DNA of 64,000 bases from Harmothoe impar (taxonomy: Eukaryota > Annelida > Polychaeta > Phyllodocida > Polynoidae). The DNA is taken from assembly GCA_947462335.1 (NCBI GenBank), contig OX381713.1:20018381-20082380 (forward strand). Reading direction: 5' to 3'. Position numbers and translations under genes: made by a program. The notes beneath the pieces are model-generated. The model had not been told where the DNA came from, searched no databases, and saw nothing but the letters and a program-made list of their open reading frames with translations. This document shows positions 1-64,000 of the stretch, piece after piece (position 1 is the first letter of the stretch; each line of letters opens with the position of its first letter).

Positions 1-160
1 TTAGTGTAGTGTAGAATCTACTGTGGATCTACAGTAGAATTGATTTACAGTACTCTGCCATAAATTTACAGTAGATTCTATTGTTTACCTACAATAAACT
101 GTACACCCACAGTAGAATCTACTGTATACCTACAAAAACGACAACCAACTTTTTACAGTG
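1..160. repeat. AT-rich quasi-palindromic repeat
   Basis: Several copies of a short self-complementary word of the type ACAGTAGAATCTACTGT lie in the first 140 bases, in both orientations, separated by related AT-rich sequence. It may be the edge of a satellite or the arm of an inverted-repeat element that starts outside the window. Nothing gene-like is seen from here to about 937. Confidence 0.5.
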
Positions 161-937
161 CACTCTGTGATGTTGCAGAACTCATACGATACATTCTGTT
201 TCACGTGGATAAGACAGTTACAGCATAGGAGGCCATGGTTCTGTTAATATGATAATTCTGTTCATATACAGTATCTTTACCCCTATCTGGCATATGGGAG
301 AAACCATAGCTAGTTTCAATCCGGGATAAGCCCTTATAGCTAGGACAACTTCCTGAGCCCTACATTGACCCTTTAAGTGGTAGGTAGTTGATCTGCACGA
401 TACATGTGTCTATTAGTATTACTATAGGGGAATTCATATAGCATGAGTTAGCCTCAGACTACTTATAGTTGAGTTTGGGTTTGTAAAGTGTTTATTCATG
501 GAAGGATTTTCAAAAACACAGTACATTATCAATGAGATGGTACAATGATGATACATACAGAATATCAATCAAATATACTTCACGATGGTATGTGAACATC
601 TCAAGACCATACCTCATACAGGACTACTATTGTATTGAAAATACACAGCCTCGATACAAGCAGGCCTATGTGGGGTATTGATTGATTACATGATATTAAA
701 TTGACTTTCCAATGCTGAATGTTCAGACATATATTATTATGGTTATCACAAGCTCGAGACTTTTCAGTCTATTCTATGCTAAATACAGATTCATATGTGT
801 TTTGTTTGGCACTTCCAGCCAAGACGTTCATCTATTACAATTATGACATATTTAGTACAGTAATACAGTGTTTTAATCATAATGTATCAAATGTATACAG
901 GATAGACTTTTCAGCCTAGCAATTTAGTAGTGTATTC

Positions 938-2804
938 TTATTTGCCAGTATTTGTCTTAGAGTTGAAAGTAGATACAAGCCAATTTAATGCCTTATCTCT
1001 AAAAGCATTTTTAGATGGGGCGAGTCTGCATGATTTGTTCAGATTATTCCACATATCTATGCCTCGATACAGAGGGCTCTTTCTGTATCCTAGTTTGTTG
1101 GATTTTGGATACATGAGTAGCCCTGTACCTGTTGATCGGGTGACTCTTCCCCCAATAGGGGTCGGTTGGTATATTAACCCTAGGTAGGGCTGAGGCATTA
1201 TGCTTAACACTATGTAGGTATTTATATAGTAGTAAGAGGAGTTGTAAGTCATATCTGATGCACAAGTGGTGAACTCCCACGTCCTTGTGCAGGTCAGTTA
1301 CATGATATTTTATACAAACATTCAAACTAATTCTTAAACACCTATTCTGTGTCAGTTGTAAACGCTTATGCTGTGCCTGGGTGACGCCATTAAACAGGTA
1401 ACCGCAATATTTTAAAACAGGCAGTATTGTTTGTTTCTAAACCAGAATTGCAGTAGATAGAGAGATTTTGCGCCTCATCTTGGTGAGCATTACATTTCTA
1501 TAACTGGCAGAACTTACTGTTTTACTTATGGTTTTTTCCAGTGTGAAATTACTGTCTAAGATGACACCCAGGTACTCGTATTGTGCACATACATCCAGAG
1601 TAGTTTTTCCCATCTTAATTTCAGTATTAGCTGAATTTTGATTGGGTTGCTGGCCAAATATCACTACTTTGGTTTTATCCGTATTTATACACAAGCCTCC
1701 CTTGGTGAACCAAGAGTGAATAGTGGTTGCATCTTGCTGAAGATCTAGTATTGCCTTATTAAGATTTTTATGTGGCGTGTAGAAGACAACATCGTCCGCA
1801 TACATGATAACTTTACAATTTTTAATTACTTCCGGCATTCCATTAACATAACAGATAAACAATAGAGGGCCCAATATAGATCCTTGGGGGACGCCAAAAG
1901 TTATTGGCAATACACTAGAGACACTGTTATTACAAGTTACAACTTGTGACCTGTTTCCTAGATAAGCATGCAGCCAATCACAGTAAATATGTGGCAGTCC
2001 AAAACCCCTCATATGGGTTAAGAGCTCTCCATGATGAATGCTGTCGAAAGCCTTCCGCACATCCAGGAAGCAAGATACCATATAATTTTGATTGTCTTTT
2101 GCCAGAAAGATGTCATTTACTAGTTTAAAAACAGCGTCATTGGTGCCTCTGGATGTGCGGAAACCGTATTGAGAGCTATGTAGTAAACCTTCATGTTCCA
2201 GGTGGTCGTATATCCTCTGATACACCACTCTCTCCATGATCTTGCTTGGTGTTGGCAATAAAGAAATGGGGCGCCAATTACTAATATTCTTCAAATCCCC
2301 TGATTTTGGTAAGGGGACAACCCTTGCTGATGCCCACTTAGTAGGGAACTTGATATTATGCAGATACTCATTTATCAATTCCACCAGCTGGGGGGCCATC
2401 ATCAGGAGCACGTCCTTGAGGACATTTGCACTTATGAATTCTATGCCACTAGACTTATCGGGATATATGTCCTTTAACAATTTTAGGACTTCGGAATAAG
2501 TTATACGAGTGTCATCATTGACACTGTACCCCTCATGGTATAGCCGAGGGCTATCATTCACTGCACAATTATTACCTAGCTTATTGAACAAATCACTCCC
2601 AATGTTAGCGAAGAATTTATTAATGTAGTCAGGGAGGTTCTTTCCTCTAATTTCATGTTTAGTGCTTTGCTCTTCTAGGATGATTTCGGGCTTTTCAGCT
2701 CTGGTTCTGCCTAGAAGATGATTCAGTTCCCTCCAGAACTTAGTGGGATTATGTGCCAGACTGTGTAATTTATTTTTATAGTAGTTGTAGTTCTGCACCA
2801 TCAC
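938..2804 (-). pseudogene. 5'-truncated LINE (non-LTR retrotransposon) reverse transcriptase, frameshifted
   Basis: The main open block (2804 down to 1437, 455 residues) is a LINE-type reverse transcriptase. It shows the NWRPISLLP motif, the palm motif FLDVRKAFDSI, the GVPQGSILGPLLF motif, and the catalytic YADD at 1791-1802. Homology continues in two other frames: 1325-1044 in one, and about 1130-938 in another, the latter holding the C-terminal YRGIDMWNNL segment typical of LINE ORF2. At least two frameshifts therefore separate the pieces. No apurinic endonuclease domain is visible upstream of 2804, so the copy is 5' truncated, as is usual for LINEs. The clade (CR1/Jockey-like) is a guess from motif style. 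It is a dead copy. Confidence 0.88.
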
Positions 2805-3513
2805 AGTATGGACAAGTGATAGCTATACACAGGGTCAGGTAGCTGCACAATGATACCCGCACATTAAACTTAATTTTCACTCGCGTCTGCATTGAAATTA
2901 CCTCAGTTTTCACTACATGAGGTGGTGTGCACTGAAAACCTTTTTGGGTCATTATAGGGTCGTCATTTCTTACCCAGGGTCATAATATTGTTCACATTTT
3001 CCGAGGACCTCGGCTATTCATTATTATGACCCTGCATGTGTTCTCAATATGACTACCGTTGTATACTATATGTCAATTGTTCTTCCACGTGTAACCCTCA
3101 GCAGTCCCAATATGGCATTTGTGTAATGCTAATGCCAGCAAATTCCTGCTAAATTACATTGAGTTACCAGAAATACAGTGGTTAATATACACAAGTGGTG
3201 ACTAATTCCTATCTGATTTCAGACCAAACTTTCATTCTAATTATATAAGGGTCTAAATGAAATATACAGGTTCAAACAATGTTGTTAACATAGCTATTGG
3301 TCAAGACAGTTCATGAATAAGTTCACCCCTTTTTAAGAAAAAAAAACTGCATCCAAAAGGGCGGTTGCAAGATTTATTAAGTGCTCGCGCGAAAATCCAC
3401 CCCTTGTTGTTAAATAATGACCATTCCATGGTATATTGATTAGTACCAGGTTGTTTACTTGTGGTCTACAACTTGTCCATGTGACCCATATTTTATTGAT
3501 CCATGGCACTTAC
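2805..3513. other. intergenic, nothing recognised
   Basis: AT-rich sequence without a convincing coding region. A short inverted pair around 2945-3035 (GGGTCATTATAGGG-like against TTATGACCCT) suggests a decayed hairpin element, but its ends cannot be set. Confidence 0.4.
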
Positions 3514-3622
3514 GGGCCGAGTGGGGGGTCGCAACTACTATTGGCTAATTGGTGGGAGTCTCGGAATAAAAATTACTGTTTTGGGAAAAAATAAAACCCA
3601 GCAGTAATAAATGACTCGGCCC
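3514..3622. mobile_element. 109-bp MITE-like hairpin element
   Basis: The ends are GGGCCGAGT and its reverse complement ACTCGGCCC. They are flanked by a direct TTAC on both sides (3510-3513 and 3623-3626), as expected for a target duplication. There is no coding capacity. The superfamily is not assigned. Confidence 0.65.
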
Positions 3623-3822
3623 TTACGGCTTAATCAACTTATGATTCCAAAATAGTCTAACTGTAAACTAAGCTGTGACTATGTCTCACAGAAATGATGC
3701 AGGTCTGGAACTCAGATGGAGAAATTATTTTCTTTGCAATAGAATCTAATCCTTTTATTTAGGTATATTAAAGGTGGTTGGGGATCATGCTATGGAATTA
3801 TTTTTTATTATATATGTACATG

Positions 3823-3836
3823 GTTGCCATGGTAAC
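3823..3836. promoter_or_regulatory. RFX X-box-like palindrome
   Basis: GTTGCCATGGTAAC is a full match to the X-box consensus bound by RFX factors (RYYNYYATRRNRAC). No adjacent promoter is seen, so it may be a fortuitous or transposon-borne site. Confidence 0.4.
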
Positions 3837-3864
3837 CATTCAAACATGAGATATGGTGATTAGT

Positions 3865-4684
3865 GGCGTCTATATGACATGCTAGGTCAAATTCCTTTGG
3901 TGCACCTAATTAAAAAACATTCCACTATGGCTTCTCTACTTATATGAAAAAATGAGGGTATATCTATATTCTTTCATGTTATATAAAAGGTCCAGGCTAA
4001 ACTCTGCAACTTTTTAAACATAAGCGGATGGGAATTGCACTTTTCATGCCTTTTTATTTTTTTGCTATTTCAAAACTTTGCAGTTACACTGTACCTATCC
4101 AGTTTGGCCTATGTTGATTATTCCTTGGTTAAGTAATAGCAGAAACCCTTCCCTAAATGTTAGTATATTACGTGATCCCCAGGAGATGCATAAGTTCTCA
4201 CCACAGTCATATTCAAATGCTTGCTTCACCTTGTCATATAGACGCCATCATGTCATATAGACGCCATCATGTCATATAAAAGCCACTCTCCCACTCCCCT
4301 ACATAGTGCTGGAAGGTGGTAGGACCATGTAATTTGACGTATGACTAGTGTTTTAGTACATAGATAGGATGGAAATTATGAAAGGTGATACAAATCAAAG
4401 ATATAGACCTTTATATGTCACCTTGTCATATAGACACCATCATGTCATATAGACGCCATCATGTCATATAGACGCCATTGTGTCATATAGACGCCTTTTC
4501 CACCCCAATAGTGTATATCCCTTGGCTATTACACTGTTAGGATTGTTATATTTCGTATGTGGGTAGTTTTTCAGTAGAGCCATATGAAATATGACTTGGA
4601 ATTAACAAGATGCCAAAAGGCTGGGAAATATAGACCTAGAAACTTACTGTGTCATATAGACGCCCTTGTGTCATATAGACGCCA
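3865..4684. repeat. dispersed 21-bp minisatellite (GTCATATAGACGCCATCAT)
   Basis: Units of about 21 bp built on GTCATATAGACGCC occur in three clusters, around 4230-4285, 4423-4495 and 4650-4684. One inverted unit lies at 3866-3882 (GGCGTCTATATGACATG). The inverted outer copy makes the tract look like a decayed inverted-repeat element with tandem subterminal units. The gypsy element lies 17 bp beyond the last unit. Confidence 0.7.
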
Positions 4685-4889
4685 AGGGGTCTCAGACCTG
4701 TGTAGGGGCACGAATAATACGTGTACATATAAGGTCCGTGGAGTCAGAGCGGTAAGTGCCTCCAACGGACACTAGGTGGCAACACCTGAGCCATGTCCTT
4801 TCGGTTATCCGGTAGCGGAGCCAGGCAGGGCACTCCAGACGGCGCTACGGAGGAGTGCCACGTCGACACTGCTTGGTCCGCGCTCAGGG

Positions 4890-4897
4890 TATATAAG
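4890..4897 (+). promoter_or_regulatory. TATA box of the 5' LTR promoter
   Basis: TATATAAG in a GC-rich setting, about 190 bp into the LTR. It would drive the genomic transcript. The same motif is at 18083-18090 in the 3' LTR. Confidence 0.8.
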
Positions 4898-5150
4898 AGG
4901 CCGAGGTTGGCTACCTCACCAGTTAGTCCTAGGACGAGCTCTGACCCGCACCTTTCGTACCTTCGCTTTGACAGGGGCACCTACACCCCTCCCACGTTAT
5001 GGACTCTGCACCAGCCATGCTGGCACAGAGCTTAACTGTCCGGTATCGCTAATGCTTCGAACTATCGATAGAATCCTGTGTGTCTTCGAATGGTTGAAAG
5101 ACCAAGTGAACCGAGTGAGAAACCTTCGTGTACTTTTGAGGCTGTGATCG

Positions 5151-5156
5151 AATAAA
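5151..5156 (+). terminator. LTR polyadenylation signal
   Basis: AATAAA, followed by TTGCATTC and a GT-rich run (TGTGTTCGTGTTG). Its copy in the 3' LTR (18344-18349) is the one that should end the transcript. Confidence 0.75.
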
Positions 5157-5222
5157 GACCTGTTGCATTCAAACCGAATTTGGAACCTGTGTTCGTGTTG
5201 TACGCATATGAAACCCCTACAT

Positions 5223-5240
5223 TGGTGCCGTGACCAGTTC
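5223..5240 (+). other. primer-binding site
   Basis: TGGTGCCGTGACCAG starts one base after the 5' LTR. TGG is the complement of the CCA tail of a tRNA, as expected for a minus-strand primer site. Which tRNA it matches cannot be decided without a tRNA set. Confidence 0.8.
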
Positions 5241-5276
5241 GGGTGAAACACAGAATAGCACAGTCAGTGGGTTAAC

Positions 5277-7382
5277 ATGGCTGAACAGGCAAAGGGTGGA
5301 GCGTCCCTTCATCCTATTTCGAGTCCAGATCCGGAGGTGGTAGCAGCCCTTGAGAAACATTATGGGCCAAACCGTTCGAGTTCTACACCAGAACCAAGGA
5401 GAGGCAATCCTGATTCTATTCGAAAATATCTGGGGTCAAACCTAGATGATTCTTTGTTTGAAACTGGTGGTTCGAAGAGACACATTGCTCCTATGCCAAC
5501 ACAAGGCATGAGCATACTGCATGCTGAACGACACCAGCGACAGGAAGTGACACGTCGTCATTTCGAAGAGGAGAAGAATCGGTTCGAAGGAGCAAGGATC
5601 GCAGAGATGGACAGGATGAATGAAGAGTTTGAAGCTTTGAGTCATCGGTTGGTACAGCTTCGGAACAAGAATGAAGATCTAGAAGGGGCAACAATAGAGA
5701 AACAGAACCGCTTAGACACAACGAAGGCAGAACTGGAACATATGGAAAACCAGTTCGCTCATCAACAGAATGTCTTGCGGCGACGTACTGAATCTCTAGA
5801 ACAACGTCAGGATAAGACCATACATGATTCGGACGAGCTCCATGATACGATCCGAGAAGCTACCAAGGCGATGATGGACGAAAAGGATCGTCTGATCAGG
5901 GAGGTGGAAGATTTACAGAAGAAACGAGATGAAGAAGCAATTCGAGGTAGCCGTTCAGGGTTCGATCATGTCAGTGGTGGCATATACAACTCATCAACTG
6001 GTGGGGGTAGTGCCTCTACCTCAACCGGAGGGAGACCAAAACAAGTGACCATTGATACAGGGGATCCGGATGGAAGATCTTCGCGGCGTGACCAACGCCC
6101 AACGTCGTATGATGACGACCATTCGAACTCTCCCAGTCGTTCCAGCTCTCGAGAGAGACCGAGCCGTACGAGTTCGAATGAGAGATCTTCGAGATCTGAT
6201 CCGAATGAACGTTCGAGTGGTCCCTCAAGGAGGCCAGGGAGATCTCCTACACATGCTGGTAGACGAGTATCTCGCCGCGAATCGATGTCCCCTGGGATGA
6301 AATTGATTTACGACACGAACCCCTGCATTGCTGAGATGGGAGTGGACTGTGTTAGCAGACAAGCTGATAATGCCGATATCGTCGACTGGAGCATCGAGCA
6401 GTCGTTTCTGTTGCACAGGGACAACCACAACGCTGCTAGACGCACTGCCAGCACTCAGAGTCCGTTCACAGGAAGACAGCCATGGCAGGACTGGTTCGCA
6501 GACTTCATGGACGATATGAGGTATAATCGATGGTCAGAAGAGGAATCGTTGGACGAACTTTTACGGGCATTGAGAAATGGCCCAGGCAAGCTAGCGGTTT
6601 CGAGATGGAGAACGATGCATGGTGCCAGATCGTTTACCCAATTGGTGGAATGCGCCAGTTACCTGATAGGTAATGTGGGTAATGAAGACCCGCTTCGATT
6701 GTTCCGGAAACGGACTCAAAAGCCAAACGAGTCGCACCGTGTGTTCGGTCTAGAATTGCAATCTCTCTTGCAAAGAGCTAGACCAAGATGGCAGTTAGAT
6801 GACCCACAGTTCCTAGATGATTTGTTCTCGCAATTCATTGAGGGATTAAGGGATTCTGATGAACGGACCGCTGCATGTGATAGTTGGAAAGCTGGAACTT
6901 CTCTCACTGATTTGTTCATGGCCATAGAAGACTATGACAGGAAACGGCATCTGCTATCTTCGAGAGTACTTTCGAGAACTTCCAGTGTGGTGCAAGACCC
7001 ACCAGCCTCTGATACAGAGGAAGGTGATTCTGGAAGGGAGGAGGAGATTGGCGCAGTTGCTCAAAAGAACAGCGGCAAATCTTATTCCAATTCGAATTCG
7101 AAGCGCTATCCGAAGGCCGACAGGAAAACACCACCTGTGACCCCAGGAGTTACAAGCGCACCTTCGACTACTTCCTCAACTCCCAGTTCTATGGAAGAAC
7201 TTCTGTTAAGGTTGACTGACTTGATGTCTGGAAACCAGCAATCAACAGGGAGGAATTCGAAGCCGAGAGTGGACAAGACCACTAGGAAGTGTTACAGGTG
7301 TCAGGTCCTGGGACACTTTGCTGCAGAATGCCCAGCTGAAAAGCCGGTACCCAAGCCTGAAGAGAAGAAAACGGAAAACTAG
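5277..7382 (+). CDS. gag: gag polyprotein of the gypsy element
   Basis: 701 residues, intact. Residues about 83-221 are strongly heptad-like and charged, predicting a long coiled coil, which is unusual at the front of a Ty3/gypsy Gag. Residues about 248-335 form an Arg/Ser-rich low-complexity stretch with possible nuclear-localisation character. Residues about 370-560 resemble the retrotransposon Gag capsid fold (Trp- and Leu-rich helices, QPWQDWFADFMDD). A single CCHC zinc knuckle, C672-x2-C675-x4-H680-x4-C685, is near the C-terminus and should bind the RNA. The start is the first ATG after the primer-binding site, with a favourable context (aacATGG). The frame closes at TAG 7380. Pol follows in the -1 frame. 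Confidence 0.95.
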   Translation: MAEQAKGGASLHPISSPDPEVVAALEKHYGPNRSSSTPEPRRGNPDSIRKYLGSNLDDSLFETGGSKRHIAPMPTQGMSILHAERHQRQEVTRRHFEEEKNRFEGARIAEMDRMNEEFEALSHRLVQLRNKNEDLEGATIEKQNRLDTTKAELEHMENQFAHQQNVLRRRTESLEQRQDKTIHDSDELHDTIREATKAMMDEKDRLIREVEDLQKKRDEEAIRGSRSGFDHVSGGIYNSSTGGGSASTSTGGRPKQVTIDTGDPDGRSSRRDQRPTSYDDDHSNSPSRSSSRERPSRTSSNERSSRSDPNERSSGPSRRPGRSPTHAGRRVSRRESMSPGMKLIYDTNPCIAEMGVDCVSRQADNADIVDWSIEQSFLLHRDNHNAARRTASTQSPFTGRQPWQDWFADFMDDMRYNRWSEEESLDELLRALRNGPGKLAVSRWRTMHGARSFTQLVECASYLIGNVGNEDPLRLFRKRTQKPNESHRVFGLELQSLLQRARPRWQLDDPQFLDDLFSQFIEGLRDSDERTAACDSWKAGTSLTDLFMAIEDYDRKRHLLSSRVLSRTSSVVQDPPASDTEEGDSGREEEIGAVAQKNSGKSYSNSNSKRYPKADRKTPPVTPGVTSAPSTTSSTPSSMEELLLRLTDLMSGNQQSTGRNSKPRVDKTTRKCYRCQVLGHFAAECPAEKPVPKPEEKKTEN
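7361..7382 (+). promoter_or_regulatory. gag-pol overlap, putative -1 frameshift window
   Basis: The pol frame is open from 7361 (just after TGA 7358-7360), while gag ends at 7382. This leaves a 22-nt overlap in the -1 frame, rich in A (GAAGAAAACGGAAAAC). Pol has no early ATG in this frame until 7523. Production by -1 ribosomal frameshifting on one of the A runs is therefore the likely route. No canonical X-XXY-YYZ heptamer is perfect here, so the exact slip site is uncertain. Confidence 0.6.
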
Positions 7383-9306
7383 ACGGGGTTGCTCTGGATG
7401 GCAAGGTAGTAACCCCTAAGGAGAAAGAAAGCCAACATATCGCCAGCGGTGCAAGCGATGAAGTCCGAGGTGCAGTAGAGATTGGAAACTTAGAGGAGGG
7501 GCCTGATCAGTCCCTTCTAAGTATGTCCAATGAACCCAGAATAGTAGACGTCCGAGGAGGAAGTACTGGGGAAGCGGCGAATTGGATGCAGGAGCTGGAA
7601 GTAGTCAGCAGTGCCCGATTGTCCCCGGATCACCCCTGTTTGAAGCACTTGAAACGACGGGGAGTAGATCTTGGTGTCACTAAGGATTTCGAACGTTTCA
7701 CCGTCAACCCATCACCATTGGATGGGAAGAGGTGGTATTTGACTGTAGCAGTGAGGGGAAGGTCTGCAGAATTTCTAGTGGATACTGGAGCTAGTCACTC
7801 CATGATCTCGAAGAGGTTCTATGACCTTGTAGTCGATGAGCCAGATAACTTCACAACGAGGGTAACAGCTCATTCGGCCGACGGTAGCTGCATGCAGACG
7901 TTTGGTAAAGCATTTTTCGAAATCAATATAGGTGGGCAGGATTACCTCCTGTCCCCTACTATTGCTGATCTGAGTGATGATGGCATCATCGGATTAGATT
8001 TCGCTGCGTTGTACGGTGCAATGTTGGAACCTTGTAGGGGGATGTTAAAGATAGAACATCCATATAGGTTGGCCGTACAATGCGTGTTGAGAAAGGTATC
8101 TTCTGTAGCCTCGGTGGTACAGACGGTTAAGATACCCCCAGGACAGACATGTGATGTCCTGTTTTCGAGTGACAGTATCTTCCGAGACCAGATGGCGGTG
8201 GTTGAACCCGATGTGGTGAGACTTGCATCAATTGGACTCGAGAGTGCAGATACTTTCGTAGGCAGTGGCAGTAGGAATCTAATTCCTATTTCGAATCCTG
8301 GTGGTGAAGTCCGTTATCTGATGAAAGGTACTCCCGTGGGGCAGGTGATCGTTGCACAGGCAAGCACCAGTATACTCTCAGAAGATACCCAACCGAACCT
8401 TGAAGGGATGTCCGATTTACGTCCGGAACTCCAAAAGTTGGTGGACGATTCGAGCTTGGTGACGGGGGACCAGAAAGATCAGTTGAGACGGGTATTGGTG
8501 AAATATGATGCAGCCTTCGGGGAGCCCACTGGTTTGGGGCGAACTGATAAGGTGCTACATTCCATCACTACAGAGGACGCTGTACCTTTCAAAATCCCTT
8601 ATAGACGCCTACCTCTGAAGAAGAAATTGATGGCCGAGAAGGAAATCGCTGATCAGCTGAGATTAGGGGTGATTGTTCCCAGCACTAGCCCCTGGTCCAG
8701 TCCTGTTCAGATGGTGACTAAGAAAGACGGCACAATTCGCTTCTGCATAGATTATCGAAAATTGAATGGTTGTACTAAGAAAAACTCCTATCCTCTCCCC
8801 CGTATAGACGAGACTATTGATTCCCTGGGCGGAAACCAATGGTTCTGTACGCTGGATTTGCAATCCGGATACTGGCAAGTTGGAATGAAGGAAGAGGATC
8901 AGGAAAAAACAGCATTTTCGAGCCATGTCGGTCTTTTCCAGTACAATGTGATGCCGTTCGGATTGTGTAACGCCCCTGCAACATTCGAAGCCATGATGGA
9001 ATCTCTGTTGAGTGACCTGTTATGGAAGGAGTGTTTGGTGTACCTGGACGATGTAATTGTCTTCGGGAAGACCTTCGAATCGTGCCTGGCTACTTTAGTC
9101 AAAATTTTCGAGAGGTTGATAACCCATGGTTTGAAATTGAAACCAAGGAAGTGTCACCTGTTTAGGACTTCTATTAACTATCTCGGTCGGATAATATCCA
9201 CTGAGGGGGTTAAGGCGGATCCTGAGAAACTAGATGTTGTATCGGAATGGGAAAAGCCAGAGGGACCTAAAGACATACGGTCCTTTCTGGGCTTCTGTAG
9301 CTACTA
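7361..9306 (+). CDS. pol: pol, 5' part: protease and reverse transcriptase
   Basis: Open from the overlap with gag. The aspartic protease has the active-site motif VDTGAS (Asp-Thr-Gly at 7781-7789) and the downstream hydrophobic motif IIGLDF. The reverse transcriptase follows with PYRRLPL, FCIDYRKLN, MPFGLCNAP and the catalytic YLDD at 9041-9052. The reading frame is broken at 9306 inside the RT connection (FCSYY motif) by a DNA transposon. The coding frame resumes exactly at 10494. Without the insertion and one TA copy the frame is continuous and spans 1423 codons. The open frame read through the insertion stops at 9379 and would give a truncated product lacking RNase H and integrase. Confidence 0.94.
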
Positions 9307-10491
9307 CCCTAGTAGCAAGCCCGCACGGGGCCAATTTGGTTTTAGCTCGGATTGGCTGTTTGAAGTCGGGAAAAACTGAGCTGGGTTTCATGTTGGGCAG
9401 ATGGCTGGGCTGAAGTGTGGCCCCGATCGGGCTGCCCATTTTGGGCTCAGATCAGTTTCAAAGCGGGCTGCCCGATTTGGGCTCAGATCAGTTTCAAAGA
9501 GGGCTACCCGCTTTGGGTTCATGTTGGCCAGATGACAGGAAACCCGTTCTGAGCCCAATTCGGGCAGCCCACTTGGGGCCATACCAAAACCCAGTGCCCT
9601 AAACCAACGGGCGCCAGTCGGTTAGCCCACTCCGGGCCGATGAGGGCTGAGGTTGGGTTTGGACAGGGCAACTGGTCTAATAGTTCTGATGATTGACACC
9701 AGATGTCACTGCTATACAATATCTAGAGTTTTCCAACAAAGCCAGATGAAATTGACATTATATAATAATACAATAAAATGTTAAAGTGATGTAGAATAGG
9801 AAACAATAAATAGATGTTCTCACAGTTTGGAAATAAGATAGACTAAATATTTGAATGATGAAAAGGAGGTTCTCTAAGCAGCTATCCAGTGTAAACACTA
9901 TTTCTGTGGCATTACAATCTTAATACAAGACTCATGTGCCCCATGTAGGTATGAACTATGGCTTTGAAGGCCAATGTGCACCATAGACACTTGTCTATGC
10001 TGCATGTGGCTCAAACCTGATGATAATAGGCCTGCTTGATACTTCCATTATTGGGTAGGAAGAGTATGATTATGCCTTGGGTTGATTAGCAGGACCTAGG
10101 ATATCTGGTTCAACAAATACAAGAAATCATTGGAAAATGATTGAATAGATTCTAAAAACCCATAATTATCCAATCTTAGCCCGCTTTCAACCCGTCCAAA
10201 AACCGATCTAAGCCCGTTTTCAACCCATCCAAAAACCGATCTGAACCCACTTTCAGCCCGTCCAAAAACCAATCTGAGCCCAAAGTGGGAAGCCCGTCCA
10301 AAAACTGATCTGAGCCCAAAGTGGGCTTCCCGTCCAAAACCCGATCTGCGCCCAACATGGGAAGCCCGCACGGGGCCAGACCAAAGCCCAGTGCCCTAAA
10401 CCGATGGGAGCCCGTCGGTTAGCCCACTCCGGGCCAGACTTGCAAACACAGTCTGGCCCCGTCCGGGGCCACAGTGTGTTTGCTACTAGGG
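9307..10491. mobile_element. non-autonomous DNA transposon nested in pol
   Basis: 1185 bp with perfect 12-bp terminal inverted repeats, CCCTAGTAGCAA and TTGCTACTAGGG, flanked by a TA duplication (9305-9306 and 10492-10493). Removing it with one TA restores the pol frame exactly. Both subterminal regions carry short tandem units of about 33 bp built on GGGCTCAGATC, in opposite orientation (about 9420-9530 and 10175-10370). A direct repeat of about 60 bp, containing CCCAGTGCCCTAAACC, occurs near 9580-9640 and again at 10376-10435. No transposase is present. TA targeting suggests mobilisation by a Tc1/mariner-type or similar enzyme, which is inferred. The TTCGA words common in the host element are absent here. 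Confidence 0.93.
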
Positions 10492-10493
10492 TA

Positions 10494-12816
10494 CAGAGAC
10501 TTCCTACCGGGGTATGCCAGAATAGCTCAGCCTATGCAGGCTCTAGCTCACTGGACTCCGGGTAGAAGGAAGGAGCCTTTTCCATGGGGTCCGGAACAAG
10601 ATCTAGCATTCGAAGCCGTGAAGAACCTATTTCGAACCACCCCAGTTTTGAAATATCCAACAGCTGATGGACATTTCATACTGGACACAGACGCCAGTAA
10701 TGACAGTATAGGTGCTGCTCTATCCCAGATGCAAGAGGGGATAGAAGTGCCACTGGCTTTCGCTAGTAATACCCTCAATAAGGCCCAGAGGAATTACTGT
10801 ACCACTAAGCGCGAATTGTTGGCGGTAGTGGTGTATACGAAGAAGTTTAAGCACTTCCTTTGGGGAGGTGACTTTACTTTACGGACAGATCACTCGTCCT
10901 TAAGGTGGCTGTTGAACTTTAAGGAAGCAGAAGGAATGATCGGTCGATGGCTGACCCACTTGTCCGAGTTCGGGTTGGAAAATAGCCAAATCCAACACAG
11001 AGCAGGGAGCAAGCATATCAATGCTGACGCCCTTTCGAGAAGACCCATACGGAAATGTTCTAGAATGGATTGCGATGATTGTGGAGCCCATAATGCTGTA
11101 ATAGCTGGAGTTCGAATGCCGTATGATGTAGGACATTCTAAAGCAATGGAATGGTCCACCGAAACCATCAGGCAATTCCAGAAGGGTGATGCTGTCATTT
11201 CGAGACTAATAGAACAGGTCTCCAGTGGTGCCCAACCACAAAGACCAACCATTTCGATTGAGAACCGGGAAATGAGACAGCTACTTGCTCAATGGTCTGA
11301 GCTAACTGTTGTTGACGGTATCTTATGTAGGTGGAAGATAACACCGTACAAGGCCAAAATTCGACAAATCGTGATACCCACAGCTATGCGAAGGGATATC
11401 ATGTATTTCGTACATGGACATCAGACCAGTGGACATTTTGGAAAGAAGCGCTCCCTTGCGCGACTCTCCAGAAGGTATTACTGGCCTGGCATGAGTAAAG
11501 ATCTGCTTAGGTGGATCTCTACTTGTCCAGATTGTTGTCTGAGCAAACCAGGTGAAGGCCTGGGGAAGTTGCCACTAACTCAAGAGCTCTGGGGAGTTAG
11601 ATTTGCACGCATAGCGGTTGATATCATTAGTGGCCTAAAAACCACTCCTGATGGAAACACGTGCATGATGGTGATCTCCGACTACTATTCAAAGTATACT
11701 AGAGTGTTTCCTCTGAAAGATCACAAGGCTCATACATGTGCTCGTGCATTTGTAAAGGGTTGGGTGCTTCATCTAGGCGTGCCCTTGATGTTGCATAGTG
11801 ATCAAGGCAGAGAATTCGAATCTGAGTTATGGGCAGCAATGTGCCATAGCCTTGCTATATGCAAAACAAGAACGAATCCGTACCGGCCTCAGTCTGATGG
11901 TCAAGTAGAAAGGTTCAACAGAACCTTGATACAAGTCCTGAAGCCTCTGGTCAACAGTCAGATGGATGATTGGGACGAGCAATGCGAGTTTGTGGTACAT
12001 GCTTATAATAGTACGGTGCATGCTTCCACCGGTTGTTCCCCCAATTTGTTGGTATTCGGAGAGGATTTGATTATGCCTGCTGACTTGGTGTTTGGCGTAG
12101 CTGGGATAAACGCTGAAACACCCTGTCAGGTGATGTTCGTGGAGGCATTGAGGGATCAATTCAAGTCCGCATACGAGATGGTTCGATGTGAACTAAGCAA
12201 ATCTGCTTCATGGCAAAAAGTGGGCTATGACGTAGGTTTGAAACTTAGGTCCTTTCGAGTGGGGGATGAAGTAGTTAGGCTACACGACCCCCTACAGCAG
12301 CTAAAGTTGTCACCCAACTGGGATGGTCCCTTTACTGTGGTTCGGATTGTTTCTGAATCCACGGTGGTGATCAAATCCTTGTTGGGACGCCTGTATAAAT
12401 CCAATGTAGCTCGCCTACGCCGGTGGCAGGGTGATGCTTCAGCGCATTCGAAGCCAGGGGAGCATTCGAAGTCAGATAACACTGAGTGGAGAGCGACCAC
12501 CCCGGAACGACGTGGTCCTGGTAGACCTAGGAAACTAGTGATACCCTCAGATGAGAAAAAACCTATGCCTCCTGGTATTGGTAAATTAAAGCGGGGCCGG
12601 GGTAGGCCTAAAAAAAATTTACCAATTCAAGCTTCTAGCAAGAAGGATAAAAAGTGCGGAAAAAAAGTCTCGGCAAATGAAGGTCTGAAGGGGAGGAGGG
12701 CTGTCCAATTGACTACTGGACATCCTGTCGAATCTTCCCGGACGACCAGGTCTAAAGAACCCAAGGTGGGGTTAAGACGCAGTCCACGGCATAATCCGGA
12801 GACTGCTGTGACCTAA
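10494..12816 (+). CDS. pol: pol, 3' part: RNase H, integrase, AT-hook tail
   Basis: Continues pol after the nested insertion. RNase H begins with LDTDASNDSIGAALSQ (Asp codons at 10684-10692). Integrase follows with an HHCC zinc domain (H-x3-H ... CPDCC, about 11410-11537). Its DDE core has Asp in VDIISGL, Asp in HSDQGREFE and Glu in DGQVERFN. A GPY/F-type module (NWDGPFTVV, about 12316-12342) comes next. The C-terminal tail is basic and carries two AT-hook-like cores, GPGRPRK (about 12513-12533) and GRGRPKK (about 12594-12614), in place of a chromodomain. These could bind the minor groove of AT-rich target DNA. That role is inferred. Confidence 0.94.
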
Positions 12817-13416
12817 TTTGTATACACAACAAGAAGTTTCGATGCCATGATGGTAGTGCAGACCTAATTGCTGTCGAGTGAGCAGAGCTAGGGTGAGAGT
12901 TGATCATGAACGTCCCCGAGGGTGGCAGACGGAACTATCCGGCGGGTATTCTTATGTTACCCGTAATGACATTTGCCTACACTCCTGAAGAATTCATGAT
13001 TAGCGGTATCCCTGGTACTGTGGAACTGACTCCATAAGGTTTACACTCCGGTGAGCTACCCGTTCGATTAGTGGCGGGAAACGCGAGCGTCTCCCGCCGG
13101 GTTATCCGTCGGAAAAGGGCTATCCGGTGAAGCGTGAACGCTGATTGGTTGACCTTCGCTCCCGCGGCGGGCGTGGCATCACGAGACAAGAAGGGCGGTC
13201 GCCATATTGGATCAGTGCCAAGAAGACGCACGGACGCTGCAGGGCAAAGGAGGAGGAAGAAGGGACTTGTAGTCGACCAAAAGTCTCCAAAACCACATCA
13301 TAAGACGCGCCAACCTGGTTAGTTCCCACTCCTAGTGTCATTAGGACACGCGGAGCTTCGTACTCCGCAAATCTTCGATCATTAAACTTCGTTTTCGCTG
13401 AAAACATTCGACTGCA
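12817..13416 (+). other. 600-bp gap between pol and ORF3
   Basis: No ORF of note. The stretch is CpG-rich for this window, especially 13060-13280. It could hold a splice acceptor or an internal promoter for ORF3. No TATA box is seen, and candidate acceptors cannot be ranked by eye. Confidence 0.5.
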
Positions 13417-16400
13417 ATGGAGGAGCAGTACACCCCCGGTGAGGGCCTCCAGTCCGACGAGATAGATCTGTTCGGGATGGACGATGGCCAATTCGACAAC
13501 GCTCGTGAGTCGGATTATGAATCCGCCTCTGAATCCACCGGGAGTGCGGTTACCGTTCGTGTAGCGGGGATCGGCTCCTATTTGACGGCTGATCGGGACA
13601 GCATGACCATGCCACCCCCGGCTACAGTCAACCTAGGGCCGTTGCCGTGGCGCAATGTCCCGAAACGTGTTGCTTCGAAAGACATAGACAATTCGACGTC
13701 AACCCGGCTGAACGCAGCAGGTGATGAGGAAGAGGACGAGATGCCAGAGTTGGAAGAGGTAAGCCAGAAATTGCCTATCCATGCAGTATCTGACGAAGAA
13801 ATGGAGGACTTCGTACGAATATCACTGGCCCAGCAACAACTCATGGAGGTGCTGGAGTGTGACCCGCCGTTCGACACCTCGCTGAAGCTCCATCCCACAC
13901 TCATGGCGATGGTGCTAGACAAGCTGGAGGAACATGGATTCGACCACCATGAGGGTACTTGGCTAGAGAGTTACGAAGGAGCCATCCGGGGAGCATATCA
14001 AAATGAGATCTTTGGAAAAATCCTACTGCGATGTGGTACGAACTTTCGGCATCTCCAACAAGCCAAAGCTAGGGAGGAAGCAGTGCCCTCAAGTGATGGG
14101 AGCACGACCAGTACGAAGGGGAAGAAAAAGAAATTCTCCAAGACCAAAGGTAGTCGTAAAACTTCTAATGGCAGTACTCCTCCCAATACTCCGCCTAAGT
14201 CCGAGGTGTCCGAACCTGCCCCAGTCCAGTCCGAATGCTCTTCAAGTACTTCCCAGTCGGCTTCAACGTCATTCGAAGAACCAACTACGACCACCGGGAC
14301 TACTGAGTCCCCATCCGAATCCCTTCCGAAAGCTCCGGGACCTTTACCAGTCCCATTCGAAGAAGATTCAGCTAGCGTGGAGTTGGCTCCGCGGGAGATC
14401 CATTCGGATACCTCAGGATCAGTTGAGCAAGAAGCCCGTTATGCTCAGGTGGTTAGAGAATCCGATGAACTCAGGGCAGCCAATGAACAGTTACGGCTAA
14501 CTCTGGAGGCTATGCAAACTGCCCCCAGAACGCCAATGACTCGAGCCCAGTCCCGTAAGAACCCCAATCCGCAACAAAAAGGACGGTCCGTATCCGACGC
14601 TTCGGATCTGGAGGAGGTCCCCTTCGAACTTCCAAAGAGCCAGAAACGGAAGGCAAAGAAGAATGAGGCACGACAGCCATGTGTACCCCATCCTTCGCCT
14701 CCCCAAACTACTGCGATTAATATGTCCCCAATCGTGAGGTTGGTGGACGTAGTATCCAGTACGGCCTCTACACCTTCGACGCCTCCTAGGGCACCCACCC
14801 GGACGCATTCGACCCCTCCAGCAACTCCGACTAAAACTCCAGTGCAGGTCAAGGTACCTGCATCTCCGTCTACGTCCTCCGAGTCAGGGCAATCGAACAC
14901 ACCACCAGTGGTTTCGTCGCCCCCTCCAGCTCCAGCTGCAGGGGCAGGTGCCTCGGCAGACGTCCCAAGTTCTCGGGTGGAGGACATGATTTGGCGCAAT
15001 GCCAGTGGGGGCTTCAAGAAATTTAGGCCCGAGTGCATGGAACACTGCAAACGATCGAGGGATATGTATTCGTGTCCCAAAGAACCGGACCATGAAGGAT
15101 TGTCTGATGACGAAGAATGGATGAGATCCAATATGGGCTCACCCAGTTCCTGGTCATGGACAGAAAACTGGTTCGGTCGGCTGCTGGATCGAAAACAGTT
15201 CCCTGAGACTTACTACAACCATGAGGGCCGTCCCAAAATACGTTGGGCGATGGCCCGGTACAAAGAAGGGGTAAGGGAGGACTGCCCATTCGATTCCTGC
15301 CGTGTCTACTTCGCACACGAGAACCGCCCCATGCCTACTCGTCTTCGATTCATGCGACATCTCGTGGAGAAGCACATGCACCACCATGCGATGTATGTCT
15401 GCGCTGATATCGGCAAATCCAACAAAAAGTGTTCGGGAATGTGGACCCCTAGAAGAGGCCGAATGATCGAGCACCTGATACAATGTCATGGCCAAGCCAT
15501 GATGTTGGCCAGAAAGAACGTTGGAGATCTCCATGCATCCCTGGTGGCAGGCCTGGACAAAGTCAAATTCGAAACCATTACGATTGAGACCTTCCAATTC
15601 GGAAAGGTCCAATTAACCCGGAATTCGAAACAGTCAGCTGTCTTCCAGCGTACTGATCGACGTGGTCGACTGGACCTGAACGACACCTTGTACCAGCAAT
15701 TGTACGACTGGAGAGCGGCCAACCCCCTTCCAGGGAAACGAAGTGAGAACAGGAGTCCAGCGACTTCCGAACCTGACTGCAAAAAGGTCAAGTCGGAGGT
15801 TCCAGCTCCAAGAGCTCCAACTGCAGCACGAGGGCGCGCGACAATGATCGAGCACCGGTCTCCACTGAAGGACTTGCGTCCTGACTATGGTCCGGACTTC
15901 TCAGCCCCCAAGGGTCGCTCCCAGCTGCAAACCCTTCGTCCTCTGACTCCTGGTAACTTGGCCAGTAAGGCCGAGTACCCTTCAATGGACTTCCCTGGTC
16001 CGGAGGTACAAACTGAGAAGGATCCGTACAAGAATCTCCCTACGGGCATCTCGGTGATGGATGCCATCCGCCAACCGGACTCACGGGACGTGGAGATGGC
16101 GGATTCGGATCACTTTGTGCTGCCTGGGAAAAAGGACTTGGTGGTGACGACCACCAACCTCACTCCTCGGGCAGAAGACAAGGTGAAACCAAGGGCTGAC
16201 AGTTCTACAAAGTCAGTGGGGCGTAAAACCCCTGCTACTAGTGCGGATTCGACATCCATAAAAGCTGAGCCTGTGGTGGACCCGGTTCCAGTGACCATTT
16301 CGAACCCAGTCACCACCACACCAACGACAACTGCTGGAGGAGGGAAGGCAGCAACTGTTGCAGCCACCCTACTCACCACCACTACTACTACTGCTACTGT

Positions 16401-16929
16401 GCCCTATAAGCCCAGAGTTCGTGAGGAACCAGCAGTGGATCCAAACCAGTGGTATGATCTGATGATCAGTGGTGAAAACATTCGGCCCCAGTTACAGATT
16501 CCGAAGGACTACTTCGAGCCTCCAAAGGCTCCGGATGCGGTGGTACATAAAGAACTATACGAACGATGGTTGCAGGAACACCTGGCTGGCATGCAACGAT
16601 ATGCAGCCGGTGTGGCGAGAGCATCAACCGACTATGCCATCACCATGCAGGGCAAGGAGGTCGAGAGGCTGAGGAAGATCTTCGAGCAGCAACGTATTGA
16701 CGAACAATCGGAGCCAGATAAGGTGATCGAACTCACCAAGCAGCTGGCACAATCGAAGAAAGAACTCTCAACAGCTCGTTGTCTGCAGAAAGCTGCAGAA
16801 GATACTCTTGACGATCAGGCCAAAACTCTGAAGGCCCTGAACGTTAAGTTCATTCGGGTATTCGGTATAGGACTCACCCAATGGAGTGGGTCACTCGAAG
16901 AACTCCAGAGCGTATTGAAGGACTTATAA
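13417..16929 (+). CDS. ORF3 of the gypsy element, zinc-finger-like protein of unknown function
   Basis: 1170 residues, uninterrupted, on the same strand between pol and the 3' LTR. The N-terminus is acidic (DEEEDEMPELEE). A folded-looking segment covers residues about 130-215. A long Ser/Thr/Pro-rich linker follows (about 220-540). The core (about 550-780) carries two C2H2-like motifs: C623-x4-C628-x19-H648-x4-H653 and C662-x9-C672-x13-H686-x4-H691. A second low-complexity stretch precedes a C-terminal helical region (about 1030-1150) that looks like a coiled coil. No signal peptide, transmembrane segment or furin-like site is seen, so it is not a standard Env. The start has a good context (gcaATGG). 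I do not recognise the family. A nucleic-acid-binding or structural role is possible but unproven. TTCGA words are as frequent here as in gag and pol, which argues for long residence in the element. Confidence 0.9.
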   Translation: MEEQYTPGEGLQSDEIDLFGMDDGQFDNARESDYESASESTGSAVTVRVAGIGSYLTADRDSMTMPPPATVNLGPLPWRNVPKRVASKDIDNSTSTRLNAAGDEEEDEMPELEEVSQKLPIHAVSDEEMEDFVRISLAQQQLMEVLECDPPFDTSLKLHPTLMAMVLDKLEEHGFDHHEGTWLESYEGAIRGAYQNEIFGKILLRCGTNFRHLQQAKAREEAVPSSDGSTTSTKGKKKKFSKTKGSRKTSNGSTPPNTPPKSEVSEPAPVQSECSSSTSQSASTSFEEPTTTTGTTESPSESLPKAPGPLPVPFEEDSASVELAPREIHSDTSGSVEQEARYAQVVRESDELRAANEQLRLTLEAMQTAPRTPMTRAQSRKNPNPQQKGRSVSDASDLEEVPFELPKSQKRKAKKNEARQPCVPHPSPPQTTAINMSPIVRLVDVVSSTASTPSTPPRAPTRTHSTPPATPTKTPVQVKVPASPSTSSESGQSNTPPVVSSPPPAPAAGAGASADVPSSRVEDMIWRNASGGFKKFRPECMEHCKRSRDMYSCPKEPDHEGLSDDEEWMRSNMGSPSSWSWTENWFGRLLDRKQFPETYYNHEGRPKIRWAMARYKEGVREDCPFDSCRVYFAHENRPMPTRLRFMRHLVEKHMHHHAMYVCADIGKSNKKCSGMWTPRRGRMIEHLIQCHGQAMMLARKNVGDLHASLVAGLDKVKFETITIETFQFGKVQLTRNSKQSAVFQRTDRRGRLDLNDTLYQQLYDWRAANPLPGKRSENRSPATSEPDCKKVKSEVPAPRAPTAARGRATMIEHRSPLKDLRPDYGPDFSAPKGRSQLQTLRPLTPGNLASKAEYPSMDFPGPEVQTEKDPYKNLPTGISVMDAIRQPDSRDVEMADSDHFVLPGKKDLVVTTTNLTPRAEDKVKPRADSSTKSVGRKTPATSADSTSIKAEPVVDPVPVTISNPVTTTPTTTAGGGKAATVAATLLTTTTTTATVPYKPRVREEPAVDPNQWYDLMISGENIRPQLQIPKDYFEPPKAPDAVVHKELYERWLQEHLAGMQRYAAGVARASTDYAITMQGKEVERLRKIFEQQRIDEQSEPDKVIELTKQLAQSKKELSTARCLQKAAEDTLDDQAKTLKALNVKFIRVFGIGLTQWSGSLEELQSVLKDL

Positions 16930-17881
16930 GCTAACTTGGGTGTTCGGCTGTTCGATTGTGTGATTGATGACTTGTGCATATGATGCTTCGATGATACTGT
17001 AATAATTGTGTTGTTATTATAAAACATCCATGATTAAGGTCATGATTCGAAGGTAAACATAAGCCGGGTGGAAAATGCATAATTGTCAAGAAATGTCTTC
17101 GTTGTCTAAAAAAAAAAAAAAAAAAGGGTGTTCATACTTTAAGTAGTATAACTGATACTACATAATATGATTCGAACCAAAACTGTACATAATGTTCGAT
17201 ACCTACCTTTATCTCCAAAAATTTTCTTTTTGGACATAACAACTGGTATTCGGATTTCGAAAGTATATCTATTGTTAAAGATATAAAGGTATATATCGGT
17301 TGCCTCACATGGAGGCTAATATTACTACATTCCTTGGTTATAAGAGTTAATGTCACAACTATGTTGGTTCCAAGTATTTTTACATAATTCCAATAGTTCA
17401 CGTAATTACCTCTCCTGGGACGGTTCGCCCACTTAAATATTTTCGAGCCATTACTTCTGTGTCATTCCGTCCTAAAAAGTCACATATTGTGCAATCTCAA
17501 CTTACCTTTAAATGATTAATGTAGTAACCATTATCATATCTCAACGAAAACCATACAAAACTGTGATCACTATAGTTAGAAGTAGTATAGAACATATATT
17601 CGTATATATTCATATCTTTATTAAAGATGGATACTCACATATCTATCCTGTCGTTATAGTGTTGGATCTATAAGATCCCTGTTTTGTACATAGAGATGTA
17701 AGTGTTGTTTGTGTAACAGGTAAAATCTAAAATCTATATTTGTACTTTCTACATGTAAGTGTAAAAACGTATATCGTACCTTCAAATGTACCCCGGTATT
17801 GTCATCATGTACACTGATATTATTCTCCCATATTCGAGTATATTATATTATATCAGATGTATTTCGACCCTAGTTATAATC
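16930..17881 (+). other. 3' noncoding region of the gypsy element
   Basis: AT-rich, without an ORF. An A run of about 18 lies at 17108-17125, and TTCGA words continue. The A run could be a trace of a template switch or simply slippage. Confidence 0.6.
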
Positions 17882-17893
17882 TGGTGGGGGTGA
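17882..17893 (+). other. polypurine tract
   Basis: TGGTGGGGGTGA lies immediately before the 3' LTR, the normal position of the plus-strand primer. Confidence 0.75.
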
Positions 17894-18414
17894 TGTAGGG
17901 GCACGAATAATACGTGTACATATAAGGTCCGTGGAGTCAGAGCGGTAAGTGCCTCCAACGGACACTAGGTGGCAACACCTGAGCCATGTCCTTTCGGTTA
18001 TCCGGTAGCGGAGCCAGGCAGGGCACTCCAGACGGCGCTACGGAGGAGTGCCACGTCGACACTGCTTGGTCCGCGCTCAGGGTATATAAGAGGCCGAGGT
18101 TGGCTACCTCACCAGTTAGTCCTAGGACGAGCTCTGACCCGCACCTTTCGTACCTTCGCTTTGACAGGGGCACCTACACCCCTCCCACGTTATGGACTCT
18201 GCACCAGCCATGCTGGCACAGAGCTTAACTGTCCGGTATCGCTAATGCTTCGAACTATCGATAGAATCCTGTGTGTCTTCGAATGGTTGAAAGACCAAGT
18301 GAACCGAGTGAGAAACCTTCGTGTACTTTTGAGGCTGTGATCGAATAAAGACCTGTTGCATTCAAACCGAATTTGGAACCTGTGTTCGTGTTGTACGCAT
18401 ATGAAACCCCTACA
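17894..18414 (+). repeat. 3' LTR (521 bp)
   Basis: Same length and, as far as I can read, the same sequence as 4701-5221, offset by 13,193 bp. TATA box at 18083-18090, AATAAA at 18344-18349. It is followed by the CCTG target duplication. Confidence 0.96.
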
Positions 18415-19975
18415 CCTGCATCATTTTGGTGAGACACAGTCCTGTACAAAATACCCTTTGTCGGTCACCCCTAACAACAATCTGCTCCATCATATACCAG
18501 TACTCCCCTCCTTGTTTGATGGTTTGTGCTCAATGCAATGTTCCATAACTAAATACCTCTCCAGTCTAGTATTGTGTCCTTTGATAAAGCCTGCTATTGT
18601 GATAGTCACCACCTCAAGTATAGCTATGTGGCTTGGTGAATGCTTTCCTACTGCTAATCCATGTGAAAGAGGTATGATTATGCTTAGCTCCAGAATGTAA
18701 CCATTAGGATTGAGACCAGTATTGCCATCATTACTGATGTGCATGTTCTGAATAAAACCTATTTCTGTTGGATAGAGTTAGTATGTATGCATGCACATGA
18801 CTTGTTTCAAAAAAATTGTAAGGGGGTCTAACATTTAGATTTACTACATTTCCCATTAAACTAATTCACAACAAATAAAAGCTAAAGGAGTTCTCATGAC
18901 TCTGATAGGGAAACTTTGGTGATTCTGATAGTCAGCATCCATTTCCGATCACCTGTAACAACTCTCTGATTAACCTCTCTTTAAATATTTTGTACAAAGG
19001 TTTATCAACATTAAAAAGTAAAAGGTATTGAAAGTTAAACACATTCATTTCAGCCTGGAGATGTTTGAAAGACGATATAGCTTTGATATAGCTATAAAAG
19101 ACTAGGTTCACCTATCCTTGTTCTGTGCTGAATTAGAGATGAAATTCCCTATTGCCCCCCAATTGAATACAGATTCAGGCCTCCTTAAAATATTAGGGCC
19201 TACAGATAGTTCTTTAAATACTAAAGAAATCGTTAGGCAAAAGAAATTGGGGTCTCAATGCTATCTTTTGTGCTAGGATGGCTAAATGCAAGGGGTTATA
19301 TATTTTCCTTTTTTTCATATTTCCTGAAGAAATCAGTTAAACCATATATTATCCACCAGACTGTTTTGTAAAAATCATGGATACCTGACGTATCTATAGT
19401 AAGGAACAAAAATAAAGATGTTAAAAAACCTTATTGAAAAGGTCTTTTTGGTTTTATTTTGGACTTCATGCTTGAAGTAACAGATGGCATTTTTGTCTTT
19501 GATAAACACTTATTGTATGTTATATCTAAGTTCGAAAAACAGATTCAGGCCTCTTGTGATTTTGATATGGTGAGGATTATGGCCATGGCTTGGTATTTAG
19601 CAAATACAATGGGGGTTACCCATATTTGTTTCTTCTGAAATTGTACATAAACATGACAGACAGCGGCCAGTCACAGCTCTGTATACACACCACCTGGTAG
19701 GAGCATAATGCAGAACTACAGCTGGTCTGGAGTGTAAAAGGTCCCTAGATCAAGTCTTGCCAGGGCATCATTTTGTGAGAAAACCATTTATCCCTTAGTC
19801 TAGCTTGCATCTTGTCCAAAAGCTTGCAGACAATTCTGCTTTACTCATGCCTTTATAATGTGTATTGTTAAGAGAATATGCTATAACTTCATTAGAAATT
19901 ATTACTTCCTTATGTACATTAGTGACAACATTGACACTGAGTTGTTCAGGAGGAAGCCACTAGATGGAAAATACG
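18415..19975. other. intergenic; one weak minus-strand ORF
   Basis: An 84-codon open frame on the minus strand (18744-18490) has balanced amino-acid composition (LELSIIIPLSHGLAVGKH) and might be a fragment of an old coding sequence cut by the gypsy insertion. I cannot name a family. The rest is AT-rich, with nothing recognised. Confidence 0.35.
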
Positions 19976-20815
19976 TGCTAGCTCTCCTAGGTGCGCGTAC
20001 AAACGTTAAGAGCGCAATCTTAATTAAGACATCTTAAAATGTCTTAATGTGTAGAGCACAGTATACACAAGTCTTACATCTTAAAATGTCTTAAAGATGG
20101 GTTGTCACCTAAAATTCGTCAATTTTCTATTGATGCCATAATACTATTGTATATTCCATGCTATAAATACCCCCTTACTTTTAAAAGGATGGGATATATC
20201 TAAATCCATCAAATAAGCATATTTAGTGCAATCATTTTTACTGTAGGTCGACACTAAAATTCCCTATGTTGTAGTACTGCATGGCTCAGTGCATTCTCTA
20301 CAAAGCTAGTTTACCCTGTACTCACCTGGGGGAGTGACTGAGTCAGTGAGGTGATATAAGCAACATTGTTTTCTATCTCAAATCATGCATTTATAGACAA
20401 ATATTTAACATTGAGTACTGCATATCAGCTAAAATAATAACAAAACCCTTGACATTAAAATTATATCCATTTTGAAGAAAAGGTTTGGGAAGTCGATTAG
20501 CTGATATACCATCTTTAATCTACCCAGAATGAAGAAAAAAGAAAACGGGGGTTGGGGGGCAGAGCCCCACTTTACATACTAGTCGACTAGCCTATCCTAC
20601 AATGGACTGTGTAGTTAGGGCATACCAGGAATGAAGAATTAAGATAGGTTAACATAAGGTTAACATAAGATTAAGACTAATTTTAAGATAATTGAGATGG
20701 GTGGCGCACTCTATTGAGGAGTGACAGTATTGATTTTAAGACAATTAAGAGCATCTTAATTCTTAGATTAAGATTGCGCTCTTAACGTTTGTACGCGCAC
20801 CTAGGAGAGCTAGCA
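19976..20815. mobile_element. 840-bp TIR element
   Basis: Inverted ends of about 49 bp starting TGCTAGCTCTCCTAGGTGCG are nearly perfect on both sides. Inside, words such as TCTTAAAATGTCTTAA repeat. No coding capacity. A 12-bp direct repeat GCCACTAGATGG sits just outside (19956-19967 and 20823-20834), 8 and 7 bp from the ends, so it may be part of an imperfect target duplication. Confidence 0.75.
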
Positions 20816-20940
20816 CTGGCATGCCACTAGATGGGGCTATGGTAAGCATTTGATTAGTTCTATAAACCCTTCTAGGGGCGAGTGCATGAATACCAGCTTT
20901 AATTCTTAACCAAAAGCTTTTTGAAATATCTTGGTATGAA

Positions 20941-21884
20941 CCCAGCTAGCACCTTACATAAAAATAACTAGTAATTTCATGATATCATTCTTCGTTCCCA
21001 AGATGTCACATATGCAAGAAGTTTTTACGTGTCCTTTTGCATGGGTTCTTGATGTAACAATATTTGTGTGTATTTTATATAAACATATTTATGTAAAAGA
21101 GACATATTTATCAGTGATACCTTTGGACTTAACAATAATCGCATATATATGACTAGCTGTAAAAGATGTCTAAAACATATACTGCAATAAGAGACAAAGT
21201 TGGACTAAATTTTTTCAGTGATATTTAATGTGTTACTTGTGTTACAGTTACTTGGTGAATTATAGTTGGACAGCCAAGGCACATAATGGGACACCTTTTC
21301 TGTGTCCTTTGAAATTGTATAAGAAGAAATTCTGGCTTTGGGCTGATATCACATCTGGGCCTCCTGGCTAGGATAAATGTGTCTGTAAGGAATGGAAAAT
21401 GCCTGCAAAGTGTCTTTCACAGAGCAGGTGTTTACTTCCTATGCAGAGTGCCTATGGACATGTCATACATTGACATAAAATGGACATAACTTTATGATGT
21501 CTTCAATCTCTCTCGGAGGTATCCTAAATATCCTATCTGATTTATAATCACTACTGGGAGGGGGGATATACTCAAAACTGGTATAAATGTCATCCCTGCA
21601 ACATGTACATATCTCCATATCACATCTTTTTGATGTGTCTAAATTTCAGACATGTTTTACATCTGGTCATATATACATCATTATTATTAAGTTCAAACAT
21701 ATCGTTGATATGTATCTTTTTAAGTGTAAATATACTTATGTAAAATACCCATGCAAAGGGATACGTAAAAACCTCTTGCATATGTGACATCTTGGGAACG
21801 ACAATTGACATCATCCAATGATGTCACCACCAATCAGGAAATGATGTAAAAATGATGTAATTTACATGAGTTTTGCTAGCTGGG
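20941..21884. mobile_element. fold-back element, copy A (944 bp)
   Basis: Ends CCCAGCTAGCA and TGCTAGCTGGG. The two arms of about 300 bp are diverged inverted repeats, seen in shared stretches such as CGTTCCCAAGATGTCACATA and GCAAGAAGTTTTTACGT on the left and their complements at 21760-21800. The middle (21240-21580) is single copy within the element. No transposase. A second, partial copy in opposite orientation lies at 27760-28602 plus 33239-33401. The right end is about 100 bp before the LRR coding exon. Confidence 0.8.
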
Positions 21885-21986
21885 AATGCTTTGGAGCATT
21901 GAAATCACATCCCTAGAAAATTGATACAAAACTTCAATGATGCCATGATTACCTATTAATTCTATGTCTCTTTTCTCATTGTCTAC

Positions 21987-21988
21987 AG
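21987..21988 (+). promoter_or_regulatory. probable 3' splice site before the LRR coding exon
   Basis: A pyrimidine-rich run (TCTCTTTTCTCATTGTCTACAG) ends directly at the first ATG of the LRR gene. An intron in the 5' UTR is the likely arrangement. The upstream exon was not identified. Confidence 0.65.
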
Positions 21989-23629
21989 ATGGGAGGGCAC
22001 ACCACCATGTCCATAGTGAGCCTGCTCCTTGTTGGGGCTACCCTGCACATTACTGAGGGCCTTTTTGTGTGCCCCTTACCCTGCGGCTGTACGGATGACC
22101 TCGAAGAGGCAAAGAAAACGGGTCGACCAACTCTGGTGGTTGACTGTCGAAAACAAAGTTTAACCACCTTACCTCCCTTTGATGGCCTCCATGGAATAAC
22201 AATATTCAGGTTATTTCTTGATAGGAATGATATCACATCCCTACCAGATCGTGCATTTGACAGCCTGACTGTCCATGGGATAACACTGTCTGATAACCCG
22301 CTTGTTAATATTTCTGCTGAGGCTTTCGTTGGGGCAGAAGGTATACAGTACTTGTCGCTAAGAAGAACCAAACTCCTCACTAAACCGCGAGTGTTCACTG
22401 AAGGCGCCTTGCAGGCACTGCAGGTGCTTGATGTTGGTCAGATCAAGACGGAAACATTCTCAGGTGAACTTGAAGCGGACACCTTTGGAAAGATATCAAA
22501 GCTGGAGCAGCTTTTTCTGGAGCAAAACAAGATTGTTTCCATCAATGATGAAGCTTTTCAGAGACTGTCTTCCTTGTTTGAGCTGCATCTAGAAGCGAAC
22601 CAGCTGACAGCGGTAGATGAAGCTATTCGAAAAGTGGCGTCCTTGGTGAGTCTTCATCTGGATGGGAATCCAATAGCAAGCATTCCTCTTAATGCTTTTG
22701 ACGCGTTAGGCTTACTGGACACTTTGACGCTGTCAGACACTCAGCTGCAGAGCCACACTGACATAAATCCTAACGCCTTATCTTCAATTCCTCTCCGCAC
22801 TTTGGACTTATCCACCAATAACTTAGGCACTGCCCCATGTGAGCTCCTCAAAGGTCTTGAAGGCCTTGAAAAACTAAAGCTTAGAGATGCTATGCTTAAT
22901 GATATTTCAACAGACTGCTTTGCTGGGCTGAGGAGCATAAAGTATCTTGACATAAGTGGGAATAACTTCAAAGTAAATGATGAACTGCTCTCTGGCATTG
23001 GGGGCACCATTGAGGTTCTGAAACTGGAGAGGCTGGATCTGACCTTGGATAACCTTCCGCTAGAATCACTCCGCAAGATGACTTCACTAAAGGACTTGAG
23101 CCTCTCAGGAAATACATTCCCCAAGCTGCCGAACCATGCCTTCCATGGCTTAACCATGAGGAAACTCTCCCTAAGCTATTGTGAGGTGGAGTCTATTGCA
23201 CCAACAGCCTTTGAGGGTCTAAAGGCACCCTTTACCTTGGATCTGAACAATAACAATGTCAGGAACCTTACTTTCATTGATAACAAATGTCAGTTTGAGA
23301 GAATTGAGCTCTACCGGAACCCTGTGAGCTGTGACTGTGCCTTCTACCATGTTGTACGGTATGGAATAACCACCTTTGTTGGACAGTGTGCCCACCCAGC
23401 TATTTACTCAGGGATCAAGTTAAATGACTTCAAGTCCAACCAGAATGTGACAAGTGAGTGTGGCACAATGAGTGGAGTCAAGGACACCATTTTGTGCTTT
23501 TGGCAATACCGGCAGGCATCGCCCGAAAACGAAGTGGGGAGTGCATCGGTTGTAAGCGCCTCTGTTCTAGCAGTGTTACTCTCACTTGTCCTGAGCTCTG
23601 GAATAATACAATGGAAAAACTTCAACTAA
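21989..23629 (+). CDS. leucine-rich-repeat cell-surface or secreted protein
   Basis: 546 residues in a single exon. Residues 1-24 look like a signal peptide (hydrophobic core IVSLLLVGATL, cut near ITEG). An LRR N-terminal cap follows with C28-x3-C32-x-C34 and C53. About fifteen LRRs span residues 60-440 with the LxxLxLxxN pattern (LEQLFLEQNKI, LRTLDLSTNNL, IKYLDISGNNF). A C-terminal cap has C448-x-C450, C467 and C491 in the NPVSCDC context. Residues about 517-540 are hydrophobic with only a short tail, so the protein is membrane-anchored, either by a single TM or by a GPI signal. Several N-glycosylation sequons are present. It probably acts in extracellular recognition or adhesion. The family is too broad to name the orthologue. 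No frame damage. Confidence 0.92.
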   Translation: MGGHTTMSIVSLLLVGATLHITEGLFVCPLPCGCTDDLEEAKKTGRPTLVVDCRKQSLTTLPPFDGLHGITIFRLFLDRNDITSLPDRAFDSLTVHGITLSDNPLVNISAEAFVGAEGIQYLSLRRTKLLTKPRVFTEGALQALQVLDVGQIKTETFSGELEADTFGKISKLEQLFLEQNKIVSINDEAFQRLSSLFELHLEANQLTAVDEAIRKVASLVSLHLDGNPIASIPLNAFDALGLLDTLTLSDTQLQSHTDINPNALSSIPLRTLDLSTNNLGTAPCELLKGLEGLEKLKLRDAMLNDISTDCFAGLRSIKYLDISGNNFKVNDELLSGIGGTIEVLKLERLDLTLDNLPLESLRKMTSLKDLSLSGNTFPKLPNHAFHGLTMRKLSLSYCEVESIAPTAFEGLKAPFTLDLNNNNVRNLTFIDNKCQFERIELYRNPVSCDCAFYHVVRYGITTFVGQCAHPAIYSGIKLNDFKSNQNVTSECGTMSGVKDTILCFWQYRQASPENEVGSASVVSASVLAVLLSLVLSSGIIQWKNFN

Positions 23630-24715
23630 CTCAGCACCTGTAATGTCAAATTTATGACCGAACTAAGTGACTATAGCTTCTAAAGTGAAGTTTCCTCATC
23701 TCACCAGTATCATCACCATCATTTTATTGTTACTGCCAGTGCCTGTTCAAGAGTTGCTTAATAGAAATTGATCTCAATGTCAAGGCCAGGGTCATGTAGG
23801 GAGCTTATACACTGGATCTTATTTACGTTTCTATAGAAACAAATGGGAGAAGGGGTGGGGATGGTTAGCAGTATACTAAGTGTACGTTTTATCAAAGAAC
23901 AATATAATTTTCTGTAACCTTCTAATAATAATGGCTCTGTCCAATCAGTTTACATTTCACTTGTGCATGTAACTATATATGATAATGATGCTTATGTTGA
24001 TTAACATTTTATCATGATTATATAAGCTGACCTTAATAGTGATAGACCTACAGTAAGACGTAAGATAACAGTTCTGAATAGCCACCAGATGGCAGCTTGT
24101 CTAATGTCTAGTGCATACAAAAGGCCTTTGGATCTGGCACTATGTTTCCCCATGGCATCATACAAATGTATAAGTGGTCAGTGTTGAATGAAGCCTACAT
24201 TATACAGCTTACTCACAATGTTTAGGTCAGCACTATATTAGCTATGTAAACTATCAGAGGCTTAGATTGTTATCATTGGATATTGAATGCACATGTAGAG
24301 CCAATAGGACATAGAGACCCCTAGTATGTTGCATGTTCATTATTTGAACTATAAGTATAGATATTTCATACTAAATATCTTAAGCAGTGTTAGGCATGGG
24401 GCCCTAGGCCATGTTCTAGTTAGTAGACTGAAATACATGCTTTAGATTCTTTATTATGTAGTACTGTTATACATGTTCCATGTAAGAAATATGCCTATGA
24501 TTGATATGCCTAGTAGTCTATGTGTAGAAGTTATGTGGGGGAGAGATGTTTACAATTTAAAGGAGATGAGATTTTATGTGATTTATATTGTGTCTGTATC
24601 AGGCATGTTTTTCTATAGATATGAGCATAGCTATTGATTTAGTACAATAAGTATTGTTATTGTAAATGTATTATCAAAATGAACAGAATAAACCTTTTGG
24701 TATGATAACAATTTG
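23630..24715 (+). other. 3' UTR of the LRR gene
   Basis: About 1.1 kb of AT-rich sequence without ORFs, ending at an AATAAA signal (24687-24692) followed by TTGTGTTG, a plausible downstream GU element. Confidence 0.6.
24687..24692 (+). terminator. polyadenylation signal of the LRR gene
   Basis: AATAAA with a GT-rich stretch about 20 bp downstream (TTTGTGTTGCTG). It is the best signal after the LRR stop codon. Confidence 0.55.
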
Positions 24716-25577
24716 TGTTGCTGCATTTCACAGTTTGATGCTATTTTCTCACATTTATTTCTCATCACAAAGTGATTAAGTCATAAAAATATAATTTGCA
24801 GAACAAGGTAGGCTTGATAGGGACCTCCCCGATGAGTTTTTAATAAAAAAAACTTTTGCCGCCAGGGGGCTCCATATTGCCAAATAGGTTATAGATTTAA
24901 AAACATGCAAAACAGGAAACAGAAAATCTGAACTATGGGGAGTCTATTTTCTGAAAATATTTGCATAGGCCTACATAAACCCTTTATTTTATGTGCAAGA
25001 ACTTCAGTGCATTGTTTTTACGCCCATGGGCCTTTTATCACAAAATCTAAAAAGACCTTTTATGTAAGGCTACACCTTTTCCACGACGGTCAAAGGACAG
25101 ATCTGAAACTAATATTAACTTTTATAATATTTTATTTATGCTTAAATTATACTTGAATGCACTATCCAATTGCCCTTGTATTATGGGCCTCTTACCCCCT
25201 AACCAAAATGGGCCTTTTACCCCAAATGGGCCTTTTAGTTTTACCCCACTTTATATTGGTCATCACATGGTACTACACAATAGATAATCACATAGCACTA
25301 CATAATCCTATAAATTGTTTTTGCTTAAATTTCATTTTTAAAGTGCCTAATGTAGGCCTATTATCCAACAGATTTTGCACAAAACATTTAATGAACTAGG
25401 CCTACATTATTGACAAAAAATATCAAAAAATGAAAAAAATTTGTGAGAATTTATTTGAAAATAATATTATTTAATTTTTCAAAATGTCGGCCGGATTTCT
25501 CATCTGATTCCATTCCCAATCCGTCAGAGCTTCCAACTGTCAAAATTGTGGATTTAGTTCATTTCTGAGGCAGGGTG
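24716..25577. other. intergenic, nothing recognised
   Basis: AT-rich sequence with a few repeats of GGGCCTTTTACCCC near 25020-25250. No supported gene. Confidence 0.4.
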
Positions 25578-26102
25578 ACTAGGGGAGACCACGGTACAGT
25601 AAGACACGGGGCACAGTGAGACAGAAGGCCTGGGGCCTACGGATTTAGGGTCAGGCTTATAGCCATAGGCTTATAGCCATAGGAATTTCATAGGTTACAG
25701 TGGAATGGCTGTGTCACGGGGCAGAGTGAGACAGCGAACACAGCGTGGACATTTCAAGAGATAGCAACCATATGTTTAAATTGCGGCAGATTTAGGTTTA
25801 AATTAGATTTTTCATATATTCACTTATTTACATGATCTATCACAGATTACCGTAACACTGTCTCGCTGTGCCCCACCTAGTGTCTCGACGATCAATGTGC
25901 CCCTTGCTTTTTCATAGTGGGGCACAGCTAGTGAGACAACATTTTACTTTGTTCATAGGCCGAACACCATTGATCACAGCAATTTCGCAAACTTCAAAAT
26001 GAGTGAAAATGATAGACTTTTTAATGTTGACATATAAACGTTTATCCAATTCAGAGTTTAGGCCCTATGGTTAGTATGGGGGCTCTGTCTCACTGTACAG
26101 TG
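25578..26102. repeat. decayed TIR element (GGGGCACAGTGAGACAG words)
   Basis: The words CACGGGGCACAGTGAGACAG (about 25602), CGGGGCAGAGTGAGACAGCG (about 25718), CTGTCTCGCTGTGCCCC (about 25858) and CTGTCTCACTGTACAG (about 26086) form inverted pairs. This fits an old element with long inverted subterminal repeats. Its right end abuts the next element. Confidence 0.5.
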
Positions 26103-26104
26103 TA

Positions 26105-26842
26105 GGGTAAAATGGGGCAATATCGCGCATATAAGCCTGAAAATATGCCTAAATTATATTGATTGCAATCGCCCAGAATAATAAAAAAATAATTGGCATT
26201 TATTTTTCCAGTTTTTGCAGATAATTTATGTGCCATTACATATGATGAAGGCAAAACGTGATTATATTTGTATAATATACTTGCTCTTAGAGCAAGGTGA
26301 AAAGAGGTTCTACTTAAGTTTTTCTTCAGGGTTATATCACGCACCACAGGGTTATATCACACACTAACACTAACAGGGGTTATATTACGCACTTGAAGGT
26401 CATGACCTTTATTTCATAAGGAAAATTGTAAAAACATATTGTAACCAATTATACTATTTTTTAAAGGCTTGTTTTCCATGGTTCTGATGTTATCTAAAAA
26501 AATTAGTGATCCCTTCCTATACAATTTCAGCCATGCTTTCATTAGGTTCTTTTTAATGTTCTTAAAATATCTAAAATTATTGGAAATTAGCTCAAACTGA
26601 ATACTAGGCCTACAGGGTAATATTGTGCACCTGCTACTTCCATAGCCCCTACAGGGTAGCAAAATATGGTTAGGCCTACAGCTTATTTTTTCATTTGATC
26701 GAATTCTTGACAATTTATTTTCTCTAAAACAATTTTTTAAATTGTCCTTTACCCATATACCTCTCAGGTGACGTCACAAACAGAAAAGTGTGTGATATAA
26801 CCTTAGATATAACCCCATGCACGATATTGCCCCACTTTACCC
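26105..26842. mobile_element. 738-bp TIR element, TA duplication
   Basis: Ends GGGTAAAATGGGGCAATATC and the near-perfect complement GATATTGCCCCACTTTACCC, flanked by TA (26103-26104 and 26843-26844). Internal copies of GGTTATATCACGCAC occur in both orientations (26333-26392, 26789-26815). No transposase. Confidence 0.75.
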
Positions 26843-26863
26843 TAGTGCCAGTGTAGGCCTACC

Positions 26864-27759
26864 AATTCAATTCAATTCTATTCACACACAACCCCTTTCG
26901 GGGCAAAGGAGAAAGGATAAGATAATACATGCCGGGTGTAGCCGAAAGTTACATTGGCATCACCGGATACATATATGCCATGAACATGTGTTTACAGGTG
27001 TAGCATATAAAATAAGTTAAATACATAAATGGACTAGATACATAGAGTAGCACCATTCCTAGTCAGATCTATGATAATGAGGTTGAACATAAATGTGTTC
27101 AGTGTACAAACATAGCTGTCATGCGTAGTTTCAATGGACGACTAACCTGAATACACAGGTGACTAATCTACATGTAATTATATTACAAGTCAAGCTATTG
27201 TTGTGTTAGACAGCAAAATATAAATAAAGCTGACATGGTCTCGCAAGATAAGGATGGGACAGAGCATGCAGTCACCTGAATGAGTGAAGAGGACGTAGCA
27301 CCATGCCACCCATATTAGCACCTCAGTTCAGATTTGAACTGTTGTTTATTTTGTAGGTTTCTGTTGTCTCTTTTCCATCCTTTTCTTCACCAACTTATCC
27401 TTGAGTTGCGAAGCCTTCAAGGTACTAAAAGATTGCTTTATAGATTTGTTCTTCTTAGGCAGGCGTTTATTATTGGTGTTATTGAGGGCTTTATTGTCAC
27501 TTTTGGCCCTATTGTGCACCATGCTTTTAAAACTGGCCATGATAATCCTACAAAATTTGGACAAGTTCGATAAAACCTTTGAGTCTTTGCTATTAAAAAG
27601 CCTTTCCATCATCCTGATGTTAGGGTTTGATGTGAACTCCTTGTTGATTAGTAAAAGTCTCTCATTATTGAAGGCTTTGCACACAAATAGATAGTGAAAC
27701 TCATCACCAATTTTATTCTGGTCACATAATGTGCATTTTCGCTTCTCTTTCAATATCAT
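26864..27759 (-). pseudogene. LINE 3' end fragment
   Basis: On the minus strand, from 27771 down to 27346, an open frame shows the C-terminal Cys/His motif of LINE ORF2 (CTLCDQNKIGDEFHYLFVC) followed by a basic tail. Downstream on that strand a 3' UTR with CCCCGAAAGGGG ends in a (GAATT)n-type tail at 26864-26885, as in CR1-like LINEs. The 5' side is cut by the fold-back element at 27760. Only the last part of ORF2 remains. Confidence 0.8.
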
Positions 27760-28602
27760 CCCAGCTAGCAAAACTCATGTAAATTACATCATTTTTACAT
27801 CATTTTCTGATTGGTCGTGACATCATTGGATGATGTCAATTGTCGTTCCCAAGATGTCACATACGCAAGAAGTTTTTACGTGTCCCTTTGCATGGGTATT
27901 TTACATAAGTATATTTACATTAAAAAAATACATATCAACGATATGTTTGAACTTAAAGTGACATGGTCCGATGATTAAGGTTCAAAAATCAATTTTGGTT
28001 AAAAATTGACCAGAATGTTCCCTATGGCCATACTTCATGTACTAGCTACTTTATTTAATCTCATTCCTTAGAATTCGGCTTAGAAGTTGAATAACGATCA
28101 GATTATGGCTCAATTTACTAATTTTGGAGTGCACGCTGTATTCCCCCATTGAAAATACACTGTAAAATGCTATACTTGGGCCACATCTGAACCTCTAATT
28201 GGGCTCTCATTGCCCATAGATGACATTTTATTGGGCCCTATATTCCAAATATGATATTGTACTAACATTTGAAACATATTTAAGCAGGTTTTAAAATATG
28301 AAAAAAATTGGACCATGTCACTTTAATATAATGATGTATATAATTGACCAGCTGTAGGCCTAAAACATGTCTGAAACGTATAAATTTAGACATGTCAAAA
28401 AGATGTGATATGGAGATATGTACATGACATGTTGCAGGCAGCCTGCCAGGGATGACATTTATACCAGTTCTGCGTATACCCCCCTCCGAGTAGTGATTAT
28501 AAATCAGATAGGATATTTAGGATAACTCTGAGAGATTGTAGACATCATATAGTTATGTCATTTTATGTCAATGTATGACATGTACACAGGCACTCTGCAT
28601 AG
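27760..28602. mobile_element. fold-back element, copy B, first part (inverted relative to copy A)
   Basis: Starts CCCAGCTAGCAAAACTC and matches the reverse complement of 21884 down to about 21440, including ACATCATTGGATGATGTCAATTG-like blocks. It is interrupted by a 368-bp MITE at 27956 and by the large element at 28603. The remainder is at 33239-33401. Confidence 0.8.
27956..28323. mobile_element. 368-bp MITE inside copy B
   Basis: Ends AAGTGACATGGTCC and GGACCATGTCACTT, flanked by TA (27954-27955 and 28324-28325). Copy A lacks this block at the homologous place (GAACTTAATAATAATG), which confirms the insertion. Confidence 0.82.
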
Positions 28603-28910
28603 TAGTCCAGTTGCCAGGGAGGAATTATCCTTGCAACCTCGCAATAAAACCCCCCGAAGAGGTTATGACTGATTTGGGTACAGGAAGTCATATACTTTCA
28701 GAATCTTGACGATGCCCGGCTGGCATCGTTGAGTGTTTTCCAAAATTCAAGATGGCGTCCAAGATGGCTGACGAAAATGTTTAAAGTCATAAATCAGTCA
28801 ATTCTTATGTGATTTGCATGTGTAATACCTCTAAATTGGGGTTTTTGGGCATGCCTGATTGATTAAAAGAGTCAAAAAGTCATTAAAGTACGTATCCATG
28901 GTGATAGCAT

Positions 28911-28924
28911 GTTTCCATAGCAAC
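28911..28924. promoter_or_regulatory. RFX X-box-like motif in fold-back arm
   Basis: GTTTCCATAGCAAC fits RYYNYYATRRNRAC completely. Related motifs in the left arm are at 29068-29081 (GTAACCATGGCAAC) and 29242-29255 (one mismatch). Confidence 0.45.
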
Positions 28925-30449
28925 CAGCATGCCGATTCTAATACAAAATATATATTGTTTAAGAAGTTTGTTATTTCTCAACACCTACACTCATGTAATA
29001 TCTCAAATTAAAGGTCTCATTGAGATACATCATTTTAACATAGTTTTAGAGTTGTCACAGGTCCTAGGTAACCATGGCAACCAGAAATCACTAACAATAA
29101 TGCCTAATGATTGATGCCGAAACATCATCATCCTTACTGATAACTGCAAATACATGAAAGAACAACCAACATGGCCATCAGATAATGATTATCTGCTTGA
29201 TGTCAAAATGTCACCTGAGTGGTTATCTATGGAGATGGGTCAATTCCATAGCAACCAATATGCTTATATGCAGAAAGTTTCGATTTCATGTTATAATTTT
29301 CACCAAATGTGCACTTTTTATCATAGATCTTGAAAACTCACATCTTTTACCATGTTATTAATTGCTGCTGCTACTATGGTAACTGAACTTCAATAATACG
29401 GGGCTTGGGGTCAACCTCTCTCGGTGGTGCTACCTTGATGACTGAGTAAACAATCAGCCAGACCAGACCATGGTCTCCATAGTTACCTGTGTGATGTCAT
29501 CACTTTAGGTGTAGTAACTCAAAATGTAAACAACAAAATGACCTTGTCACCGGGTGTGTCATCAATTGTGATATCACTATCTCTTGGGTATGAGTGATAC
29601 ACTCTCCTAGCAGAGATAAAATTGCCAAACATATTTCTAGCATAATCACAAGGGGTTCCGAAGTGGGTGACAGTATACAAGGTTTCGATCTCTGAAGATC
29701 TTATCAGGCACAATTACTAAATCAAGGTCTGTAGAGTATCTACAGTCACAGAAATGAGTACATCACATCTGGTGGTGATCCATCACAAGTTTTTAGGGGC
29801 AGAGCTGAAAATAATTTTCTGCTGTACATACTGAATCTGGGACCTGCTGGCAAGCCTTCTGACTATGAGGTGATGACAAGTCATATTAGTGGTGTCTATA
29901 AGATGCATCCTCAGAGCTCCCATAAATCTATGATGTTTACAACAATCATTAAAGCAGCTCACACCCTCCCAGTCCTCCTATAGTGCACTCATTATTAGCC
30001 AGCCCCTTTGTCATTCTGGCTGCCCCTTTGTTGGCCTGGCCAGTCCCTTTGTCGTCCTGGCCAGCTAGTGAATGATGCAGTATAGCTGTTCAATATCAGC
30101 AATACACAAACATATGAACATGCAGATGTGTATCATTATTGTGTAATAACTCCAGTCTGCTGACATACCTTATACAGATACAAAATGTATAATGCTATAA
30201 CAGTTTGTAACTATTTGCTTGATGGTTAGCTTAGTAGCACACAATAATGGCTTCAGTCACTATCTCACTGAATACTACGGCCAATACTACAATCAATATG
30301 GTCATCTACAATGGTTCCCTCCTCCAGATTGTCCACCATAGCGTCATTCGGATGGGACACTAAGTATGTGTATCAATGATCTGACATTTCCACATACCTG
30401 TGCAGTTCAATCAAGCATGACCAACAGCAAGTAACATATTCATGAACAG

Positions 30450-30891
30450 TGTAATAAACGATACTTTGCTCCTCTATGATATTGTTATAGTATCAAGTAA
30501 AAGAACAAAGTCCACACAGTTTGGATCAAGTGTTACAGGTTGCGAATCAATAGGTTTATTCAGTAACCTAGACAGGCAAAGCTCTAATCGTGTGAACTCT
30601 CTATAGAGTTCGGAACGGGTCAGTAGGCTAATATAGCAGCAGTGATCTCGGGGTCTCTTCACCAGCGTGGCTCAAGAGTAACCGACGAGTCCCATCGGAT
30701 GCTGGGTATATATAGGCAGCCAGCCTGCGCGCGCACACACAGACCGGAAGCCTATAGCGACCTCTGTCCATACCCCAAGCCTGAAGCAGGTGTCGCCACC
30801 TGCCGTCGGACTGAAGGGTTCGGACGGAGTTCGCAACACAGCATCCAACAGAACCCGTCATATAAAACCCCGTGTAACCCTAGCCCCTACA
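30450..30891 (-). repeat. solo LTR of another gypsy-like element
   Basis: On the minus strand it starts TGTAGGGGCT and ends TTATTACA, 442 bp. It has a TATATATA box (30707-30714) and an AATAAA signal (complement at 30555-30560), in the right order. A 4-bp duplication ACAG flanks it (30446-30449 and 30892-30895). The first nine bases equal those of the large gypsy LTR, but the rest differs. It is the product of LTR-LTR recombination of a related family. Confidence 0.82.
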
Positions 30892-32597
30892 ACAGCATGG
30901 GTCTGAGGAAGAACAGTTACAGCAAAGCATTTTGAGGATAGTTGATGGGGGGATATGAATCACATTTGGCAATGGTGTGGGGATGACACACTTCATATAT
31001 GCTGTATGCAAAGACCAGTCAAATAGCAGAGGGTCTTGTTCTGGATGTTCTGAAGACATAGCAACCCCTCAGGTTAGCATAATAAAGACACCGGTGTCAT
31101 AAGAGATGACATGTATTCTTTGATATTACTACACAGATGTCATAGCTTGATTGGTCATGATTGCATTGGCTTGTTCATTTGTGATGCTTGATCATGTAGC
31201 TGTATTCTCCTGATCAAAGAGGAGTCTTTGAATTTCTCAGTTCTTGAGAATCAAGATCGATAGAGCCTGATTGGTTCCAATTGATCCATTGACACTTCTG
31301 TGTCAACTGAATCTGCCTCCCTTATCTATGACCTTTTCCAGTTCACAGCCATGGCAGTAACTTGTCAATGAAACCATCAGAAAGCTTTCTCATGTAAGGC
31401 TGAATGCCCCTTTTGATGCTTGAGGGGTACATGGCTATTGGTATTCTCATGTAGCTTCTTTCTGTCCTTTTCATATTTTGTTATATGGGCCTGGATTTAT
31501 TCCTTGTGTATGTTGGCAACAGTGTATCATTACTCCCTAAATCTCTTATTTAGTGCTTAACAGCTAGCTGCAAACAGCAGGATCAGTGCCAACTAGTTTG
31601 TGATGTTCTCATTTGAGGTTATGTTAGTCAGTACAAACCACACTGCATTGGAACTGATGGGTCGCATGGTGTGCTTGCCCTGGATCAACTTTTCCTCAGT
31701 TAATTCTGGCAACAACTTCAACATGTACATGTGGTGATTTGGAGTAAGAGGACTGTTGCTCACTAGGGTCAGGCCAGTAAAAGTTGGTGGGAAGGGAGGT
31801 GAGGGGGTCAGATTATGGTGGTTACCATGGATGATGAAAGGCTGCAGACACAGGGTATTTGGATTGCAGACACTGACCAGAGAGACATAGTGCCTAAAAG
31901 CGTGTGGGAGTGGTAATTTGAACTACCTCTGTGTCAATTATTATGGATTAATGTTGTTGATTTCCAGTTGACATGGTCAGATTTGAATGATTGATCGATT
32001 TGTTTAATGTCCAGACGTATATCAAGTACCTCACGGGACATATCTCAAGTTAGCAAGGTAGCCTTCCACAAATAGTAGTAGTGTTGCCTTGCAGTGAGAC
32101 AGATATTTATATGCTGCTTGCCTAATACAGCAGTGACTGCATCTATAGATGATAGAATGTATGAAATAAATGACCACATCTATGAGGTGAGGAAGAAAAC
32201 CGCTACCGAACCATGTACCCTGCTCTTTTCAGAGGAGAGCAAGCGTTCTTTTATTTGCATGGTCCTACATACCTGGGCTAGTACTATAGTAGGCAGGGCC
32301 AGACAAACCATAGCCTCTGCTATCTCAGACGTGGTTCTCTGAGGAAAGATCACAAGAAAGACCACCAGCAAGTTATTCTTCTCCTTCATGGCCCCATCAT
32401 GGAGGTCCCCACTAACACAGGGGGAAGTTGTCATGGTTACCCAGTACCCATGACAACTGTGGAACAATATTAAAATCATGCATCTCTGTGATACCTTTAC
32501 TTTGAGATATCACATGACCATATCATGTTAAGAAAAGACAATTTCCTCAATACAAAATATATTGTGAGCTAAAATCATGTTTTGAGTAGAAATGTTG

Positions 32598-32611
32598 GTT
32601 GCTATGGAAAC
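32598..32611. promoter_or_regulatory. RFX X-box-like motif in fold-back arm
   Basis: GTTGCTATGGAAAC is a full consensus match. Others in the right arm are at 32427-32440 (partial), 32768-32781 and 32926-32939. Confidence 0.45.
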
Positions 32612-33238
32612 GATGCATCCCCATGGATACCCACTCAAATGACTTTTTGACATTGAGGACAGAGCATATTGTGGCCATGTTGGTTGTTCTGTCATGCATT
32701 CACAGTTATCAGTAAGGATGATGATGTTTCGGCATCAATCATTAGGCATTATTGTTGGTGATTTCTGGTTGCCATGGTTACCTAGGACCTGTGACAACTC
32801 TAAAACTATGTTAAAATGATGTATCTCATTGAGACCTTTAATTTGAGATATTACATGAGTGTAGGTGTTGAGAAATGACAAACTTCTTAAAACAATATAT
32901 ATTTTGTATTAGAATCGGCATGCTGGTTGCTATGGAAACACGCTATCACCATGGATACGGACTTTAATGACTTTTTGACTCTTTTCATCAATCAGGCATG
33001 CCCAAAAAACCCAATTTAGAGGTATTACACATGCAAATCACATAAGAATTGACTGATTTATGACTTTGATCATTTTCGTCAGCCATCTTGGACGCCATCT
33101 TGAATTTTGGAAAACGCTCAACGATGCCAGCCGGGCATCGTCAAGATTCTGAAAGTATATATGGCTTCCTGTACCCAAATCAGTCATAACCTCTTCAGGG
33201 GGTTTTGCTGCAAGGTTTTCAAGCTGGCAACTGGACTA

Positions 33239-33401
33239 TAGGAAGCAAACACCTGTTCTGTGAAAGACACCTTGCAGGCATTTTCCATTTTTCATACAGA
33301 CACATTTATCATAGCCAGGAGACCCAGATGTGATATCAGCCCAAAGCCAGAATTTCTTCTTATACAATTTCAAAGGACACAGAAAAGGTGTCCCATTATG
33401 T
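33239..33401. mobile_element. fold-back element, copy B, second part
   Basis: Continues copy B after the 4.6-kb insertion. It matches the complement of about 21435-21280 (GAAGCAAACACCTG, CCAGAATTTCTTCTTATAC). Homology stops near 33401, so the far arm is missing. It ends 260 bp before the CFAP77 start codon. Confidence 0.75.
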
Positions 33402-33429
33402 GCCTTTATGTGTGTTTTAGGTCCACAGA

Positions 33430-33661
33430 GAAACTTTCCTCAGTATACACTGGATGGCGTTAACTCCAATATACTTCTTACTTTTCCCGTCAGGTAGCGC
33501 CACAAGCTGCGTCGCGTTTTTTCACGCGAGAGTTTGTGCGTTACCAGGAGCGACGGGCGCCATCTTGGATAAACAACATCTGGCCATCTGGCGCTAAGTT
33601 TTGTTGTGTTTTCAGACAAGACTTCACCCAAAACTTGTCAAAGTACGCCCCAGACACAACC
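33430..33661 (+). promoter_or_regulatory. CFAP77 promoter and 5' UTR
   Basis: CpG-richer than its surroundings, without a TATA box. It contains GCGCCATCTTGG (YY1-like) and an X-box candidate at 33540-33554. The transcription start cannot be fixed. Confidence 0.55.
33540..33554 (+). promoter_or_regulatory. candidate proximal X-box of CFAP77
   Basis: GTTACC-AGG-AGCGAC: the first half-site is perfect for GTNRCC, the second has one mismatch to RGYAAC. It lies 108 bp before the ATG, the usual place for RFX sites in ciliary genes. Confidence 0.4.
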
Positions 33662-33757
33662 ATGGCGGTAGCAATGTCCAACGCATACGAATACACCGCT
33701 ACTGGTGTTCTGGGGGAGAAGAGAGACACCATGCTCCAGAATCAGCTTTTGTTGAGG
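33662..33757 (+). CDS. CFAP77: CFAP77 coding exon 1
   Basis: 32 codons ending LLLR, donor GTGAGT at 33758, phase 0. A second in-frame Met is at codon 5. Confidence 0.88.
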
Positions 33758-36700
33758 GTGAGTACAGTGCAAAATTATATTTTTTTAGCCCGGCCGTGGG
33801 CCAGTGTCAGTCACAGGCATGTGTGTGCATTGTAACCCGGGGGCCGTTGCTGGCCTTTGTTGACTCTAATGTTAATCCATGTTTAATGGCTAAGTAAACA
33901 CTTACGTCGTTTAAGTGCCCCTGTTTGATGTAATCTACAAACAAGGCGACTTCTGTACATCAAGATCACGCTAGACGTAACGAGAAACCAACAATTAAGA
34001 AGCCTGACTGAGAAAGGTTGTCCCATTCATTCATTTATTCATTCATTCAAATTGAAACGTTCAACGATTGATTAAATAGGCTAGATAAAACGTTTTTGGG
34101 GAAAGTGTAGCCTACGAGGCTACGCTGCAAGGTGAGAATTGGTATCTATAAAAATCGATTGAATCCATTTTATAATTATTGAACAATTCTCAATGAAGAA
34201 CAACTGACATGTGACAATATTTCACTCATTACTATCAGTGTGTGGCATATGGCCTAGCCCTAGTGATTAAAAGTCAGGATTCCTTTAAAATTTAATACAT
34301 TATAATTATTAATGTTTATAGGGCTCCACATAATTTGAGCATTTATCCACATCACAGGCACATGACATGTCATCGTCGTCGTTGATAAATGGGGCTTGGT
34401 GGATTTCTTTAGTCCCTCTACCAGACAAAAACACACATTATGAGTATTGTCATTAGACATTTAACATTAGATTAGACGTTCAAAATTATAGCTATAGGCT
34501 ATAGCTTGAGATTGTGAAAAGCCCACTGAACTAGAGTCTATACAGTTGGTGGATATAGGAGCCTAATGATCTCAAACAATGGCGTCAATGCCAATATTAA
34601 AGGTGTTGCTAACCGTCTAACTGCTAGCAACAATATGTCCATCTGGGAAATGTTGTATTGGGCATTGGCAGGCTACTTTGACATACCGTAGTATTTGTGA
34701 CAACAGAGATTAGAGTTAAGCATTTGTTGACAGAGATTAGAGTTAAGCAAACTTGAACTCAACAGCAGATAACTGTCTGAGTTTAGCATTCAATGATTTC
34801 TCACTTTTACCAGTAGTTTACCACCTGGGTCATATTGACCAACTGACTGTTATAATAGGCTATACACTTGTTTCATCAGCCATGTTCCACTAGGGGGAGC
34901 CCCTGTAGAGCAGCTGCTTATGGCCCCATAGGTTTAACATGGGGGCAGAGACACCTCTCACAATATGTCAATAATCATATAGAAATAATACTCCTCTGGA
35001 TTTGAAATTTCTCATGTCTAGGGGGAAATAGTGTAAGTATATAGGCCTCTGATATTGGAACAATATATTATGTCAAAAATGATTTAGATCATGATAAATA
35101 TAAGTCACTAAGTGTCCTTATAACTGCTGAAGCTAAAACCATGACAAGAGAAGATGTGCAGGAGAGGGTGAATGGGTGTGGGTGTTGACTGGTAACATAA
35201 ACAAAAACGGCCCATAGGGGGCACCAAGCTCATTAAATGTAGCTTACTCCACCACAGGGGATGGTGTTTATCTTTTATCACAGGCCTGAAAATCTTATCT
35301 CTGGGGTAAGTATCTCTCCTCCAGTGTCTGGTCCTGTCACCATAAGGGGGGGGTGTGTGGTTTTTCTCAACCTCCTTTGCTGACCAAGAAAGTGGGTAAC
35401 CAGATCAGCCCCTGTCGTCAGGGCAAACTGGCCAGGTCGAGACTAGCGCCATCTACTGTCTATCACTGATGAAACAAGTGTATAGGCTATATGCCTGTGT
35501 GGACAGAATCGGTACTTTTGATCCTGGTTTAAATAGGCCGTTTCTAAAACTAGTAATGTTGACTGTAGAGCCATAGGTGATTTATGATATATTAAAATTC
35601 TAATCTATTGTTTCTTAATGTGCAGTGTGAGCTGGGCCGGCCCATGCGCCGTGGGTATGCCTCCTTCCCCAATGGAACTGTAAGATATGGTCGTCCCAAT
35701 GCACAGTCTGATGGGGGTGCTAGCGAAGGTAAGCAAATTTGTCACAGACCATTTAATAAATATCTTAATGAATATATAATTCATACATATATGCTTAAAG
35801 TAAAAGGTAAAAGCTAGTGGATCTTATTACAAATTGCCATATTGAGATAGAGAAGGTGTGCCTGATTAAGGCCCCTCGTGCATAGCATATGCTTTTGCTA
35901 TTTTGTTCAGTAGTAACAGGTAGCAAGTCAAAATTCTAAATCTCATGTTCAATATAAATATTCACACCAAATTTACCATTGACAGCTATGGGTACCTGGA
36001 ACTCCAACCTGCCCTTCCCCTCTAAGAAGGGTGTTAGCTCAGACCAGCCTAAGACTGAGCGTGACTTCATGTCACTGAACCGTGCCGCTGTCCAGGCTGG
36101 TCTCACATCAGCTCCAGAAAACTACCAGTTCAGGGCTACCCATGACGTGCGCCGAAACGTCAAGTCAGAGGAGGGCCGCAGCAAACTACCCCGTCGCCTT
36201 CCCCCTTCAATGGTCTTTGGTATCTCCACCAGGTAAGGGAGATATTAAGAATTATAAAATTGTCCATGGCTTATTAATGGAAGAAATAAAAGCCGAGAGA
36301 GTACAGTATTAAGAAAGAGTGACGGTCTTGTTAGAAATATATTTCGCTTTGTAACTTTTCCTCTGAATATTGCTGAATGATGAACAGGTATGATAATTAG
36401 GGAGTGATCATTTTTTAACAACAGGGGGGGGGGGGTGGTTTTCCGCGCAGAGCGCGCGAAATTTTTTCACCCCCCCCCGGTCAACGGGTCAAAATTTTTT
36501 ACCCCCCCCCCTACGGGTCGGAAATCGGCGTGCGCGCGGGCCCTTTGAAGCATAGTAACGCGCGGGCTTTTTGGCCCAAAACAGGTTAAAGTTTTTTGAC
36601 CCCCCCCCCCAAGAGGGGTCCAAATTTTTTACACCCCCCCCGGTCAAGGGGTCCAAATTTTTTTGCCCCCCCCCCCCAAACCAACCCCCCCCCCCCCCTG

Positions 36701-39700
36701 TTGATAAAAAATGATCACTCCCTTAACTCTTCATATAAAAATAACATCCCTGCATAACACACACCGTAGTAATTTTTTTAAAGTCATTCCATCGGCTGTC
36801 TTCAGTATTGAGTGGTTAAATTTTAGTTAAAGCTTTCATAATCCAGTGCTTAAGATTCCAAAGCATTATAATCAATTTGACTGGTATATATATTTTAGTA
36901 TATTAATTTACATGCATTAAAAATCATTTCTATCATAATATAAATCACGATTTATATTTAAGAAATAATTCAATATTAATTGTTTGCTGTGACAATGCAA
37001 TTTGAAATAATTTGTGTCTAATTAATTGTTCACTTTGACCCCTGCTTTCCGAAGACCTAATGATTTGTAAGTTGTGATAATAATTAGAAGTTATCTATTT
37101 CTGTGCATAACTATCTGTCTGTCTTCTTCAACTCTAAAAATACCTACTCTATAGCAAATGTACTTGAAAGATGAAAGGGAGTAAATCATAGTGAAATGTC
37201 AGCATGTGTTAAATATTTTTAAATGTAGAAAAGGGTAATGTCGAAAAAATCAAAACAATTTTAGCACACATTCGACAAATGGATGCAGTAAAGGCTTGAG
37301 AGAAGACGTGGCATTAGGTACATTTTTTTATCACATGAGTAAGAGCAGAACAAAATTAATGAAAATTAAATCTGTAGCACAATGTTGTTAATTTGTTCAT
37401 ATCTATTGGTAACCAACACATCCAAAATGGTAGGCACTAAAGTATGTATGTATGTACATTGTATACTCGGTAAAGGAACAAATGTCTGTGTTTTGGAGAT
37501 GGGGATATTTCCAGCACTTTAAAATCTGTTTTTCATTTGCGCACATTAAAGGGCAGTTTAGACATCTTTGTACATATGTCTGTAAAAATAAATGACAATT
37601 ACTGGTTGAGTATGAACAACAAGCTGAATATCTGTCCCAGAATAGATAATAATTTTTTAAAAACTCACAAAAACCCTTTTTTTTTGTTTTGTTAAAAAGT
37701 GAACAGTCTTCAAGGTACATTATAAAAAAACAAATAAAATAAAAATTAAGATATATCACCTTTTATTATGATGATTGGCTCAGAGTCGCATCAATAATAC
37801 AAACAATACAAGAATTCCAGTCAATAAAATATACCCACAACATAAACCACTCACAATTTCTTTTTATAAATCACTTGTATGAGTTCACATGACTAGAAAA
37901 TCAAGGCAATAGCAAATTATTTTTGGTCATCAGATACTGTGATAGGAAGTGTGACACAATAAGCTGTATATTTCAGGCCATCGACCCCCATCCACGACCT
38001 TTTGGAACACAGGTACCAGGACCTTTGGCTGAGTGATCGCCGCACTAACGAAGTTAGCCGCCGCCAACAGGAGAGCCGCAAGGTAAGACACAGCACAGGA
38101 GTGGAGAGAGGGACCTCATCTCAGGATTTGGTTTGGTTTTGTAGGATAGCTGTGGTTAAATGTGTGGAATAATAGATAATATCTTACTAATATCCTAAAT
38201 ATGGCCAGTCTGCTATGTACAGTGTTTTTTTAGTAGTGTATATGTTGGCAAGACAACAAAAAATGAGTGATTAAAGAAAACCAAATGAATATATACTTTC
38301 AAGGAATTGTTTTTTATTATGATTCATAATGTTCCAGTAGGACCACCTACAAAGTTTGGCCAAAAAAAGAAAGAAGAATATGCACACTGTACATGATTGC
38401 TTTGGTTATGATTATATGATTCATCAGTAATCAGTGTAAGCTAATCCTATATGTATTTGATCCTCTCTTGCTTCATATATCCCCAATAACCTACACTTTC
38501 CCATAACATTTTCTGAACATATGATATATCCCTATTAATAAGACCTTAGCTAATTTTATATTTCACCTTTTTAACATAGTTTCATAAGATTTTACCCATA
38601 CATAACCTCTTTCAGTTTATCCCAGTTAGTAGTACATGTATATATAGTACCTAAGACTTTCTAACCTGACCATTTTTCTCCCTGACCTGTATAATTAATT
38701 TCCCTTCCTCTCCTAATGAAGTTGAACCCCGGCCCAGAGCCAGTTCAGGGAAGGGTACAGAGACGCCTGCCCCCAATCAACTCACTGGTGAGCTCTCAAT
38801 GATAAGGCTACCATTAGCAGTAATAAAATGTTCCTTTTAGCGGTTGATTCCTATTGTGGACGAAATGTGAAATATTTCATTTGTGACCACCAGATAATTT
38901 GTGATTCTCAGGTTTACACTTTTTAGAAATAATATGGAAAATAACCCCACACATACAATCAAATATATAATAGGGAATATAAAAAGTACAACTCTTGAAC
39001 CAGTAAATGTAATATGTAGTTGTGGTGATGCAATGTTAAAAGATTACTTTAAAATGAATGCTACACCAACTGCCGTACTATCAGAGTATGCTGCAAAATG
39101 TTCAATGAAAGCCCTGACAATGGAATGGCTAACTTAATAGCAAACCTACAAATATGGTGCCTTACATCAGTCACAACTAGAACCTGAGCAACAACACTGG
39201 GGTAATGATTCCTTGTTGACACACCAGGTGGTGCTCCTGAGCTCTGTCTGAGCCCATACGAAGATATAATAGTTCTGGTAATACTCACTAGGTGTCAGGT
39301 CGGTCCAGCAGGACCAGCATAACATGCATCCCAACCTCCACACAGAGCAATTTTACTTTTTCCGTTGTTTTGTCTTCTTTGTCGTCTCTACCATAGGTGG
39401 GTGTCATACCTAAACTAGGGATGTAAGTTCTCAAGTCTTATCATCATTTCATGTTTTCTCAAAGAAAATTGAAATATCGTATGGTACAATGTATCTATGA
39501 AAAACAGGGATGGAAGTTTTCAAGTTTTCCTCCGATCCCAAGTTTTTATATCACAAAGACCTGTAGACCACCCTACAGTACTCCATCTTTACTATATAGG
39601 GACCCTCTATTCAGGGGCCTTTTTTTGAGCATTTCAAGTTTTTTTGAGATTGGTCACTTTCATCCGTGGAAAACACAAGGAAACCGAAATCTTAATCAAT

Positions 39701-42700
39701 CAAGCAACTACAGAGCCCATGGGTCTATTATCCGCCATTCTGCCTTACATTAAAGACAGAAGAATATTTTTGGGAATGTTGTCGAATAATGCCCCATTCA
39801 TTCTTTAAACCTACCAGAAGTCCCTTCCCTTGTTGGTTTAAGAAAAAGGTTTGGGTTGAATTCAGATTTACAGAGGCGATAAGGAAAGAGATGAAGTAGT
39901 ATAAATAAGTAGCAATAGTATGTCGTGATATCAAGTCGGACAGTGTTGAGGGTGGTCCAGAAAAGTCGAAACAAAATCAATTATTAATATGTGAGAAACA
40001 AATTAGTCTTGGCCACAGTGAGTCCTAGACACAAGAAATCATGTCTGGTTCGATTTATTCCCAATTCATGCTGAAACACCACTGGTTGTTAAGTGCTATA
40101 TATATATATGATATTCTATGTCTCGCAGATGGTCGCAGGTAAAAATGACAGCTATCGAGAATGATTTTGTATCTAAATTCACAGCTTGGAACAAAGCGTC
40201 CACCTTTGCAACTGTCTATAATCACTCTTACACCGCATGAATCATTTATGTCTATATCGATGTTGCATGTTTGGTTTAAGTGTTGGGGCTGGGTTAGTAC
40301 GTAAAGCGTTTAATATTTTAATTTAACTCTGTCGCCACTCTACTGTTAGTCAACTCATTTTTCATGGCTGTCTCGTTATATAGTCAGGAGATATTGATCT
40401 AATTTCGTAGAAATAGCTTTTTTCATATTTATGACAATTTCATGGTTCTATTATACGTTACAAGTGCATGTTATGAATTGTAACATGGACCATTGCACAT
40501 ATACCCATTGCTTATACATGTTCAGTGTATTGTAGTCATGAATATGGCAAGTCTTCTAGCTGTTTACATGCATCACAACTACTTTCCTACACCTGAGAAA
40601 GTTATTGTAATCCCTAACCTGATATACCAGGTTTCTCCAAACACGATTTCATGAAATAAGACATCATAATAGTATATTTCAAAGGGGTGTGTCAATATAA
40701 TTCTTGCTTTAGAGCCATGTTCTTAGAATGAAAGATATTTTCCACATGGTAAATAAATGCACAGTTACATTTTAATAAATTTCTGATCAATATCGTTCAC
40801 ATGCAAAGTTTGAAATATGTTTGTAGTATGTAAAACACCACCTTACATCTTTTACTTACTGCTGGTTTGTAGACGCTGACGCCGGGTAAGGTGTACAACA
40901 CCCGCGCCACCCTGCTGCGCACCCACCAGGTGCCCGTAGAGAGCGCCCCCCTGTGGCAGATGCCCCGCTTCACCCGCACTGTAAGTACTTGTTGTTTTAT
41001 CAGCTCCTTATGAAGGGAAGCCACTCTAGTTCTAGGCACACTCCCTGTATGTGTAACTTACAGGCAATTAGAATTAGAATGTTAAATGATCATGCCATAT
41101 GTGGGTTATACAAAGAATTATGTAGGTATGCATTGTCTATATTTTTGATTTGTCACATGTCACACACTGAAATTTCCTTTTTTTGATGAAAAAAAGTAGA
41201 AATGTATGTATCACTATCAGTTAAAGCATCAGCAGCCTCTTAGAGTGTCCATGGTGCTTACAGGTTCCCAAAATTGCAGAGCAGGTCACTTGGCTATTAC
41301 ATTTTCACTAAAATGTGAATAATTGCAATGAATGATAATAAGTTACACATGTACAATGAAATGGTGCTAAAGTATAGGCATCATTTATTGAAAGCATGAC
41401 TTAAATATCTATTCGTCACGTTTGTCATTGCTTTAAATTACAGGTGCAAAATTATGTTTTTTATTTACTAAACCAAAGCGATTCAGTGCAACTATTAATC
41501 AGTATTACGCCACAGCGCCCACCCTAATTGCCATTTCGATTTTATCTTCGATTATCTGTGGCGCTGAAAAAGCGATTAAAATGAAATGGACTTGGGTGGT
41601 TTAGAATTGCCGCTGCGGGGTATTTTTGTGATGGGTGTGTCAGTGCCAGTCTGTAGGTGGGGTTTGTTTAACCCTTTAAGGGCAGCATAATGTATTAATA
41701 CACAATGCATTAATGCAGATTTTCTTTTCTATTGAGTTACTCGTCATGGCTGCATTCATACTTCATGTCAGCCCTACTGCATTGATACCCCTGCGGTTGA
41801 TACACTCCGGAGAGGTCAGCATTTTGTACCAACGCGATGCTTGCGAGTTACCCGCGGGCACTGCATTGGTGCATCGTAATAAATGAACATTTGTCTTTAA
41901 AGCACCAAGCCGTCCTTAAAGGGTTAATGCAGTGTCAGCTGTAGTCAGTCAGTGGCCCTGCAGTCATGTATGTGACCCCCACAGTTAGACGACAAAAAGA
42001 TGTGACCCACGTGCCACACCAAGCATAGGACTACCCCAGGCTCTACCAGAAACATAAGTGGATTAAATTGTGACTACATTCATCAAAATTAGAATTTGTA
42101 AATCTTTTTTTCCCTTTAGAATGTAAAATAGATCTGCTGCAGCTTTGTATTTGGTAGGGCCAAAGATTATGGATGTAACTCTTTGAATTTCCCCTGCACT
42201 TGCATTTCGGTTTTCATTGTCTACTTTCATGTAGTGCGCACATTTACATATACATTCAATACCCCCGCCCCCCCCCCCCTCCCCTCAGCCAACCAACTGC
42301 ATTATTAAATCAAGTAAAACAGAATGCAGATGCTTTACCAAATCAATGGACATTTCAGAGGGCTTTCCTATAGCCAGTAGATTATACACACACACCTCTG
42401 GCCTTTAATTTGGAGAGAAGGGAAATAAAATAAGAAGTAGAATCATACCAGATTTTAGAAGGGCCTGCTTGAGGGGGGGGGGGGGGGAGGGGGGTTCGGG
42501 TGGGGTAGTAATAGTGTGAGTGTGTGCCGTGTGGTGTCGCTGTGGTCGTTAGGAGGAGCTGTCTGTGACCTTCACTCAATCAGGACTCACCTCCTCCCCT
42601 CCCCTTCAATTACCCCCCTCCATCTCCCCCAGCCCCCACACACTGTGCCCTGGGTGGGGTTTAATTGAATAAATCGGTTGACAATGGCACTTAGCAGCCA

Positions 42701-45700
42701 GCTAACGACCTGCCCACCTCACAACACCTCTGTAGGGTCTGCACCAGCTCATTGTAAGACCCAGTGAGACTATACAGAGATTAACCGATTAAATGTCTGT
42801 GCGGGCATATATTAGCAAATTCTAGAATCGCGGTAAGATGTGTATAATTTTTGGAAAAGAAGAAGAGGGGAAATTTTATTTCATTCATTTATATGGACAC
42901 TACCTCACTACATATCCCCATCCCTCAACAAAAAGAGAGGGGTCACCTTTATAAGTACTGTAATATCTCTTAAAACTAGGTTTGGGGACACCAGTCAGGC
43001 TGAGTAAGGTAATATTAGCCCTGACCATTTTAGATCTAGATGGTCTATAGATACAGCTTATACAGTACCCACTAACAGAGGTTTGATACTGCATGACACG
43101 AGACCAGCGTCATGACGTCATAAGGGGATATTGGGCATCTTGCGGAGGGGGCGGGACGTACTAGTGGTACCCCAAGGGCCTGCTAGGTGCCGCCACAAGG
43201 CAGGGCGTGGTTGGTGCCATCCGATACAGGAGGGCTTTGTCCTGTCACCCCTCCACCCACCCACCTCCCATCCACTTCACCCCCTGCCCTCTCACCACTC
43301 CAAGTGAGAGTGCATTAATTCAGTAAGAATTGGAACACAATGAGAACCCGGGTTGGCGGCTGCCCTGATGGAGAATTGCCGTGACGGAATAGCCCCCCCA
43401 CCCAACACCCACACCCACAGCGAAAGCCATGGTCCAGTATCATGGTTGGGGTATGGGTGGGGGGCAGGGGTAAGGGGTTCAAGTACCTCACACCGACAAC
43501 TGAACAACTACTTGACGTCATGGAGAGGGTGTCAGTGGGGAGTAAGGTGCTGGGGTCCCGGGGTGGGATGCGAGGAGGGGGGAATTGTTTGCAACATTAT
43601 CAGGTTACAGTCATGTTTTCATAATAGGCATTGCATTACAATAAATCCCTATACTCATCCTATCCACTCGATAATGATTTAATACTTTGTATGGTGTGTT
43701 CACCAAATTAGATAGATTCTTTAATCCATGCACTTTTGGAGAATGGACTAGGTTTTAAATCAAATATTTTGTGATTTGCAAATCATCTGTTTTTGTCATA
43801 AGTTTGTGTGTCTTTACCTATATCATTTCCTTCATTCCATCTCATACTGCTTTTATCCCTCCTTTCCTCCTACTTTCCATCCCTCGATCACTATCCCTAC
43901 TACCTGTGTGCACCCCTTCAATCCCTCATTTCTCTGCCTTACCTCCTATCTTATTGTATTTCTTTCTTTCATCTCCTTCTCCCAACTCTGCTGGTTGATG
44001 TGTTTTGGTGCGCTGACCATTTTCAGCTCTGTTGCTTTCTAATTAGTCGTCGACTCCGCCCCAGCCTGTGGTAGGAAGGTTTGAAGTGGGAGGGAGGGGG
44101 TAGTTTTAGCCTAACGAGGGCGGTTAACTCAGCAGAAGGACACCCCTACCCCACCCCCCACACACACCTACCTACCCCTTTGGCTACATTGCATGTGGCG
44201 TGGAAATCTGGCTGCCGGTGCTTCCCAATCAGCAGGTCGACAAAAGGGTTGTACAGGCAATCAGGGACGGAGGACGGCCGGGGGCTCCACACTACACCAC
44301 CCTCCTCCTCCTCCCTTCCTCCTCATCCCCCACCTCCCTACCCCAACTATCCTCCTCCACTTCAGGCCCTTCACACCTGCCCCACCTTTCTCCAAGACAT
44401 GTACTTCCCTGCCTTGCCTGCCTTGCCATCTATTGCCTTGTTGCCTTGCTTCACCTTCCATCATCTTTACCTGGCCCTGCCCTGCTATTCCTATGCTACA
44501 CTATACTGTGCCCTCCCAACCCTTGTCATATCATCCCTGCCCTGCCTTGCTCAGCACTGCCCTTGCTTTCCTTATACTACCTTTTGAGCTGCCATTGGGC
44601 ATCTATTATCCCTTACCCTCTTAGATTCCCTACTATGCCTTGTGCTTTCCTGCCCTGTTCTCCCCTCTCCTTTCTTGCCCTCCCCCCTCTCCTGGTATAT
44701 CTCTGTGCAGGTGGGAAAGGGAAAGGGGGTGTATTGAGACGATGGTGGTGTGGGTTTGATCTTAATCCGCTAAGTGAAAGCTTCCCCCCTGCCTGTTCGC
44801 ATGATTGGCGGCCATCAATAGGTAGGTGCGCGCAGCACGGCGAGGTGATCGGACCGCCAATAGTCATTACCATTGCCTTAATAAGAATTTGTCGGCCGGC
44901 TCTGCACGGCCGCACCAAACAGTGTGTTTAATATTTCAAATTTAATTTGTTTGTAGCCGCGACGGTAAGAAAGGAAGCATGGTGTGCTGAAGGCGCAGTC
45001 TACTGAGAGATTGGGGGGTTGGAAGGGCTGTACAGAAATAGGGAGGTGTTGGACTGGGAGTTGGGTGGAATGCAAGTAGGGGAGATGGGAGGGGGAGGAT
45101 TTGGCTTGGGTACAGTCTTCTTACCACTGTCTTGCATTATCTGTGGACTTATAATAGATGAGACGTTTTATAGATCTTTGTCAGATTGGCACAGAAGATT
45201 CCCCCTCCACCCAATGCTCACTCATCCCCCACACCCTCCTACTGCCCCCAAACCTCACCCCTACCCACCCACCTCTCCACTTTTGTACTGACTACCTGGG
45301 TGTAGTCGTGATAACAGTTTTCTGCTGTACTTACTGGCAGCCAATCTGAGGAGGTGCAATATGGTGTGTTTGTGTGGTGTTCGGTGCTCCCTTCTGCCGC
45401 TAGATTTGCCATGCAATTCCAGCGCTATGAAAAAGAGGTAGCCAATATAAAGGAGTCAATAGATATTTGCTTCTTCTGCCAGTGGCATTAATATAAAATG
45501 AATGTAGCGATTGATCTTCTCAGTAAGTATACACACCACATTTTATTCTGTATCATGATTCCTCAAGTAAATTCGTTTGGGCCTTTTTTTAATAACTAAA
45601 AATAGTATGGTAAGATCAGCTGTACTATATATTACCGAAGTATTTCGACTCTTCTATAGCCACAATACATTGATTGATTCTTTTTTGAAAGTTTTTTAAT

Positions 45701-48700
45701 CAGGATGCACTTAATGCATTTTTTCTGTGATGTCACGGCAGTGCAGATTTGGTTGTTTGTTCTCAAACACCATCGCTGTATGGGACAATTCCCCCATGAC
45801 CTAACTTTCGGGAATTGGTTCGGCGATTGCCTCATCTCTGCAGTAAATGTTTAAAAGTTTTCATGCAAGTTAAAGCTAGTCTTATACTCGAGGGGACACT
45901 GTTGGAATCTGGCATACAAGAGTTGAATAGACTCGCTGCACCAGTTTGCATGTCAAGGTTAAACGAGGATAACTTTCCTGGAATACCTTTACCCTGAAGA
46001 ACCTTCTACAGCCAAACAGGTGTTTTAACATGCCATACAACATGATACTAATAATCAGGAAGCAGTTGAGGGAGAAGAAGTAAAAACTGGCAGAGAATAT
46101 TCATACACCCTTAAGACACATAAAACGAAAATCTCCCTCGTCTACTTCATTGCATCTTCCAACTTTGTGTTGCAATGTGAAGAGCGTGACTGAGTGGCAA
46201 TGCTTGAGGAAGGACCCATAAACTAGCCAAGAACTACCACCTCTCTGGAATTAGCCCAGAATTTAGTCAAATAAACTAGCTTGCAGGGAGTAAAATTCTT
46301 TGCATTTCTTTTGTCACTCATCATGCAGTCTTCCCAAGCTAACTTACATCAGATAAAGTAGTTAACATGTATGCCACCTCCTTTGCACGAACCGCCCTGG
46401 CAATCCTCCCCTCCCCAACCCTACGCACCCTCCCCTCCACATCCACCCCTCCACCCCTGGTAGACCCCTATGCCAAGAGATTCCTGCTTACCCCGTGTGT
46501 TGGGGTGCTGCGTTCGGCTGGCGTCCCGTCAAGACTCTTTTGTTGGTCGGAGATTACCCATCACCCCCAACGGCACGCTTGGGCTGCCAGGTAGCCAGGA
46601 TTAAAGTGATCAACTTGGCACAAGCCGCACCCACTCAGTGGGGGTAAGGGCTGGGGGTGTATTACTTAAGTCTGTAGCACCCACTCGGTGGTGGTGGGGG
46701 GGGGAGGCTTGGGGTGTACATTTCTTTGGTCTTTTGGGGGTGTATTACACTTTAGTATTTGATACTAGGTAAATATGACAGTTACTGCTTAAGTACAGGA
46801 ATTGCCCTTATGTGATATGCCCAGGCTTCAATTCATGATGAATGATGTACATGGTCATGGGACTTTGTCTAAGTAGTTGTCCGGTATTACGAAAGTCTGT
46901 AATACCCATTTAGTATGTGGGGGAGGGGTAGAATTCTTGCAGCAGATATATTTTAATCAGTGCCAATTCACTAGAACTTAAAAAATAGAGAATAAATACA
47001 GCATGAGATGCAAGGTCATGCTACAAGGCCACTTTAGAGGTCATAATTTGCACCCATCTTGTGTGTGTTGTTGTGAGTTGGAGAGTGGGTAGGTACCCGT
47101 GCTAGAGGTGCATGATTGTGTAGGGTATCAATAGGTAGGGGAGCGTACAAGGCTCGACTCGATTAATAAGAAAACAGAGAAGATTAAACTCAAAGTAGAA
47201 AAGGTTCGCTCTGACATTGAGTACAGAGCAGGCAATCCCTGAGGGATTTCTCCTAGAGTATTCACCCCTTAGCCAGCACCCACCAACACCAACACCATAC
47301 CCAACAACCTGCCTGCCGTTTAGGGGTGTCATGTGTCGTGTCGACCGCACCGCACCACCATAGTGCCAAAATATTTAGAAAGCAATATAGCCACTTCATT
47401 GGTTCCTACAGCCTGCTAGACTAATGTAGCAAACACTATTGTCTGTGGAGAGATGTTCCATAGTTTCCAGGTGTAACTGCCATTTTTCCATTACAAAATT
47501 AAATTTAAATTTTGCCATTAAGAGTATCTAATTCATAAGGTAATGTTTGGACAGAGGTATAAAAAAGGAAATTCTGCTGAAAAGGGAGATCATCTTGCTG
47601 TGTGGCGTTGATATATTGTCAGGAGCCACAGTGATTTCAGGGGGGTACAAGATGGCTGCCTATAGGGGACAACCTGTTACTTCTCTATACGTCGGATGTC
47701 GGCCTGTCCGTACCTTTTCACGTCACAAAGAGTTTAGTGGGATCGAAAATCAATCAAACCAATCAGTCGGAGCTGCCAACCTACCCCTATAACTACACCT
47801 TTTCATGTTCCCTGTCCTTGCAGCGTGCTTAAGGAATTGCGAGTGATTAATAAACAATTTAGACTCTTTCCCTAATCTTTTAACCCGCCTGCACAACCTT
47901 TGCACAGGATTTCATTAGCTGGAAACTCAAATACATTTAATCAACGACAAGCATATTAGAGGATATTTTGTTTTTAAGATTGATTGTAGTTTGGAATAAA
48001 TGGTTGAACAGCTATTAGTATATGCTTAAGCCATTCTAATTCTTTTCTGAAATGTTTGTTACAAATAACAACTAAAATCTGACTGCAATGCAGCCACATA
48101 ATTTGTACTTCAACTAACGTATTTAAATATAGGATAAGCTGTACCCCTTGGTATCTTTATTCTCCCCTGGCCTACCCAAGGATAGTTAAAAGAACCACTA
48201 CAATTATTTGAGAAGTAACTAAATATATGACACACATCCGTACTGGCCAACTGACAGTACATAAAGAGACATCTGGTCAATAGGCATCTCACCCCACACA
48301 CCCCACACACCCCACACACAAACAGATAAATACACTAATAGCAGGGTGTGTCATGCCAAAAGTCCATTCATGGAAGGAGCCACAAGGTAGACTGATGCAT
48401 CATCATAGCAAATGAGGCAGAATATAACTGTCCAAAACCGCCATACAGGTCACCAGTGCCTAACATCTAGTGTTAAAAATTCTGAGATGGGCATGGCGAG
48501 GAAATCTTAGCAGAAAGGTACGCCATAGAGATTCACCTGCAAAACTGGCAGCGAAGGAACAAGTCATGCGGCACGGAATAGCGGGTAGACGAAGAGAGTG
48601 ACTAATTATTGATACAAGATTGATCTCGGTTCTGATCTGATCGCCCAATCAGTCCAATCGTTCCAATCACCTCTGGGCTCACACTCACCGGCACTCAACT

Positions 48701-51700
48701 CCCGTGCTCAGCTCACATGCATACATGCACTTGGAAGTTACAAGACTTGGAAGTGGGGTTACTTTAAAAGTTAGGATCCATGTTAATTTCTGTTTGATGC
48801 TCCCATCTCCCCATTCATTCTCTCAGCCACACTTTGCATCTTGGTCTCAATGTTCTCATAAATAAAAAGAGTGCCGTAGTGCTAGCTCTAAATTTATCAT
48901 AATTATATTTTGGACTACCGGATACCTTAGAAAAGTGTCTTTGCCCCATCTCTAAAGGTTTAATAGCATCACTAAATAAACACCCTCCAGTCGCGCTCCA
49001 GCCTCAGCAGGTTTCTTCACATCTATTCAGAAAAGTAGGGATTATTTAAGTGATAAAGCAGATAGAGCCTATTTTGTAGGAATTCCTTATTTTCTCTTGG
49101 ATTTCCTACTTTTTGCTGTACATGTAATGTCATCTCTGTTAGGGAAAATTAAACCATAAAGGCCACAATAAACCTGCGACCATAACACACCCACCTATAG
49201 CTATACCCAAGGGGCTTTGCCCTGTACAGACACCAGATGGCCTTATTGTGTCTTATCACTGCAGCATCCATTGTACCCCACCCAACCCACACACCCCCTC
49301 TCATACATACCATACAAGGGTGGTCAGCAGCAGTTAAACATCAACAATAATCCCTTAACAATGGTCTGTCGTGCATGCCGACAGACTGAGGCTTATCTCT
49401 TCTAGGCATCTCAGGCTGAAAGATAACAGGCCTGATGAGGAAAGGGAGAAGGGGTAGGGAGGGTGGGTGGGGGCAGGGGTGATGTTTCTCTTGGTGAACA
49501 GCCAAGATGCTGGGGTGAAAAGAGTTCTGTTTTAGAATTGTATAGTGTGGTGGATAGGAATTGGCAGAAATAAGACTCATGGGGAACAGTCTATTATGGT
49601 TATTTTAGGGGAATATTGCCTATGTAATTTTATTTCGTAGAACCTCCTGTTAAGGAACATTTCATTATTCTTTAAAAATGATTTCAGATTATTGGAGGAA
49701 CACTCATAGTGTTTAGATGTTTGAAATGTTTGAATTGCATATGGCAATATATTCATGTGGCTATAACATTGCTCTGAATCAATTCGAAAACCAATGGATT
49801 TTTATTCCACTTTCAGTCCATTTAAACCATCCACACAATAGAATGCTCTAAGATATTCTTCCTATATTGTATAAGTTCTGTGTTGATTGGGGTTGGGTTG
49901 TGTTATTGGGTTGGCACAGGCTAGGTAGTTGGTAGGGTGGGCAGGAGGGAGGGGGTGCAGAGTTAATTAAGTGTATGATGGCTCAGGAACATCTGTGGTG
50001 AGTGACCGGGGTAAATTACCCGGCCCGTCTGATTAGTACATCCACAACACACACTGGTCACTCAATGGGATGACCAATTGACCATTCTTATCCCACCACC
50101 CCTCCTCTACCTACCCTCTGGCTACCCCCACCCTACCCCGCCCCACTCCACCAGACCAACAAGGGAACGCCCTCTTTGCCCTACCTCTATCAGAAGCGAT
50201 ATCCAACCCCTTTCAAGTCATCCTAGAAGTGCAAATGCATTCCTGTAAAACAAAGTGCATGTTTATATACAGGAATAATCACTGGAAAATTTAATGGATG
50301 ATTAAATTCCATAAATATACGACAAAAGAGAGGATGGCTGATGATAACAAGATGATACAAACATTTCATGTGTAAAACACAGAACTTCTCATACTTGACA
50401 ACTGTTAACCCATAAAGTTTTTGTTGACATTTTTAAACCTTTATTCTTTCAAGTTTACTCATTTCCTCTGTTTATTAATCACGCAACTTTGCGGCACAAT
50501 GCAATTTAAGTATACACGGTCCAACTACTATGCTTAAATAGAAACATATTTGTAGATGGGAAAAATAAAGGGAAAGAAAGTGAAAAAAATAGAAAGAAAA
50601 TGCCCCTAACCGCCAGTGCCACTTTCTAGTGGTGATACTTTACATGGCTCCAAACTCACCTTCTCCTTCCACCACTTGACAGCCTACAACCTGCCCCTAA
50701 GTACTTCTACTCTGTGTCTCCCTACTTACTCTTACTCACTTATCCATTCTCAGTGCCGGGGTCGGCCGGGTTTTATGCCCCAATCTGTGCCCGGGGTGGT
50801 GAGGTGGAGGAATGGACCGCCCCGCTCTCACCTCACCTCCACCTCTCCCCCTTCACTACCTCAGGCTCCACTTTTCTGTTCTGCTCCAGGAAATTCCCCA
50901 CAATCACCTTACGTGACAAATCAGGGCGCTCGCTGGTCGCCATGGTAACTAACACCTTGCTCACCGCGCCCCATTACCAGGCGCTCCGCTGCTAATGCAG
51001 GGAAATGGCGCCATCTCTCAAGGACGGGCGCCACTTCGGCCTCAACCTCCTTGAAGGGCGCCGGCGCACACTTGGTCGCTCCCCGGTTGTTTTCCCAGCA
51101 CTGCGTGGCCGAGCCCCGATGTTAAATGTGACGTGATTGGTCGATAATGTGGCCACCGGAAGTGCAGCGCCGCACCGAAACTTGATCTGTCAATCTATTG
51201 GTGGTGGCGCCATTTTATGTGAGTCATTAAATACAAGGGTGTAATGTGGGAGGGCAGTCATTTGGGGCCCGGAGTAAGGGGGAGAGCTTGCAGGTCGGAT
51301 GGCCGAGTGGCGGGCAGAGGGCGGTCAGCCATCATTGACCTGAGAAAGTGTACGTTTCACTGTGACAAGCTGAGATCAATGACGCTTAATGGCGGTTGCT
51401 AGGAACAGGCGATGCTACCACGCCCTCTCTAGGGGAGAGCAGGAACTCTGCAAGGGCTTATGGCCCTCACACAACACAAGCCAACATTCTCGTTCTCGAT
51501 TTTTTTCCCCTTCCAACCCTGATGCCGCCTTTAGATACTACATGAGATAGCCCCAGCAGAGACTGTTTGACATTTCTAATATGCTGTTAAACCTTGTTGA
51601 TAAGCCGAAGTTATTTTGTCATTTATATTTTCAACTTTTCTTTTAACAGGGTAGATAGTTATTGAAATCTGTGCTTTTTTTTAATGTTTATATGTTTTTA

Positions 51701-51839
51701 CCTTATGCAGGCCAAGCCCCACTTGGAGACCTTCCGTGGCGAGGAGGCGAAGGAGGCAGCATTTGAGCACCACAAGTCAGACTGCATCTCAAGGCGAGGA
51801 GTATTCGGTCATGGCATCTATGAGCAGGCAAAGAGCTAG
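33662..51839 (+). CDS. CFAP77: cilia- and flagella-associated protein 77 (7 coding exons)
   Basis: Coding exons 33662-33757, 35626-35728, 35986-36232, 37977-38082, 38722-38787, 40873-40980 and 51711-51839 join in frame to 855 nt (284 residues). All introns are GT-AG. The product has the CFAP77 landmarks: MLQNQLLLRCELGRP near the N-terminus, RDFMSLNRAAVQAGL, PPSMVFGISTRPSTPIHDLL, HRYQDLWL and LWQMPRF. In the known family this protein sits at the outer junction of axonemal doublet microtubules and stabilises the B-tubule. The ATG at 33662 has a strong context (acaaccATGG). Length agrees with family members (roughly 250-320 residues). Intron 6 is 10.7 kb. No frame damage. Expression is expected in ciliated cells under RFX/FOXJ1 control, which is inferred. 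Confidence 0.92.
34861..35484. mobile_element. 624-bp TIR element in CFAP77 intron 1
   Basis: Ends TATACACTTGTTTCATCAG and CTGATGAAACAAGTGTATA, with GGC on both outer sides (34858-34860, 35485-35487). No coding capacity. Confidence 0.72.
35626..35728 (+). CDS. CFAP77: CFAP77 coding exon 2
   Basis: Acceptor TGTGCAG, starts CELGRPMRRGY, donor GTAAGC, ends in phase 1 (GASE-). Confidence 0.88.
35986..36232 (+). CDS. CFAP77: CFAP77 coding exon 3
   Basis: Acceptor TTGACAG, donor GTAAGG. Holds the conserved ERDFMSLNRAAVQAG and PPSMVFGIST segments. Ends in phase 2. Confidence 0.9.
36400..36722. mobile_element. GGGAGTG-family MITE in CFAP77 intron 3
   Basis: Ends GGGAGTGATCATTTTTTAAC and complement, TTA on both sides (36397-36399, 36723-36725). 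The interior is a set of G runs, C runs and AAATTTTTT words that could fold into a long hairpin. Related to 57677-58075. Confidence 0.8.
37977..38082 (+). CDS. CFAP77: CFAP77 coding exon 4
   Basis: Acceptor TATTTCAG, donor GTAAGA. Holds STPIHDLLEHRYQDLWL. Completes a split Arg codon and ends in phase 0. Confidence 0.9.
38722..38787 (+). CDS. CFAP77: CFAP77 coding exon 5
   Basis: 22 codons, LNPGPEPVQG to INSL, acceptor CTAATGAAG, donor GTGAGC. This is the least conserved exon. The branch-point-like CTAAT is close to the acceptor, so an alternative acceptor is possible. Confidence 0.75.
38788..40872. other. CFAP77 intron 5, no features
   Basis: AT-rich, with a short TA repeat near 40100. No element ends could be paired by eye. 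Confidence 0.4.
40873..40980 (+). CDS. CFAP77: CFAP77 coding exon 6
   Basis: 36 codons, TLTPGKVYNTRATLL to PRFTRT, acceptor TTTGTAG, donor GTAAGT. Carries the LWQMPRF motif. Confidence 0.9.
41672..41923. mobile_element. piggyBac-like MITE in CFAP77 intron 6
   Basis: Ends CCCTTTAAGGGCAGC and complement-like GCCGTCCTTAAAGGG, flanked by TTAA (41668-41671 and 41924-41927). TTAA targeting and a CCC start are the marks of piggyBac. 252 bp, no ORF. Confidence 0.82.
42460..42620. repeat. G-rich / C-rich low-complexity tract
   Basis: A run of about 17 G at 42473-42489, then CTCC-rich sequence. More C-rich low complexity fills 44120-44700, where long open frames of Pro/Leu/Ser composition are artefacts. 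Confidence 0.6.
42650..42800. promoter_or_regulatory. candidate conserved regulatory block in intron 6
   Basis: Non-repetitive, with homeodomain-like TTTAATTGAATAAATC, SOX-like ACAATGG and CAGCTCATTGT words. Conservation is not shown. It is marked because its texture differs from the mobile DNA nearby. Confidence 0.3.
44730..44965. promoter_or_regulatory. candidate conserved regulatory block in intron 6
   Basis: CpG-containing block with CCAAT-type words in both orientations (GATTGGCGG, CCGCCAATAG), TTAATAAGAATTTG and AATATTTCAAATTTAATT. No ORF or repeat explains it. Confidence 0.3.
48285..48322. repeat. CCCCACACA microsatellite
   Basis: Tandem CCCCACACA units in intron 6. Confidence 0.7.
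50740..51460. promoter_or_regulatory. CpG-rich block in intron 6, possible internal promoter or enhancer
   Basis: The most CpG-rich part of the intron. It holds CCGGAAGTG (ETS-like), GTGACGTG (CRE-like), GATTGG and CTATTGG (CCAAT boxes), GCGCCATTTT, and a full X-box at 50936-50949. These are promoter-type motifs, but no start codon with a long frame follows. Confidence 0.4.
50936..50949. promoter_or_regulatory. RFX X-box-like motif in intron 6
   Basis: GTCGCCATGGTAAC, a full match to the consensus, inside the CpG-rich block 760 bp before the last exon. Confidence 0.45.
51711..51839 (+). CDS. CFAP77: CFAP77 coding exon 7
   Basis: Acceptor CCTTATGCAG. 42 codons plus TAG, starting AKPHLETFRGEEAKEAAF, with C-terminal GVFGHGIYEQAKS. 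Confidence 0.9.
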   Translation, partial: AKPHLETFRGEEAKEAAFEHHKSDCISRRGVFGHGIYEQAKS

Positions 51840-52811
51840 TGTGCGCGCTCCTGCTAACTAATCTACTAATGCGACCACAGCGAGCCCTGCTCAAAGGGTG
51901 TAATATCTCAACCTTAATTGACTTAAAACTACATACCAATAGCAAGACCTCCTTTTAAATTCCTAATACATATCTGGAACATCTTTTTCATTTAATTGTT
52001 ACTGTTTCTTCAATGCTTTCTATTCAACTATGATAGTGTATATAAAGCTGGACAGACAAAAAGTGTGTGGAATCAAAGAATTAGTTATCAATGAAGTTCT
52101 TTGTACAACTAGTGTGTATGTAAATAATTAGTTCAACTAAATGTGAAGAATGAACATAAATGTAGATAATCATAAGAAAGAGTCTGTGATAATAGTAGAG
52201 ATAGATCATGTATATATTGTCATAAACTAGGGGTGATATTCAACATCATGATACGAAGCATTACAGGGAAAGGAAGGAAATTGACCTGTTAGTAGCTGTT
52301 GATGATCTGAATTAGACTTGAATTTCCTTGTATATTTCTCCCCAGTTTTATTCTTTAAGAGACTTTCTATGTACTTAGTATCACCTGATTTTGACTTATG
52401 GAAGATTGGCTGAGCTAGATCTTAATGATTGATTTATATTTTGTGCATATTGTATTGCACATATATTTCGACCCATGGCCGGTTTAAATTTTCGACAATC
52501 TGGCTCCAGTTTTTTACGCAAATACAACTGTGATATCCTTCGGCATTTTAACTTTATGGAGATTTTACTCCTTCCGAAGGTGACTTTCACTTGAAATCTT
52601 TTACCAGGAGTATTATAAAGGTATTTATACAGCATATGTATGTTACATATTGGTATAGACAACCAAAAACAGTATTACAATATTAAAGGTCATTGAAGAC
52701 ACATCTTTAAATACAGATCTGATTGTTTGGAGTTTCTTTGTGATTTATCAAATTGAGAACAGATAATGGAAGCATGCAATTTCCATCAATATTTTAATTC
52801 ATGTGCACGTA

Positions 52812-52817
52812 AATAAA
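52812..52817 (+). terminator. candidate polyadenylation signal of CFAP77
   Basis: AATAAA about 970 bp after the stop codon, followed by TTGCTCTTCGTTTC. Weaker candidates lie upstream (TATTAAAG near 52681). Confidence 0.45.
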
Positions 52818-53429
52818 GATTTATATTAAAATCTTGCTCTTCGTTTCTTTCATGCGTAACTGAAAGATATCTAGATGAAATTGCTGAGAAATATCTAGAA
52901 TAAATTGCAGTGGGCTGCCGTAATATCAATCATTGATGAGTTGCTAGAATAAAGAGACATGACATCATTATAGCCTACATAAGATGCCCTTTAAAACATT
53001 GCCCTGTTTTTGTAATGAAGACTGGGAAATGGGAAGGGAAGTGAGTATATTCCTCCAAACTACCTTCCAGTATCCACCTGAAATCAAAACATGCAACTTA
53101 CTTTCTGTAGTTATGTTCATATTTACTAGAGTACTTAACATTAAAAACAACTTTTGAAATAGAAAAGCAATTGAAAACTTACCCATATGGTAATGGATCA
53201 GGTCATGGAAGCATGTAACATCTCTCTTAATCTTAGAAAAATAAAACATCAAACAGTGTCAACTCCATATATGTCTAAGTATATAAAGAGCACAATAAGT
53301 GCCCCACTCAGGTAGCAGAATCAACAGTAACGACCAGAGTGGAAAGATCGAGCCCCAAAACACACAAATACAAGATAACAAAAGCCCCAATGGCCATGCA
53401 CCAAAGGTAAAGTTGAACATGCCCAAATA

Positions 53430-53830
53430 AGGAAAGTTGGAGATTGGATCCTGAGCGCGGTGCATGCGCTTTGATCTCCCCGCTCTATTGTTGGCCGCCT
53501 CAGTCAATTCGCTTCCCGCCAAAACCGCAGTCAATGCGGCCTTTGTCCACTGGGTGCGCCACCAGCGGCCGTTATGGCGGGAATCAATCGGATACAATAG
53601 TCCAAGACCATGTTGTGAATTACAAACGGGCTGAAAACTGTTTTTGTGGCTGGGAGGGGAGCTGGGAGGGGAGGTTGTGAGGTGAAATGAGTTTCAGATG
53701 CTCTGTTTGTCTGGGATTGACGTCCATACTGCTGCCACAATTGGCCTTTTTACAAATCACCGTTGAAGCGCCCGTCCCGCCGCGCCATGGTTAAGCCATT
53801 TGAGTGGTTAGCAAACACACATCGTCCGGC
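53430..53830. promoter_or_regulatory. CpG-rich non-repetitive block
   Basis: Contains TTCCCGCC and GGCGGGAA (E2F-like), CTATTGTT (SOX-like) and CCGCGCCATGG. It stands out from the AT-rich flanks. No gene is visible. It may be a distal regulatory element or an unannotated promoter. Confidence 0.35.
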
Positions 53831-54854
53831 AGACCTATATCATACCTGAAACGGTCCAATCGAGTGGTATTAATTTTTCCCAGTGGAAAAAAACGTGACA
53901 TAAAGGATTTGCTCATTACAGGATGAAAGAGGCTAAGGTCTGTGAAACCAGGCTGTTCTGTTTATTGTCAACACCCCTGGCTGTTCTGTTGACTATCAAC
54001 ACCCCCGCCCTTTTACCTTTAGTGACTCTATAGGGCCCTCTCATCTGCCCGTCATGCATTTCAATGGGGTCCATTTCCTGTCTGAGCTGCGTGCGCAACT
54101 TGCTGCCTGCAAGCATTAAATAGTATGGAACAGCAGAGTGGAGTAGGCCTAGGCCTACCTGTGAGCTCGGGGGTGGAGGGGGGGGGGGTGGAGATAGGGG
54201 ATCCACCACTAATACCATGGGCTGCAGAAGGGCTGCAGAAGGATCATCCACCCTCAAACTAATTTGCCCCAGTTCACTCTTTAAAGTTTTGGACTCTCTA
54301 TAGATCCTACTTATATTTTTTTTAGAAAAGTCATAGAATGCAATGCCATATTGAAAGGGGCCGTCCATAAAGTATGTCACGCTTTTTTGGGCCATTTTGA
54401 ACACCCCCCCACCCCCATGTCACACTTTGTCACACTTTTTCCGACACCCCCTAGAAAAGTATGTCACAAATCTGTTGACCCCCCCCCCCTTTGCATATAA
54501 TTAGGTATCGTATCAGTCTAGTCCCATAATTTGATAAGGGAACATACATGCATTATCTTAACACAAGTAATTGTTTATAAGGCGTATTACTATTAGATTG
54601 CTATCAAAATGTGTTAAGGTATGACATCCGTCTCTGAAATACTTTTAGACCCAATGTTAATGGATCTTATCGAAAAGACCCCTTTAAATTCCAATTGTTC
54701 AAAGTGGCAGTATCATGTTCACACCAATAGTTATGGCACTCTAGATCTCTGCGACTGAGGTATCCTTGATCCATAGATTCTTGACAGTGTTCACAGGAAT
54801 AACAGGTGTGCTACTGCTATCCTGTCACACCTCTTGTGCTGGCAAATCTGTGGC

Positions 54855-54998
54855 AGGGGTGGATCCAGGAATTTGAGAAAGTGGGGGCTTGATATAGGCA
54901 ATGTACTGATGGTATTGGACCCATTTACATAAAAGTCTATAGCAAAAAGGGGCGGGATGCCCCCCCCCCCCACTATGTCCCCCACCTGGATCCATCCT
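54855..54998. mobile_element. 144-bp MITE nested in the 1.87-kb element
   Basis: Inverted ends with the core GGATCCAGG (AGGGGTGGATCCAGG and CCTGGATCCATCCT) around a C run. No clear target duplication. Confidence 0.6.
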
Positions 54999-55108
54999 TG
55001 TGTGGTATTGAAATACCTTCTCTCGCCATCAGATCTCTGTGGTCCATGTTCTGGATAGCATACTTGACTTCACATTATTGCTTAGTGGCAATATATACTG
55101 GAATGATA

Positions 55109-55276
55109 CAGGGGCGTAGCAAACAGTTTCAAAGTAGGGGGCCCTGAGGGGTATATTGACCCTTTTTGACCCCTTTTTTCTTGACCTTTTTGGATTGCAC
55201 TTTTTTGGGGTTGGTCAAAAGTGTGGGGGGGGGGGGCATGTCCCCCCCCCCGTCCCCCTCGGTTACCACGCCCCTG
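55109..55276. mobile_element. 168-bp MITE nested in the 1.87-kb element
   Basis: Ends CAGGGGCGTAGC and ACGCCCCTG, TGATA on both sides (55104-55108, 55277-55281). The CAGGGGCG end is hAT-like, but hAT duplications are 8 bp, so the class is open. Confidence 0.72.
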
Positions 55277-57676
55277 TGATATGTACTAGAATCAGACTGT
55301 AGGTCATGCATGTTTTGATTTCTCTCCTTTCTTCTTCCTTTGGCCACATGTCTTCAGATGTCAAGTGACTGACCTAATTGATGTTAGGTACAATTCACAT
55401 TCCTTGCAGACTCATTTGGATGCCTTGTTCTATAGACTAGGACATGCAAAATCATGGGGCAGACCCTTTGGGTAATTGTCTGCAGATCTTCGAAAGATGT
55501 TGTTGCTGGGTGCACGGCTAACAAATACTGAGGGGTAGTTCCCTGACACATCTAGTTTCACTATAAGGCCATCCTTGGCTGTGCGGACCACAGCCTTTGG
55601 TACTGGTAAGAATCTGTCCTTGATCAACATCATATAAGAGCTCCTTGGATTTGAGCAACTTTTTTGTCTGGACACTTTACAATCTGCTGGATATAATGGC
55701 TTTCCCTCACACACACATGTTGCTCTCAATTTCTCACACTTTGTAGCTACTCATTTCTTCTTTATACTCTGCAACCACTTGGTCTTTATCTATCATGGTT
55801 TGTGACAAAACCTCTCCAGTGTGTGCAAAGTTTTTCTTTTCCAGCTCTTGATCCATGGTCTGTCCTTGAGAAGTTATTCCCCGTTCGCCCATGTTAAATG
55901 CACTCTAACTTGGGGCATTAGTGACTTTCAAATGGGCATCAAACTTTGCATTAATAAACTGATCTATCACAGTTATAATTTCTCATACCTGGGGTCTTCA
56001 CTTGTGTGAATTTGGAAGGTGCTAGGTCTTGTAGATCTACTACAATCACAAATATGTATTTATCCCGCAGATGTCACTAATTTATACTGCATTCATACTA
56101 TTTACAAAATTAAAAAAATGTGACGTCACACAAGTCCATAGACCCCCCCACCCCCCCTGTCACACTTCGTCACACAAAAAAAAAGACCCCCCCACCCCCT
56201 CGGGCGTGACATACTTTATGGACGGCCCCAAACTACAGCTTTCCATATTGAAAATGGCAGAAAGTTTTATCCAATTTTGCCAAAAAACAAACAAACATAT
56301 CTTAGGTCATTTTGGGGCTATTTCAGAGTCAATTTGATAATCCACGAGTCAAGGCTGTTGTCAGGGAGTTGGCGCTGAAGTTTGGCAGTTAAAGACCATA
56401 TCCGGAGGTTTTGAACAAAATGTTGAAGCCAAACGATCTAACTGCAATCATACTGTTTTATATCATCCTTTAAACGGCATTGCATGAATCTACAAATATA
56501 GTGGTATTTTCAACAAAACTAATAAATCTCACAAAATATTGAATTGGAAAAAGTGTGCTTTCCCTATTTCTCACAAGGGGGCCTTACAGTGAATGGTAAT
56601 GTACACCAAACCATGACCCTGTTGCTAAGGAGAGGTATAGTAGTGCATGTGCATGTATCAGCAAGAGAGGCATAATAGGGTGTGGGGGTAGACCAGTATC
56701 TTAGTGTCAACACCTACTACCGTAATTCGAGTTATGGTAAATCAAGATGGTAGCAGGAGAGTGGCTAGTTAACAAGTAGAAGGGAATGTATTTAGTCCAT
56801 TAAAATTGATTGGATGAGTTTTCATTACAAAGATGTAACTCTATAATATATATAGTTGTAGTTGTTCTATACATTCCAAGTCATAACCATCACTTGGAAA
56901 TTAGAAATGTTAGTACAATTGCAGCATACTCATAGGCTATGGTAGGAATCGTTTTTCAGCTGGAGGGAAAGACTATTGGTTAGTTAAGGCCTCACTTGGC
57001 ACCCCCCCCCCCCCAACATTCAAAACAGTATGGTAGTAGGTGTCAACAATGCGAGGCTCTTCTCCCTTCTGCAATCCCTACCCAAGTCACAGGTATATAG
57101 CAGAGGTTAGAGTTCTCTCTGCTGCTACGTCACAGGGTAGACCTGGACTGGGGGATGGGGAGGGGGGGGGGGGGGGGGCAAACAAAAGCCTCCATGTTGC
57201 TGCGTAGATTTACCATGATACTGCTATTGGACTGAATTATATTATATTCTTTGCATATTGGTTGTATAGGTCTGCAATTTTGAGTGATGATACAGATTAT
57301 ATGTGCTGTTCACCTATGGAAAATCTATCAACCCTTTTGGTAATTTACACTGTGTTAATATGACATGGTTTACCTATAAAGTTTCACCCACGTGGCTTTT
57401 ATGCACCCCTACCTATAGGCATATCCCCGTGAGTACCAATCAGAGCAAGGGACCTGTGGCGGACCTGGTCTGGGGAAGAATATACCCCCCCCCCTGAAAT
57501 GAACCATCCCAGTGGCAGGTAAGGCCGCCCTGGGCTGGGGCAGGCTGACCACTTCAAAGGGGGAGGGGCACTCCCTCAGCCACAGGCTGTAACTGAGTGT
57601 TGCTGCCATTGTATTGTGTATGTATAGTGTATGTAAAGGTCTGACACTCCTAGTCCCCGGTCATCTATCCACTTAA

Positions 57677-58075
57677 GGGAGTGTTCATTTATTATTTACA
57701 GGGAGGGTGGTGGGTTGGGGGGGGGGGCGTAAAAATTTCCGACCCCTCCTGAGGGAGGGGCGTAAAAAATTCTAACCCCTCTTGAGGGGGGGGCATAAAA
57801 ATTTAAAGGCGCACTGAGTTGAGGACCTAACCCTGCCGAGTTTTGTACGCAAACGACGTCGTGGGTTTAGTGCGCCTTTAAGCCCCTTTTTAGCAATAAA
57901 GCCAGCGAGTTACTATAGTTCAAAGGGGGGGGGGGGGCGGCGAAAATTTTTCGGCACCTTCGGCGAGGGGGGGCGCGAAACATTCCACGCGCTCTCGAGG
58001 GGGGGCGTAAAAATTGTTTGCCCCTCCGCGCGAAATCTCACCACCCCCCCCTGTAATTAATAAATGAACACTCCC
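57677..58075. mobile_element. GGGAGTG-family MITE, second copy
   Basis: Ends GGGAGTGTTCATTTATTA and complement, TAA duplicated (57674-57676, 58076-58078). The interior has repeats of GGGGCGTAAAAATT alternating with C and G runs. The opposite palindrome arm shows the empty site (CTTAAGGCGG), so the insertion is proven within the window. Confidence 0.87.
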
Positions 58076-58143
58076 TAAGGTGGCACCACTGTACATGGGA
58101 TTGTAGGTAGACAGTGGCACCATCTGGAGTACAGAGATTTGTA

Positions 58144-58855
58144 CAGTCAACTCCCTCTATTCCGGACAGCCTTGGGACTATCCAAAAATGGCCGCATTAG
58201 TGAGGTGGCTGCACTGGAGGGAGTCAATGCTAAGTCTATATGATTTTCACTCTTTAAAAAAAAAATTTAACCGAGGTGCTCCGTCCACAATGACAATAAC
58301 CCCCCCCCCTCCCCTAATCATAGAAGGGAACCAGAGCAGTGTTGGTACGGGAGAGACTGCCCCCCCCCCCCTCGTCACCTCCCAGTCATTCAAGCAGAAC
58401 ATGAGCGGGACGTGTCCTGTGTTGTGAGGGGGGGGGGGGATTGTCGTTCGCTGTTAAGACAATGGTCTTTACCCACCTCACCCTGCACCAGGGGTTGAGG
58501 GGGGGGGGGGCTAGGGGGCTGGAGGTGAGAAAGCGAAGTGTTGAAGCTAAACCCCCTCAGCCCCCCTCCCCCCACCCTGGCTTGCTCTCAGTGACAAATG
58601 TGACTTGATAAATGGAAATACAAGTCAAGGTGTCACTACTTTATGTCACAGATGGCCGCATTAGAGGAAGTAATTCTTCATTTGGGACTGTAAAATCAGT
58701 GGCCGCAGGGCGAGGTGGCCGCATTAGAGGGGTGGCCACATTACAGAGAGTTTATTACATTAAAACAAAGGGAAAAACGGTTGGTACTTTCCGAAAATGG
58801 CCTCAATAGCGGGGTGGCCGCACTAGAGGGGTGGCCGTTAAGAGGGAGTTGACTG
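58144..58855. mobile_element. pogo/Tigger-like non-autonomous element
   Basis: Ends CAGTCAACTCCCTCT and complement, flanked by TA (58142-58143, 58856-58857). Inside, GTGGCCGCATTAGAGGGG-type words repeat, as in pogo-like ends (CAGT start, TA target). 712 bp, no transposase. It sits at the centre of the larger palindrome. Confidence 0.8.
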
Positions 58856-59697
58856 TAGTTCCTACCTTTCTACTAGATGGTGCCACGGTCTTCCTACAAT
58901 CCCATATACAGTGCTGCCGCCTTAAGTGGATAGATGAACGGGGACTAGGAGTGTCAGACCTTTACATACACTATAGATACATAATTCAATGGCAGCAGGA
59001 CTCAGTTACTGCCTGTGCCCTCAGCCTCAGGCTAACATGTGTGACCACAATTTCAGGGAAAGAGTACATTCTGGGCCCTACAGGTGTTTCCCATGAAATT
59101 AGTGCTACCGGTAGTTTGTTGATTCACCTCTTTTAATAAGGCTACTATATGTGAGGTGATGGTCGCATATACATTATAGTTTCTATAAAAAATGTAGCGG
59201 GTGCCCCCCCCCCCCCCCCATTGGGTTGGTTGTCACCCAATATGTCACATTGGGTATTGGGACTGTAATTCATGTGCTTCCCTCTAGGGGCAGCACATCC
59301 ACTGAAATTCTGGACCTGAGGGTCTCGCTGAGCACGTTATAAATTATTTAATACATACCTCCAGGTGGTTTTTTTTCAAATAAGAAGTTAGTTGATATAT
59401 ACTTCATTACCTGTTTACAATAATGAAATTGCCATTTTAAAACCTCCGGATATGGTCTTTAATTCATGGGTACTCTTCGTATCTGTCGTATTTCTATGAT
59501 ACATTATAATATTGATATCAAATGTACCATTTCTATGATCTATCAGAAAACTTATATCCAACCTATCATCCAAATGGAACATTCTAAACTATAGTCATTG
59601 ATCATTTACTATCTCACCAAATACCTTTCTGGCACTTGCCTGGTTACGTTATTTTGCTTCTAAATAAGAGGGTCAACTGTTTGTGCCTGTCTTATGA

Positions 59698-61294
59698 GGG
59701 TGGATGGCTAAATTCGACACGGCGACATGGCCATTTCTTAAGATCGACATGCGACATGAGGCCTAGTGACATGCAACATGGGGTTTGAAATGATAGTGAC
59801 AGGGGACATGAGCAATTCTTAAAATCGACATGGGACATGGGGATTATTAAGCGACATGGACATGCGACATGGCCATTTCTTAAAATCGACATGCGACATG
59901 GGGGCCCCCCCATCTACACCCCCTGTCTTGGGGAAACTTGCTAAATATTTTTCTATAATAAGCCCCCAACCAACACACATCAGGGGGTTAGTCAGTTTCT
60001 AAAGATTCAGGAAATGTCCGCCAGTTCTGAACATGGTCATGTCCTCCCAAACGGCCCAGGTCGCCAGGTCGCTTTTGACCCATCTGCAGTCACGACTTTC
60101 ATGACAACAAGAGTCGGGCAGTGTTGGACTCTCTACAGTCAAAGTAGGGTAATGCTGGACTCTTGTCTACGAGAGTTCAACACCGCCTGACTTTCCTGCT
60201 CAAGGGTAGTCTGGCAATGCTGGACTGTACCTAGAGCAAGAGTACAGTGATGCCAGACTCTGGTTATCAAGAGTCCAGCCAATGCTCCATCTCTGCCTTA
60301 AGTGTGAGTCCAAAGCAATACTGGACATTAGCCTCATTGAAAGTCAGGCATAGCTGGACTCTCTTCTATACTAGTAAGACTAGTTGCTTATTTGCATTGG
60401 GGGGTAATGTTTTGAAATGAATATATGGCCTCCACGACACTTGTAAAGAAATCCCATACAAAATAATAGTGTTGGTCTTGAACAGGCAAGGATCTACTAT
60501 CACAGACCACCAGTCATATCGGGGTGGGCCCCTAAAATCGACAGGGTGACATGGGCTTTTCTTAAAATCGACAGGCGACATGGGGCTTAGTGACAAATGA
60601 CAGGAGAAATTAAAAGATATTGACAAGGGACATGGGCTTTTCTTAAAATCGACAGGCGACATGGAGCCTAGTGACAAATGACAGGAGAATTATAAAGATA
60701 CTGACAAATGACATGAGCATTTATTAAAATCGAGACCCCCAGTCATAGGTATGTAACATCATAAAGATACACATGTCAACATATGTCAGAGGTGATTCCA
60801 GAATCTTAATCTATATAATTCCAAATCCACAAGAATGGTGTCATATAATTATAATTATCCTTCCATTAAGCTCAATACTGTATTGTATCCCCACCTGGTA
60901 GCAAACAAAGAAGGCTCAGTCTAACTGACCCTCATCCCAAAGTCAGTCATTCCTGACTGTGGGAAGAAGTTCAGGCTGACTCTGGTATAAAGAAATATCT
61001 TGCATGACTGTCATTTAAAGGATCAGTCTGACTCTCAAAAGGGTGTAACTTTATGGGACTATCCAAGCAGGCTTAGCTTAATGGATGTGAAAGTCCAGCA
61101 GACTATCTCACCTGAGTTAGGCAGTGCCTGACCCTGGCGAGAGTCTAGCTGACGTTCTCTTTTTTTCTCTGTGCACATCGAATTTAAGAAATTCCAATGT
61201 CCTGTAGCGCTATCTTCTTTAATATTGCTCTAGTTGTTTGTTCCAAAGTCCGGAAATGCCTATGTCGCCATGTCAAATTTAGGAGTCTACCCCC
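59698..61294. repeat. GACATG-repeat element, first unit
   Basis: Begins GGGTGGATGGCTAAATTCGA. A similar end in inverted orientation lies at 61262-61294 (TGTCAAATTTAGGAGTCTAC). The body has many copies of AAAATCGACATGCGACATGG (59710-59905 and 60536-60735) on one strand. No ORF. An interspersed family with tandem-like subterminal words. Confidence 0.6.
60095..60370. repeat. quasi-palindromic array (GAGTC...GACTC units)
   Basis: Degenerate units of about 30 bp, in which AGAGTCNGGCANTG and its complement alternate (GGCAGTGTTGGACTCT, GTCTGGCAATGCTGGAC). A second, more decayed set lies at 60915-61145. Confidence 0.55.
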
Positions 61295-61487
61295 ATCAGG
61301 TCGTCAGGTCACAAAATCCTATTTCCTCACTAGCGGGATACCAGTGCTGCCACAATTGGGGGCACTTAGAACTAGCAGTGTTGGTCTCAGGGGGGGGGGG
61401 GGGGGCCCAACATCTGGGGGGAGAGTGAAGCAATGATTACACTAGGCCTCTACATGTGGGTATTGTGCATTGGTTGTACCTGGACAC

Positions 61488-62150
61488 TCCTTTTATTACC
61501 TGTCCAGGATAGGGTTGTGGTTAGGACAATGGACTTCTGATCAGCATTACCTAAGTTCAAATCCCCTCCATGCTAACTGTGGTGACCATAGCAGGCACAA
61601 GTAAATCTCTTTTTATTTAGGTCCTGTGGTCGATCTGTTAGGGAACATTCCTTTGAGTTGGAACATTTATTACCTTGGGTTCGACCCCATTGGTTGTTCA
61701 AGGTCCCTATTACAGTATCCCATTATTTAGCATTGATCATTAATGAAGATAATCAATAACAAATTTTACCTATTGTACATGGATCTACCGTCAGCCTCTA
61801 TAGCTCAACCAGGAGAGCCTGGAACTCCCAATCTAAGGCTCCCGGGTTCGGTTCTTGGTGTGGCCTTTAGTGTAACATAGATGGTTACCAAAAGTGGTTA
61901 CCAAAAGAACTTTTCCAAGCATTCATAAATGGTTTACAAAAACATTTTGGTGCAACCAATAGGGTTGAATCTAAGGTAATAAATGTTCCAACTCAACCTA
62001 GCAGACCTAAGTAAAAGAGATTTCCTGGTGCATGGTATGGTCACCACACTTAGCCTGGAGCGGATTTGAACTTAGGTACTGCCCATCATGAGTCCATTGT
62101 CCTAACTACAACCCTATCCTGGACAGGTAATAAAGAGATTACAGGTGTCC
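61488..62150. repeat. inverted pair of SINE-like sequences
   Basis: TTTATTACCTGTCCAGGATA followed by AGGGTTGTGGTTAGGACAATGG and AGTTCAAATCC occurs at 61493-61563 and again in complement at about 62060-62135. The words resemble tRNA box A and box B. Between them lies a separate tRNA-like module. Confidence 0.6.
61794..61864 (+). repeat. tRNA-Lys-like SINE head or tRNA pseudogene
   Basis: 71 nt with box A TAGCTCAACCAGG and box B GGTTCGGTTCT at normal spacing. It aligns with the tRNA-Lys layout, but the anticodon loop reads CTCCCAA and the anticodon stem is mispaired. This is a derived copy rather than a working tRNA. Confidence 0.6.
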
Positions 62151-63089
62151 TAGCATGCAGGGAATGTAGTTCCACTCTCCAAGCAGAGCTTTAGCTCCCT
62201 GATTTGGTCAACATGATTTGCTGAAGCTAGTGACTGGACAGGAGAGGGTGCACACTGGGGCCAGTCAAATATGGCGCTATCCAGTGGACAACCAGCTGGC
62301 GCGGAATATACTCTGCATTCAGCCGCAACTAGGCTGTATACCTTCATAGGAACTCCATTCTAGGCTTCATCTTTGAATGTGTATATAATGTAGGATGAAA
62401 GTATCATGAGCTCTGTTGTGGGACTTGACTCGGTCATTTTGGACCGCGTCACTTAGTGGGCGTATCCTTGCGGTGTGCACATACATTACAAAATGTAGTC
62501 CAACCATTTTACGGCTAGAAATCTAATACCCGGTACACCTCACGAAAATATGGGTACTGTTCGATTGAATTCACACCAACAGGCATTACTCTAAAGCAAT
62601 ATGCCATAATGTAGGCTATAAATGGCAAATGGTAAGCTGCATTTGGATTTAATTTTCAGACATGGCAGCTGAGATTTCGAAATGTTTACAAACAAGGCTG
62701 GCTGTCAAAGTTGCCAGAGGTTGTTCTACAATTATTATGGCCCATTTTCGGTTATATATTGTCTAATGAAGGTTGTCTAATGTAGACTATGTTTAGATAA
62801 GTGGGTGACAAAGTCTCTCAAAATGTTACAAAATCTGACAGATCCGTGCACATGGCAAGTAGTCCCCCCGGTCCGGGGTACCATGTAAGAGATAGATTGC
62901 CGCATTTCAATCTGATCTTGTAAGTGTGTTATTTCCATGTCTAATCTCACAGATATGGTGAGTGTTGAATCTGGCAGGGGGCGGGGGGAGGGGGTAAAAA
63001 GAAAAATGATTGAAGAGTGCACCAGAATTCGCCATTTCAAGTCTAGATTTTCAGAATTTGCCCCGAAACTGATAAATCAACAACAGCTA

Positions 63090-63516
63090 TTTAATAGTGA
63101 CACCAGTGACATAGGGTTTTCCTTAGTGACATGTGACATAGGCTTTCTAAAAATCGACATGCGACATGGGGATCTCCCCCCCCCCCCCCCCCCGACCAAG
63201 GGCCCCATAAGTGTCCCCGCTCTCCCGATGCTCTCTGCATATATCCGGGGTTTGCATGTCCATATATTCCTGCACTATGGCGGGGGGGGGGGGGGGTGTC
63301 CCCATGTCACGTGTTGATTCTTTAGAAAGGTCCATGTCATGTCATTTAAAATCCTCATATCCCATGTCGCCTCCAAGAACCTCTCATGTCCCATGTCGAT
63401 TTTAAGAAATAACCTATGCCATAACACTTATTTGTCTCCCCCTATCACTAAGCTCCATGTCGCATGTTGATTTTAGGAAAAGGCCATGTCGCGATGTCGA
63501 ATTTAGGCATCCACCC
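63090..63516. repeat. GACATG-repeat element, inverted unit
   Basis: Forward words (TGACATGTGACATAGG, ATCGACATGCGACATGG) at 63100-63170 and complements at 63355-63500 flank a C run and a G run. The end ATTTAGGCATCCACCC at 63501-63516 is the complement of the 59698 end. Confidence 0.6.
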
Positions 63517-63649
63517 ACATACTACTGTGTAGACATGTACTATCACTACTTTCATTGGAACCCTACATTGGGAACCATATACGTTATACATGCGGGCATA
63601 TTGACTGCCTAGATCATCGTTTCGCCCCCGCCCACAACACTCAAAACAT

Positions 63650-63684
63650 ACACCCACACACACACATACACACACACACACATG
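63650..63684. repeat. (AC)n microsatellite
   Basis: Imperfect ACACACAC run, about 35 bp. Confidence 0.85.
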
Positions 63685-63709
63685 CAGATCTGTCGTGCAC
63701 CTGCACAGC

Positions 63710-64000
63710 GGGCGTTAATGGCTTTTCCCGCCATTTTTGCCTACTTCCGGTTTTGAAATGCTGTCGTGGACGGCGCGGCGGCGCTGTGTTAAAGCGCCCC
63801 ACAGCGATGTAATGGTGCGTAACGCTGCCGAGCGCCGAAACGTTTCACGATCCAGTGCCGGGGCCAAAATGGCCGCCGTCCCTCCCTCACCACCCCGACA
63901 CACAAGTTGGAAAAATGGCCGGGTTAAAAGCTCGGCAGCGGAGAGCGGAAATTGGCTGATTTGACTGCTAGAATATGAGATGCGGCGCACTGAACCATGA
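63710..64000. promoter_or_regulatory. CpG-rich block at the window edge
   Basis: High CpG, with CCCGCCATTTTTG, CTTCCGG (ETS-like) and AAAATGGCCGCCGTC (YY1-like). It looks like a promoter or CpG-rich enhancer of a gene beyond the window. The short frame starting at ATGGCCGCC closes within 32 codons. Confidence 0.4.

Follow-up and report, generated by a model that had tools for sequence, protein, structure and literature searches.

Background

An extra open reading frame (ORF) in an LTR element is commonly interpreted as an envelope or a late capture, and non-envelope (non-env) ORF3s are known in such elements. VANC of the VANDAL DNA transposons is an element-encoded anti-silencing protein with a proposed trans action on the element's own chromatin, and foamy virus Tas is a transactivator whose expression is driven by an internal promoter.

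Bdelloid rotifer LTR retrotransposons carry non-env ORF3s (Rodriguez, Kenefick, Arkhipova 2017; PMC5408684) of the types GDSL esterase, DEDDy exonuclease, CC (coiled-coil) and TM, which are absent from the earliest branches. In plants, extra ORFs termed aORFs occur in Tat/Athila, Retand, RIRE3 and sunflower Tekay. They are described as structurally unlike known proteins, and those of sunflower were suggested to modulate RNA silencing (PMC11728184).

The locus described here lies in a window of 64,000 nucleotides from the annelid Harmothoe impar (GenBank assembly GCA_947462335.1, contig OX381713.1, positions 20,018,381 to 20,082,380 of the forward strand); the window denotes this whole stretch, and positions are counted from its first nucleotide. 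It holds a Ty3/gypsy element with a third ORF (ORF3) between integrase and the 3' LTR. VANC, which comes from plants and another element class, is likened to this ORF3 by proposed role. For a 3' accessory gene that has a promoter of its own and encodes a DNA-binding protein, Tas would serve as a model by analogy. The bdelloid ORF3s share with it an extra, non-envelope, family-specific ORF downstream of pol in invertebrate LTR elements; unlike them, the window ORF3 has C2H2-like fingers and is seemingly ancestral to its clade, and in the available text of that paper no word begins with "zinc" or "C2H2" (PMC5408684). The plant aORFs are likewise extra gypsy ORFs of unknown function, but their hosts are plants and the sole "zinc finger" in the available text is the integrase HHCC (PMC11728184). 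In orchids, a Ty3/gypsy lineage has likewise fixed an additional domain, an m6A demethylase; that case concerns an enzyme domain in plants, in contrast to the separate finger-protein ORF of the window (PMC9289625). Burro and Ogre are gypsy elements enlarged by extra sequence, as is the window element, but reach 16-30 kb or more compared to 13.7 kb with one extra ORF here (PMC6431247). As far as the available texts describe them, the finger type of ORF3 matches none in the compared systems. No zinc-finger ORF3 after integrase was found in the titles and abstract beginnings searched, a set without subscription journals and Repbase, and one may be in print.

Organization of the host element

The element extends from LTR to LTR over 4701-18414 (13,714 bp); it and all features below are on the forward strand unless stated otherwise. 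The 5' LTR (4701..5221; 521 bp, TGTAG...CTACA, TATA motif near 4890) is 100% identical to the 3' LTR (17894..18414), and CCTG at 4697-4700 and 18415-18418 forms a 4-bp target-site duplication. Directly after the LTR follows a stretch beginning TTGGTGCCGTGACC (5222..5241), named primer-binding-site-like by this position, with no tRNA matched. The gag ORF (5277..7382; 701 aa) encodes a CCHC zinc knuckle (Pfam zf-CCHC, E 8.5e-6). Protease and the first part of reverse transcriptase (RT) are encoded at 7361..9306 in frame -1 to gag (Pfam asp protease, E 3.7e-7; RVT_1, E 1.2e-33), and RNase H and integrase at 10492..12816 (Pfam RT_RNaseH, Integrase_H2C2 and rve). Between these two parts, pol of the window copy is broken by a 1,185-bp DNA-transposon-like insert (9307..10491) with inverted ends CCCTAGTAGCAA, TA on either side and inner repeats of 33-36 bp. 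The element owes its full length to this insert; the size of about 12.5 kb given in the original prediction does not fit the LTR-to-LTR distance and holds once the insert is excluded.

Integrase and ORF3 are separated by a spacer of 600 nt (12817..13416), in which CCAATCAGCG occurs on the minus strand from 13148 and nowhere else in the window. Downstream of ORF3 lies an AT-rich, non-coding region of 964 bp (16930..17893; GC 0.326) with a purine-rich tract at its end. An A-run is found inside this region at 17108-17125.

Assignment to Ty3/gypsy was based upon the TG...CA LTR ends, the 4-bp duplication and the succession of protease, RT, RNase H and integrase in pol; the best PDB matches were the Ty3 chains 4ol8 and 7q5b for RT and 7q5b for RNase H-integrase. 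A chromovirus was rejected, as Pfam gave no chromodomain at E values of up to 1 and AT-hook-like motifs were present instead near the integrase C-terminus (GRPRK at 12520, GRPKK at 12601). The tails of all seven aligned integrases contain GRP with K, R or A as the next residue, which is K or R in six of them. Troyka elements have CG...CG termini and 3-bp duplications in the available text (PMC12440569), and this assignment was rejected by the TG...CA ends and the 4-bp duplication. In the rest of the window, no second copy was found by tblastn with ORF3, gag, both pol pieces and the ORF3 relatives P0005 and L001 (see below), and no further LTR or insert by blastn. Scanning the window for Rfam families and tRNAs gave no hit.

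Composition and motifs of ORF3

ORF3 (13417..16929) runs uninterrupted from ATG to stop over 1170 aa, compared to at most 256 aa for any open frame when this stretch was shuffled 200 times, which bears out the intact ORF of the original prediction. All eight predicted ligands are present, in finger 1 (C623-x4-C628-x19-H648-x4-H653; 15283..15375) and finger 2 (C662-x9-C672-x13-H686-x4-H691; 15400..15489). The long Ser/Pro-rich linkers were likewise recovered: Pro, Ser and Thr together account for 50% of residues 231-335, for 44% of residues 373-520 and for 34% of residues 771-1005, compared to 14% of residues 521-770. The expected lack of a membrane anchor agrees with a Kyte-Doolittle mean of at most 0.96 in every 19-residue window. 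A C-terminal coiled coil was left unconfirmed and not refuted, as the best crude heptad score of 5.5 fell below the threshold of 5.8 (95th percentile of 200 ORF3 shuffles).

The conserved core of ORF3 (residues 515-790; 14959..15786) contains both fingers, SDDEEW (563-568) and an extra Cys/His cluster (C540, H543, C544, C553). No Pfam family scored above cut-off for ORF3; the best classical C2H2 match reached 13.3 bits (zf-C2H2_2nd_ZNF462, residues 677-693) against a cut-off of 25, and the ORF3s of P0005 and L001 gave no Pfam C2H2 match at E 0.1. Single-sequence searches found no PDB relative, and a two-row profile gave PDB hits of E 1.1 and 1.5, neither of which was used. Structure models had a mean pLDDT of 35 and 48, too weak for naming a fold; the best Foldseek match had E 1.4, and HIV integrase C-terminal domain rows at E ~2.5-5 were not used. 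In both weak models the two His of finger 1 lie within one predicted helix; those of finger 2 also share a predicted helix, where the block reaches pLDDT 69-73 in the second model (weak overall). Ligands in the order C, C, H, H are found in three of three ORF3s with shifted spacing, and the predicted helices are rightly placed in models that are both weak. Clusters of at least five K/R in eight residues occur in all three ORF3s, a count without a chance control; in the window ORF3 and P0005 they precede the fingers, and in L001 most of them follow the fingers.

Relatives of ORF3

P0005, from an ENA contig, is 47% identical to ORF3 over the core and has the extra Cys/His cluster, which is absent from L001. 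By segment, identity is 41-56% in the core and 26-33% outside, and all finger ligands are invariant, a pattern as under purifying selection. Hydropathy revealed no membrane segment in P0005.

The circular contig L001, which bears the label of a bacterial MAG, carries gag, pol, a 645-nt spacer and an ORF3 of 1058 aa. At 11671, CTACA is followed by TGGTGCCGTGA, the same LTR end and primer-binding-site start as in the window element. Aligned over 223 columns, gag of the window element and a piece of gag from L001 are 28.7% identical (E 4e-19), and the finger regions are about 25% identical (hhalign E 1.8e-5). Pairwise comparison of residues 550-780 with L001 gave a score of 71, reached by none of 1000 shuffles (best 58). 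A hmmsearch of the L001 finger region gave 11.9 bits compared to a maximum of 5.3 among 2000 shuffles, with a modest E of 0.013. Finger 1 of L001 has C-x2-C and H-x4-H and finger 2 has C-x12-C and H-x3-H; the joint spacing of the three ORF3s was matched by 3 of 129 proteins and 0 of 4000 shuffles, using a pattern written after those three had been seen. The C-terminal tail, FG.....W.GSLEEL (about residues 1145-1166; 16849..16914), resembles that of L001 with a score reached by 6 of 1000 shuffles, the stretch having been chosen after inspection. Neither the whole C-terminus (96/1000 shuffles reaching the score) nor the N-terminus (51/300) was significantly similar to L001.

A separate ORF between integrase and the 3' LTR is common to the related window and L001 elements, as in non-env ORF3s. 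This shared placement in a distant element supports the predicted non-env accessory protein, as does the absence of membrane segments, of Pfam matches above cut-off and of PDB matches. The one-off capture named as its refutation was answered against by P0005 and L001.

Proposed role and alternative explanations

We infer that ORF3 is most likely a nuclear, nucleic-acid-binding accessory protein that regulates its element. In full, the reading is of an old, lineage-specific Ty3/gypsy accessory gene for a nuclear trans-acting regulator that binds the element's own nucleic acid, to which we give a probability of roughly 0.4. ORF3 would be made from its own message, generated by splicing or by a promoter within the ~600-nt spacer, and would enter the nucleus via its basic clusters. 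The tandem fingers would bind the element's own DNA or RNA, the Ser/Pro-rich arms would contact partners, and the protein would be trans-acting, its most likely role being that of a transcription or anti-silencing factor. Nucleic-acid binding is plausible from the conserved fingers and basic clusters. An internal promoter in the spacer may be considered a weak lead: CCAATCAGCG is a word common to both spacers (window element and L001), and this CCAAT lead is weak given that some 10-mer is common to both in 418 of 1000 shuffles. By analogy, and with rather low probability, a deep Ty3/gypsy clade might have kept since its origin its own double-C2H2 nuclear transcription or anti-silencing factor with an internal promoter, a counterpart of foamy virus Tas or of VANC.

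ORF3 could instead be a cytoplasmic particle-assembly or RNA-packaging protein acting beside the nucleocapsid, with fingers that bind genomic RNA and arms and tail that bind Gag. The single zinc knuckle detected in Gag, a coiled-coil-like stretch of Gag scoring 6.4 (above a threshold from shuffled ORF3, not gag) and the tail resemblance to L001 speak for this explanation; gag and ORF3, however, have no sequence similarity (blastp, none at E 1), and basic clusters in three of three ORF3s rather suggest the nucleus. We consider this explanation possible but doubtful. It appears improbable that ORF3 is an integration or chromatin-tethering cofactor, whose fingers would bind chromatin, guide the pre-integration complex and complement the AT-hook-like integrase tail. 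Such tails in seven of seven aligned integrases and the missing chromodomain of the window integrase would suit that function, but the integrase already has a DNA-binding-type tail, and contact between ORF3 and integrase would be conjectural.

A host gene captured recently in a single event, and intact only because the copy is young (identical LTRs), would fit the GC3 of ORF3 (0.555 compared to 0.46-0.50 in gag and pol) and its codon use (r 0.68-0.80 compared to 0.81-0.86 among gag and pol), both somewhat unlike gag and pol, and the A-run could have been left by a poly(A) tail. Against this, the gene is present in P0005 and L001, with the L001 copy likewise placed in a distant element, and no cellular relative was found in Pfam, PDB or protein-database searches; capture was largely rejected by these two relatives and is very unlikely. 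Least credible is a diverged envelope-like protein, which would explain the place downstream of pol, the usual assumed env-like site in the available text of PMC5408684. Both ORF3 and P0005 lack a membrane segment and ORF3 is Ser/Pro-rich with basic clusters and C2H2-like ligands; an env-bearing gypsy element was rejected upon the hydropathy maximum (0.96) and the absence of a Pfam match above cut-off and of a PDB match.

Age and distribution of ORF3

In the pol tree, L001 is sister (98/92) to a 30-row clade holding the window element. Because L001 lies outside that clade, ORF3 probably predates it and is probably not a chance capture. The elements that share the zinc-finger-like ORF3 are only about half identical in their RNase H-integrase regions, and its presence across distant elements suggests that it has long served in the life cycle. 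This raises a directly testable question, namely whether a gypsy element encodes its own regulator.

Searches of the protein database yielded one ORF3 relative compared to 43 listed pol relatives of at least 47% identity (P0009-P0051); among the other 42 of these (P0042 aside), 14 are on contigs >10 kb. The difference may reflect losses, although the same searches also missed the L001 ORF3. No ORF3 match was found in viral contigs with A1, A3, P0129 and A8 or in genome contigs with A1, and none in plasmids with P0129 or in phages with P0001 (ORF3); P0004 and A5 found no pol match in viral contigs. The deep Ty3/gypsy clade in question was seen almost only in ENA contigs, probably of environmental DNA.

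Structure of the element carrying ORF3

ORF3, the third open reading frame of the Ty3/gypsy element, is enclosed by a complete LTR retrotransposon at 4701-18414. From LTR to LTR this element measures 13,714 bp, more than the approximately 12.5 kb given in the original prediction. Both LTRs are 521 bp long and 100% identical, begin with TGTAG and finish with CTACA, and CCTG borders the element on either side. A primer-binding-site-like sequence (TTGGTGCCGTGACC) lies directly 3' of the 5' LTR, and gag (5277-7382) contains a CCHC knuckle (Pfam). The pol gene is in the -1 frame and its Pfam domains (protease, RT, RNase H, integrase, in that order) are those of Ty3/gypsy; the nearest solved RT is that of Ty3. 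In this copy, pol is interrupted by a 1,185-bp insert (9307-10491) with inverted ends (CCCTAGTAGCAA), TA on either side and inner repeats of 33-36 bp. The insert looks like a non-autonomous DNA transposon and has no second copy elsewhere within the window. The integrase C-terminus (12514-12615) bears two motifs, GPGRPRK and GRGRPKK, which we take to be AT-hook-like, and no chromodomain was found in it; a GRP-type motif was present in the integrase tail of all seven aligned rows (window row counted). A stretch of 18 A and then GGG (17108-17128) lies in the 3' non-coding sequence approximately 765 bp upstream of the 3' LTR and is perhaps the remnant of a poly(A) tail or an additional polypurine tract.

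The ORF3 protein and its database relative

ORF3 (13417-16929, 1170 aa) is uninterrupted, as predicted, and the longest open frame among 200 shuffles was 256 aa. All eight Cys and His residues assigned to its two C2H2-like fingers (C623/C628/H648/H653 and C662/C672/H686/H691) were present. The anticipated Ser/Pro linkers were recovered (34-50% Pro+Ser+Thr versus 14% in finger region 521-770), and a maximum hydropathy of 0.96, without a membrane segment, agreed with the claimed lack of a membrane anchor. The proposed C-terminal coiled coil was not confirmed, as the crude score of ORF3 did not rise above shuffles.

No Pfam match to ORF3 was obtained above the cut-off; two weak rows fell below it, one to a C2H2 model over residues 677-693 (13.3 bits) and one to Myc-LZ over residues 347-369 (13.4 bits). 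The PDB sequence search with ORF3 returned no match at E 1, and a two-row profile of the ORF3 core gave two rows, at E 1.1 and 1.5. Two AlphaFold models, too weak to name a fold (mean pLDDT 35 and 48), placed both His of each finger within a helix, an arrangement known from C2H2 fingers, but Foldseek with the predicted structure gave no match at E up to 0.001.

Among 310 candidates drawn from 5.8 billion proteins, a single protein, P0005 (816 aa, encoded on a 16,556-base contig from source 'ena'), matched ORF3 residues 515-790 (47% identity, E 6e-77). Identity was 44% at 521-600, 56% at 601-700 and 41% at 701-770, falling to 26-33% outside. Profile searching of the 7990 candidates with most shared words yielded one protein at E up to 10, and none beyond P0005.

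A distant element with its own ORF3

Prokaryote genome contigs were scanned with a seven-row RNase H-integrase alignment, and one relative was obtained: L001 (JAADFT010000005.1, 13,374 bp), labelled as part of a Calditrichota (bacterial) MAG. Given its LTR-type features and gypsy pol, L001 is most likely misbinned eukaryotic DNA, that is, contamination. Its first 91 bases equal its last 91, which makes a circular assembly probable, the form expected of an element with merged LTRs; gag pieces lie at either end. Its pol (1449-6248) is followed by a 645-nt spacer and ORF3 (6894-10070; open frame of 1058 aa, 1051 aa from the first Met). The LTR end and primer-binding-site start (CTACA, then TGGTGCCGTGA) are similar to those of the window element.

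Using hhalign, the two-row ORF3 core matched L001 ORF3 with a probability of 78% (E 1.8e-5, 123 columns). L001 ORF3 scored 11.9 bits in hmmsearch, with a modest E of its own (0.013), whereas 2000 shuffles reached 5.3 bits at most. Pairwise, residues 550-780 scored 71 and none of 1000 shuffles exceeded 58, for stretches picked after seeing the alignment. Both proteins have an SDDE motif and both fingers, in the same order, with shifted finger spacing in L001 (C-x2-C for C-x4-C, C-x12-C for C-x9-C, H-x3-H for H-x4-H). A shift-tolerant double-finger pattern, composed after inspecting all three ORF3s, occurred in 3 of 129 proteins compared and in none of 4000 shuffles. An extra cluster, C540/H543/C544/C553, is invariant in P0005 and not retained in L001. 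Likeness was not significant for the N-terminus (51/300 shuffles reached the score) or the whole C-terminus (96/1000); a short C-terminal tail, FG.....W.GSL, may be alike (6/1000, for a stretch picked after looking). Neither P0005 nor L001 ORF3 had a Pfam match at E 0.1.

Pol phylogeny and age of ORF3

The RNase H-integrase search identified 2087 relatives among 7988 scored candidates, the best 120 of which were listed. Among the matches listed, 33 of the closest pol relatives (P0009-P0041) show 57-76% identity, and 31 of the 33 come solely from source 'ena'; these gypsy pol proteins are closely related and form a clade. A tree was built from the window RNase H-integrase piece and P0009-P0079, with 10 of 71 rows dropped for low coverage (62 rows retained). 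The window falls inside a 22-row clade (support 100/100), and L001 is sister to a 30-row clade containing the window (98/92), a placement less sure than these values since L001 was flagged as a long branch. On the other side are 28 'far' rows, including a few named bivalve proteins.

As ORF3 occurs on both sides of this fork, it is simplest to suppose that the common ancestor of L001 and the 30-row clade already had it. Counter to this, the searches showed a single further ORF3 cluster, yet 14 of 42 other listed pol clusters (P0009-P0051 minus P0042, the pol of L001, at least 47% identical, among the matches listed) lie on contigs >10 kb. Absence of ORF3 from the protein database is weak evidence, because protein searches also missed L001 ORF3 although P0042 is in the same database.

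Possible function

On the reading judged most likely (probability roughly 40% for the whole of it), ORF3 would be an old accessory gene of this lineage encoding a putative nuclear nucleic-acid-binding protein that acts as a transcription or anti-silencing factor. Conserved finger ligands, basic clusters and disordered-looking arms would fit such a protein. Basic-residue clusters, scored without a chance control, occur in all three ORF3 proteins; relative to the fingers they lie upstream in both the window ORF3 and P0005, and in L001 most are downstream. A role in particle assembly ranks second to the transcription or anti-silencing factor and is considered rather unlikely.

As a transcription or anti-silencing factor, ORF3 would bind nucleic acid in the nucleus and might be expressed from its own promoter, which could lie inside the spacer of approximately 600 nt that precedes ORF3 in both elements. 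Each spacer has one CCAATCAGCG, its sole occurrence in the window and in L001; this is a lead only, since some shared 10-mer between the two spacers arises in 418/1000 shuffles.

Non-env ORF3s are already known in LTR elements. Those of bdelloid rotifers are of GDSL esterase, DEDDy exonuclease, CC and TM types, whereas the window ORF3 has C2H2-like fingers; the text examined contains no word starting 'zinc' or 'C2H2' (PMC5408684). Plant gypsy elements carry additional ORFs of unknown function (PMC11728184). In term searches of three mollusc/annelid LTR-element surveys, zinc, ORF and envelope are without mention in two (PMC6238403, PMC8556966), as is 'zinc finger' in the third (PMC8220671).

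Neighbouring sequences

Immediately upstream of the 5' LTR (4232-4684), a 19-bp unit (TGTCATATAGACGCCATCA) is repeated in several short arrays. A single 562-aa open frame at 21941-23629 (+) contains leucine-rich repeats and matches LRRNT weakly; it is predicted to encode an animal-like secreted or membrane protein, which hints at an animal host. The reverse transcriptase piece at 1437-2822 (-; RVT_1, E 1e-40) is, in our reading, of non-LTR type.
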